Source: Gordius sp. MW1
Lineage: Eukaryota > Nematomorpha > Gordioida > Gordea > Gordiidae
Direction of reading: 5' to 3'
DNA length: 64,000 nt
Assembly: GCA_964036665.1 (NCBI GenBank)
Contig: OZ038531.1
Location: 2,914,001-2,978,000 of the forward strand
Under the pieces are notes generated by a model, which ran no database searches, had not been told where the DNA came from, and worked only from the letters and a program-made list of their open reading frames with translations. A program made the translations under genes and the position numbers. Below are positions 1 through 64,000 of the stretch, in pieces. How positions within the stretch are numbered: position 1 is the stretch's first letter; each line of letters starts with the position of its first letter.

Positions 1-112
1 TCAAATAAACTCAGCTTCCCTTCCTCTTAAAAATAAATCTCAGAAAATTAACAGGGTTTCTAAAAATTAAATGCTAGAAGGGGAAGGGGGGGGGCAAGGA
101 GGGGCAATTGCA

Positions 113-390
113 GGCGTGTAGCCAGGATTTTCTCAAGGGGGAAGAAAAATTTAAAAAAAAATTTCGACACTTTTATTTATAATGTAACAAAAGTAAACTT
201 CGCGTACAATATATGCGAAACTTCAAGGATCTATATAACCAGCTTTGGAAAAATCTCTTCTCTTCATTAATCAGAGCATTTACTATCGATTTTATACCTT
301 AAAAAAGGACGTGGACCTTCAAAACAATTTTCAAATTTTGGTCAAGGGGGTAGAAAATTCCCGCTTTCTGCCCCCTTGGCTACGCGAAAA
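113..390. repeat. Dispersed repeat, copy 1 (second copy near 8830-9072)
   Basis: About 220 bp here, including the words CGCGTACAATATATGCG and CCAGCTTTGGAAAAATC, recurs in the same orientation at about 8850-9066 with few changes. The ends read GTAGCCAGGATTTT on the left and CCTTGGCTACGCG on the right, an inverted pair matching the GGGCGTAGCCA element family seen at 27.4, 34.4, 36.8 and 63.5 kb. It is therefore probably a longer member of that non-autonomous DNA transposon group. No coding capacity is visible. Confidence 0.7.
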
Positions 391-1770
391 TTGTTTTTAA
401 TATTAAAATTAAGGTTTTATCTTCTCACCCTAGATAGACACTGGCCAATGTCAAATTTATATTATTTGTTTAAAAAAGTTATTTTTACCTGTAATGGATG
501 GGATGGGACAATAAAATAGAATAGAAACTAATATCCAACGGAATTCCATGATTTTATAAGACTTGGCCTTCCATAACAACTTTGTTTGGTTTGTCAAATT
601 GAATTTTATCAATGCTAAGAATTGAAAAAATCCTTGGGAATATCATAATATCATAGCATAAATTTGAATAATTTATACATATGGTTAATAAGATAAAATC
701 CGCGAATCAATTTATTTATAATATATTGATGATATTTTAAATTAATTTTCCTATGCTATGATAGGAAACTGTGTTTGTAGAGACAAGACAAGACCAACAA
801 CCAACAATGAGGGAGACTTGGAAATGAATGAATGCTAGCGGATAACAACATGGGTAGTAATGTGGGGTTGGGTAAAGTAGGCATATTTTATGTAGGAGCT
901 AGGAGGAGGGAGAGGGTTGGTTGAGTGCATTTTCATGTCAAAACTCATTTATTATTTAACGAGAATGACCACTGAAAATCAATAATTTTTAATGAATATT
1001 TATTAAAATATTTATTAAAGGCATTTATAGCCAATATATATTTAACACATGTTTAAGACATAAATTTTTATATGATTTTAACCTATTGATTTTATGTGGA
1101 AATTTTTAAATCCTTAATTATGCTTAACTATAAACGTTAAATATATTGTGAGCATTAATTGTCGAAACCATGTTAAAAGACCGGTAAATTATATTAATTA
1201 AATTCATATGTTACATTAGATATTATAAAAACATGGATCTTTAAGACCTTGATTTTACACTGTTTTGATGTCTATTTCAGGAAACAAAAGGTATTCTTTG
1301 TTTGAATTCAAGATCTCCACTGCTTAAAATGCCTAAAATCCTCGAGGTTACACGCACAAACGATCGCCTTTCATTGAAACATTTATACATATTAAAAATA
1401 TTTTTTATATATTAAAATTATACTTTCTCCTTATGATGGGATGAATATAATTTTCCATTAAATTCCGATCTAAGGCTAATCCATGAAATGATTCAAAGAC
1501 GCCAGCCGAGTTAAGATCAAAACCTCAAGATTAATTTAAGCGAGTAGAATGACGCAGGTAGATAAGAGTGTTGCTGCTACGCGACGTCAAAGAAAAATAC
1601 CGCCTCAACATCCATAGGTGGCCCCGTTATAATTTTTATCCATTTAAAAACTATGTATCATCACAATGTTTCATTAGTTAAGGAAATGCGACCTCAGGCG
1701 TGGTAAATATAAGAACAAAGTGATCAGCCTTAAATTGTATTTATTTTGTGTCGTCATCTTTCTATAACAC
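391..1770. other. AT-rich sequence without recognisable genes
   Basis: No exon-like open frame, RNA gene or repeat shared with the rest of the window was recognised here. Confidence 0.5.
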
Positions 1771-2134
1771 TTAGGACTTGTCTTAATATCGGATTCAAAT
1801 TTAAATCGAGCGAATTTATCTTTGCCTAAATATCCGATTCAATTTTACGGGTCAAACTCGGTTGTAATTGTTAATGTTTTGTTTTTTGATCGTTAAAAAC
1901 GTTTTTTTTTGTTTATTTTAACTTTTGAGATTAAATCTAAACTTTTGATACCTAAAAATTTAAAAACATATATAACATTTAAGCTGAGGAAAATTTTTGC
2001 ATCTTGCAAAATCGCTGTTGTGTTATGCGTCCGAAATGTAAATCTGCTGTGAATTCGAAGCTGAGACACGGCTATGTAATAACCCGTACGACGATTTTTG
2101 CTGGTCAGCAAAATTCGATAAGACAAGCCCCTAA
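1771..2134. mobile_element. Short inverted-repeat element, copy 1
   Basis: The ends are inverted: TTAGGACTTGTCTTA on the left and GACAAGCCCCTAA on the right. The inside matches, in reverse orientation, positions 62015-62369, including the segment with GAATTCGAAG and CCCGTACGACGATTTTTGCTG. Two dispersed copies of the same length (about 360 bp) with shared termini indicate a MITE-type non-autonomous DNA transposon. The minus-strand 77-codon frame here is incidental. Confidence 0.7.
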
Positions 2135-3747
2135 TCCTTCTACTGAATCTTAAATTTTATGGTTATTAAATAATTTGCTCTTTAATGATAGAAATCCTAA
2201 TTTTTTTAATTTTTGAAGAAAAAATATTAAAATTTAGTACGTTTAATTTTAAGGAATAACTTTAAAAAATTGATTAAAAAAAGCCAGACAGAAGGAGATA
2301 GAGGATAAGGAGACAAACTGTGTAACTAAATGTCAAAACGTCATCTCTTATACAAAGTTAGTAAGTCGGTAAATGACATAAAAGGTGACATAAATAATGG
2401 CGGGAAAGATTATAAAGTTCACGTTATGTAAATGAGATTAGTCTCATTACTAAAATTAAACTTTTAGCATGGCCCCCGTTTCAAAGAAAATCATTTAAAC
2501 TTGTTTAATTTAAATTAATCTTGGGATCTGTAAAAAACAATTATCAAATATAATCTTTATATTTTTTATATCTATAATAATTTTATAAAAATTTAAAAGC
2601 TAATATTAGAATTAAAATTAATTTTGTATATTAATAATAAATCACCTGCTGTTATATTTTATATTGTCGCTATTAATCCATTAAAAATGCTTTTAATTAA
2701 ACAATGTGATTTTAGAAAATAATGAAACATAGTATAAGTAGTTGGTATTGGTAGTTGTGATGTGTGTATATATAAATCTAAGGGTATATCAATTAAGAGT
2801 TCAACGTTCTTAATTAATTCATTAATTAAAGTCTTAACAGTATGAGGACAATCAGAGATGATATCTTAAGTGTCCAGTTAACCTTAAAGCGACCAAGAGA
2901 TATTGTATATTAATTGCTGCTATGGACTCATTTTTGGTTGTCCGTCCGTCCTGTCCAACTTTCTATTTTTTCATAATTGCTGTGGAAAATTTTACGGGAT
3001 TTTAATGGCTGTGGACTTATGCTTCTGTTAAAGACTTTTATTCTGCTTTCGCTTATTGACTAGCTAATGACCGCTGGTTGACTTCATGTATATAATTATT
3101 AATTTAGAGTTCTACTTTTTATATTATACCCGCCACAACCTAAAAACTATAAAATATATTTATTTATCAAAAAGTTATTTATTTTTTTGCGGAAACTAAG
3201 AGGAAATCAAAATTAAAGCATTCCATATGTTTTTTTTATAAAATTCGATTGATTTATTATTACTTAGATGTAATTAAATTTGGTCAATTTTATTTTCAAT
3301 TTTTTTTAATTATATGAATTAGAAATTAGACAAGCTTTAGTAATTTCATTTAGAAGGTGGACTACATTTATTTTATCGAAGATATCTGAGAATTTTACAA
3401 TTAAATATTGGCAAAGCTATCGGCATTTAAAAATAATAAATAATTTTAAAATAAATAAATATTTTGTAATGTTGATTTTATACTTTTTCATTAAAATTTC
3501 AAATTAAAAAAAGCTATTTACTAAATAAAACTCTTTAGTTTCTTTATATGTACTTTATGTACTATAAATAACACGCTTTTATATTGTCACATTAAAAAAG
3601 TGGCAACCCATTAAAAACTTTATTAATCCGTAAAAATAGATCACACTTTGCCGGGTTTTTTAATATAAAATAAAATAAATTAAACTCTCGACCTCTTGCT
3701 TATTTATTGATTTTTTTTCTTCATTTCAACAACGCCTATTTATATCT
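2135..3747. other. AT-rich intergenic region with one dispersed repeat (2905-3110)
   Basis: The only recognisable item is a copy at about 2905-3110 of a dispersed repeat marked by GGTTGTCCGTCCGTCC, then CTGTCCAACTT, then GTGGACTTATGCTTCTGTTAAAG. Other copies lie near 6985-7150, 7690-7830 (reverse), 8200-8300 (reverse) and 15268-15620, with partial copies at 11325, 53040 and 57885. No gene is visible. Confidence 0.6.
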
Positions 3748-3893
<146 letters not shown>

Positions 3894-5549
3894 AAAATAA
3901 ATTAATAAAATATAAAAAAAATAAAATAAAGGCAGGTGTGAACACGAATAGCAAAACCATAATAAAGCATTTTTTATGCGGTGTACTTTGTGTAATGTAT
4001 AAAATATAAAGTAACAACTCTTACGCAGCTGTTGGCTTATAGAGTTAAACCTGGAAAGATTAATGCGGCTTGGCAAAACAAAATTTTCTCATTCTTATTT
4101 TATTTTGTGGTGAACTTATTTTCAAATCAAAAGTTAAAAATTAATTTAACTATAAATGTTTTATTTATTTAAAAACAATTTTTAACAAGAAAAGAATTAA
4201 ATTTTGATAAATTGCTTTCGCGATTTTTCATTTTTGTTAGTAATTAATGTCTAGAATGCACGACAGTAGACAGACATAAGATGAGACTACTACGACAATT
4301 AGAAAAGTGCTGTCACAAATTGTGATGTCGCATTCTGCTACAACATAGTACATACAAAGTAACAATATCACTTTTGTTTTACCTTCCTCTTTTTTAAAAT
4401 ATCCAATAAGATACTATTTTTCACACAAGAAGGGTCTAAATAATAATATGGTTAAAAATGTATCAATAATTCTGAAAAAAGAGTAAACCTAGTTAAATTA
4501 TACATTAATAAAATTCATTTAAATAAAGTTAATTGAAACGGGCACTTCGAGTCAATTAAATAAAAAAAATATTTCCTTATACATATTAAATTTAGCTAGA
4601 AGGAGGCGAGGAGGGGCATTTGCCCCTGGCCCCTTGAAAATCAATAAATTGTTTTGTTTCGATGTTTTAAAATTTACCCATTTTATCATATGATTGGCTA
4701 TTAGAAATTGTAAAAAGTTGATTGCTCTAAATGTATGTGACAAATGTCATAATTGTCAATTAGTGGCTGCTTAGTGTTTCTAGTGTTTTGTAATTGAATT
4801 ATACGATTTTTTTCATTGGGGATAGTTATTATTTTCTAATAGGGACAAATAAAAAGTTAAATTGTAGGATTTATAGGAGAAAATGTTGTAGATTTCCTTT
4901 TATTTATTTTTATATTTGAATTAATTTTATTTATTATAATTTAAGCAATATACTTCAAAAAGATATTAAATTCGCTAATTTTTAATTTGTATACTTTATT
5001 TTTGACCATTACTTATATAGTAAATGACAAAAATATTAATTTTACATGTCTCATAAATGACAATATATCCACAAACTTTATTATATATAGGGCAGAATTA
5101 TTTAAAATTTATTGTAAAATTAACATGTGGATTTATAGATAAATTTTGTAAGCCATTCTACATTTAAATTTTGTCAAGTAAATTTTAATTTTTGCAATGT
5201 TAGATAAATATAACTATATCGCGATAAAACTTTATTACACTTGTTCGAATGGACTTACTATATTTAGTATGTGGAAATATTAAGTCATTTTTATATTATC
5301 AACGTTCAAATGAGTATTTTTTTAATGGCTAAAATTGGAAAATATTTGAGTTCGAAACCATTAAAAAAAACTAGTAATGTATTTGATTCCTACTCAAAGA
5401 ATATTTATTAATCATCAGGTCGTTAAATATTAAACTGTCCCCCGCCCCGTATAAAATTTTATTTGTTATAGCATTAGTAATAAAAATAAATAGCACAGAT
5501 GAAATAATGTGCCCAACTGTGGTCAACTCAGATTGCTTTTTATGTATAA
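3894..5549. other. AT-rich sequence without recognisable genes
   Basis: No supported gene. A G-rich patch near 4596-4640 (GGCGAGGAGGGGCATTTGCCCC) resembles the middle of the GGGCGTAGCCA elements but has no clear ends. Confidence 0.4.
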
Positions 5550-5576
5550 TCTAGTCTAGTCTAGTCTAGTCTAGTC
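5550..5576. repeat. (TCTAG)5 short tandem repeat
   Basis: Five successive TCTAG/CTAGT units form a short pentanucleotide microsatellite. Confidence 0.9.
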
Positions 5577-5614
5577 AGACCCATGCAGTTATTTGCTTCA
5601 TATTTCTGGTAATA

Positions 5615-5741
5615 ATGTTGTAAAAACGGCGGGATTATGTTAAGTCGACATTTTCAAATTTCGACTAAGCTTAGAGGTCGACTAAGAAAAACAGACCAAT
5701 TATGTTTAATCGGCTAATATCAAAGGCCGATTTAACAACAC
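5615..5741. mobile_element. TA-type MITE, copy a
   Basis: Starts ATGTTGTAAAAACGGC after a TA and ends GATTTAACAACAC. The interior has the family's second palindrome (TTCGACTAAGC then GGTCGACTAAGAAAAACAGACC). It belongs to the family repeated at least 14 times in this window with TIR GTGTTGTAAAAACGGCTGGG and TA flanks. Confidence 0.8.
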
Positions 5742-5916
5742 TTCTATGTACAAATTGAAAAAGCTCGAGGACCTAGAGATGGGTAAGATAAGAATTTAAA
5801 TGAGAACTGAATGAAAAATATAAAAATACAGGGCAGATAGAATATTTTTTACAAGGGTCGTCATATAAATTGCATATAAATTTTATAGTATTAGGGCCTA
5901 AATGGGTATTTAACCT

Positions 5917-6072
5917 ATGGCGGACATGATTAACGAAAATTGGCTAAGGTGGTATGGGCATATACTAAGAATGGAGACGAATGATGTAAATCGAAAAGTA
6001 CTGGGCATGGAGGTACCGGGGAAGAGACGACCTCGTGTGTCACGTGGAAAGGGCAAGTGGACAAAGTTATAA
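5917..6072 (+). pseudogene. LINE (RTE-like) ORF 3' end fragment
   Basis: A 51-codon frame contains the block ENWLRWYGHILRMETNDVNRKVLGMEV, split here as NWLRWYGHILRM and RKVLGMEVPGKRRP. It matches the C-terminal 'RLRWxGHxxR' region that ends many non-LTR retrotransposon polyproteins, after the reverse transcriptase. No RT domain precedes it, so this is a 5'-truncated copy. Similar minus-strand fragments lie at 45.4-45.7 kb and 47.6-48.05 kb. Confidence 0.7.
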
Positions 6073-6108
6073 AAACTAAGAAGAGAAATCAGGACATGGC
6101 CCATACTA

Positions 6109-6232
6109 GTGCTGTAAGAAGAGCTGGGTTTTGTTTCGTCCACCTTTGGTTCAACTAACACTATCTTGTTTAGGTTAGTCCACCAAAATTAAGGGTCGAC
6201 CAAACTCAAAACCGAGCCATATTTACAACACT
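6109..6232. mobile_element. TA-type MITE, copy b
   Basis: Flanked on both sides by TA. Starts GTGCTGTAAGAAGAGCTGGG and ends CATATTTACAACAC. The interior carries the family's GGTCGACCAAAC segment. Confidence 0.8.
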
Positions 6233-8829
6233 AGCCCCTATCCGCTATGGAAGAAATTATTAAACCAACCCCACGGTTGTGGTGGGGTGGGACCTAATAC
6301 ATGACAACGTGTAGTCAACTGCCTCATGTAGTCAACTGCCTCAAAAATTATTTTATTTTCAAGCTTAGGGCTACTTCCAAATTTTATTTTCCATTTACGC
6401 AATAAAGATGTAAATTATTCCGGGGGGGGGGGGTGTTTGTCCCCTTTGACCCCCCCTCCCCCCTTCTTAACTGATATAAAGGCTGCACGAACTAAACATA
6501 AATTATTGGAATAATTTGGACTGGGCGCGTATACCAAGTATGATTGATGGGGCTTGGCTTGACTCAGTTGATTTTCACCTGAGCTTTATCTGTACAAAAA
6601 TTATTTCTCACCTGCGGCCACAAACTACTCCAAAAAACAATGTCGCGAAAATTCGCACCTGTAATTTACCTGTAACATTTACCTGTGTAGTCTACCTGAG
6701 ATAATTACATGTAATTATGTTTTGACACCTTTCAAAAAATTAAATTCAAAATTTATCATTTTTTATATGAAAAAATTGTCAAATAATTTTATTTTAAAAA
6801 ATTTATAATTTTATTTTATTTTATAAAAATAAACTTTTTTATTAATAAATTTATTTGTGAATTGCAAAATGCATAATTTTAAGCTATTTTAAAAAAGCAA
6901 AATTTATCCACCATAAAAATCGTTTATAAAGGTGCTACCATTAATTAAAATCAATAAAATTCTCGAAATTACCCAATTCTATTAATTGCTATGCAATGTA
7001 TGGGCTAAATTTTGGTTGTCCGTCTGTTCGTCAGTCCTGTCCTGCCCAACTTGTAACTTTTTTTAATAAGTGCTGTGAAAAATTATAGGGATTTGGACAT
7101 ATGCTTCTGTTAAAATCTTTTATTTTGCTTTAGCAAATTTTCGATAACTTTTTATATCGTATTTTTGGGAATTAAATTAACATTTCAAAACACCAATTTT
7201 GCGAGAAAGGTGGAAATAATACACATGAAGTTGATCAAAACATAATTACTTTATTTAGAGATTAAATTAAACCATTTTAAAAGGAGATGTTAAGGTGTTA
7301 GTTAATGATTTATTGCAATAAAATTAAATTAAACTATGTTGAACAACGTTTTGATTGATTAATTTTTCCCCCCATTCTCCCAAAATAAATCAATAATATC
7401 AAATTTCTTGATATATACTTTATTGATCGCCATTTTAAAGAGTTAAATAATTTATATATCTATTTTAAATTTGTTTTTTAGCAAATAATTTTATGACAAG
7501 GGGTTGAACTTAAGAAAAGTCTAGAATGGTTTTAAACTTAAGCCGATTACGATATTGATATGACAATAGAAAAACTCAAGAGTCTGTAACTCTTATAAAA
7601 AAAAGCACTAAAGGATATGTGAAAAGTTTACAGTACAAAAGATTGGGGAAGGAACAAGTAAAAAATAAAATTACAAAAAACAGTTTTATATGCTAAAAAT
7701 AGTTTATAATTTATAATATTATAAATTTCCACAGCAATTATCTAAAAATTATAAGTTGGACAGGACAGGACGGACTGACGGATGGACGGACAACCAAAAG
7801 TAAACCCATAGATCGCGTAGCAATTAAATATGAATTAAAATTTAATAGATATTTTTTAACCACTTTTAAATTGAAAAATACATATTTAGATTTAAAATCA
7901 CCTTTCCTACCTTTTTTTTATAAATAACGATTTTTTAATAGAGGTTTATTTTCAAATAATTGTGTATAATACATGCTACAATATGGTAAATAAATGAGCA
8001 GGCATAGAGCCATGTCCTTGAAATTGTATTAGATTTTTCTTTGGGTTCGTGTGTAGTTTGAAGTAATAAATTTTGATATTCGTTTAAGAAATTGGCCCCT
8101 AAATGATCAAGGAGGTGGCCACTAATCGGTCGAAATTTTTTACACTTTTTTTCAGAAGAGATGAGGTTTTATTAAAATCAATGGAAATCTTATTTTTTGT
8201 AATGGACAAGACAGGACGAGACAGGACAGGACGGGGCACTAGGATTTATAACTTTGTAGTAAAAATTCCATAGCAATTAATACGAACTTTGATCTGAGAT
8301 AGTCCAAGTAATTAAAAGTTTATTGTGCGATAACAAATAGATTAGATAGTTAATATTTCCGGTGCTAAATTTTAATGACTATTATACATTAAAGAAATTT
8401 GCTATTTTTATGTTTTGCAAGTCTTGGGAAACGTTTATGGCCTTCGATTTTTAATTTTTTCAAAAATCCTTTGTAAACAAAATTGTTTATTGTATATTTC
8501 AAATTTTAATTTATATATTTATAGATTTAAATATGGGAAATAAGAGGGTTTGTATATATAATTTAAGATAATCTTAGTAATTATTGTAAATTATAATATT
8601 TAAATAAGATGTGCTTGGAAAAGGTATAATTTTGCCAATTTTTATATTTAAAGTAAATTATAAAAAAAATTTTTATCTACATGAGGTACATGTAGATTTC
8701 TAATAGTTTTTCCATAACAATAATGATTCTTCTTTACCTTTAAGGGACTGACCATTAACAATTTTTAAATTAGAGTAGATTTAAGCAATGTCTACACTAA
8801 CCAATCCGACTCAATACAAAAATCTCCCT
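6233..8829. other. Repeat-bearing AT-rich intergenic region
   Basis: Contains a G/C homopolymer patch at 6421-6465 and three copies of the dispersed CCGTCCGTCCTGTCC repeat, at about 6985-7150 (+), 7690-7830 (reverse complement) and 8200-8300 (reverse complement). No exon-like frame was recognised. The 62-codon frame at 6516 has no distinguishing features. Confidence 0.5.
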
Positions 8830-9072
8830 TTAAATTAAAAATTCAAAACATTTTTCGACACTTTTATTTATAATGTCATAAAAATAAACTTCGCGTACAA
8901 TATATGCGAAACTTCAAGGTGCTATATAACCAGCTTTGGAAAAATCTCTTCTCTTCATTAATCAGAGCATTTACTATCGCTTTTATACCTTAAAAAAGGA
9001 CATGGACCTTCAAAAAAATTTTCACATTTTGGTCAAGAAGGTAGAAAAGTCCCGCTTTCCACCCCCTAAGCG
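8830..9072. repeat. Dispersed repeat, copy 2
   Basis: Direct repeat of 140-380, including the shared words CGCGTACAATATATGCG and TTACTATCG. The match ends near the CCCGCTTTC word at about 9060. Confidence 0.75.
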
Positions 9073-9769
9073 CCTGATATAGTGCATATATTTGGCCTTT
9101 TTAAAATGAACTTAAACGAACAAGTTTAAAATAATATTTATTTTCCTATTATAAACTATTTGTAATTAATGCTCAATATTTTCGCTTCGCGCTCAGTCAA
9201 CCCCACCCAATATTTATTTTTAATTTCAACCCGGGTATAACATAGATATAGATCGGCTCTCCTAAAATAACTAGATATTAAATTTTATTTTAAAGAAAAA
9301 GTTGACGCAACGGCTTTATTAATGTAATTTAGTTGGTTTTGATTTTTGAAAATTTGCTATCAAATAAGGGAAAAAATGAATGACAGAGTTTTTCGAGAAT
9401 TTCCTGACCAGAATAAGATATTTCTTAATGTAATAACAAATTAATAATTTAAAATGAATAAGACTATTTCGTTATACTATTTTCTAAAACGATTCGCTAT
9501 CAAAAATAATGAAAATGCATAGGCAGGGCGCTGCAAAGTCTATATATTTCAAACTAAACCCTACCCCAGCCCATCACATACATTTTAAGGTTTTAAACCA
9601 GGACATGACCTAAAATTTGGTCAACTTTTTTTAACCCGAACCCGAACCGACCCGGGCATTGGGTGACCTGGGCAGAACTCTATAACTTTCGAAAGATATA
9701 GTTTTTTACATGGTGATAACCTAAACAATATAATGATTGTCTCATAAATTTATCGGGGCCTTAATACTA
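9073..9769. other. AT-rich sequence with a CCCGA-repeat element end (about 9595-9690)
   Basis: Positions 9595-9690 contain AACCCGAACCCGAACCGACCCGGG followed by GGGCAGAACTCTA. This resembles the right end of the hAT-like element at 39172-40308 (ending TGCAGTTCTCTA). It is probably a solitary or decayed end. Nothing else recognised. Confidence 0.4.
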
Positions 9770-9849
9770 ATGTTGTAAAACGGCTGGGTTTTATTTGGTC
9801 GACCTTCGGTTTTAATCGACTAAACATAACCCAGCCGTTTTAACAGCAC
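9770..9849. mobile_element. TA-type MITE, copy c (80-bp minimal palindrome)
   Basis: Flanked by TA on both sides. Starts ATGTTGTAAAACGGCTGGG and ends CCCAGCCGTTTTAACAGCAC. Nearly the whole element is one inverted repeat, lacking the internal second motif of the 125-215 bp copies. It is the shortest complete member in the window. Confidence 0.85.
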
Positions 9850-10499
9850 TATAATTATTATTTAACCAAAACTATCATTCCACAAGGAGGTCATTAAAGT
9901 GCCTGTAGACTATATTGCTGGGTAGCTAAGGGAAGGAAACCTCTCCTATAAACTATTTTTCTGTATAAGGTATACTTTAAATATGAAAATTTATATAGAA
10001 AAGTCCCATATTCCCATCGTTTAACTTTTGCCGTATACTCAGATTCTTTTTACAAAGATTACAATAGCTAATATTCGTTTCAATTTGAATCTGAAAACAG
10101 TTAAAAATACATTAATAACATTAACTAATTTTGGTGAATATGCTAAAATAGTCACAACCGACTGAAGGATAAAATATTACAATGAATTTTCAAGGGCATT
10201 TCCCATAAGATTTAATTCGCTTTTTAAAGATTTAAATTCAAAATTTACCTATGTAGAAAGATGGTTATTTTGTTGGCTAAATTGTGAATGAGAGTGGTTG
10301 GCGCTCTAGTTGACAAAATTGAGGTATCATGTGAACAATTAAAAACTAATCTTGTATGATCAAGTTGTTAAGACTATTAATAGGCTTTGAGTAGCAGAGC
10401 TTGACTAGTGAAAATGACTGATTATAGATTTCAGATAAAGTTTCATAGAGTGATAGCAAATTTTAATAATTATATTGGTCTACAAAGGACTTTTGTGAT

Positions 10500-10870
10500 T
10501 CCATCCTGCAATCAATCCATTAATTCAAATGGATGATTTTGAGCCGAATAATAATTTGTCAAGATTTTAAGATAAACGAGGTTGAAGGTGCAAAAAACGC
10601 CCATTTAACCTTTTTTGCGGCTATATTGGCACGACATTTTTCATTTATACTGATAAATATTAATTATTCCTTTAAATTAAAGTTTCATATTTTAATTTTT
10701 TGTTTCACCTCTATATTTAAATTTATATGCATTTAAGTGAACCCCTTCCCCTTATCAAATTCGTCTGACTATGTCTGGAAAACGGAGTACATTAGAGTAA
10801 ATACTACATGCATAGACTAGATAGACTGCTCATGTCATATGTTCCATATAGTAAATTGTGTGCTGAATTT
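10500..10870. repeat. Dispersed repeat, inverted copy of 16500-16870
   Basis: Words such as GATAAACGAGGTTGAAGGTGC, AAACGCCCATTTAA and GTTTCACCTCTATATTTAAAT are found in reverse complement at 16560-16860. At about 10806 it runs into GCATAGACTAGATAGACTGCTCATG, a terminus shared with 59047-59494. A fragment of a non-autonomous element is likely. The 67-codon frame at 10533 lies in the repeat and is not a gene. Confidence 0.6.
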
Positions 10871-11539
10871 CCCTCCATTTTGATGATAACAACCGGTTGT
10901 TTCATACAATGTGTTTTACGCTGTGCCTTTTTGTTTTAGTCATATTTTCTCAATACAGGTAACCAAATTATCTAATAAACCTATATTTATTGTTGTTATT
11001 AACATTATTATTTATAACACTAAATATATTATTATTCGTTCTTATTTAAACATGTAATTTACAACTAACATATTGACTATTGATATTCTATCTATATTAT
11101 GTAATAAATAAAAAATAATTTTGGCTAAATATATCCCCCTCAAGTTTTAATTTTATTATGTAAAGTTATCATTTTCAAGTTACATGCTAAAAAAGATAGG
11201 AATATATATAGTCAAATTAGTCTATAATTAAAATTGCCTATAGATGGCGCTATTTATAGTGTACTTTTAAGTTTATCCCGGTACTTCTGAACGGGGTTAT
11301 TGTTATTTTCTTCTGATTATTATTAATTGCTATGTAATTTATGGGCTCGTTTTTGGTTGTCCGTCCGTCGTCGGTCGTCCGTCCGTCGTCCACCAAGTTA
11401 TTGGCGCCAGCTTTTGTGACCTGGATATCCCGGGTTAAAGCCGGGGAGAGGACGAATTTTTTTTTTAATTTAAATTAAATTAATATTTTGTTCTTGTTAA
11501 TACCATTGATAATATGAATTTTTCACCATCCGCTGGCTA

Positions 11540-12790
11540 CTGACCAATGAAAAAAATGACCATTGGCCAAATAAAGCGAAATTTTTAATTGCTATATGCA
11601 ATTTATGGTATTTTTTCGTCTTTGAATAGGTTAACATTAATAATTACCCTATGCCCTTTCCTACAAGGGCCTACGCCTCTACTGATATGGGTCCCTGTGC
11701 CCCTTACCAAAGCCTATGCCTTTACTGATATGAGTCCCTGTGCCCCTTACCAAACCCTATGCCTTTACTAATGTGGGTTCGAATCCCGGAGAGGGCAAAA
11801 TTTTTATTTATTTTTTAAATTAAATTAATATATTGTTCTTGTTAATACCATTGATAATGTGACCTTTTGGCCGTCCGCTGGCTACTGACCAATGAAAAAA
11901 ATGACCATTGGCCAAAGTATAAATCGAAATTTTTTTTTCGTTTTTGAATTGGTTAACATTGATAATTACCCTATGCCCTCCCCTACAAGGGTCTATGTTT
12001 CATTATCTATATATTGTCACGCTCTTCGGTGTCTTGCACCGAATGTCTTCTCACGCTGTTTACTTTTAATTTTAATTAATTTAACTAGTTTGTGGGTTCG
12101 AATCCCGGAGTTTTTTTTTGACTCTTATGATTGTTCTTGTTACTACCATTGATAATAAGACTTTTTGGCCATCCGCTGGCTGCTGACCAATGGAAAAAAA
12201 TGACCATTGGCCAAAATGTGCATCGAAATTATTTTTTTCGTTTTTTTGACTATTATGATTGTTCCTGTTACTACCATTGCTATTGTGACTTTTTGGCCGT
12301 CCGTTGGCTGCTGACCAATGGAAAAAAATGACCATTGGCCAAAATGTGATTCGAAAATTTTTCTTTAGTTTTTTTTGACTATTATGAATTTATATCCACT
12401 TTTACCGTGTCCTGGCTGCTGACCAATGGAAAAAATGACCATTGGCCAAAATGTGATTCGAAAATTTTTTTTTCGTTTTTTTTGACTCTTATGAGTTTAT
12501 ATCCACTTTTACCGTGTCCTGGCTGCTGACCAATGGAAAAAAATGACCATTGGCCAAAATGTGAATTGAAATTTTTTTTCCGTTTTTTTTGGCTCTTATG
12601 ATTGTTCCTGTTAATACCATTGATAATATGACTTTTTGGCCGTCCGCTGGCTGCTGACCAATGGAAAAAAATGACCATTGGCCAAAGTGAGCATCAAAAA
12701 TTTTTTTTCCGTTTTTTTTGGCTATCATTGACTTATAGAGTATCTGTTGGTACTGACCAATGAAAAAAATGACCATTGGCTGAATTTTAT
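11540..12790. repeat. Array of CCAATGG/CCATTGG hairpin units (left arm)
   Basis: A unit of about 100-130 bp is repeated, each centred on TGACCAATGG, then a run of A, then TGACCATTGGCC, which folds as a 7-bp stem with an A-rich loop. Units occur near 11545, 11886, 12185, 12315, 12419, 12528, 12655 and 12755, with another at 13684. Between them recur GTTCTTGTTAATACCATTGATAA and TTTGGCCGTCCGCTGGCTGCT. The overlapping frames at 11892-12776 are translations of the repeat. Confidence 0.85.
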
Positions 12791-13524
12791 ATATAACCTA
12801 AAAATTTATTATAGATGGTCTAACAGACAGCCAACTATGTAATATATATTTTTAACCTTATAAATGCATATATATTTTTTTATTGGGTTAATATATTTCA
12901 TTTAATTAGATTGTGATTTCATAGAAAACCTAAAATGTAATAGTTAAAAAAATACAGGTATTAGATTCTAATTTACGATACAATATATTGATAAAAACTA
13001 ACACAAATTTCGAAACCTCCTTCAAAGGTATAATCATAGCCCGTTTTGTCTAATTAAATTCAATCTACTATTAAACTATTAAAACACGAATTGTACTTTA
13101 TTAGATGGCGCGCGTAAGTTTATATAATTAGTAAAATTTTCTACGTGTTATAGATATTACACTGCACGTGTGGCAGGGAAATGTCCGATATTTTTAAAAC
13201 GAAAAGGTATTTTAGGAATCTGAAAAGGCTATTTTACCCCTGGCCGCCCTGGGCACCTACGGGTAAAGTTTCGAGCGAATCGGGCGGGTAGTTTCAGAAT
13301 TTAGCCCTTTTTTAAAACTAAAAGGAATTTTTGATTTAATTTTTTTTCTTTAAAATTAAATTAATATTATGTTCTTGTTAATACCATTGATAATTTGACT
13401 TTTTGACCGTCCGCTGGCTACTGACCGATGAAATATATTGATTTTCTAAACATAAAACAGAACTTTATTATTTCATTATCTATATAAATAACATAATAAC
13501 TTCTACTATTTTAATACCAGCATG

Positions 13525-13600
13525 GTGTGACGGGTTATAGCGCACGGCTTGTAAACAGGGTGACCTGGATATCCCGGGTTCAAGCTCGGGAGAGGGCAAA
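13525..13600 (+). repeat. tRNA-like segment (possible SINE head), left arm
   Basis: TGTGACGGGTTATAGCGC resembles a tRNA D-arm/A box. It is followed by an anticodon-like GGCTTGTAAAC and then GGGTTCAAGCTCGGG, a good match to the T-arm/B box. Acceptor pairing is not convincing, so this looks like a pol III SINE head rather than a working tRNA gene. Isolated B-box-like pieces (GGGTTCGAATCCCGGAG) also occur near 11766 and 12092. Confidence 0.45.
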
Positions 13601-13983
13601 TTTTTATTTTTTTTAAAATTAAATTAAAATTTTGTTCTTGTTAATATCATTGATAATATGACTTTTTGATCGTCCGCAGGCTACTGACCAATAGAAAAAA
13701 TGACCATTGGCCAAATAAATCGAAATTTTTTTTCGTTTTTGAATTGGTTAACATTGATAATTACCCTATGCCCTCCCCTACAAGGGTCTATAACTAATTA
13801 TTTTGCATTTAATACCCCCCTATAGGCATTCTCGCCCCTTCCTACCTTTCTCGCCAACAAATTGCATAGCAAATATGCTACGTTTATACGGAGTATAGAT
13901 GAATCGCCCCACCCTTCCCTTCCCCTACTCCCCCTCCCCTTCCCCTACTCCCCTTCCCACGAGGGCCGAAGGCCCGAGTTTTA

Positions 13984-14678
13984 AACCTGCAATTTATTAA
14001 TTAATTTAAATATGCACACTACATTTTTAATAACTGTGGTATCCTCCACCCCCTTACGCCCCACCCTCTTACGTGTGTGTTATACGATAATTTATCTACA
14101 CGCCCCTTCCCTACACACACATACACCCATACGCGTATACTTTTATCATCATGATTCGTAATTTTTAGTCTTTTAAGATATAAATAGTAAAAACTTTTTT
14201 ATTCCTTTAAATTAAATAAATAATAATCATCCCCTCTTCGAGCAATACATAAAAAAATGTTAATACCCGATTTTTTTAGATTATATTTGAATTCGCGATA
14301 TTTCGCGGAATTATTATACGCGCGCGGACATTTAAATAAAAAGTTTCTGAGTATTTTAAAATTATAATTAGCAAAAAAAAATTCCGCCATCCTGACAGAA
14401 CAGAATTTTATTAACTCAATAAATCCTTTATCTCTTTGAGGATTTATTAATAACTTTAAAAATGGAAATTTATTAAATAAAAAAACATAAATTTAATTAT
14501 ACTGAATAATATATTTTATCATCTAATCGGCATAATCATTTATTATTTTTATAAAAAAATTACATATTTTATTAAACAATCATCTAATTAGTCAAGATTT
14601 TACACATTTAAAATTTTTAATAGATTTGCAAAATCTTAATTCTCATTTATCATTATAAACCAAAAATTAAGGATAAAT
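13984..14678. other. AT-rich inner part of the inverted-repeat spacer
   Basis: No gene recognised. The minus-strand 63-codon frame at 14199-14390 has no recognisable features. Confidence 0.4.
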
Positions 14679-14679
14679 A

Positions 14680-16375
14680 TAAGAAATAAATTGAATAAAT
14701 ATTTTATTTTTAGGTCAATAAACAGTCAATTTACCTTCCACACTAGTTAATAAATTTGAACGAACGTCAATAAATTTTTTTTTACTAATTATAGATGGTA
14801 GAGACCTGCACGGCCCGGCCCGCTTGGACGAGCTTCTGCTTAAAAATAAAACAACGGGCTGGGCCTGGACGGGCCGATATATAACGTAACGGGCTCGGGC
14901 CGGGCCTAGTTATGCTTAAGGCCCGTTAAAAGCCCGTTAAAAAATTAATTAGATTTAGTATAAATGAGGTGTTTTTATAATGTTCTAATTTGTAATTATA
15001 TAAGGAAAGTTAAATTTTGTTTCCATCCTAGTTCATTAATTATCAATAGCTCAACCCGCATTATAAATGTTAAAGATAATTTATACACGTGATCCCATGG
15101 GCGGAGCCATTTTAAATTGGAGGGGCGCAGTTTAAAAAGGGCAAAAAATGTTTTTCCATAAGGAATTTTTGAATAAGGGGTGCAGCTGCCCATATTTGCC
15201 TCCCCGTTTATACCCTCTAGCAATATTGAGTGAATTAATTTAATATTATTTAAAATTATTTTTTATTTATATTGCTATGCAATTTATGGGCTCTCTTTTG
15301 GTTATCCGCCCTGTCCATCCTGTCCTGTCCAACTTGTAAATTTTAAATAATTGCCGTGGAAACTTATACGGGATTTTAATGACTGTGGACTTATGCTTCT
15401 GTGAAAGACTATTATTTAGCTGACCGCTGATTGGCTTTACTTTTTTCGACCTCGCCTAAACTCAAATTCCATTATTGTTTTTGTGCCTGACTGATTACCT
15501 TTATTAATAAAGATGAATGCAAAACTGGCTAAATAATTCCCTGCAAATTAATGCTGACCGTGGCTAACTTCTACTTTATCTGACCCCGGCCAAATGCCAA
15601 AATTTATATACTCACTATTATTAACAAATTTAAAAACAAATTCTAAAATTTATTTTCTCAAGTTACTTTTATCATCAATAACCTAATTATTTAAAATGGT
15701 GGAAAAGCAAAGAAGCTAAGATTTTATTAAAACATTATAACCTTAAATAAGGGTTTTAAAAGTTTATTTGGCTTATATGGTTTTATGTATCCTGAAGTGC
15801 CACTCGTAAAATTTTTTTCCCATGTGGGTCGTTTCTTAAAAGATAAAACAACTCGAGTGACTTGGAATTACCAATTTTTTCTTTTATTTTTATCATTTTT
15901 AACACAAACATATTGTTTGCTAGATGGATAAAAAAAGTAAACAAAAAAAAATAAAAAAATTGTACGGGTCCGGGCCGAACTCGGGCTTGTATAAAACTAG
16001 CGGGCCGGGCCCGGGTTCTAAATTTAATATTTTGACGGGCCCGGGCCGAGCCGGGTTTTTAAAATTTTATTACGGGAGGGCCGACTGACCTAAACAGGCC
16101 CGTTGCAGGTCACTAATAGATGGTACCAAATTATTAGACAAACTTTCATCACAGTTTTTACATTTTAATTTATGTATTAAGTAAATGATATTTATTTTAG
16201 AATGCTGTTTTCGATATCTATCCAATTCCATATTTTTAATTTACCTTTAAAATAATCTAATTAGCAAAAATTACAATCATCTATATGATAATTATTTTTC
16301 TTATGGTTATCATCAAAATGGTGGAAAAAATGGTACACATTTTATGTGTTCATGATCTCTATCTAGTCTACGTAT
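14680..16375. mobile_element. Older element split by a hAT-like insertion (14680-14798 plus 16116-16375)
   Basis: Positions 14710-14798 match, in reverse complement, 59330-59395 (GACAGTCAATTTACCTTCC-like and GAACGAACG-like words). Positions 16116-16260 continue the match to 59160-59310 (CAAACTTTCATCACAGTTTTTACATTT). In the 59 kb copy the two halves are contiguous. The right end near 16350-16375 reads CTATCTAGTCTACG, like the family terminus CTATCTAGTCTATG. The 1.3 kb between the halves is a separate hAT-like element. Confidence 0.65.
14799..16115. mobile_element. Non-autonomous hAT-like element with 8-bp target duplication
   Basis: The left end is TAGAGACCTGCACGGCCCG. The right end is CGGGCCtgTTGCAGGTCACTA-like, reading TAGTGACCTGCAACGGGCC on the other strand. 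Both ends are followed inward by GGCCCGG-rich sub-repeats. The identical octamer ATAGATGG flanks it at 14791-14798 and 16116-16123. An 8-bp duplication and short TAG-type inverted termini are hallmarks of the hAT superfamily. The interior (a copy of the CCGTCC dispersed repeat at 15268-15620 and AT-rich DNA) has no transposase, so the element is non-autonomous. Confidence 0.8.
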
Positions 16376-16499
16376 ACTTACGCGATGTTTACCAACACAT
16401 CTCTCACTCCCTTTCCCCTTCTCTTCCACTCCTACCCCCCAATCCAGCCAAGCACACATGAAGGGGGCGGGGGTGGAGGAGAAAGAAAGAAATGAGAGT

Positions 16500-16870
16500 A
16501 GGTAAAGGAAGAGAGTGTACATTATTAAACATCGCGTGCGTAGTATGTAATGTACTCTAATGTATTCCGTTTTCTAATTATAATGGGACTAATTTTGATA
16601 AGGGAAAGGGTTTCACGCAAATGCCAATAAATTTAAATATAGAGGTGAAACAAAAAATTAAAGTAATGTACCTATAAATGAAACTTCAATCTAGGGGAGT
16701 AAATTAATATTTTTCACTATAAATTAAAAATGCCTTGCCAATATAGCCTAAATAAATATTAAAATGGGCGTTTTTTGCATCTTATACCTCGTTTATCTAA
16801 AAAAATGTTTTGGGAAAAAAACTAAAAACAAATTATTATTCAGCTCAAAATCCTCTATCAGAATTATTGC
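16500..16870. repeat. Dispersed repeat, inverted copy of 10500-10870
   Basis: Reverse-complement partner of the 10.5-10.87 kb segment, sharing AAATATAGAGGTGAAACAAAA and ATGGGCGTTTTTTGCA. Its start abuts the right end of the split element ending near 16375. Confidence 0.6.
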
Positions 16871-17399
16871 TCCTAGTGCGGTATGGTTTTTTATAGACCT
16901 GTGTTATTTGTCCATCTCAATTAATGTTTTTGTATTTTAACTCATTGACCATTACATATAAAAAATTCTTACTTTAATACACACTCTAGACTATTATAGA
17001 AAGTCCTATTTTTAAAGTTGTTTCTAGATGGAATAATTATTCATATATAACCACGGGCGGCCCCAACCGAGTCAAAAAGACCTTGTAGTTGATGGTTGAG
17101 CTTGTGTCTTCTCGTGATCCAATAAGCTATCTTTGTTAGCTAAATGCAATTTATGCTTGATACTGGTGGGGTCACCATATTGGCAAGGTTATTGGCGCAG
17201 ACTGAAATTTTTAGGATTTTCATGGAGTGCTAGTGAAATATGCTAAATTTACCTATCAATATGAGTTGGTCTAAACAAAAGTTAAATTCACCAAGTTGCT
17301 GACATTATAAAGAATATTAGGTAGTCAAGCGCCCGAACTTAACATAGTTCCGTCAGGCATGGAAAGCCGGGAAATCAACACTCTCCTATTATATAAAAA

Positions 17400-19530
17400 C
17401 CAAAATGTACACACAACAAAGAAACAGCATGAAAACGAAGCTAGAACGTTCCCCTTAACCAACGCCCGCATTTTTCGCCCGAAATGAGTGGGAAATAAAC
17501 GAAAGCTACCGCTCTCTCCTTAAACGGGACTGTAATGGGCAATGACAAGCAAGTGCAAATAATTGGCTGACGCTCTATGGAGGAGCAATATCGCATGTAT
17601 ACAAGAGACCAAATAGAAGAGCTAAAGGCGAAATATAAAAGTGACGGATACAAATTATATTTTAACGGCACAGAAACGCATAGGAATGGGGTCTATAGTA
17701 TTTTCGGAAGAATTTCAAGGAACATACGCTTCTTGCTCAGATGTGGAAAAAGATTGTTTTCGAATGGAGCTTAAAGATACGCTATCTGAATTAGGTAAAA
17801 ATGGGCTCATAGTTACTGGAGCAGACCACAATGGACACGTGGGTAAATCAAGAGAGGGTGCGAAAGAAATTAGCGTGGTCGGGGTTACGGCTTAAGAAAC
17901 GAAGGCTAGAAATTGCTCGAGCTTTTGACCTAGCTATAGGGATTGTTCAAAAAGAGACATGAACCCCTTATAACCTACAAAAACGGCAGCCGTATTACTG
18001 AGATAGATTTATTTCTCATCAACAGAACGCGCCTAAAGAAAGTTCAAATTGTAAAGATAATACCGACCGAGTGAAATATTGGTTTGTGAACACAACCTGT
18101 TGGTGATGGACTAGATAGTAATGAGCCTTAAAGGGAAAAAGGTACAAAGAGTAGCGGCTATAACAAATGGAGAAACTAAGACAAAACTTTATAATTTTGG
18201 GAAGTTGTAATTAATGCATGCTAAATTTAAGGAATATACATAGTGTTAGAATCAGTTGAATGGTAGAGCCTGCACAATAAGGAAAACGGGACGATCAATA
18301 TTAGGTAAATGCAAGCCCAGTAAGAGAACTCTCAAGGATTTTTGGTGGTGGGATGAAGAAGTGCAAAAATGATAAAAGAAAAGAATGTACAAAGTTTGGT
18401 ATAAAAGCAAGGATAGTAATGATAAAGCATGCTTACCAAATAGCTAAAAGATCGGCTAAAATATACGTAGCAAAGCCAAAAACAACGTGTAGAATGATAT
18501 AAATGAAAAACTAAACTTTAGAGGAGAAAGATCGATCTACAATATCGCAAAGTCAAAGCTCGAAATTCTAATGATTACGTAAAATGCCTGCTAATCAAGG
18601 GACAAAACGGAGAAATACTATAACGAGACAGCCATATATTACAAAGATGGTACGACTATTACTATCATTTATTAATTGAAAAGGGACCCTTAGTCGAAGA
18701 TCGTAACCAAGAAAGTATAATAGTAGAATTATACGAAGCAGAATGGATATCGGAAACGGAGGTCAAAGTTGCTATAGGTAAACTTAAGTCAAGGAAAGCT
18801 CTCGTACTAGAATATACCAATAGCAGGCTTTAATACTGGTGTCCAAATTTTCGTCAAACTTTTATACAAAATTATGAAAACTGGTAAAATTCCTAACGAG
18901 AGGAGGGATAGTTATAGGATACCGATATACAAGATAAAAGGGGATACTCAGGATTGAGGAACCACAGAGGGATAAAATGTATGAGTCACACTTTCAAGGT
19001 GCAGGAACAAGTGATCAATAAACGACGTAGGAGTTTAGTTGAACGAGAAAATTAATTCGAATTTATGACGGAGAAGTCTACAGCAGATGCCCTAGACAGA
19101 GAAAGGGAGGAGGATTTGCACATGTGTTTCCTTGATCTAGAAAAAGCCTTAGTAAAGTCCATAGGGCATTAGTTTGGCGATGATTCATGGAAAACGATGT
19201 GCCAAAATTATAGGTCAGAGCATAAAAGGTGTGCACACGGGAACTATAACGTATATTAGAGCAACACGGGGACTACAAAGGGTGTTGCCAGATCAAGGTT
19301 GAGCTCTTACTACCTTCCTGTTTATAATGAGAATGGATATTATTACAAAGGATTTGGGCAAGGAAGCTCCATGGGCAATGATGTTAGCAGACAATATAAT
19401 GCTCTGTGCAAAAGTGAACCAGATTTGCTAATATTGTACATAGATGGATGAATGCAATAGAAGAAAGTGGTCTCAGTGTAAATCAATAGAAAACAGAATA
19501 CATAGTTTAAATCAGATAAAAAGCTGGAAT
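17400..19530 (+). pseudogene. Decayed RTE-like non-LTR retrotransposon (endonuclease + reverse transcriptase)
   Basis: Several broken frames in order resemble a LINE polyprotein. From about 17577 comes an endonuclease part with SDGYKLYFNGTETHRNG and, in another frame, VTGADHNGHVGKSREG, like the 'GDFNGHVG' endonuclease motif of RTE/'craniofacial development protein 2-like' elements. Around 18330 is FWWWDEEVQK, then YQIAKRSAKIYVAKAK, the linker before RT. From 18740 comes EAEWISETEVKVAIGKLKS and, from about 19060, EFMTEKSTADALDREREED with FLDLEKAL. All of these are reverse-transcriptase landmarks. Many stops and frameshifts (for example after the endonuclease motif at 17895) make it non-functional. 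It lies in the spacer and ends just before the right inverted arm. Confidence 0.75.
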
Positions 19531-19980
19531 GTGCATCCCTTTCTTTTTAGCTAAAATTTAGTTTATTGATATGTAACTGATCATAATATAATAAACTCGG
19601 GCCTTCGGCCTTCGTGGGAAGGGGAGTAGGGGAAGGGGAAGGGGAGTAGAAGAAGGGAAGGGGGGGGGCGACTCATCTATACTCCGTATAAACGTAGCAT
19701 ATTTGCTATGCAATTTATGGGCGAGAAAGGTAGGAAGGGGCGAGAATGCCTATAGGGGGGGGGTATTAAATGCAAAATAATTAGGTATAGACCCTTGTAG
19801 GGGAGGGCATAGGGTAATTATCAATGTTAACCAATTCAAAAACGAAAAAAAATTTCGATTTATTTGGCCAATGGTCATTTTTTCCATTGGTCAGTAGCCT
19901 GCGGACGCAAAAAGTCATATTATCAATGATATTAACAAGAACAAAATATTAATTTAATTAAAAAAAAATAAAAATTTTGC

Positions 19981-20060
19981 CCTCTCCCGAGCTTGAACCC
20001 AGGATATCCTGGTCACCCTGTTTACAAGCCATGCGCTATAACCCGTCACACCATGCTGGT
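19981..20060 (-). repeat. tRNA-like segment (possible SINE head), right arm
   Basis: Reverse-complement counterpart of 13525-13600: CCCGAGCTTGAACCCAGG is the B-box side and GCGCTATAACCCGTCACACC the A-box side. Confidence 0.45.
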
Positions 20061-20779
20061 ATTAAAATAGTAGAAGTTATTATGTTATTTATATAGATAA
20101 TGAATTAATAAAGTTCTGTTTTATGTTTAGAAAATCAATATATTTCATCGGTCAGTAGCCAGCAGACGGTCAAAAAGTCAAATTATCAATGGTATTAACA
20201 AGAACATAATATTAATTTACTTTTAAAGAAAAAAATTAAAATAAAACTTCCTTTTAGGTTTAAAAAAGGGCTAAATTCTGAAACTACCCGCCCGATTCGC
20301 TCGAAACTTTACCCGTAGGTGCCCAGGGCGGCGAGGGGTAAAATAGCCTTTTCAGATTCCTAAAATACCTTTTCGTTTTAAAAATATCGGACATTTCCCG
20401 GCCACACGTGCGGTGTAATATCTATAACACGTAGAAAATTTTACTAATTATTTAAACTTACGCGCGCCATCTAATAAAGTACAATTCGTGTTTTAATAGT
20501 AGTTTGAATTTAATTAGAAAGAACGGGCTATGATTATACCTTTGAAGGAGGTTTCGAATTTTGTGTTAGTTTCTATCAATATATTGTATCGTAAATTAGA
20601 ATCTAATACCTATATTTTTTTAACTATTACTTTTTAGGTTTTCTATGAAATTACAATCTAATTAAATGAAATATATTAACCCAATAAAAAAATATATATG
20701 CATTTATAAGGTTAAAAATATATATTACATAGTTGGCTGTCTGTTAGACCATCTATAATAAATTTTTAGGTTATATATA

Positions 20780-22000
20780 AAATTTGGCCAATGGTCATTT
20801 TTTTTCATTGGTCAGTACCAACAGATACTCTATAAGTCTATGATAGCCAAAAAAAACGGAAAAAAAATTTTTGAGGCTCACTTTGGCCAATGGTCATTTT
20901 TTTCCATTGGTCAGCAGCCAGCGGAGGGCCAAAAAGTCATATTATCAATGGTATTAACAGGAACAATCATAAGAGTCAAAAAAAACGGAAAAAAAATTTC
21001 GATTCACAATTTGGCCAATGGTCATTTTTTTCCATTGGTCAGCAGCCAGGACACGGTAAAAGTGGATATAAATTTATAAGAGTCAAAAAAACGAAAAAAA
21101 ATTTTCGAATAACATTTTGGCCAATGGTCATTTTTTTCCATTGGTCAGCAGCGAAGACACGTTAAAAGTGGATATAAATTCATAATAGTCAAAAAAAAAT
21201 TCGAATCACATTTTGGCCAATGGTCATTTTTTTCCATTGGTCAGCAGCCAGGACACGGTAAAAGTGGATATAAATTCATAATAGTCAAAAAAAACGAAAA
21301 AAATATTTTCCAATCACATTTTGGCCAATGGTCATTTTTTTCCATTGGTCAGCAGCCAGCGGACGGCCAAAAAGTCTTATTATCAATGGTAGTAACAAGA
21401 ACAATCATAAGAGTCAAAAAAACTCCGGGATTCGAACCCACAAACTAGTTAAATTAATTTAAAAAAGTAAAGAGCGTGAGAAGACATTCGATGCGTGACA
21501 AGACATTCGGTGCAAGACACCGAAGAGCGTGTCAATATATAGATAATGAAACATAGACCCTTGTAGGGGAGGGCATAGGGTAATTATCAATGTTAACCAC
21601 TTCAAAAACGAAAAAAAAATTTCGATTTATACTTTGGCCAATGGTCATTTTTTTCATTGGTCAGTAGCCAGCGGACGGCCAAAAGGTCACATTATCAATG
21701 GTATTAACAAGAACAATATATTAATTTAATTTAAAAAATAAATAAAAATTTTGCCCTCTCCGGGATTCGAACCCACATTAGTAAAGGTATAGGGTTTGGT
21801 AAGGGGCACAGGGACCCATATCAGTAAAGGCATAGGCTTTGGTAAGGGGCACAGGGACCCATATCAGTAGAGGCGTAGGCCCTTGTAGGAAAGGGCAAAG
21901 GGTAATTATCAATGTTAACCTATTCAAAGACGAAAAAATACCATAAATTGCATATAGCAATTAAAAATTTCGCTTTATTTGGCCAATGGTCATTTTTTCA
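20780..22000. repeat. Array of CCAATGG/CCATTGG hairpin units (right arm)
   Basis: Mirrored copy of the 11.5-12.8 kb array. Hairpin units are visible near 20783, 20886, 21011, 21118, 21211, 21323, 21632 and 21979, with one more at 19865. Frames at 20840-21165 and 21778-21960 are repeat translations. Confidence 0.85.
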
Positions 22001-22216
22001 TTGGTCAGTAGCCAGCGGATGGTCAAAAATTCATATTATCAATGGTATTAACAAGAACAAAATATTAATTTAATTTAAAAAAATTAAATAAAAAATTCGT
22101 CCTCTCCCTGGCTTGAACCCGGGATATCCAGGTCATAAAGCTGGCGCCAATAACTTGGTGGACGGACAACGGACAACGGACAACCAAAAACGAGCCCATA
22201 AATTGCATAGCAATTA

Positions 22217-23469
22217 AAAATTAAAAAAATGTTATATGAGTAATATATTTCCATCTTCCTCTTAAAAAGGCCAGGAATCCAAAAAAGATATAAAATTAAA
22301 TAATATGATTAGAATAGCTATTGATTGTTTTAATAAAAATATGGGGGAATATTTAGACGGACGCGATCGCCTGCCTATTACTTTGAATAAAGCCACCGCC
22401 ATTTTTCCAAAATATCCTGAACAGGAACAAATTATTGGGATAAAAGACTTCCAGAGGGCCTTGTGTTTTTTGAGTTTGCGTTCCTCGGCGAGGGCATGGC
22501 GATATAATTAAGACTCTTCTTCTTTTTATGGCTGTCTGTCACTTAGGCTGGTGGTCAGTCCTTTCAACTAAAATCTAAAAAATCTAACAGTAATAATTAA
22601 GATTAGAGGGGGCAAATAAGTCAAAGCATGTGAAATCCCATTTTCAAAGGAGACCGTTTTCCCATGGGACTAGTGAGGAACCGTCAGTATGCAAAAATGC
22701 ACTTGTGGAAGGGGAAAAATAAAATTTCGCATTATTAAACAATTTTCCAAATATTATCAAGAAGGTCTGACTCTGCGTAATAATATTTGGCATATATAAT
22801 ATATAAATAATTTTGTGTTATTATAAAATTGATTTATTAGCTATAAAAGACTAACCATTTTGAAGAGCACGTATATTATAAACAAAAAACAATCACTTTC
22901 TCAAAGTACTATTCGAACGGTATCGACACTATGTATAACGATAAACATTTGTACTAAGTTAACAATAAAACGAAGATGATTTGTGTAGTAGTTATAGCGT
23001 TAGGCTGTATATTTTGACAATGAAAATATCAAATAATAAATAAAAAATGTATCAAATTATACAATGTTAAATGCGATTATACAAGTCTATCAATCACACA
23101 AACTTCCATAAATTTGAAATGTGTATAATAAAGAACCACGTGTAATATAGACTTTTTAATATTAAAACCAATGATAGGGCATAATCTTAAGGAGAGCAAT
23201 ATTGCGAGCAGCTTTTAAACCACATCATGCACCGTATTTTAAATAAAAGGGCATTGACATACTCAAGGACTTATTATGATTAATAATATAATAACTTTCT
23301 TAAGTGACACCTATTAATGTTTGTTTTGATGCTTTGCAAATGACTGTCCAGCAGGTCGAAATTTAGCTGAGACATTCAAATTATTTCTACTTATGGTAAG
23401 CGCACTTTTGTCATTAACTCCCCCAGAATATGACAATAAATTGATGTTAATCAATGGCGTTCCTGTTTT
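22217..23469. other. AT-rich intergenic region
   Basis: The 68-codon frame at 22305 (starting MIRIAIDCFNKNMGE) has no recognisable family, no splice context I could support and no neighbours, so I do not call it. Nothing else recognised. Confidence 0.4.
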
Positions 23470-24919
23470 ATTAAAATTATTAAATTAGTGTATAAAATCC
23501 AAATGGCAAACTTTTATATTTTTTAAAAAACTTTAATACACAAACTTTTTAAAGATTGCGGGACACTGCATCTCATCGACAATGTAAAGATATGAATTAA
23601 TTCATAAAGATAACATTTTCTATGGAAAGTGCAGACTAAAAAAACTATAAATAAATTTAAAGCATAAAAAAATCAAATTTTATAATTTTAGCAAATTATA
23701 ACATTTGTATCAAATTAACTGTGTCTGTCAAATAGGTTTAGAAAATTATGAGTTCGGTTATACTTGAGCTAGTTGCATTGAGAAAATTGAGACCCTTTAT
23801 AAACCCTGGCAAGCTTCAAAGTAGACCTTAACATATTTAAGGCACATTGATATTACCATCATCAATTGAAGCCCATAGTGTTTATTGCTTGTTTACTATG
23901 GCGTTATAAACCACAAAGTGCGATTGACTTTTAATGATAATATTGTTATTTACAGAATTGATAACTAGTTGCACATATTAAAACGTTGTAAAAACAACAA
24001 TAAAAGCAGCATTATTATAGAATTAAGGTGCACGTATTTTAATTTATGACAAAAGTCAGTATAATCAAATTTATATTACAAATAATTACCTTACAATTCT
24101 TAATAGTTATTTATCAAATACTGTATAGGTTCGTGTATTTATTATATATTGCACAATTATAGAAATTATAGTAAATTTGAATGCACCTGTCAACCCAGCT
24201 TATAACGCGAAAAGTAATACATATGACAAAACTATGTAATCACATAATGTCCTATTAAGGTTTAAAATTTTGGGAGGTATACTATTAGTTGAAGCATAAA
24301 AACTTCTAGAAAACTCATGATTTACGATTTAATCTATTACGGTGTCATTAAATACTCTATTGTACTTTAATCGTTAGGCAAGTGCTCAAAAATCTCGAGC
24401 CACCTTAGCTTAACTTGTATAATTATTCAAACTGATTGACTATCAATTTAAATTACCGCATCATGCAGGATAAGTAACTTCGAAATTCAGATTTGCTTTG
24501 GTAATATTTACTATTCCATCAGAACTCAGCCTAAAATTTTGTAATATATAATAATGCTATGGATACAAATATGTGATAATTATATTATAAAATTATTCAC
24601 ATACCCTAAGGGTCAGCCATACTTAGGTAAATATTTGCCAAATTTTATAAATATTTTGCAAAAATATATAATATTTATTACACTTGGGAATTTTTTTAAT
24701 ATCAGATATATTTCATACATATTGATTTACACTTAATCCCTTAAATGTAAATCATGCAAATTAAAATACACAATAATTTACGATCTAACAATCAATAGTC
24801 GCCGAAAATATCTCTTATCGTCTGTTTAAACACCAAAATTCTCGTCTCGATCTCGGGTCAGTTTTTCAAATTCTCGTCTCGACGAAACCGAGAATTTTAT
24901 CGGTTTTTCCGCATCACTG
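23470..24919 (-). mobile_element. GAGAC-repeat hAT-like element, copy C (truncated)
   Basis: In reverse orientation it matches 29765-31300 over most of its length, for example the segments around GATTAAGTGTAAATC-type words at 24735 and the GATGCAGTGTCCCGC region at 23560. The 24800-24919 end carries CTCGTCTCGATCTCGG and CCGAGAATTTT and finishes TTTCCGCATCACTG, the family terminus. The other GAGAC-rich end is missing. Confidence 0.7.
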
Positions 24920-27417
24920 GTAAAAATAAATTTCTTTAAATGGTTGCGATAACTTAACTAGGCCAGGTTTGGGATAAAAAAAAATTCACGGCTAAGAAAT
25001 ATAAACCAGTTGTTTAACAATAGTCTTTCGTATATTACGATTGAATTCGCTTCTTACAGGATGCATTGATAACGATATTATACCGACCACGACAATGATT
25101 AAGGGCAGGAGATATAGTAATATATTTAACACACACACACTCGGCAAACAAATAAATGAAATAATCAGCAAAAATAACTAGACTTTCTTTAAGAGCTCTT
25201 AATGTTAAATGATGTCAATTAGCAATTCTTGATCAGAGTAAAGGAATAATCCACATGTACTCCATAGTTTGTAAGCTAACCATGTATTTAATAAGGTGCC
25301 TATACCTAATGAGATGGGCAAGGCTGATAACCACAAAAGTTAACATGTTTAAGTGTGAGGCTCCATATTAGAACAATTTAATTTGACCACATTTAGATGC
25401 CTATATATATTATATAAGTTTGCGAAGGTAAAGTTTTACATTCTTAATTTTGGATGCGATATAAGAATTGAGAGGATAGGGGGGGGGGTGATTTATTGGG
25501 CCGGCAGGGCAGGGGAGACAAATTCTATTCAAGGAAGACGTATTTTACTAAACCTTACATCGTACATCTATTCCCCAAAGGAGACAAAAATAATTAAAAT
25601 ATAAAAAGCTATCGATACAGTACGCGTTGTGTACGCGTATACAAAATTCAATGATGCGTGTTGATAAATAATAATATATGGGGAAAGAAATAACAAACAC
25701 GTACAAGCGCGTGGGGGGGGGGGAGAAAAAGTAACTGACACGTAGGGAAATTAAATGGAAAGGAAAAGAGGTGTACCACAGTATACCACACCTCCCCCTT
25801 TATCGAGAAGTCGAAGACTTAATGTACTTCCGATAAAGGTCTAGGAGTTGAGTGTTGCTAAGTGCAACTTTCTTTTATCTAGAGTTCGAGGGGGCCTATT
25901 TATTCTTTTACAATCAAAGTCATAACATTTTATACGTACGATTAAAATTATGATCAATTGTTCAGCCTACATAAATTCAAACATCTGGCATCTAGTGTCA
26001 GCTCTGGCCTTTGCCCACACGACTGATTTATGTGTAAATCAGCGATAAAAAGGGTATGTCATGGCTAACGTTTTTTCCAGCTCTGTGACTCAGAGCAACA
26101 TAATTTTAAAAACAATTTTAAAGTTTTTTTCTTTATTCAGTACTACGATTGTATTATTAATTAAAATCAGTATAAAAATTTCGAAGTGTGTAGGATCGAG
26201 CAGATGTTCATGTTCTACGTTTTAAAGATAAGAGCTATATTATTTAACGCGTGTAAGATCAAAAGGGGTATGTGACAGTGCTAAGTAATATAACATTCAA
26301 CGAACTTGCAATTAATGTATCAAGAAAGAGGGGGGGATCGAATAAGTATGTAGGAGATACGCAGTTTTACAACTTTTGTGTTTATAAGCGCGGGGGGGGG
26401 GGAAATCCTTAACTTTTGTATAACGGGACATGGGGGGGGGAATTTAAATATACTAGTATATATATATACGGATACGACAGGGGTATACGATGTAAAGTAT
26501 ACTTGAAAAAAGTGGCTCTTAAACTTATTAATAATTGGTATTATGTTTGTGCTTTTTCTTAAAAACAATGACTAGTTGGCCCTGCGCTAATTGTAATATG
26601 TTTTTACTAAAACATTATAAAATATCTAGCTCATAAATATTTTATAAGACTATCATTTGTTTTATATAAAGTAGGTTTATAAAAGTAAGTTTATTATTTC
26701 AGACAGAAAATTGAATAAAATATGCCATTATAAAAATTAGTCTATTTATGCTTAATATAAGCCGATTTCCTTTAATTTGAACTTTTTCTTACAATAAATT
26801 TACCAGCTTAATATTATCACTTAATTGATGTGCTAAGTTCCTTCTGCTGAAAAGGGAACCATTTATTTCAATAACAAAGAGGTTTATTTATAATACATTT
26901 TAAAGTATTATAAAATATTTATATTTATTTAGACCTTGAGAATTTACTAAATAACTTTAATTTTAATATAACTCCCGGTGGCTCTTACTCTAAAGGAAAA
27001 CATTCCGTTTAGGTTTTTTTTAAAATATTTTAACAAATTTTTTAGTATAATTACTAACTATATTGCTGTTCGAATCAGACGTTAATTTGATAGACAGTGG
27101 AATGTATAGCACGTTTTGAATATAATAAATTTAGCTTGCTAATTTATATTGCATGATTGCATACCATTTAATTCGATATTTTATAAATGGATAGTGGAAC
27201 CATTCATTGTTACAAGGGAGTAGCCAGGATTTAAGAAATTCTTATATTATTTAGAAGAAATACAATAGAAAATTTTTTTATAACTACATTCTAATTTTAA
27301 AATAAAAAAAAGTTAATTTAGGGAATTAGCTATAATTTACTATATTATTTCCATTCACGTTTTGACAAAATTTCCACCTTAAAATATTGTTTGTAACTCT
27401 AATTTTGATATCACCAC
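24920..27417. other. AT-rich region with isolated poly-G runs
   Basis: Runs of 8-12 G occur near 25472, 25709, 26391 and 26433, on an otherwise AT-rich background. The 73-codon + frame at 25383 and the 82-codon - frame at 26320 are driven by these runs. I see no gene. Confidence 0.4.
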
Positions 27418-27582
27418 CATGAGCATAGCCAAGGAGTGGCAGGGAGGGGTGGCTGGCCCCTCCTAAATCGAAAAATTCTTAAAAAATTGTTATAATTATG
27501 GTCTAAATTTCAAGAAATTCTCACTTTGCTCCTCCTTAAAGCATTATTGCCCCTTCGAGTTTTAATCCTGGCTACGCCCATG
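27418..27582. mobile_element. GGGCGTAGCCA-type MITE
   Basis: Starts CATGAGCATAGCCAAGG and ends CCTGGCTACGCCCATG. The middle has the family's GGCTGGCCCCTCC and GCCCCTTCGAG patches. Related copies lie at 34372-34535, 36808-36978 and 63455-63620. Confidence 0.75.
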
Positions 27583-28045
27583 AAAACCACTATCGTTTAT
27601 AAAATTTTACTTCATATTTATTGTATTTGTCCAATTATGTACACCTTTGGAGAAATACAATGTATAGACATAATCCTTTTTAATACTAATTTGCACCATA
27701 TAAACTTCCTTTGATTCATCGGGAAGGGGGATGGTCACTCTTTAAATAGGAGCACTAATCCTAGGTATTGGGGAATGACTACTTTATGCCAGGCGGGCGC
27801 TTGAAAAGCAGGAGTTGATTTGTTTTAGAGGATTTCAGTTTGATGACGGGGAGTTATATCTTAGACTATGAGATTTGGGAATAACTACGACTCCAACGAG
27901 ATAATTTTTTTAACGACTATAATTTTATTTCTCTAATTATGATATTATTAATTTCGAGGTCACCGATACACAGATGATGGGGGGGGGGGGGGAGGGGTTA
28001 AGATGTGAATAATATCAACACGTTCGATGGCGAATATGAACATTC
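27583..28045. other. Intergenic sequence, nothing recognised
   Basis: Includes a 12-G run near 27980. No feature supported. Confidence 0.3.
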
Positions 28046-28960
28046 TCACAATAGATGGGTGAGGAGACGATACGAGACGAGAGCAATTAATATTCTCCCA
28101 GGATTATAAAGGAAAGTTTCCGTGTAAATTATTGGGTTAAATAAAAGATTATGCAAAACACATGAAACGTTTTGCATTTCTTTAATTACCACGAACCTTT
28201 TATATCCTTCCTTATAGCTGGGTTCCGATATTTGAAACTCTTTTCGTTTCTTTGACCTATTCTTCCGCACCAAGTTTTTGTATATAGCCCTTCGCCTTGA
28301 AGGATTTTGGATTCTTTTGATTACATTTTTATTTATCTGCTCTGTTTCTTGGGCCAACTCTTTATTTATCTCCTGTAAGTTTCAAGGAATTCGCATTTTC
28401 GAGAACGTTCTTAAGTCCTTAGCCCACTGTTTGAGCCAATTATTGATCCTTAGCCCACGCTTGCTCTCCCGCGCATTCCTTATAAGAGGCGCACCCATGG
28501 CCTAGTCGTCATTGAATGTATGACAAGAACAAGAAACAATTTGATGGAACTTTTTGTTGCCAGCTTTGTAGTTTTAAACTCGTTTTCTAAGGCTCTCAAA
28601 AATAATTTTGAAGCGTTTTTTCTGAGACATATTTAAACTTATTTATAACCACAATGTGAAACGTTTTTTCCAAATCTTTGAAACATTCATGAGCATCTCT
28701 TTTACTTCTCTCTAACTTTTTTTAATTATTATTTTAACACTGTTCAAAGTATCTGCTGTTGACCTATCCTTCTTGAACCCAAATTTATTGTCTTTGATTT
28801 CTAATTAAAACAATTTTCACAAATTATGTAAGTGTGACCCATCTTAGATATCACTATTTATATTGTATATTCATTTCCAAGGAGGCAACTAAAAATCTAG
28901 AAACATTCATACATCCCTCCCAACATTTCTTAATTTCAATTAGTTTGGTCCAACTTTTAC
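28046..28960 (-). pseudogene. Decayed LINE reverse-transcriptase fragment
   Basis: On the minus strand near 28790, NKFGFKKDRSTADTLNS resembles the reverse-transcriptase motif 'GFRxGRSTxDxL'. It is followed after a stop by a REVKEMLMNVSKIWKK-like stretch in the place of the catalytic region. The 103-codon frame at 28046-28357, rich in Lys/Arg/Glu, lies downstream in the same direction. Stops interrupt all frames, and the key catalytic residues are not visible. Confidence 0.4.
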
Positions 28961-29764
28961 TGTCTTCGAGCTCATAGAAACTTTAACTAAATTTTTTGAT
29001 GTCTAGCCCATTTGAACATATTCCTAGACTAGAATTCTTGACTTAGATCTTCATAGATCGATAACTATAGTCATCGCACGTCATTAAAGTATATCTAGAT
29101 TTTGTTACGAGAAGTTTTTATTTCTATTCTGAATTTAATTTTTGAAATTATACCATTGCACACATTGGCTCTACTATTTTCAATGCCTATATTGATCGTT
29201 ATTTAGCTGCTAGGTAAGTTGGAATATAACAATTATTTCAATTTGTGGTATCCATGTGGTTGGTATACCCAGAGTTTTAAATTATCGCGCTGTATACTAA
29301 GATCTTTTTTAGGATATGTAACTTAAAAGGGTTTAAGAATGGTTCTGCATTGTAATAAAAAAAGGGAATAGGTAAAATAAAGGCACTTTTACCACGGGTT
29401 AAATACGCGGAAGTAGCTAAAAATTTGACGCCATTCTTTAAATTACTTTTTCTTGTACGCCTCTTCTATCAACCCCTCAGCCCTGTCTGAACATCTCCGG
29501 AACATCGATCGTTCAATCAAGCCCACCACCTAGGGGGAGAAAACAACGGCTATAATTGCGAAATCCCTTGTGCTTTCCTCATCGCAAACCCGTCCTTTTG
29601 TAAAACACCATTTTATTTTGTAAATTCTTGAAACTTTTTGCAATATCGAAATAACCTTTTCTTTTTATAAGTTTGTATATATTATTCGGAATAAATAAAA
29701 CCGCCTATTTTTAATGTATAAAGAAATATTTTCTGCTATTCGTAGTCCTTTTTTACTTACATCG
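28961..29764. other. Intergenic sequence, nothing recognised
   Basis: No exon-like frame or shared repeat seen. Confidence 0.3.
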
Positions 29765-31488
29765 CAGTGATGCGGAAAAATCGAGAAAAATCTCGGTCTC
29801 GTCTCGTCTCGAAAAACCGAGACAAGACGAGACGAGAATTTGAAAAATGGAGTCGAGATCGAGACGAGAATTTTGTTGTCGAGACGAGAAGAGACGAGAT
29901 TTTTTCGGCGAGATCTCGACTTTTTATTAATCGTTAGATTTTAGTAAATTATTGTGTATTTTAATTTGCATGATGTATATTTAAGGTATTAAGTGTAAAT
30001 CAATATGTATGGAATATATTTGTTAAAAAAATCCCTTTTTGCAAAAAATTTAAAATTTGGCAATCATTTACCTAAGGATAGTTGACCGGGTATGTGAATA
30101 ATTTAATAAATAATTATCACATATTTGTAACCATAGCAATATTAAATATTACAAAATTTTAGGCTTAGAATGAGTTCTGATGGAATAGTAAATATTACTA
30201 AAACATATTTGAATTTCCCAGTTACTCTTCCTGCATGATGCGGTAATTATAAATTGGTGGTCAATCAGTTAATAATTAATCAAGTTAAGCTAAGATGGCT
30301 CAAGATTTTTGAGCACTTAACTATTCAAAACTACAATGTATTTAATGACACCATAATAGATTAAGTATTTAATCATGAATTTTCTAGAAGTTTTTATGTT
30401 TCAACTAATAGTACACCTCCCAAATTTTTGAACCTTAAAAAGACATTATATGAATACATAGTTGTTTCATGTCCATTACTTTTCACATTATAAGCTGGCA
30501 AGTGCATTCATTTACTATAATTTCTATAATTTTGCAATATAAAATAAAAACACGAATCTAAACTATATCGATATTCACTGTGTTTGTCAACTATAAATAG
30601 ACTTAGAAAGTTATAAGTTCGCTTATTTAGTTAAGAATCGGAAGGTAATTATTTGGAATATAATTTGATTATAGTGAATTTTGTCATACATTTAAATATG
30701 TGCACTTTAATTTAAAGTTTAAACCCTATGAGCTTAATCCTATAATAATGCTGCTTTTATTGTTGTTTTTACGACGTTTAATATGTGCAACTAGTTATCA
30801 ATTCTGTAAATAATAATATTATCATTAAAAGTCATTCGCACTTTGTGGTTTATAACGCTTTAATAAACATGCAATAAACACTATAGGCTATAATTGATGA
30901 TGGTAATATCAATGGACTTAAACATTGCCTTAAATATGTTTAGGTCTACTTTGAAGCTTTAGCCAGGGTTAATAAAGGATCTTAATTTCCTCATTTATGC
31001 AACTAAGTCAACTATAAGCTAGCTTATAACTTTCCAAGTCAATTTATAGTTGACAAACACAGTGAATTTGATATAAATGTTATAATTTGCTAGAACAAAA
31101 AAATTTAATCTTCTATACTTTAAATTTATTTATAGTTTTAAATAGCCTGCACTTTCCCTAGAAAATATTATCTTTATGAATTAATTCATATCTTTAAATT
31201 GTCAATGAGATGTCGTGTTCCGCTAAATCTTTTTAAAGTTTGTGTATTAAAGTTTTTCAAAGAATAAAAAAGTTTGCCATTTGGATTTTTAACACTTATT
31301 TAATATTTGTAATAAAACATAAAAAAAATTTATTCTGTAAATATTTTTTAAAGTCGAGACGAGACGGGAATTCTCGTCGAGGACTGAGATTTTTATTGAC
31401 CGAGACGAGACGAGATCGAGATTTTCATAATCACTCCCGGGACGAGATTTTGTTTTCGAGACCGAGACGAGACGAGATCAAAACACTA
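29765..31488. mobile_element. GAGAC-repeat hAT-like element, copy A
   Basis: Left end CAGTGATGCGGAAAAATCGAG, then dense GAGACGAG/CTCGTCTC repeats with inverted symmetry. About 1.4 kb of AT-rich interior follows, then again GAGACGAGA repeats ending ATCAAAACACTA. The interior is shared with copies B (41623-43065) and C (23470-24919). No transposase frame exists. The 114-codon frame at 31240 is a translation of the right end. Confidence 0.75.
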
Positions 31489-33172
31489 ATCGCTCCCTTT
31501 CGGTCTTTTTTACAATTTTTTCCACTTACATATCAAAGTGTGCTCAACGTTACTTTTAGCACACGAGTCAACAGAAAAATATGAAAACCCAGGTTAACAA
31601 CTCAAAACGCATTTTAATACATAATTTGGAGAAATTATATTTTAAGTCGCGTTTTGTTTGAGGCTTTTATTAGTGATCAATTGAATATGTGGCTAAACAA
31701 AATATACATTTATAATATTTGCCAATGTTTATTTAATATAAGTGATGAATAATTATGTTAGTTTTTTGCCATAAATAACATTTTTTATCATTTTTTTGAT
31801 GTGGGGTGGAAAAGGAAATTTTTGGTTTTTTTAATTCTCGTTAATTCAAATTTTAACTTTATTAGTGATGGGTTAGGTTAGGATGTTTAAAAAATAAAAT
31901 CAGACTTAAAATTATAACCAAAGGATGAGTCAAAAAATTCAAGATTATAGTTAAATTTTGATTTTAAAATGTGCCAAATTTTTATTATTTGAATAAATGA
32001 AATTATTAAATAGATGATTACCATAAACAATTCAAATAATTAAATGCCTAAAATTTCTAAAATTATCGAAAATTAATTCTAAAGTCTGGTAAAGAGTCCG
32101 GGTTATTATTATAGTGGTTGACTAATTAAATTGTAAATATTGATTTCCAATCATTAAGATTTTGAATCTTAGTTCATTTGTTTGGGCGTAATGCCTAAAC
32201 TTTAGCATATTTGCAAAATTTTAGTTTTCCCATGCAACTAAATCGCTAAAATTCATAATTAAGGGATTTTTAATGCCCTTTCTCATTATTTTTTTCAATA
32301 TAATTTCATAAAAAAATTATAGAAATTAGGGAATGAGCAGAGTCTTACAAAATTGCTGTTTATCAGCTAGATCCGAATGCTTTATTTAAAGATACATGAT
32401 AAGTAATTGAGTTTAATTTTAAACGACAATTTAACGTTAATTTTAAAATTTAAATTAGATTAACTTTGAACTAAAAAATGTATGATTTTTTTATAAACGA
32501 TTGTGAGGTTAGGATATTACAAAACTGCTATGTAACAATTTATAAATTTATGAGAATAAAATTGAACGCAGAGATGGTTAAACGCAATTAGCATCACGAG
32601 TGGTGCCATGTGTCCAAAATAACAATTAAAAAACTATAACCCGACTTTATAAAGTTAACTAAATACATTTACTTGGAGTATTGAAATTTTGAATCCTATT
32701 TTACATAATAATTAATTATAGAAAAACTTTTAAAACATAGTTTAAGTATTTATCACAAGTAAAAAAACGTTATTTTCACATTTATACTTAATGCCGTGGT
32801 GCGAAAAGTGAAAGAAAACTCTTAATTTGCTATGTATTGATCGAGTTGAAGTTGGTGGGAATAGCACGAGAAAACATAAGTGATAATAATTCATAATAAC
32901 ATAAAGAGACAATAATTAAATTAAGCTTCCTTTCCCACTCCCTGATTGCCTTTACTCGGTGTAATTATTGATTAAATATTTATCATCAATAATAAAAAGT
33001 TGTAAAAATTGCTGCAATCATTATTTCGGGCATATTTTTACCAAACTGCGGTCATTAATCATCTTTTGCAAACAAAATTGAGAAAATATTCCTACGAGAA
33101 GATTTCCTTAGAGATGTGCTAAGTCAAGGTGAATTTTTCTTTTTTCTTCATTAAAACTTTTCCCCCAAAAAT
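31489..33172. other. AT-rich region upstream of the AChBP-like gene
   Basis: No other gene seen. The last 60 bases before the start codon include a pyrimidine-rich stretch (TTTTTCTTTTTTCTTC) that could belong to the 5' UTR or promoter. I see no convincing TATA box. Confidence 0.3.
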
Positions 33173-36100
33173 ATGAGGATTTTTTTGTGCTTGGTTCCAT
33201 TATTGGCCACGGTTCTTGTCCAAAACGTCTGCAGTGCACCTAGTAAGTGTCCAATTTAATTTTTTGTTATTTTGAAATTTATATATTACTAACAGCCAAT
33301 GAAACTTCTGGTCAATTAATAAGTCCGAATCCCTCATCTTATTATGAATGGGAAACTAAATTGCGTCATGACCTTACCAAGGCATACGATACCCAGGTTA
33401 TTCCATTGAAAGAATTAGGCAAACCGATTATAGTTCGAGTTGGTCTAGCCTTAAATACACTTTTCAAAATGGTAAGTTTTTTCATTCTCCTTATAATTTT
33501 AAAATTTGATTTTTTTTTCTATTAATTAATTTACTCTATATTTTCAAACAGTGCCCAGATACCCATAAATTTTCTGGAAACTACTTTCTTAGAATGGTAT
33601 GTATGCCTTTATTAAGAAATAATATTTTAATTAGTTTGCTTTTTAAAACGTTTTTTTATATAGAATTTTGAATTAAAACATTGTTATTATAGGAATGGGA
33701 AGATGAAAGACTGAAATGGGATCCAACTAAATATGGTGGCATCAAAACGTCTTATTCATTTGATATGAATGATATATGGATTCCGGATGTGACCCTTTAT
33801 TATGGGTAGATATCCTTTATTTTATAAAAATTTGCAAAATCACTTTAAAATTTTTAAAAATAAGTGCACAAAAATTGTGGTTTTAAATAGTTTATCATTT
33901 TTAATTTGCATTGTTTAATCCCTGATTATGGACAATAAATAAAATTTTTAAAAATTAACCTTTATTTATACGTTATAAAACCTAATATTTTGTCTAAAAA
34001 TGTATAAATATGTCTTCTTGTTAAATTAATTGACTGCTAATTTTTTTGTTATAATAATACTGGTAACAAAATCTCGAAACATATGGCATCCCGAAAGTGT
34101 GTGTAGTGTACTCATGTTAAATGAGCGCATCATTTCTTAACGAAATTAATGATCTTCCAATATTAATATTGGTAAAATGTGGTGGAGTTTTGAATATAGC
34201 ACGCCGGAGCATAAACTTTAATTAATGACTAGGGTCCCCTTAAATTATAACAGCGCATCAATTATTCTTTTTGTAAAAGTAAAGCCACCTAATTTTTGTC
34301 TTTTATTTAAATATGAATATTACTTTGAAAAACAACTATCATCCTCAGATTCACTGAAAACGCTTAAAACCATGGGCGTAGCCATGATTTTAATTATAGG
34401 GGGCAATCAATATGATTCAGGGAGGGCAAAACAATCATTTTTTAAATTTTAGCCATAATTATATTAAATTTTAAAGTTTTTTTGGATTTAGGGGGGGGGG
34501 CAGCCCTCCCCCCTCCCTCCCCTTTGGCTACGCTTATTTTTATATTTTATGTTAGAAGTCTTAATGAAAAATCAATTTTAGTATAAAAAAATAATCCTGT
34601 GACGTTGTTTTTATAGAACAAAGGCTATATACATGTAAAACTTTCAAGAAAACGCATTTATTTTATAATTAACGAAGCAGCTCAGGACACGTTGATATTT
34701 TTGTATAAAGGTACAACAAGTTAAAAACTAATCTAACAAATGGTTCTTACTTCATCTCAAATTTTTAGCTTTTATAGATTTTTTAACTATAATTGAATAG
34801 CCAAGCAGCCCTTAACACGTTGTGAATACTAATTCGTTTTCAATAATATGATCAAACACTTCACACGTATTATTAAATCCTCGTACCCTTTAGTGATGTA
34901 GTGAGGCGCCATTATAATGTTTTATCTTTTTTTAGAATATTCTTGAATCTAAGTTATTTAAACTTTAGAAAACTTTTCATTTTGTATTTAATTGACTTTG
35001 ATGTCTATTGCTCTAATTTACCTGGCATATGAACCATGCATTGTAATGGACAATCCTCTATAATTTGTATAATTGTTAAAGTTGCAAAATATTTTGGCTT
35101 TATCTGAGCAGTAGCCATAACCTTATGCATACAACCTGTTATTTTATGACTTCCTTTCGAAACCATTTCTACAATAGAATTCTCCATTGTCGTCATGTAT
35201 ACAGATTCTATAAATGGGATTATTTGCTTTTTGTCTAATAATTCAAGGATGACCCATCTTCAGGGGCGTAGACAAGGGGGTAGAAAAACGGATAGTTTAC
35301 CCCCTTGGCCAAAAATTAATTTGTTTTATACGTTTTGGCACTTAATAAAACCAAATTTGGAAAACTACCAGACCGATTTGGCTCAAAGTTTCACAGTTTA
35401 TTCCCCATACTCCGGAGCATGTTTTAAGATTTGTTCGAGCCAAATCGGTTCAGTAGTTTTCGAGGGGTCACGTTTTTTTGTTTTATACGTTGTTTTATAC
35501 GTTTTGGCACTTAATAAAACCAAATTTGGATAACTACCAGACCGATTTGGCTCAAAATTTCAGAGTTTATTCCCCATACTCCGGAGCATGTTTTAAGATT
35601 TGTTTGAGTCAAATCGGGCCAGTAGTTTTCGAAGGGTCACGTTTTTTTGTTTTATACGTTTTGGCAATTAATAAAGACGTCATATGCTATGCAGTATAAT
35701 ATATGAAGCTTAAATGTTTTATGGCTGCATAAAAATTTTCTTTCATATTAAATCAGGTCAGACCCGTTACCATATGAATGAACCAGAGGAATATAAACAT
35801 TAGATTCTACAAAGTATTTTATGTCATGGTTATGCGTTTATTTTGTAGAAGAAACTTAAATTACATTTAAAACTCAGTGACATTTCTTTAAGGCTTATGC
35901 TAAACTTTACCATAAATTATTTGGGTTATATCTGTACTGCGTTATGAATATTTTATGTTTTTAGTCAATTATTCATAAAGTGTAAGTCTACAGCCATTAG
36001 AAACACTTAAAAAGTGATACTGCAAAATGCAAAAATAAATGGCAAAACAACGTTTGCCGGGTTCATCTAGTCTTATATATAAAAATGAAACTATGTGTGT

Positions 36101-38886
36101 ATGCCGCCACCAATTTTGAAAAATACCAGACCGATTTGGCTCAAAATTTCATAGTTTATTCCTGACACTCCGGAGCATGTTTTAAGATTTGTTTGAGCCA
36201 AATCGGTCCAGTAGTTTTCGAGAACAGTTTAGCGCCTGATTCTCAACTTTTTTGGAAAACTACCAATCCGATTTGGCTCAAAATTTCACAGTTTATTCCT
36301 GACACTCCGGAGCATGTTTTAAGATTGTTCGAGCCAAATGCAAATCGGTCCAGTAGTTTTCGAGTATTCGTACGCCTTGCACTGTTTACGGAAATAGAAC
36401 AATAGAAGTAGAACATATAGACATCAAACTTTATTTTTACTTCAATAACCGCTTTATCATCATATATGCCCTAAAATTCCAACATAATTTAATACACCCG
36501 GGTAAATGGCAAAACAACGTTTGCCGGGTTCATCTAGTTAATAATATTATATTAGTAAATAGAAAAATAAGCCCTTCGGGCGTAGCTGGGGGCTTCGTCC
36601 CCAGACCCCCATCTCCTCGGGGGCTCCGCCTTATAAATAATTTATTGAAATAAAAATGTTTTTAAAAAATTGGAAAATTTCTACCCCCTTGAGAAAATCC
36701 TGGCTACGCCCCTGCCCATCTTGCAAATCCGGAAAATAATTTTAGAAAAACTTTTACGACATAAACATAAGAGCGAATTTTATAATTAATAATGTAAGAG
36801 TGTTTTACATAGGCGTAGCCAAGGGGTGGCACGGAGGGCCGACTGCTCCCCACTAAATTTAAAAATTTGCCAAAATTTATTAAAATTAAGGCCAAAATTT
36901 TTAAAAATGATTATTTTACCCCTCCCTAAATCAATATTACCCCCCCCCCCCTCTAATCCTAATGCTGGCTACGCCTATAATGTTTTACATAATAAATTGC
37001 CACTTCTTTACTCAAGCTGTTACGACTTAAATGAAGAAAAATTTAGTTTGATTAATTGGTTCCTAGGTGGTACAAAGCTCCAAGCCCATGTTTTTACAAT
37101 TAGGGGATGATGGATGTCAAATTGGTTCTGAACTGATGGAACTTGATTAAGTCAATAAGTTTCAATCGTTTTTATTATTATGTTTTCCCTTGGCGCCTAC
37201 ATCTATTTTTTAATCGTTGAACTGGCGATAAATGGCTTCGTTTTATGTAATTTAACTTTCTTTAAATTATGTTGTTAAAAACATTAAATCTTCTTCATAC
37301 AATTTCTTTAAACTTTGGTCATCATGTAACACCTATTTGCGATGCAAGAAAGTTGTATAGATTCAATTATTTATATTAGTCTCTCACAAAAGACGGGTTC
37401 TTAAAAAACTTTATATTGAAGAAGTTTAAATTTTAAGCTACATAGCGCTATTGTCTTTGTTAAAATACTTTAAATTGTTTCAATTAAGTCTAAGCTTGTA
37501 AAAGAGTTGAATAGTTTCGTCTCAAAGCTTTAATGTAGAAAATTGGAACTTTATTATGATTATCTAGATAGGTAGGTTTATTGGAGTGGGTAGTAAGACA
37601 AAATAAGTAAATTAAATGCGCAAATATAATATTTACATGCTTTTCCGCCATGTTCATTATATTGTTTAATATATTAAAGTAGACTTTTAATAAATTTGTT
37701 ATTTTTGAGTACTTTTATAAAATTAATGTTAGATTCAATTTTTCACCAACAAAATTTAAAAATAGTAAATTAAGAAACTGTACATGTTAAAATTTTATTA
37801 CGATTTACTAATCGTTAGATAGTCTATTTATGATACATTTGTGTTAGAGTTCAGCAAATCAGCTTAATGCATAATATTTAAAATATGTTAACTTTTATTA
37901 TACCATAATACATATTAATTTAGTAAACCTAACCTATAAATATTTATAGTTTTTCAGATATCCCTGGCAAAATCAGTCGCGGACCTTATACAATGGTAAA
38001 TTCGGATGGAAAAGTAACCTGGGTACCACAAGTCACCCTTAAAGTCCATTGCCAACCAATTTTGCCAACTGGCAATGAAACCAACAAGGATGAAGATCAT
38101 AGCAAGCATCACCATCACTCGCACCATATGGATGGCGATGAGTTTGCTGACTTGAAGAAAGGCGTTAAAGGAGGGAAGGACGAGAATGAAAAAAATGAAA
38201 AAGGAGAAGGGAAAAAGAAAGCTCGGAAAAGTGAAGAAAGCGAGAGTGAAGATAGTGAAGATGAGGAGGAAGAAGAAGAGGACGAGAAGAAAAAAGGAAA
38301 AGGGAAAAAGGATGAAAAGAAGAAAGATGAGAAGAAAAGAGGTAAAGATGGAAAAGATGAAGGTTCTTGTGGAAATAAGAGTCATCAAGGATGCCACCAC
38401 AACAAGCACGGTATGAGCGCTCACCGCTTTGACAATTTGATCGAGCATTGCGACATTAAATTTGGTTCGTGGATATACGATACCAAGGCACTCGTGTTGG
38501 AACCTTTCGCCGGTGATAAGGGCATAGATATGACCATAAGGCAGTACGAACACAAAAAAAAGGGTGGCGATAAAAACGTCAATGCAAAAGTGATGAGAGC
38601 TAATCAAGGTGACAAGAATGAGTCTTCCAATGTAATTTTGACACCAAGGCACGACATGTCGTGGCAAGTTTTGGAAAATAAGGTCAAGACGCATCAATTG
38701 AAGTATCCATGTTGCCCGGGAGATTATGCCGACATAACTTTTCATTTAAAATTGAAGAAATTACACGAACACAGTCACAAACATCAAGGAGAAGAGGATA
38801 AGAAAAAAGTGGAGGATAATAAGTTAGAAGCCAAAACGGGTGAAAGCGCGAAGGAAGGAAATGAAAACACCACCAAAAAATCCTAA
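33173..38886 (+). CDS. Secreted acetylcholine-binding-protein-like Cys-loop domain with giant Cys-loop insertion
   Basis: Exons 33173-33242, 33296-33471, 33552-33596, 33693-33805 and 37950-38886 join in phase with GT-AG introns to 446 residues. Residues 1-22 look like a signal peptide (MRIFLCLVPLLATVL). The nicotinic ligand-binding fold follows: loop D Trp99 (MEWEDERLKW), WIPDVTLYY with loop A Tyr133, SDGKVTWVP, Cys-loop first Cys169, second Cys302, KFGSWIYD with loop B Trp309, and loop C Tyr387, vicinal Cys389-390 and Tyr394 before DITFHLKLKK. The canonical 13-residue Cys-loop is expanded to about 132 residues. It has a His cluster (184-194), an acidic run (230-246), Lys-rich runs and two extra Cys (275, 283). 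After the fold comes a 41-residue charged tail and a stop, with no membrane helices, so it should be soluble and secreted like molluscan/annelid AChBP. The 45-bp third exon is typical of nicotinic receptor genes. Intron 4 (4.1 kb) is full of transposons. Ligand is unknown. Confidence 0.88.
34372..34535. mobile_element. GGGCGTAGCCA-type MITE in intron 4
   Basis: Starts CATGGGCGTAGCCATG and ends CCTTTGGCTACGCTTA, with a run of G and CCCTCCC blocks inside. It lies within intron 4 of the AChBP-like gene. The overlapping 75-codon frame is incidental. Confidence 0.7.
35261..36714. mobile_element. hAT-like element with perfect 8-bp target duplication, in intron 4
   Basis: The left end is CAGGGGCGTAGACAAGGGGG and the right end is CCTGGCTACGCCCCTG, an inverted pair. 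CCCATCTT occurs immediately outside both ends (35253-35260 and 36715-36722). The interior has a repeated block of about 130-180 bp (ACCAGACCGATTTGGCTC ... ACTCCGGAGCATG ... CAGTAGTTTTCGAG), twice at 35340-35640 and twice at 36110-36370, and a nested Helitron-like element. No transposase is encoded. The frames at 35195-36405 are repeat translations. Confidence 0.8.
36071..36537 (+). mobile_element. Helitron-like non-autonomous element nested in the hAT element
   Basis: Begins TCTTATATATAAAAATGAAAC, the typical 5' TC terminus of Helitrons. It ends GTTTGCCGGGTTCATCTAG, a CTAG end preceded by a stem formed by ACCCGGGTAAA and TTTGCCGGGT. The same 3' end (GGCAAAACAACGTTTGCCGGGTTCATCTAG, given here as two overlapping parts) also occurs at 36041-36070, just before the 5' TC, so two 3' ends lie in tandem. 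No target duplication is expected for this class. Confidence 0.6.
36808..36978. mobile_element. GGGCGTAGCCA-type MITE with flanking direct repeat, intron 4
   Basis: Ends AGGCGTAGCCAAGGGG and GCTGGCTACGCCTATAA. The decamer TGTTTTACAT lies directly before the left end and again after the right end, an apparent target duplication. Confidence 0.75.
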
Positions 38887-38985
38887 TTACTTAATTTCTC
38901 ATAATAATATGTGTTAATTATTCATGACATTAGCACTTAAATTTTACTATGATATTGCATATTTTGAATAGTGTTTACTACATAC

Positions 38986-38991
38986 AATAAA
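38986..38991 (+). promoter_or_regulatory. Polyadenylation signal for the AChBP-like gene
   Basis: AATAAA lies 100 bp after the stop codon, in AT-rich 3' sequence and before a GTGTGTC stretch. This supports the mRNA ending here without further exons for membrane segments. Confidence 0.55.
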
Positions 38992-39171
38992 TTTAGGTGT
39001 GTCTAACAAAATTTTAATTTTGAAAATGTAGCATTGAGTTTATAGTGAGGGTGAAGCAATGGGAACATTATATTTCATGTGATCTCTTAAACTAATGCAG
39101 CAGTGTCTCATCTCTAATTTATAAGTTAATGTCAATCCATTTCAATAGTTTTAAGGACTTTTGGTATAAGG

Positions 39172-40308
39172 TAGAGAACTGCAAAGTCACTTTTTTTCAA
39201 CCCGAACCCGACCCGACCCGAAAGCATTTTCGAATTTTCTACCCGGACCCGACCCGACCCGAAATAATTTTCAAATTTTCTACCCGAACCCGACCCGACC
39301 CGAAATCATTTTCAAATTTTCTACCCGAACCCGACCCGACCCGAAAGCACTTTAAAAACTTTAACCCGAACCCGACCCGACCCGAAAATATATTAAAACA
39401 AATTACTTTCGAGCGCGAAAATTGCGGTGTGTAAAATTAAATCGACAAATAAAAGTGCTATTAATGAAACAAATTGTAACCATAGATTTTGTCTAACTAA
39501 TGTGTTATAGATTTTAGAGGCAACTATTTAATATCAATCATTGTTATTAAAAATATGGCTAATTATTATATATTTATTATAATATTAATGTTTTTTGTTG
39601 GTGTTTTAAATTAAATTTTCACATGCAATTAATTTTTAATATTAATTTTATGCTTTAGATATAATGTCTTAGGGTAAAATACCTAGATGTTGCACTTGAT
39701 TCAAAATATTTTATTAATAAACAAGTTGTCATACCATATTAATTTAATTTGCAAATGAAACATTTATAAAATTATAACTTACTTTTAAGTTGGCTTTTGA
39801 ATATGTATTAAATGTAATTTAAATTAACGATGAGGATTACCTAAAACTTCATGGTTAACACTAAAAAAATTTAAAATATAACTTTATTGAAATAATTTAC
39901 CTTTTAATAGTCAAATTAAAAACAGGAGTAATTTATGTAGTTTGAATTATTGATGAGAATTAGCTAGCACTTCAGAGTTCGGAGTTTTAAAATAAAAAAA
40001 ATAGGAAGAGAAGAATTAATTAAATGAATGATCCAAATTAGTTGTACATTTTGATATTTAAAAACACTCTTTGCTTAGCAATTAACATTAATTAAAAAAA
40101 TAGGTCTCGCGTGTTTTTACAATGTACCTTGGACCCGACTCTATAAATTTGACCCGACCCGACCCGAAAGCATTTAAAAATTTTCAACCCGAACCCGACC
40201 CGAAAGCATTTTCAAATTTTCTACCCGGACCCAACCCGACCCGAAATCATTTTCAAATTTTCTACCCGAACCCGACCCGACCTCTCGGGTCACCCGTGCA
40301 GTTCTCTA
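39172..40308. mobile_element. Non-autonomous hAT-like element with CCCGA-repeat ends
   Basis: The left end is TAGAGAACTGCAAAGTCAC and the right end CCGTGCAGTTCTCTA, an inverted pair. The octamer GTATAAGG flanks it on both sides (39164-39171 and 40309-40316). Just inside each end are units of about 41 bp built on CCCGAACCCGACCCGACCCG and a TTTTCAAATTTTC spacer (39196-39390 and 40145-40285). The centre is AT-rich and non-coding. The frames at 39129 and 40122 translate the repeats. Confidence 0.85.
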
Positions 40309-41622
40309 GTATAAGGACATCAGCAAAGCTCATGTTTGAAGAGCCTTGCGTAAAACTTTTAACTATTAAAACGCGGGGCCTGATATTAAACTGCTGATAA
40401 TGTTTATGATACCCAAATATACATAGGCTTAACTCGACCAAAAGTGTTTTGCTTTGAATGGTCTAAAGGAATTCAGATTGCACTCTTATCAAAATAAAGT
40501 CCCCTTAAAAATTTAAAGACTATTTTTAAGGTATCCTGTTCAAATTTTAATTTAAATTTTGATTTTATATAAATCAAGGAAATCGAATGTATTTTTTAGA
40601 AATTTTATTTTTGCTATGAGGTTTAGTAACAGGCATGTAAGGGACGAAAGCGATAACAATCTTATTTCTATAATTAGTGACCGATTAACGCCTTTATATT
40701 TGGCTTAAATGGTATAAGACCGAGATAAAACTTTATAATATATTATTTAACATTAAAATTCATTTAGTATGCTTATGTGTCATAGAATGCTAAAACGATG
40801 CGGGTGTGATCCAGATTTATTTTAATTTGAAACAATATATTAAAACTATTAAAATATTTTTCAAGGTGACATTATTTTCTCAAGTTTTTAAAATAAATTT
40901 CCTCGATTTAATTTAGCTATCTAACAAATTAGCTAAGAATTTTTTTACATCAAGCAGAAAATTATCATGCAAATTGTTAAATCCATTACTATTTTAATAC
41001 ATGGCTCTATGTCAACTCATTAATCCAATGTATTTTCGCATGTGTCATACACAATTATTTGGAAATAAGCATCAATTAGTTAAAAAATTAGCTAATAAAA
41101 GTTTACATAATTTATTAAAATTATCACATTTGAGGACGGAGTATTTAGGGCAGCTTTATAAATTTAGGTTGTTTAGACAATTATGTTATTAACAAATCCC
41201 CGAACCAAGTATCGAAAAAGTTGTCTCTAGCTAATTCAAGAATAAGGTTATAAATAGAAACCTTTTTATTGCTTATTAAAAAAACATAATTCGGTTAAAA
41301 TAGTAAATCATTTGAGTCGTTGCCAGCTTTTCATATGTTTGACACTTCATATATCTTAAATATTGTCTAATTTTGAATAAAGTTGACAACAAGGCTTTAA
41401 CAAGAGAGTTATGTTCTTTTAACTAACTAGCGTGCATTTGACTAACACAAAAGTTGCACTGAAGTTATGCATGCATAATGGAATAGTAAGTGCTTATAAA
41501 AACCAATGTATCGAGTCTTACATTTAAATGATATAAATTACATTGAATAATATTTTTATGAATTTACAAGCCAATATTATTAGCTGCTCTATGGCTTTTT
41601 AAAGGAGAAAAAGAGAAACTCC
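40309..41622. other. AT-rich intergenic sequence, nothing recognised
   Basis: The 63-codon frame at 41001 is not recognisable and has no splice support. Confidence 0.35.
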
Positions 41623-43065
41623 TAGTGATGCGGAAAAACCGAGAAAAATCTCGGTCTCGTCACGTCTCGTCTCGAAAAACCGAGACGAGACGTGACGAGA
41701 CGAGAATTTGAAAAATGGAGTCGAGATCGAGACGAGAATTTTGATGTCGAGACGAGACACTTTTTTTCGGCGAGATCTCGACTTTTTATTGATCGTTAGA
41801 TTTTAGTAGATTATTGTGTCTTTTGATTTGCAAGATTTACATTTAAGGTATTAAGTGTAAATAAATAGATAATGGAATATATTTGATGTTAAAAAAATTT
41901 CGAAGTGTTCTACCTGTTATATATTTTTGCAAACAATTTAAAATTTAGCAATAATTTTTTTTAGTATGGTTAACTTTTAGGGTATGTGAATAATTGTGTA
42001 ATATATTTATCACATATTTATATTCATAGCATTATTAAATATTAAAAAAGTTTAGGCTTAGAATGAGTTCTGATAGAATAGTAAATTTTACTAAAGCATA
42101 TTTGAATTTCGCAGTTACTCATCCTGCTTGATGTGTTAATTATAAATTTGAACTATAATAAGACATTATGTGAATACATAGTTTTGTCACATGCATTATT
42201 TTTCACATTACAAGCTGGGTTGGCAGGTGCATTCAAATTTACTATAATTTCTATAAATGTGCAATATAAAATAAATACACGAACCTATAATGATTTTTGT
42301 CACAAATTTAAATACGTGCACTTTAATTTAAAGTTTAAAACCTTAAGTTCTTAATCCTATAATAATGCTGCTTTTATTGTTGTTTTTTTAACGTATTAAT
42401 ATGTACAACTAGTTGATCACTCGCACTTTGTGGTTTATAAGGCTATAGTGAACATGCAATAACCACTATGGGCTATAAATGATGTTGGTAATATCAATGG
42501 ACTTAAACGTTGCCTTAAATATTTTAAGGTCTTCTTTTAAGCTTTAGCCAGGGTTAATAACGGGTCTCAATTTGCTCAATTGTGCAACTAAGCCAACTAT
42601 AAGCGAACTTATAATTTTCTCAGTCTATTTAGAGTTGACAAACACAGTGAATTTGATACAAATGTTATAGTTTGCTAACCAATAAAAGTTAATTTTCTAT
42701 TTATTTTTAGTTTGCACTTTCCAAAGAAATATTTTCGTTTATAAATTAATTAATATCTTTATATTGTCAATGAGATGTCGTGTCTAAATCTTTAAAAAGT
42801 TTGTGTATTAAAGATTTTTTAAATATAAAAGTTTGCCAATAGGATTTTTTAACACTTATTTGATATTTTTAATAAAACAGAGAGATTTTTATTCCGTGTG
42901 TATTTTTTTTAAAAAGTCGAGACAAGACGAGAATTCTCGTCGAAACGAGACGAGACCGAGATTTTTCTAGAACGAAATGAGACGAGATCGAGATTTTAAT
43001 AATCGCTCCCGAGACAAGACGAGATTTTGTTTTCGAGACCGAGATGAGACGAGATCGCAACACTA
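41623..43065. mobile_element. GAGAC-repeat hAT-like element, copy B
   Basis: Starts TAGTGATGCGGAAAAACCGAG and ends GAGATCGCAACACTA. GAAACTCC precedes and CTAACTCC follows, a 6-of-8 imperfect target duplication. GAGACGAG palindromes occupy both ends, and the AT-rich interior is shared with copies A and C. The interior has no transposase frame. Confidence 0.78.
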
Positions 43066-43719
43066 CTAACTCCTGTTAAATAAATATTATTAGTTAAAAT
43101 ATACATAAATTGTGAAGATGAATTAAATAAGTAAAAAAGTTAATTCTCGTGAATATTTATGAATTATGTTAATCCCGACTTTCTATCTTATAAAAAAAGT
43201 TCGCGCTTCATGGGATATTTGTTGCACTTTTTTTATAATTTTTATGGCTTGAGGCTAAAGGTTGTTAGAGTATTATTGTAAAAAAACAATAAGGAACAGA
43301 ATTGTGAAGTTTCTACTATTTTGAAATTTTTAGTGCTAGCTGAAAGAGGATTCTTGTTTTGGTCAGGTAGGGCGATATCGGTGTAGCTATAGTCCGAAGA
43401 TAAACAGATTTCCCAAGCAGCGGGATTAGCCATCGGATATTTTGTTATATTGATCTAGACTTGAATTACAATTATTATAATATAATAAATCTGAGTCAAT
43501 TACTGGCAAAAGTAATAGATTATTAAAGTTTATATAAAAAGTAAAGATGTGCATTTAGAAGTATAGGGATATTTTCCTACCTAAATTTTTATTATTTATC
43601 TTATTTTAATTTGGTTTATATCTTGCTTCACCAATACAAACATTATACATATGAATCAAGTATTCTTTGTGGATCAACTTGCTGCTTAAACACGTTTACC
43701 TTCGGTTGGTTTTTAACAC
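43066..43719. other. Upstream region of SURF4
   Basis: AT-rich. The 63-codon minus frame at 43242-43433 is unsupported. No core promoter motif could be picked out. Confidence 0.3.
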
Positions 43720-46212
<2,493 letters not shown>

Positions 46213-47619
46213 ACCTTCAACTCCCTCTACCCAGTTTAACGTGTGGTGTGTGAGGTGATTTGGTTAAAAACAATCATTACAAGTGTTGGAACGACGTGCT
46301 CATTATACATTATATTACACTCAACACGACGATTGGCATTATTTATGTGTACCACTCCTCTTACATGACTACAACCTAAAAACCTTATTACCATCCTCCT
46401 CGAGCTAAATACCATCAACACTCTTTACATGTTTATATATATATATATGTCGTGCGAATTGAATTTCTTTTATATTTGTCGATTATTCAAACGTTTTATT
46501 TTGTCAACCAACCGTTTACTTAATGTATGATATTATTCTCTCGTTCCATGTCCTTTTAATTTTAACGTAAAATATCAATAAAAAGCGTCCAGATTTTTAC
46601 GACGGGTGTTGTGATTAAAATTATTTATATTAAAGTCGAATATTGACGATTTGAACTTCCCACTGTAATATTTAGAGGATATTTTACGTGAATATTTGTT
46701 GTTAGTTTGTTAAATTGATTGTTAATAAATTTTAATGAAACCTTTAATGTAAAAACTCATCTCATATCGCCTATTTTTCAATATAGAAAAATCCACTTTG
46801 GATCACGTCTGATATGAAATCGATTAAAAATAGAAATTAAAATAATAATTGGATAGCAAAAAGGAGATATTAAAACTCGTTTTGTAGTTGTCGGAAAAAC
46901 TTTCAATCTTGTTCATTTTTTAGTATACTGCTATAATTTAAAAGAATATTAGTATTAGAAATTTTGAATTCATACTGGTTTCCTGCCTTTTGATAATTTA
47001 ACTTTTCACTTGTTTCTATGCAAAATTTTGTATCGACATTAGATAGGATTAGAATGGTTTCTTTTAAGGTCGCATACTGCAGGACAGGCTAAACTTACTT
47101 CCCATAGAGAAGGGGCAAGGAATGTTAAACTACTTTCATAATAATCGTGATTATTTTAGTTTAAATTAAAAATAATATATTATGTTATTTAGTATCATAT
47201 TTATAAGTGATCATAGTAAAATTTGTTAATACTACTCATTATGGTGACCATGTTAAAATGCAATGTCGAAGAGTTAGAGTGTAGGAAAAAGAGGTTAAAA
47301 TTATTGCACAACATAGGAATGAGGTCGAGGATTCTAACCCAACGGGTGGCCAAATACTCTTTTCATAAAATTTTTGTAAATTAGTAGCGCATCTCATTTT
47401 AATCAGCTTTAACTGTAATTTTTATAACCGGTAAAAATATGGATTTCGAATTCGCTTGGCGATAGGGGTTCAACTTGACACAATAATGGGGTAACAAAAT
47501 ATTGCCTCAACAAATAAACGTCAATGGCTCAATAGCAAGACTCTCTAATCTGAATATCAATCTTACATAGCTTATCCAGCATTTGTGTCCTCCGGAAAGA
47601 AGAGTGGGTAGGTAATGGC
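46213..47619. other. SURF4 3' flank and intergenic AT-rich DNA
   Basis: AATAAA at 46577-46582 is a good polyadenylation signal for SURF4, about 365 bp after the stop. A short (TA)n run lies near 46437-46448. No other gene seen. Confidence 0.5.
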
Positions 47620-48050
47620 CTCCTCTTCTTCTTTATCAGGTATTTGGTCCCACAGTCGTGGGGTTTGTTTTGATAAGTTTCTTCCATCACCGGCTGAGTG
47701 CCATGTCTTGACTAATCCTTTTTTTTGTTTTCAATAATTTGTCGACTTGCCCTTTTCACGTGACACGGGGTCGTCCTTCTCCTCTCTTCTCCGGTACCTC
47801 CATGCCCAGTACTTTTCGATTAACGTCATTCGTCCCTTCTTAGTATATGCCCATACCACCTTAGCCGATTTTTGTTAATCATGTCCGTCATGGGTTGAAT
47901 ACCCATTTTTGTCATGAGGATGTCATTCGTCATATGGTCGAGCTTAGTATACCCCAAAATAATTTGTTTCCAAAAGTGAGCATTATGTGTCAGGTAACGC
48001 GATCGCAAAATAAACATATATAATTCCAATGTCTGATAAGACTTTGCCAT
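47620..48050 (-). pseudogene. LINE (RTE-like) 3' end fragment
   Basis: On the minus strand the 74-codon frame contains LGYTKLDHMTNDILMTKMGI and MINKNRLRWYGHILRRDE, the conserved C-terminal region of RTE-like LINE polyproteins. After a frame break, a continuation toward 47640 covers the RKVLGMEVP-type tail. Only the 3' part of the element is present. Confidence 0.75.
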
Positions 48051-48589
48051 TACTTAAGTTTGTATATTTTATTGTTGTTTATTAGACACTTCCTCAATCA
48101 AAATTTTGTTGATCATAAACATGAAGCATTTCTCAGACTTGTTTTAAATTTAAAGTAATTTTAGAGCGTGTGCCGAAACCTATGTCATGATCAAAATGAG
48201 AGATAATTAGTCTGAATTATAAAGAACCCTATCAATATCAGCCATGGCTATTTATTTAAATAATCATAAGTTGTTGATAGAAGTGACATAGTGCCTTTAC
48301 TAACAGCCTCACACACCTACTAAAAATGAGATTTGTGATGTAGGAATAATAATAACCTATATTTTTTTATCCAGGAAAACTATAACGATTAATCTATTTA
48401 ACATTTTATCACTAACGTTCGTAATCAATCCTCTAAATATAAATTTTAATATTTTTGCTATTTTAAATAGATACATCGATACTCATATATGCACTTGGTA
48501 AGAAATGACTTTGCAATAAAAAATTTAGCATTGGACTCGCCTAGTTCTGGTGTATACTGTTCTTACAAAACTGTCCATATTCCATATAA

Positions 48590-48870
48590 ACGTAGCACTC
48601 GCTATGCAATATAAGGGCGGGGGTAAGGAGAGGCAATGCCAAGCGCGAGCCAGCCGAAAACCCGCTTTTGATGGCGAAACTGGAGAAGGCCATGCTCGCG
48701 AACGGGAAAATCCGCACGGTATGCACTAGCTCTAGGGGGAGGGGTGGTCGAGATAGGAGCGCTAAAATTTGCACAGCCATTAATAAAAATCCACCGCATA
48801 GTTGTATTAATGGATGGGGTATACTTGTTGGATGTTTTTTATATATCGCTAAATGAACATCCAAGCGCAA
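48590..48870. other. GC-richer island with overlapping short frames
   Basis: About 250 bp has much higher GC than the surroundings. It holds short open frames on both strands (65 and 112 codons on -, 62 on +). None resembles a known family and no splice context is evident. It may be a fragment of a mobile element or of a degraded gene. Confidence 0.3.
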
Positions 48871-51800
48871 AACATACACAAAAAATTTCCTGTTAAAGCT
48901 AGATTACGACTAAATCTATGAGCATGAGAAGTTAGATATTCTAAACGCGGACACGTTTGTGAAATTGTTTTTAGAAGGTCCTTATTTTTTTAATACTGGT
49001 TATAAAAAAGTCGCTTTTTAAAAGGTAATCATAATGCGCTAAAAGGCTACACTATCAACAAATATGGAAAGCGGAGGACTATAACTAAAGCAAGTCTTGT
49101 TTTAACCTTGCTGTTTAAGTTAACCTATGAGTTTTCGCTCTATTTAGGAATTGAGTGGCTCATAGAACATAGGAATTGATCCATAGTAAATTGAATGTTT
49201 CAAGGTAAAATCAAGTCTTAATCTTGATTTAACTTTTATCCTTAGGAGGCATTACATGAAGATTTCACACTCAATATAAACAGTGTGGGAAATCCCTACA
49301 TTCTTTATAATCATCTTTACAGCGTTTTGGCATTCATATATAGATCTCCACAGCGATATTATTTTGGTACAAATAAAAATAAAATAGTATTACTTGGCAT
49401 TGAAATTCTGTAATGCCGTGTTCGATTAATCATAAAATCGATTTTAAACGAGTTAACGTCGAGGGAAGCTGCCGGTTCTTACAAAAGAGTTTATTTTTAA
49501 TATTAAATCTGAATTCGAAATATCCAATTTTAACTATGTACTCTGCATTAAAACCCAATCAAATTAGACTTCTAAAATCTAATTGACTTTTAAACAAGTG
49601 AAATAGAATGTGTCCGAAGTATTAAACAAATCATTAAGTTTTATAATCTTTATCCTTTAGAGCCGTCATGGATTAGGAAAGAATAGATGATGAATTCAAT
49701 AATGCTTGCGAGATTCTTAGTCGCCTGAAAGTCACAACAAATTCACACTTTACACTAATTTTTTATTTAGATAGTTATCGTAAAATTCTAAGTTCCATTT
49801 CTTTATTTTAATTATTCCTATAATTTTTATTATTAGTTTTCCGTTGCCTTCAAGAAAGCTCTTTATCTTAACAGTTATCTAATAAGCCTAAATTTTTAAG
49901 GAGCTTAATATATATTATAATCATTCAAAGTCGCTTGTGCCCTCAAATCCCATAACTGGAGTTTATAAGATTTACGACCAATAAATTAAAGTTGGTCTAT
50001 GCAAGGGGTTTGGGGAATAAAGAGATTTATGCAGGTAACAAGACTTATAAAATAAATCAAATAAGAGTAATGCCAACTCTAATGACAGTAGCTTAAAGTT
50101 AGTTTAATATTTTCCTTATTTAAATGATTACTTTATAAACTATAGAAGGGATCCTTAAATAATTATTGTTTGGAATTAAAGGAACTTGTTTATTGAATAA
50201 CTATTTTTAAATTAAAATATAAATTGTCATCTTTATATGGTGGATTTGTAAATTTTGACCAGATCTTATTTTATTCAATAAATGCCTTTTATTTTTAAGT
50301 TTATAAATTTCACGAAGAGACTTCTTAGAAGCTGTCTTATTTATTCTAAAAGTAACATCAATTGCATTTAGAAAATTAATTCTCTTAAAATCGTTGCTTA
50401 GGAAATTTCTAGTTTTAAATACGATTCAATGATAGAGTGATAGAGCGTGATCATGAGTGATGGGGTTCAAATGTCAATTTGCATAAGAATATCCAAAATA
50501 ATGGCTGCCTCCACACTTATTCTAGATCAGACACAACGAGTAAAATAAGATCAGAAGTACCTGAGTTTTTGCCACAACAGAAAAGGATGTAGCCAAATCA
50601 TTGTAGGATATTAATCAATTAGATCTTTGATACATTATTGCTTCTAAGTAGCCTTAATTCTAATGATCTTGCGTGTAAAAAGGGCAGCAAAAGATTACTT
50701 CAGTTTACACACATAAAAAAGTAAATGGCCAGCACGTTTCAATGATTGGATTTTTTTGTTATCGTACACAGTGCAAATTAAAGACTATTTATCAATCGCT
50801 CTAAAGATATATTTTACTAAATGTTAATTATTGTAGAAGTAATAAGTATAATATGTATTTACAAAATAATCATTTGAACAAAATTAATAATAAAAGAAAT
50901 TCTTATATTGAATAAAATAAATTATCAAAAGTGAACAACTTCCTTTAAAATTGTATTTTAAAGTTAATATCAAATTGCAATTAATAACTATAAATTTAGT
51001 GAGATATTTATAAGTTTTACAACTCAGTTAATTTAATTTTTAACACAAATTTGTAATAATATTAATTTGAAATTAGGGTTAAGTAATATACTTCTTTTTT
51101 ATAAATGCGTTTTTAATCTTATTTTTATTCGAAATTTAATTCACGCATCACTACCGTTGATTTTCGCATATCTTCGTCATTAGTTTGATCATATGCGTAT
51201 CCGTTTCAAGATTCGTCAATAGATGCCAAGTAATTATTAACATTTAACCAAGGATATGCTTGAATATATAGTAAAATCGTTCAATTAATTATTAGATTTT
51301 ATATTGGTATTATATTTGTATAATATATACGATATAATATAGTTAAATACATATTTTCAAAAACTCATGCCTGCTTTGATCAATTTATCTATATTGTTTC
51401 ATGATGGAATTACTTTTTGCATTTTGTCTTTATATAGTTTTTTTGCTTTAATAGGTCTATATTTGGTTACTATAGTGTTCCATAACTAATCACAAGAATC
51501 ATTTATATCTGTTAATTATTAAGATAGGCCTTATACATCTGTTTATTAAATATAAGATATTTGTAAAACTTTAATTATTTGTTAACATTAGGTTATAAAA
51601 CTAAGTTGACACTTTTTAGATGCACAAATTTGTCTATCTTCATTTATAATTGTTAGATGTTGATTATCTCCTAAAATATTTGTAAATTATCTTATTTATG
51701 TGCAAATATATTATCTTATTTATAAATAATGTAGCCAAATATTTTATTAATAGGGCTTTAAACGTTAAATATTTTTTCAGGGCATTAAACTTGCATTTAT

Positions 51801-52380
51801 ATTAAACTTTTAATGTGCTAAGTTTATTTGGTTATTAAATGCATTTCTATTTTAAATATATGTTTTTTGTATATAAAATACTAAGCTTGACTAATTTAAG
51901 CATGTTTAAAGTATAAATTTAATATTTCTTACTTTTTAAGGAGAACATAGAATTGATTACACCATTCAATTCCTAATTTTTCCTAAATTGTCCTCTTTAA
52001 TAACTCTTAGAAATTGATTAAACTTGAACTTAGAAGAAAATTAATAGTGTGTGGCAAAAATTTTTTAAGTGCCTTTAAAAAATTTAAAAATTAAAATTTT
52101 ATAGTTGCATTTATTTGTTAGTGTTTTTCTAATCTGAACTTGATAACTAGTTTAAATTAGAAATCAAGTTTAAGGGTAAATCCTTTTAGAAATACCCATT
52201 TTAACTCTAAAATTTGTATTAGACCTAAATATAATTCTAAAAATAGTTGAATTCCAAAAATAATTTTGAATCTAAGATTTTAAACTAGATGAAATTTTGA
52301 ATATTTAACTAATCATGACTTCGACCAATCCTATCGATTTTCCATATAAATTCAACTAAAAATAGTACCATAATTTGCCG
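48871..52380. other. AT-rich gene desert
   Basis: No open frame above about 50 codons, no shared repeat and no RNA gene recognised over 3.5 kb. Confidence 0.5.
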
Positions 52381-53974
52381 TAGCAATTACTATCGTTGCG
52401 TCAACCCCCCCCTCCCCCCCCCCCAAGGAAACATTTTGAAATCAGCTGCTTTAAAACCTTAAATTAGCAAGCGCGCACAGAGAGAGATTAAGGGAGTAAA
52501 TATTATAGCAGAGGGGGTGTGGAGTTTTGGTTACGCTATCGCTATGTATAAAAAAATCGATAACTATTTGCTATACCCCCTCCCCCCCCCCCTAATACGC
52601 TGTGGTTTTGCTTTTTATATCTCTACCTCTACCCCTCAAGTTAACTTTTTTGAATCGCTTCGGTACTTTATAATTTATCTATTTTTTTTCTTTTTTTTAC
52701 GCGCTTTTTGTAATTTGTAATAGAACCTTAGCGATTTTAGGGGCAAAACGCTATAAAGTATAATTCCAACTGCCAACGCAGCTTTTAATTGTATTTTTGA
52801 GCGTCAAATATTCTCGATTTTACCGTTTGTCGTCGACGCTTGATATCTATTAAACACTTTGCCTCTGATCAACTGCGCTCAGCGCTATAAGCCCTCGAGC
52901 TTGGCAACGCGCTAACTACTCGGTAATTATGTAGTAACGTATAATAATTACTAACCTCGCTTTGCGTTACTTTCTATTGCTTCATTGCTTCGCTTTTGCA
53001 TTACACGGACAATTTTTTGCATAGCTCCCCCCTCCTCATATAGCTAATGACCGCTGGTTTGCTTTAATTTTTTCGACCTCACCCGAGCCCAGTCCATTTT
53101 TGTCTTTGTACCCTATTGATGATTACCTTTATATCAAAATTTCTCTTGACAACTTGTCTACGTTGTTGCTTTATAACGGCTAATTGTGAAACTGACTAAA
53201 TAAGTCCGGGCAAATAAATGCTGACCGTTGCTTACTTCTACTTCATCTGACCCCGGCCAAAGACTAAAATTCTGTTTAATTGCTATTTATATTTGCTCCT
53301 TTGTGATTTTCTTTTGCCATTTTGTCTAGCTCGTTGCTTTAATTCGGATACTTGCTACACTGGCGAAATTTTTTTTTGCAAATTTTTGACTTTCGCTCGG
53401 CTCAATTGCAAACTTGCACCCAAATAGCAGGGGTGTTGTTATCATTTAAAGCCCCAGGCTGTTCAAATAGACGATCACTTCTCTCTAGTGTTTATGCCTA
53501 GTTATGACGTCACGCGTTACATCACAAATAATATTAAAAACCATCAAAAAACTGCATTTTTGGTGCAAAATAAACTAGCCTGTCTTTTCGGAGGACAGAT
53601 TTGATTAAAAAATTTCTGCCCGAACCCGGCCTGGTTCGCTTTTATAACTAAGTTGCCCACCCGAATTCTTCTAAGTGTCCGCCCTACCATCCCGAATTAT
53701 TAGAGCTGCCCGCCCTAAAATGAAATTTTTAAAATTTTAGAACTAATTTCCAATTTTTTTGGATAAAAACTCAAAAATTATACGTAATCAAAGGAAAAAG
53801 TCACAGATTAATACACGTACATTATTTGAAAATATCATTGAGCCAGAATTGCCCGAATCTTATTATGGTGCCGGCCTGGGCTCGCCCGAAAATCAGAGAC
53901 AGTTGCCCAGCTCGTGGGCGGGCTCGGGCAACGGGTCGGGCTTTTCTGGTCTCCGCTTTCATAAATATACACTA
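52381..53974. other. Repeat-rich region with poly-C runs and element fragments
   Basis: Poly-C runs lie near 52405-52422 and 52575-52590. At 53040-53290 is a partial copy of the repeat at 15415-15610 (GACCGCTGGTTTGC, TCTGACCCCGGCCAAA). At 53620-53945 are GCCCGAA/CGGGTCGGGC patches resembling ends of a hAT-like element. The frames at 52517 and 53759 are incidental to these. Confidence 0.45.
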
Positions 53975-54135
53975 GTGTTGTTAAATGGCTGAGTTTTGTT
54001 TCGTCGACCTTTATGGCCTGTTTTTTTTTAAGGCGACCTCTAGGCTTAGTTGAAATTTGAAAAACAGACTAGTCGAACGTTAGTCTTAGTTTGACCAAGG
54101 GTCGACCAAACAAAACCCAGCCGTTTTTACAACAC
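53975..54135. mobile_element. TA-type MITE, copy d
   Basis: TA on both sides. Starts GTGTTGTTAAATGGCTGAG and ends CCCAGCCGTTTTTACAACAC, with internal GGTCGACCAAACAAAAC. Confidence 0.85.
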
Positions 54136-54289
54136 TAGTGTGTGTATAATAAACACGTATCATCAATGAATTAATTATCTCACGCACCTCCCATCTTTCC
54201 CGAGCTGTGTAATTTAACACCTCCTTCCCCCGCCCCCCCCCCCCCCCCCCCTGTTGTTTCCTCAAATTGCTCTTACTCACCAACAACTA
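54136..54289. other. Poly-C tract between two MITEs
   Basis: A run of about 20 C lies at 54234-54252, on a pyrimidine-rich background. The minus frame of 66 codons is its shadow. Confidence 0.5.
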
Positions 54290-54451
54290 GTGTTGCAAAA
54301 ACGGCAGGGTTTATCTAACGTTTTCAAATTTTGACTAAGCCCGCGGAGGTCGACTAAGAAGAAAAGGAGACCAAAAAATCGTTGATCTGATTATGTTTAG
54401 TCGACTAAAACCTAAAGTTGGCCAATTAAGACCCAGCCGTTTTTACAACTC
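54290..54451. mobile_element. TA-type MITE, copy e
   Basis: TA on both sides. Starts GTGTTGCAAAAACGGCAGGG and ends CCCAGCCGTTTTTACAACTC. Confidence 0.85.
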
Positions 54452-55609
54452 TATTACCAAGCATAATAGCAGTAGGATCAACAGTAATAATATCGGCATA
54501 ATTTTTAATCGTATCGTGAGCTAACCATAACCTTAGAACATTTGTTCTCTCCCCTGCCATCCTCTCTCTCTCTCTTACTTATATTCGGGTTAATTTGCGT
54601 GGGCGCGCACGTCGGAAAGGGTTTTGCTGCCTGCCAATTGCTTTGATTTGCGTATAAACTACTGCACTAATTTATTACGTTATGGTGAAACCGAGATGTG
54701 TTTTTATTTTTTTCTAGATGCGTCAATTTTTATAATAAACGCTTTCAAATTAAGAATATCAAGCATTTATGTTCCATTTTTGAGGATGTATACTACAAAA
54801 ACGAATCGATCAAAGCCTGTTTTAAACACAACTTAAGGTAAACTAGGAGGCTCTACGGATGACCCCAGACCCGAACTTGGGTCGAGTGTGGCTAATGAAA
54901 TGTCCTCGGATCGGGTTATGGCTGATAATTTTAAAATGCTTTTGGGTTCGGGCTCAAAATTTTTAAATTGCTTTCGTGTCGGGTAGGGCGGGTTGTGGTT
55001 GAAAAAAGTGACTTTACAAGTTTCTATTTCAAGCCTAGTATTATTTTTCCCCACCTTAATTTGTTTTTGATTTACATAGAAAAATTGCGCTAGACATTCG
55101 GTCTCCCCCCTCCCTCCCCTAATCCATCGCCTAATTTAAAAAAAAATGATGGTAAGTACTGTTCATTTATTCTATTTATTTAGGGTCAGGTCAAGGTTTA
55201 AAAAGAGACTTAAATTAGTCCAGAACCCGACCCCGACCCGAAAGTATTTAAGAATTTTCAGCCCCATAGGGTGGGGTTTTGGGGATGGTGTGTAGGAGGG
55301 TAAACGTGTTATATACGTTGTATTCTCTTATGCAAAATTACTTTTGTAATATAGATTTTTTCTTATATAAAGTTTTTTATATTAATTAACCCTTAGATGT
55401 ATCCCAAAAAAGCCCTTGTTGAGTATTCGTGTACACACCCGTGTCATCGATATTGCTCGCATTTACTAACTGCTCCCTACTTTGCTTGAATCATCGTTTA
55501 CATGCATTTGAATATTGCCTTTTACTTACTCTCAGTGTAATAATCGATATCAAAAAACTTTGCCAATCCCATATATCTTACATAATACGACCAAGACAAT
55601 AATGCACTA
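54452..55609. other. Intergenic region with CCCGA-type element fragments
   Basis: Fragments with AGACCCGAACTTGGGTCG, TCGGGTAGGGCGGG and AAAGTGACTTTACAAG at 54840-55025, and with AACCCGACCCCGACCCG at 55190-55265, resemble ends of the 39172-40308 element. No gene is visible. Confidence 0.45.
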
Positions 55610-55785
55610 GTGTTGTAAAAAGGCCTGGGTTAGTCGACCTTTCGTGTGTTTGTCGATTAAACGAAAACGTTTGGTGGCCCTAGTTTAGTCGAAATTAGAG
55701 AAACGGACGTAGAGGATTTTGGTCCCTTTCTTAGTCGAATTAAAGGTGTACCAAACGAAACCCAGGCGCCGCCTTTTTACGACGC
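55610..55785. mobile_element. TA-type MITE, copy f
   Basis: TA on both sides. Starts GTGTTGTAAAAAGGCCTGGG and ends GCCTTTTTACGACGC. Confidence 0.8.
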
Positions 55786-55805
55786 TACTGCGATATACAT
55801 ACACG

Positions 55806-55992
55806 ATGTGATGATCACATTAGGTGGTTCAAACGACTGAGACAGCTCACCCTGGCCAATTCCGTCGCCTCCTAGTCTCCACCCCGTCGTCAACTAAGCA
55901 CAATCCTTCTTCTCTCAACTACTATCTCCCCCCTCCCTCTCATTCAACCCTTTCTACTTTCACTCCTTCCCTCTCTCTCTCTCTCTCACTAG
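55806..55992 (+). other. Possible 5' UTR/exon and polypyrimidine acceptor of the LARP1-like gene
   Basis: Positions 55824-55960 encode a Pro/Ser/Thr-rich stretch (TPSSTKHNPSS) in composition similar to the downstream exons. The stretch 55960-55992 is a strong (CT)n tract ending CACTAG, an excellent 3' splice acceptor (cis or trans). Whether 55806-55960 is exon, UTR or intron cannot be decided. Confidence 0.3.
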
Positions 55993-58900
55993 CCTCCCCC
56001 CATGGTCGTTATATTGGTCGGGGAAGGGGAGGAGCTCTCGGACGCTCATGGCGTGGTTGGTGGTGTTGGTGGTATTAGTAGTAGCAAGAAAAAGCATGAA
56101 AACCCTTCGCATGATAATGACATCAAGCACGGTGGCGGAGGCATTAGCGTTGGCAAGAGTCATCAATCGGGCTCGGGACCGCTTCAAAACGGCCTGGACC
56201 CCGGGTCCGCTTCGTCTGAAACGAGCCCCGCCGAGATGAGAAACGGAGAAATTGGGGATTCTTCCAATACACAAACCGCGATCGGTGGTTAGTGCCTTTT
56301 TATTTTTATGATGCCAAACTTTGGAGTAACTTATGTAAAGTTATGACCCGATGAGGTAACTTGAATATCCATACAGACTAGTGTTGTAAAACGGGTGGAT
56401 TTTGTTTGGTCGGCCTTTGGTTTTAGTCGACCACTAGGCTTAGTCGAAATTTGAAAAACAGACCGGAGTCCATTGTTAGTCTTAGAGATAAACCAAAGGT
56501 TGACCAAACAAAACACCGTCATTTTCACAACACAACTTAAGATTATCAACTATGGAACCCGTGTAAGGAAGGGCCTTTAGCTAAAACACACTTTAATATA
56601 AATGTCCTTTATCTCGTTTTAATAGACCAAAGCAGTGGTGGCAGTGGTAAACGAAATTTCTCGCGTCCCTTTAAACATACCACTCCAACACCTCCCACCG
56701 GTCAAATTACGAACGGGCTAGGTGCTCAGGCACCCGCTAAGTACGGGGTCAATACCTACCCAAAATCACCGTTCGTTAACGCGAAAAACAAGTCTACTAC
56801 CACTTCGATCACCGGTATGTGTGCCTTAATTCATGCTAGCGTTGTAAAAACGGGTGGGTTTTGTTCGGTCTACCTTTGGTTTGGGCGACGCATAAACAGA
56901 CCAAGATTTTTGGTCAAATTTTTGGTCTGGATATGTTCAGTCGACTATTACCAAAGGTCGCCCAAACAAAAGTAAGCTGTTTTTGCAACACTAATTCATT
57001 AAAATTTGAACGCTTTAGGTATGTAACTCTCGTGTTATGTTAGTTGAAACTAGTCTATTTGATGCCTTTACTTTTAGGTGTTTTATATGGTGCTTTAAAG
57101 AAATGTATTTCAGATATTTCATTTGTTATAATTGAAAAGTAGACGATGTGCTATAATAGGAATTCACTAAATACGCCTATAATATCGGTTTTATTAGCAC
57201 TCTTGACTTTTTTTAAATAAATTTGAAAGCATAAATCTTAGCTTAAAAATATAAAAAATATGATTAAATTCATTGAAAACATTATAATACAATAAACAAC
57301 GAGAACCCGAAGGAAACTAAAGTCCATAATTTCGCTTTAAGGTGAATGCCGTTATCGTAATTTAACATATAAAAAAATATTTTTAATTTGTTTTAATCAT
57401 CTCGGTTGCCTGCCTTCAATCTACCCCGCTGGACACGATAGATCAATATGCTTTATCTTCCGAAACATACGATCTCGATTTTCCGCCCTCTCTAACCTCG
57501 AGCACACCACCCACTTCAACCCCTCCAGAGAAAATTGTAGAAAAAGTCGTTGAAAAATCGGAGGTACCTTGCCTGCCCATTATTTCTATATACTTCATTT
57601 TTGATTAGCACAGTTCTACGCTAGACTTTAGTTTTGTAAAAACAGTATTTTGTTTAGTCGCCCTTTATCATTTGTCAACTAAACATAAAGACTGTTTGAT
57701 CCGTTTTTCTTAGTCGACCTCTAAGCTTGGTCGAAATTGAAAAACTGACCGGAGTCGAGCGTTAATCTTAGTAGAACCGATGGTCGACCAAACAAAAGCA
57801 CCCAGCCCTTTTTACGACATCTCACACCTAAAATGCATAAATTTATATATGAAAACAATCAATTAATATAGCATTTAAACACCCAAGTTGGACAGGACGA
57901 CCAAAAACGAGCCCATAAATTGCATAGCAATTAAAATGGAATACGCTTTCATGTATATATTTATCTCGCGCGTGCGAATACGTTTTAGGATAAGGGAGTG
58001 TCGGAGGGAGTCAATAACGTCGGTCAGATTTCTTCCGAATTCGTTCCGTCGTCAACTAAGACACTCCCCAAACCTCCCGGTGCCATCTCCTCTGACTTGA
58101 ATTGCACAATAATTCCCACCGTCCCCTTTTCCCCACCCGTTCTCGACGAAAGTTCCGTGGCCTCTAATCAACTAGGTGGAGGCGATAAGCAGGACACAAC
58201 CTGCCCCACCACCAAAATACCAGCCAACGGATCTCGAAAGAAAGGTTTGCTTATATTAGTAATGATATACAGATATATTAGTGTCATAAAAACGGCTGGG
58301 TTTTGTTTGATCTACCTTTAGTTTTAGCAGACTAAACATAGATAGAGCAAAGATTTGAAACATAAATAGACAAAAGATTTGACATTGGTCTTTTTATGCG
58401 ACTAATAAAAACAGACCAAAAATTATTGGTCTGTTTATGTTTAGTCGACTAAAACCAAAGTTCGGCCCAACAAAACCCAGCCGTTTTTACAACACCACTC
58501 TGCACCATCTGATAAAACAAGCAGTCGGTTGCGCATATTATTTCGAATACCTCTATCATCGCGTAATTTAGCATTTATTCATAATTTATTTTTATTTCCT
58601 CCCCAATCGCAGGCAACAAAGCCAAGTGGGTACCCATCCAAATCACGCGCGCCCCCTTTCGCGACGAGTTTTTCTCGTCGGGCCAAGGCTCGTCCGGCGG
58701 CGGGCCGCCAAAGCTCGGCTTCGCACCCGGCAAACGAGAGGGCAATAACGGCGGGCCGGCGGCCCCAGCCCATTCCTTGGGCCCCGGGGGCCGAAGAACT
58801 GCCCAGGCCCATCAAGCCACAGGTACCCCTACGCCCCCCTTCAGGCGTCAAAATAGTCAGTACAACGGTTCTCAGCCTCGTGACTCTCCAACCCCCTCCA

Positions 58901-61900
58901 ACAAACAACAGTCCTCCCCATCCCACGATCAGACTAGCTCTATACTCGACGATCAGTCCAATAACGATCATGCCACTACCCTAACCGCTGCTAAAGGAGG
59001 TGCGATGATGGGTTAATTTTTTTTACTTGCCAGAAGCATTTTACGTGCATAGAATAGATATAGACTGCTCATCAAGGCACAAAATGTGTATACCCCTTTT
59101 AACCCCCACCATTTTAATGATAACGTGGTGAAGGGTGATTATATATGGATGTTAGTAATTTTTGTAAGTTAAATGCTCTTAAAAAGGTAAATAAAAAATA
59201 TTGAATTGGGTAGATATCAAAAGCAGCATTCTAAAATAAATATCTTTTACACAGCACATAAAAATTAAAAATGTAAAAACTGTGATTAAAGTTTGCTTAA
59301 TAATATAGCATCATCTATATTATCTATAATATTAATTTTTTGGCGTTCGTTCAAATTTATAAACTAGTGAGGAAGGCAAATTGACTGTTATAGCGAATGA
59401 CATGGTTGAAATACACCAGTTTTTGTCTTCAAAATGGAGGAAAATTTGACCACAATTTACCATATGGCATGAGCAGTCTATCTAGTCTATGTTTACATGA
59501 GCTTTTTCTGCCCTGTCCAACTTGGATCTTTTGTCTATTTATATACATCTTGGTCACATAAGTCCGTTTCGCGAGTTTAGTTAATAATTTACTTTTGGTA
59601 GTTTTGAGTGCGTGCCAAATTTATAATTTATGCATACTATATCTTAGAGTTTTAGACAATTTGCCCTAGAGATAGGGGGTAAAGAGGTATCGATAACGTT
59701 AATGGTGCGTGTTCTTGATAGGTACCTTTTTATCATGTAGCAAGTTGGTGTTTGGTTCATTTGCATATGTTTTAAGGTCTACGGGCACTTGCTCTTCCCT
59801 TCTAACCTTTATGCCTAGTAAGCTCAAAATCTTGTTTAAACTTAATAAAGCGGATAAAATTTTAAAGACAGGGCGAGTAGAACAATACTTTTTGTTTAGA
59901 TTCAATTGAGTTTCAACTACCAACCCCTTTAAATATTCAGGGTATTACGTGATGTTAAACAAACCTATCATAGCGTTTCGTTGTAAAAACGCCCGGGTTT
60001 TGTTTGGTCGCCATTTGGCTCAACTAATACTAACTAACGGTCGAGTCTGGTCTGTTTTCAAATTTCGACTAAGCTTTGAGGTCGACTAAGAAAAACACAC
60101 CAAGTGTAATCGACTAAAACCGAAGGTTGACCAAACAAAACTCAGCCGTTTTTACGACACAACCCTCATCTAATTAAAAGTGGCCATTCCGTAGTTTTAA
60201 ACTAAAACATTTTTTAAAATTGGGGTGTGTTTTAAACCCATGATAGAACTGGGTTTGGTCGCATGCTTAAATTATCCTAAATATTACAAAATATTATCAG
60301 AGGCAAAATATTTATTTCCATTTATTATGATATGTTTTGCACGTAGCAGCGAATACGATAACTTCGATGATGTCCGAAACGGTAACTAGTCAATCACCCC
60401 CCTCCTCGGTGGGCTCTACCACAACAGACCCCAACCAAGCCAAGAGTGGGGTAGGTCAGGGGGAACCAAACCCAACGAATGCCACCCCTTCCAATTTCCC
60501 TCTTTCTTCCCCCTCCTTCAGGTATTTATTTACTCGCTCGTGTTTCCTTAAAAAGACCGGGGGTTCGTTTGGTCGACCTTCGGTTTTAGTCGACTAAACA
60601 TGACCAGACCACAAAGGCTTTTTGGTGTCTGTTTTCCATAGGCGACCTCTAGGCTTAGCTGAAATTTGAAAAACAGAGACCAGGTTAGTTAGTCCTAGTT
60701 GAACCAAAAGTCGACCAAACGAAACCATGTTTTTTTACAACAATAATTAATGTAATGAAAACGCGACATAAATCCGAGCCCGCCCGATGCTAAGTTAAAC
60801 CTTTTTTGGCCGGTAATAGATTTAGAATAGAAAAGAATTCGATAAAGGACTAATTACTAGAATGATTATATAAGTAATATTAATGATGATAGTAATAAAC
60901 CGAGACTAAGAAGATATTGCCCTCATCGGAAACCATAAATGGCCGGGGTGAGTTTTTATTTTAAATCGAAAAGGGTTAAACAAAGAAGTAGTAAAACATA
61001 TGTGATTTTATCAACATAGCTCTAATATAATTACACAGGTCTAAAAATATTGACTTTATGATTCCATCCCTCAATCTGATCAATAATTCTGATAGAGAAA
61101 TTTGCGCTGAATAAATATCTGTTTTCAGTTTTTCCCCAAACCTTCCAGTTTTTTAGATAAACGAGGTTTATTAATAGGTAGATAATGATGGTAAATAAAT
61201 GATATTTTCATAAATCCTTGTTTATGAGATTCATTCAGACGCACTGAAAGCCTTTATTGTGATTTCTGATGAAAATTTAGGTCCTCCATTGGTGGTAAAC
61301 CGGTTCAAAATGGGCCCGTTAAAGTGGGAACTGGCACATCCTCCACTCTGCCCCGTCGACCCTCTTCCCATTACCCCAATAATGTCCCAAATCATAGATC
61401 ATCCGGGGGTTCGTCTAGGGTTAGTCAGACCCTCGCGGATGGTCCGGGCACCACGGGACCTGCTCCATACAACAATCATCACATTTCACATAACCTGCCC
61501 CTCTTCTCCGGTAAGAATTAAATTTTAAACTATTTGGTGGGCTCGAACTAAATTTTGCCGCTTCTGTTCACAATGCCAATCGTCCATAATGCCAATGCTT
61601 TAGACCGCCAATGGCTTAACCAATCAAAATTAAGGGGTAGGGTTAGGGTTAGGGTTAGGGGATAGTGTTAGGGCTAGGGTTAGGGAATATTATAAGTACA
61701 ATAATGACACATGGATATAATATAATCATTATAATAGAATTAACTGTAAAATGAGCTATTACTTAAAAATAATACAGTCATTGGCATTGTGGATGATTGG
61801 CATTATGAATGGGATTCAATTTTGCAATTATACCCATTAGTTTTAATTGACGAACATCGGGGAAATTTGAGGCTTTAACAGATAATTTATCGATTCTTAG

Positions 61901-63440
61901 CTATAGCGAAAGCATAAAAACATGCTTTGGTGATTATTATTATTTGGCCCGTTTATGTTCAGTCGACCAAACAAAACCCAACCGTTTTTATAACACTCAT
62001 TATTACCCGCATCTTTAAGGGCTCGTCTTACTCAATATAGGATTTTGCTGCGCAGCAAAAATCGTCGTACGGGTTATAATATAGCCGCGTCTTAACTTCG
62101 AATTCACAGCAGATTTGCATTTTAAACGCATATGTTAGATGCAAAATTTTTCCTAAGCTTAAAATCTGTATGTTTTTAAATTTTTAGGTATTAGCAAAGT
62201 TTAGATTTAATCTCAAGAGCTGAAATAAACAAAAAAAAGTTTTTAAACTATCAAAAAACAAAATATTAAGAAATAAAACCGAGTTTTACCCATGTAATTG
62301 AATCGGATATTTAGACAAAGATAAATTCGCGCGATTTGAATCTGAATCCGATATTAAGACAAGCCCCAACTTTTACCAGCCATTTGAAGATTAATATGCT
62401 AGTCGTCTTCTATATACGTATGTTTGTAATTGTATGTACAACTTACTACCTCAAAGGACACCCGGGATTGACGCGATTGCATTTGAACGGAGGACACCCG
62501 TTACCGGCTTACATAAGCCCGACCGCCCATCACCAACACCCCATGGCAGCGGGGTCGGGGCCCGCTGGGGGGGCTACCTTTCAAATTCCTCTCATGGCCC
62601 CCTACCCCTACGATAACGAGGCCTACTACAATTACAACACCGTCCTGGCGCACCCCTTCTTCACAACCCACCACCCCCACCACCCACCTCATCTGTATTA
62701 CAGGTATGTCCGGTATTATTATGTTAGTATGAAATACGTTAGCGTTTGCCCCTCCCCCCCCCCCCCTCAACTTACTTTTGCCAATTTTTTGTTTGATCAT
62801 CGATCGGTTCGTGTTGGCAAATTTGAGCTTAGCTAGAGGGTAGAGGGTTCGAAACGTGTCTAGAGGGCAGAAAGGTTTCGTGATCTTCTTATCTAGTCTT
62901 TTAAAAACGGCTGGGTACCAAGGTGTTTTGGTCCGTTTTTCTTAGTTGCAAAAAAGGACCAAGTTTACGTTTAATCTACTGAAACCAAAGGTCGTTGACT
63001 GAGTGCTCATCTTATACTTCCTTTCCCGGAGGTGGGTGACCCTACAACATTAATTTATAACATTAGATTACGTTAAATATGTTATTTTGTCGAGAATATG
63101 TAATCCGTACATACTAAGAAGTGAAATATGAGAGAAGTGTTTCAAATATAGCACGAAATGCAATGTGGTGAGTGATTGTGACAGGCAAGAACTTTCCCAA
63201 TAAGTGCATTGATTAAATGTAGTATAAATATCATTTCAATTGTTGCTTTTGTTGTTGTCGCGTTTAGGTCTATAACCACTACCCCCGGGCTCCCGATTCA
63301 CCCCCAACACGGTGTGGGTATCGTGAATAATGTCGGGCCCGCCGGTCTCCTACCCTTAGCCCCCGTGCCCGGTCTCAACCAAAGTCAACAACGTTGGAAT
63401 AGCGATGCCGGCAATAATAACCCCAACAATACGAACGACG
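55993..63440 (+). CDS. Multi-exon low-complexity protein, possibly N-terminal part of a LARP1-like RNA-binding protein (continues past window)
   Basis: Nine exons fit with matching phases: 55993(ATG 56002)-56287, 56626-56814, 57442-57563, 57989-58244, 58613-59011, 60347-60521, 61281-61510, 62457-62703 and 63268-63440. They give about 692 residues and continue beyond the window. The protein is rich in Gly, Ser, Pro, Asn, Thr and Gln. Landmarks are KKKHENPSHDNDIKHGG, KYGVNTYPKSPF, EKIVEKVVEKSE, KAKWVPIQI near residue 290, RRQNSQYNGSQPRDSP, then a Tyr/His-rich part (YDNEAYYNYNT, HHPHHPPHLYY). LARP1 proteins have a KxKWxPLxI motif in a disordered N-terminus before the La motif and regulate TOP mRNAs. 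That motif is the only support for the name, and the La motif would lie downstream. The start is uncertain: a TAG immediately precedes in frame but is also a splice acceptor. Codons prefer G/C at third positions, unlike the surroundings. Confidence 0.6.
56381..56533. mobile_element. TA-type MITE, copy g (intron 1 of the LARP1-like gene)
   Basis: Starts after TA with GTGTTGTAAAACGGGTGG. Ends CGTCATTTTCACAACAC, with the right-hand TA lost. It lies wholly inside 56288-56625. Confidence 0.8.
56839..56991. mobile_element. TA-type MITE, copy h (intron 2)
   Basis: TA on both sides. Starts GCGTTGTAAAAACGGGTGGG and ends GCTGTTTTTGCAACAC. It begins 24 bp after the donor. Confidence 0.85.
57631..57821. 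mobile_element. TA-type MITE, copy i (intron 3)
   Basis: Starts after TA with GTTTTGTAAAAACAG and ends CCCAGCCCTTTTTACGACATC. The interior has GGTCGACCAAACAAAAG. Confidence 0.8.
57870..57940. repeat. Fragment of the CCGTCC dispersed repeat
   Basis: CCAAGTTGGACAGGACGACC, then GAGCCCATAAATTGCATAGC, the reverse of the terminus found at 11325 and 15268. It lies in intron 3 just upstream of exon 4. Confidence 0.6.
58281..58495. mobile_element. TA-type MITE, copy j (intron 4)
   Basis: Starts after TA with GTGTCATAAAAACGGCTGGG and ends CCCAGCCGTTTTTACAACAC. It is the longest complete copy (215 bp), with a duplicated internal GACCAAAA segment. It fills more than half of the intron. Confidence 0.85.
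59047..59494. mobile_element. Inverted-repeat element (CATAGACTAGATAGACTGCTCATG type)
   Basis: Starts CATAGAATAGATATAGACTGC and ends GCAGTCTATCTAGTCTATG. Inside each end lies an inverted CCATTTT-type segment. The interior matches the split element at 14680/16116-16375, and another partial copy starts at 10806. It lies in intron 5. Confidence 0.75.
59973..60160. mobile_element. TA-type MITE, copy k (intron 5)
   Basis: Starts GCGTTTCGTTGTAAAAACGC and ends CTCAGCCGTTTTTACGACAC. The interior has TTCGACTAAGCTTTGAGGTCG. Confidence 0.8.
60543..60742. mobile_element. TA-type MITE, copy l (intron 6)
   Basis: The left end is degenerate (TTTCCTTAAAAAGACCGGGGG) and starts about 20 bp after the donor. 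It contains GGTCGACCTTCGGTTTTAG and ends ATGTTTTTTTACAACA. Confidence 0.75.
61567..61815. mobile_element. Inverted-repeat element containing TTAGGG repeats (intron 7)
   Basis: The left side reads CACAATGCCAATCGTCC and ATAATGCCAATG. The right side reads CATTGGCATTGTGGATG and ATTGGCATTATG, an inverted pair about 190 bp apart. Between them lies the TTAGGG-type tract. Confidence 0.65.
61633..61686 (+). repeat. Interstitial telomere-like (TTAGGG)n tract
   Basis: GGGTAGGGTTAGGGTTAGGG followed by degenerate units (GGGCTAGGGTTAGGG) spans about 54 bp. It is too short to be a telomere. It sits inside the inverted-repeat element of intron 7. Confidence 0.8.
61947..61997. mobile_element. TA-type MITE 3' fragment, copy m (intron 7)
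   Basis: Only the right part remains: CCCGTTTATGTTCAGTCGACC, then AAACAAAACCCAACCGTTTTTATAACAC (split here). The left end is missing. Confidence 0.7.
62015..62369. mobile_element. Short inverted-repeat element, copy 2 (intron 7)
   Basis: Starts TTAAGGGCTCGTCTTA and ends TTAAGACAAGCCCCAA. It is the reverse-oriented partner of 1771-2134. The first 120 bases of the 166-codon frame starting at 62336 are the end of this element and intron. Only the part from 62457 is exon. Confidence 0.75.
62894..63001. mobile_element. TA-type MITE fragment, copy n (intron 8)
   Basis: Starts TTTTAAAAACGGCTGGG and contains TTGGTCCGTTTTTCTTAG and ACCAAAGGTCG. The right terminal repeat is missing. Confidence 0.65.
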
Positions 63441-63454
63441 GTGAGAAAATAAAA

Positions 63455-63620
63455 CATGGGCGTAATTAGGGGGCGGCAGAGATGGGTGGCTGCCCCCCTC
63501 TAATCCAAAACGATTGTTGAAATTTATTAAAATTATGGCTAAAAATTTAAAATTGACCATTATGCCCCTCCCTAAATCGTTATTCCCTCCCCCTCTGATT
63601 CCAATGCTGCTACGCCCATG
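63455..63620. mobile_element. GGGCGTAGCCA-type MITE (intron 9)
   Basis: Starts CATGGGCGTAATTAGGGGGC and ends GCTGCTACGCCCATG. It begins 14 bp downstream of the last visible exon's donor. Confidence 0.75.
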
Positions 63621-63810
63621 GTATAAATTATTACGATTCATATTGAAAAGATTTAAGAGGATATTACAACTTTAGGAGCGAAGAGGGGATAGTTTTAATA
63701 ATATTATGTGCATTGGACGTTGCACGTACCCAGGCTTTTTCTTCATGTTCGGCACGGTGTTTTGGACGATTTTTTTTTTTGGGGGGGGGGGCTCTAAAAG
63801 AATCGCCGCA

Positions 63811-64000
63811 CCTAGGTTTTGTTAAGTCGACGTAACAAATCTTTTGGTCCTTTTTTCTCGGTCGACCTCTAGGCTTGGTCCAAAGCTAAAAAACGGACCA
63901 CAGGATTTTTGTCGGTTTTCGTTTAATCGGCCGTTAGTCTTAGTTGTAACAAAGGTCGACTAAACAAGTTAGTCGACATAAAAGCTTTTGGTACTTTTTC
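63811..64000. mobile_element. TA-type MITE, copy o, running off the window (intron 9)
   Basis: The left part is degenerate (CACCTAGGTTTTGTTAAGTCGAC). It contains the family's internal TCGGTCGACCTCTAGGCTTGG and AAAGGTCGACTAAAC. The right end lies beyond the window. Confidence 0.55.

Follow-up and report, generated by a model that had tools for sequence, protein, structure and literature searches.

A putative AChBP-type protein with a 132-residue Cys-loop and its channel-less paralogues in the same genome

The Cys-loop gives a receptor superfamily its name, and in these receptors it is the lever that carries the binding signal to the pore. The length of the loop hardly varies (C-X13-C) because it links ligand binding to the pore, and C(X13)C is the form given for the receptors in the passage cited (PMC7017565).

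AChBPs (those of Lymnaea, Aplysia, Biomphalaria, Capitella and Cupiennius) are secreted nicotinic ligand-binding domains (LBDs) without a membrane domain, the arrangement proposed here for a further protein. The AChBP of the spider Cupiennius has 246 residues and a Cys-loop of 16, a loop called the most atypical in the section of the paper cited, where it is also stated that Cys-loop length varies among AChBPs and that the role of the loop must be other than gating (PMC4569296). Given that this length is described in print as variable, a short Cys-loop was not treated as defining an AChBP. In the Biomphalaria AChBP the loop has 12 residues, between C126 and C139 (PMC3423370), and the protein is reported to assemble into 60-mers (PMC3423370, PMC5379566). 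For ACCBP, a mollusc protein of the same family, binding to amorphous calcium carbonate is reported (PMC3423370, PMC5379566), and in the parts of these papers drawn on here, mineral binding of this type is ascribed to a glycan-rich moiety (PMC3423370) or to an N-terminal disordered region (PMC5379566). A Tribolium survey reports, in the passage cited, insertions in loops F and C, and refers to a 75-residue stretch in loop C of Drosophila GRD (PMC2064938).

The gene described here (the giant-loop gene) occupies positions 33173..38886 on the + strand of the window, the whole 64,000-nucleotide stretch of DNA that was analysed, which is located on a 24.0 Mb contig in an assembly of 12 contigs and 211.8 Mb. 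Its predicted product has a Cys-loop of 132 residues and is read, with a probability of about one half, as an AChBP-type, putatively secreted and channel-less pentamer with a charged skirt that would hold matrix, mineral or metal ions.

Gene model and ligand-binding domain

Five exons were spliced into a single open frame of 446 amino acids plus stop, which reproduced both the reconstruction and the agonist-site positions of an earlier note on this DNA. The features of the model are given below, with loop names assigned from PDB alignments and known structure.

33173..33242, + strand: exon 1, start codon and putative hydrophobic leader (MRIFLCLVPLLATVLVQNVCSAP)
33296..33471, + strand: exon 2, N-terminal part of the LBD
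33552..33596, + strand: exon 3, 45 bp, likewise 45 bp in both C6 paralogues
33693..33805, + strand: exon 4, 113 bp, codes loop D Trp99 and loop A Tyr133
33806..37949, + strand: intron 4, phase 2, acceptor TAG at 37947-37949
37950..38886, + strand: exon 5, loop E region, Cys-loop, loop B, loop F, loop C, tail and stop codon
38704..38727, + strand: loop C, Tyr387, vicinal Cys389-Cys390 and Tyr394, motif YPCCPGDY
38884-38886, + strand: stop codon, end of the frame after the LBD and tail
38986..38991, + strand: AATAAA, possible polyadenylation signal

The leader in exon 1 passed a simple hydrophobicity and donor scan with thresholds of our own, and the signal peptide is putative. Exon 2 gave weak matches to paralogue exons (E 0.001-0.005), and the 113 bp length of exon 4 is common to the C6 and C1 paralogues. 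Donors are GTAAGT for introns 1 and 2, GTATGT for intron 3 and GTAGAT for intron 4. Exon 5 sits within an open frame of 317 codons; when window 30001-45000 was shuffled 200 times by mononucleotide, frames reached at most 140 codons.

The site and phase of intron 4 are matched by an intron in three paralogues (two on C6, one on C1), all with TAG acceptors, and the junction codon is GG|G or GG|A in the paralogues and GG|T in the giant-loop gene. With the TAG acceptor, 10 residues separate the junction Gly from GPYT, the same number as in the C1 paralogue. A competing CAG acceptor, ending at 37957 (8 nt downstream), has 11 pyrimidines in 15 positions vs 9 in 15 for the TAG of the model. This site (TTTTTCAG) was set aside, since its use destroys the reading frame and the phase backed by the paralogues is the other one. 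The five-exon model with the TAG acceptor is accordingly taken as right on the strength of these comparisons, and the gene looks intact for a putative secreted protein.

Within intron 4, about 1,457 bases (window 35261-36714) are 98.9% identical to a stretch in the region of the C1 paralogue (L051 5011-6467); both places harbour a recently moved dispersed repeat. Just 3' of the gene, a unit of ~41 bp containing ACCCG motifs forms arrays at window 39194-39387 and 40151-40282. The nearest recognised downstream gene is represented by an exon for the C-terminal part of the SURF4 cargo receptor at window 45736-46212 (+; Pfam SURF4, E 1.3e-61, profile 116-267 of 267). Upstream, nested long inverted repeats with tandem repeats inside them span about 10.5 kb (window 11416-22091); the longest arms, 11551-12056 and 21493-21998, are 506 nt and 99% complementary, and the structure looks like a foldback-type mobile element. 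An Rfam search of the window gave no match.

Neur_chan_LBD (E 3.3e-31) was the sole Pfam family reported for the protein at E up to 1. The search of the PDB matched 230 distinct sequences at E up to 0.001, and the best 60 of these were nicotinic receptors, AChBPs and chimeras of both, with muscle-type receptor alpha subunits at the top (71 bits) and AChBPs lower (about 56 bits). That receptor LBDs outscore AChBPs counts against an AChBP-type reading; one C6 paralogue behaves otherwise, its best natural PDB match being the Capitella AChBP (82 bits, behind one chimera). The agonist-site residues are present: W99 (loop D), Y133 (loop A), W309 (loop B), and Y387, C389-C390 and Y394.

The presumed mature chain contains seven cysteines (83, 169, 275, 283, 302, 389 and 390), and since this number is odd, one or more may be unpaired or form a bond between subunits. 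The first N-glycosylation sequon in the Cys-loop is at N177, 8 residues past Cys169; in three paralogues a sequon starts 5 residues past the first Cys of the loop. The Cys-loop of Biomphalaria AChBP2 also carries one, N130, in the section cited (PMC3423370). As far as sequons can indicate, these positions fit passage through the secretory pathway.

A genome-wide search for Neur_chan_memb gave 14 matches at eight loci, none of them near the giant-loop gene or its channel-less copies on C6 and C1. The four transmembrane segments of a nicotinic receptor subunit were thus found in the giant-loop gene neither by Pfam nor by genome search, and an overlooked, strongly divergent transmembrane region is unlikely. 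The stop codon and the lack of a nearby match bear out the earlier note, which had reported no membrane helices, and they make unlikely the outcome that it named as refuting, a joining of exon 5 to exons coding TM1-TM4. Its description of the protein as AChBP-like also held, given the nicotinic LBD, the loop-C Cys pair with aromatics, and a stop that follows the last LBD strand and a tail.

The Cys-loop insertion and two further expansions

The expanded regions were located as follows.

38053..38448, + strand: Cys-loop interior, 132 residues between Cys169 (codon 38050) and Cys302 (codon 38449)
38098..38127, + strand: His cluster HSKHHHHSHH, residues 185-194
38230..38286, + strand: run of D, E and S, 19 residues (229-247)
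38368..38394, + strand: extra Cys275 and Cys283 with His neighbours, inside the Cys-loop
38539..38631, + strand: 31 extra residues near loop F (about 332-362), without counterpart in the paralogues by alignment
38764..38883, + strand: charged C-terminal tail, 40 residues after the last strand, where a receptor would enter TM1

The loop length reported earlier was counted exactly between its two cysteines, and the His cluster and the two additional Cys were located. A 17-residue acidic run had also been reported; the longest run of D and E only is 10 residues, and that of D, E and S is 19. The interior contains 27 K, 3 R, 14 D and 23 E, so that 67 of its 132 residues are charged (51% K/R/D/E), together with 13 H and 8% I/L/V/F/M/W/Y. 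Given that the net charge is just -7, the insertion is mixed-charge rather than a plain polyanion.

Tandem Repeats Finder at a score of 50 reported no array within the insertion, and codon usage for Lys, Glu, Asp, Gly and His is mixed; for these two reasons it does not appear to be a fresh microsatellite. When 369 of its 396 bases (38071-38439) were compared with the genome by a search that skips simple repeats, only the self-match was returned, and derivation from another locus was set aside for those bases, as no second copy was found. Viral contigs gave two pattern matches, but no relative of the first 180 residues.

The Cys-loop is one of three expansions relative to the paralogues; the stretch near loop F and the tail, which is absent from the paralogues by alignment, were missing from the earlier note. 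Loop F is placed tentatively in this protein, from the known fold. In that fold, the Cys-loop, the loop F area and the C-terminus are at or near the membrane-facing side, and loop F reaches the C-face side of the pentamer as well. In the Biomphalaria paper, the C-face of the AChBP pentamer is defined, in the passage cited, by the C-termini and Cys-loops (PMC3423370).

Paralogues with no detected channel domain

The LBD family has 33 matches in the genome; some of these loci are receptors and others are without a detected channel domain. There are three channel-less copies on C6, two of them readable and one broken, and four in tandem on C1. From this, the giant-loop gene, which the earlier note treated without its relatives, is placed by sequence as one of a small family of channel-less paralogues. 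The C6 copies at 3.16 and 3.24 Mb are open across the four exons read, and a search for exon 1 in the C6 copies did not find it. The copy at C6:3.20 Mb is broken: its exon 2 carries a frame change, and the stretch read contained no match to exon 5. The four C1 genes (C1:10.09-10.21 Mb; C1:10093979-10205662) are about 29-35 kb apart and identical over 3,108 bases around exon 5, their last exon, with 149 to 541 differences in two other stretches by ungapped comparison, which suggests either recent amplification or assembly duplication. Exon 3 was not found in the one C1 copy that was read.

Cys-loop interiors in the three paralogues read are 32 and 32 residues (C6) and 21 residues (C1). Among the eight receptor loci, the loop was readable whole at five and has 13 residues in all five; of the three left out, one has its loop divided by an intron and the others were missed by a pattern requiring an FPFD-type motif. 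Like the giant-loop protein, the receptor subunits at C8:27.07, C4:5.15 and C6:6.54 Mb have the loop-C Cys pair, with 30-31% identity over the compared part of the LBD. They differ from it in having transmembrane matches and, in the two of them that are readable, a 13-residue Cys-loop with an FPFD motif.

A tree of the exon 4-5 region separated the giant-loop gene, the C1 copy and the two C6 copies from five receptors with a support of 100. The tree was built from nine sequences, three of the receptor sequences having hand-joined junctions, and most of the insertion was omitted; because it is small, unrooted and partly hand-joined, it shows a split and not an origin. Identity of the giant-loop gene is 38.5-39.9% to the paralogues and 23-31% to the receptors.

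The readable C6 pair differs at 95 nucleotides in 239 codons, with dN 0.070 and dS 0.531 by NG86 (0.065 and 0.747 by YN00) and a dN/dS of about 0.1. This pair is under purifying selection, a result that bears on the pair and not directly on the giant-loop gene.

Elsewhere in the assembly, contig C12 (14.8 kb) was observed to bear mitochondrial COI (1,251 bases taken, stop-free in table 5). Nuclear COI copies were observed at C8:2829490-2830827 and at places on C1, C3, C4 and C5. The C8 copy scores 408 bits vs 410 bits for the gene on the mitochondrial contig, and this closeness suggests a recent transfer.

Proposed role and comparison with known proteins

In the favoured reading, an LBD that no longer gates a pore would have released its Cys-loop from the length constraint. 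The product is likely to be secreted and to form a pentamer, probably a homopentamer with sites for an acetylcholine-like ligand at its subunit interfaces. Together, the Cys-loop, the loop F stretch and the C-terminus would make a charged, His-rich skirt of about 200 residues per subunit, probably disordered as judged from composition, so that a pentamer would bear roughly 1,000 mixed-charge residues (5 x 203) in place of a membrane domain. Such a skirt may grip charged extracellular partners (matrix, mineral or metal ions), although binding of metal, polyanion or matrix by the insertion is a guess made by analogy. It is improbable, though conceivable, that the former coupling face is now an effector, through which the bound ligand could regulate how firmly metal, mineral or matrix is gripped.

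The main rival to this reading is that the insertion is functionless, tolerated drift, a low-complexity growth of K, E and H in a freed surface loop of an ordinary AChBP-type ligand buffer. The paralogue loops of 21 and 32 residues would then be graded relaxation, and the insertion is indeed mixed-charge, low-complexity and without a Pfam family; the printed statement that AChBP loop length is variable and its role other than gating, in the section cited, points the same way (PMC4569296). Against drift, charged sequence was gained at three separate places in the giant-loop gene but not in the paralogues, and the insertion holds no tandem DNA array. We regard drift as possible but somewhat unlikely.

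A protein secreted into saliva, gland or gut as a decoy or carrier, where it would take up acetylcholine or plant alkaloids and be retained by the skirt, would agree with the retained agonist site and the tandem copies of the paralogue on C1, and is considered a long shot.

Finally, the gene might not be expressed as modelled, either because an unrecognised intron shortens the loop or because it is a recent pseudogene. In-frame GT..AG pairs of at least 60 nt with both ends inside the Cys-loop number 41, and a GTRAG donor occurs in 0 of the 41. The best candidate intron by pyrimidines, 38164-38445, has 8 of 15 before its AG but was rejected with a donor of GTTAAA; the acceptors used in the model score 8 to 10 of 15, and the acceptor side alone does not exclude this candidate. 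The donors are therefore the main argument that a hidden intron is unlikely, and with it the splicing out of 38053-38448 that the earlier note had named as a refuting result. One C6 copy is broken, and intron 4 ends at an AG with a poorer pyrimidine tract than its competitor, but no stop interrupts the frame, the residues of the agonist site are retained, and splice site and phase are common to the paralogues, which together with the donor count makes expression in another form, or decay, very doubtful.

A single genome with 13 residues in its readable receptors vs 21, 32 and 132 in their channel-less relatives offers a natural experiment on constraint. The 132-residue loop also marks a site at which a large insertion may be tolerated in a pentameric LBD, and the gene offers a testable case of an AChBP-type protein that would act on charged extracellular material rather than at synapses.

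A search of the open-access literature for long or inserted Cys-loops found no paper. The earlier note had stated that nothing like this loop was known; this is tempered by the paralogues (21 and 32), the spider AChBP (16) and, in the text cited from the survey, the 75 residues of GRD at loop C. Drosophila GRD, a GABA-like channel subunit, likewise has a long insertion in an extracellular loop of the LBD according to that text. Its insertion is at loop C of a channel subunit, whereas that of the giant-loop protein is in the Cys-loop of a channel-less one. ACCBP, as described in the passages cited, is a secreted AChBP-family protein with a charged extracellular solid as its partner, and its likeness to the giant-loop protein is by analogy. 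Its binding is not described there as passing through a Cys-loop insertion, unlike that of the proposed skirt. The AChBP Cys-loops in the cases compared, as far as the cited passages give them, have 12 to 16 residues, and that of the giant-loop protein has 132 with both Cys kept. Given the paralogue loops, the spider AChBP and the GRD insertion, the giant loop is thus best described as the extreme of a trend.
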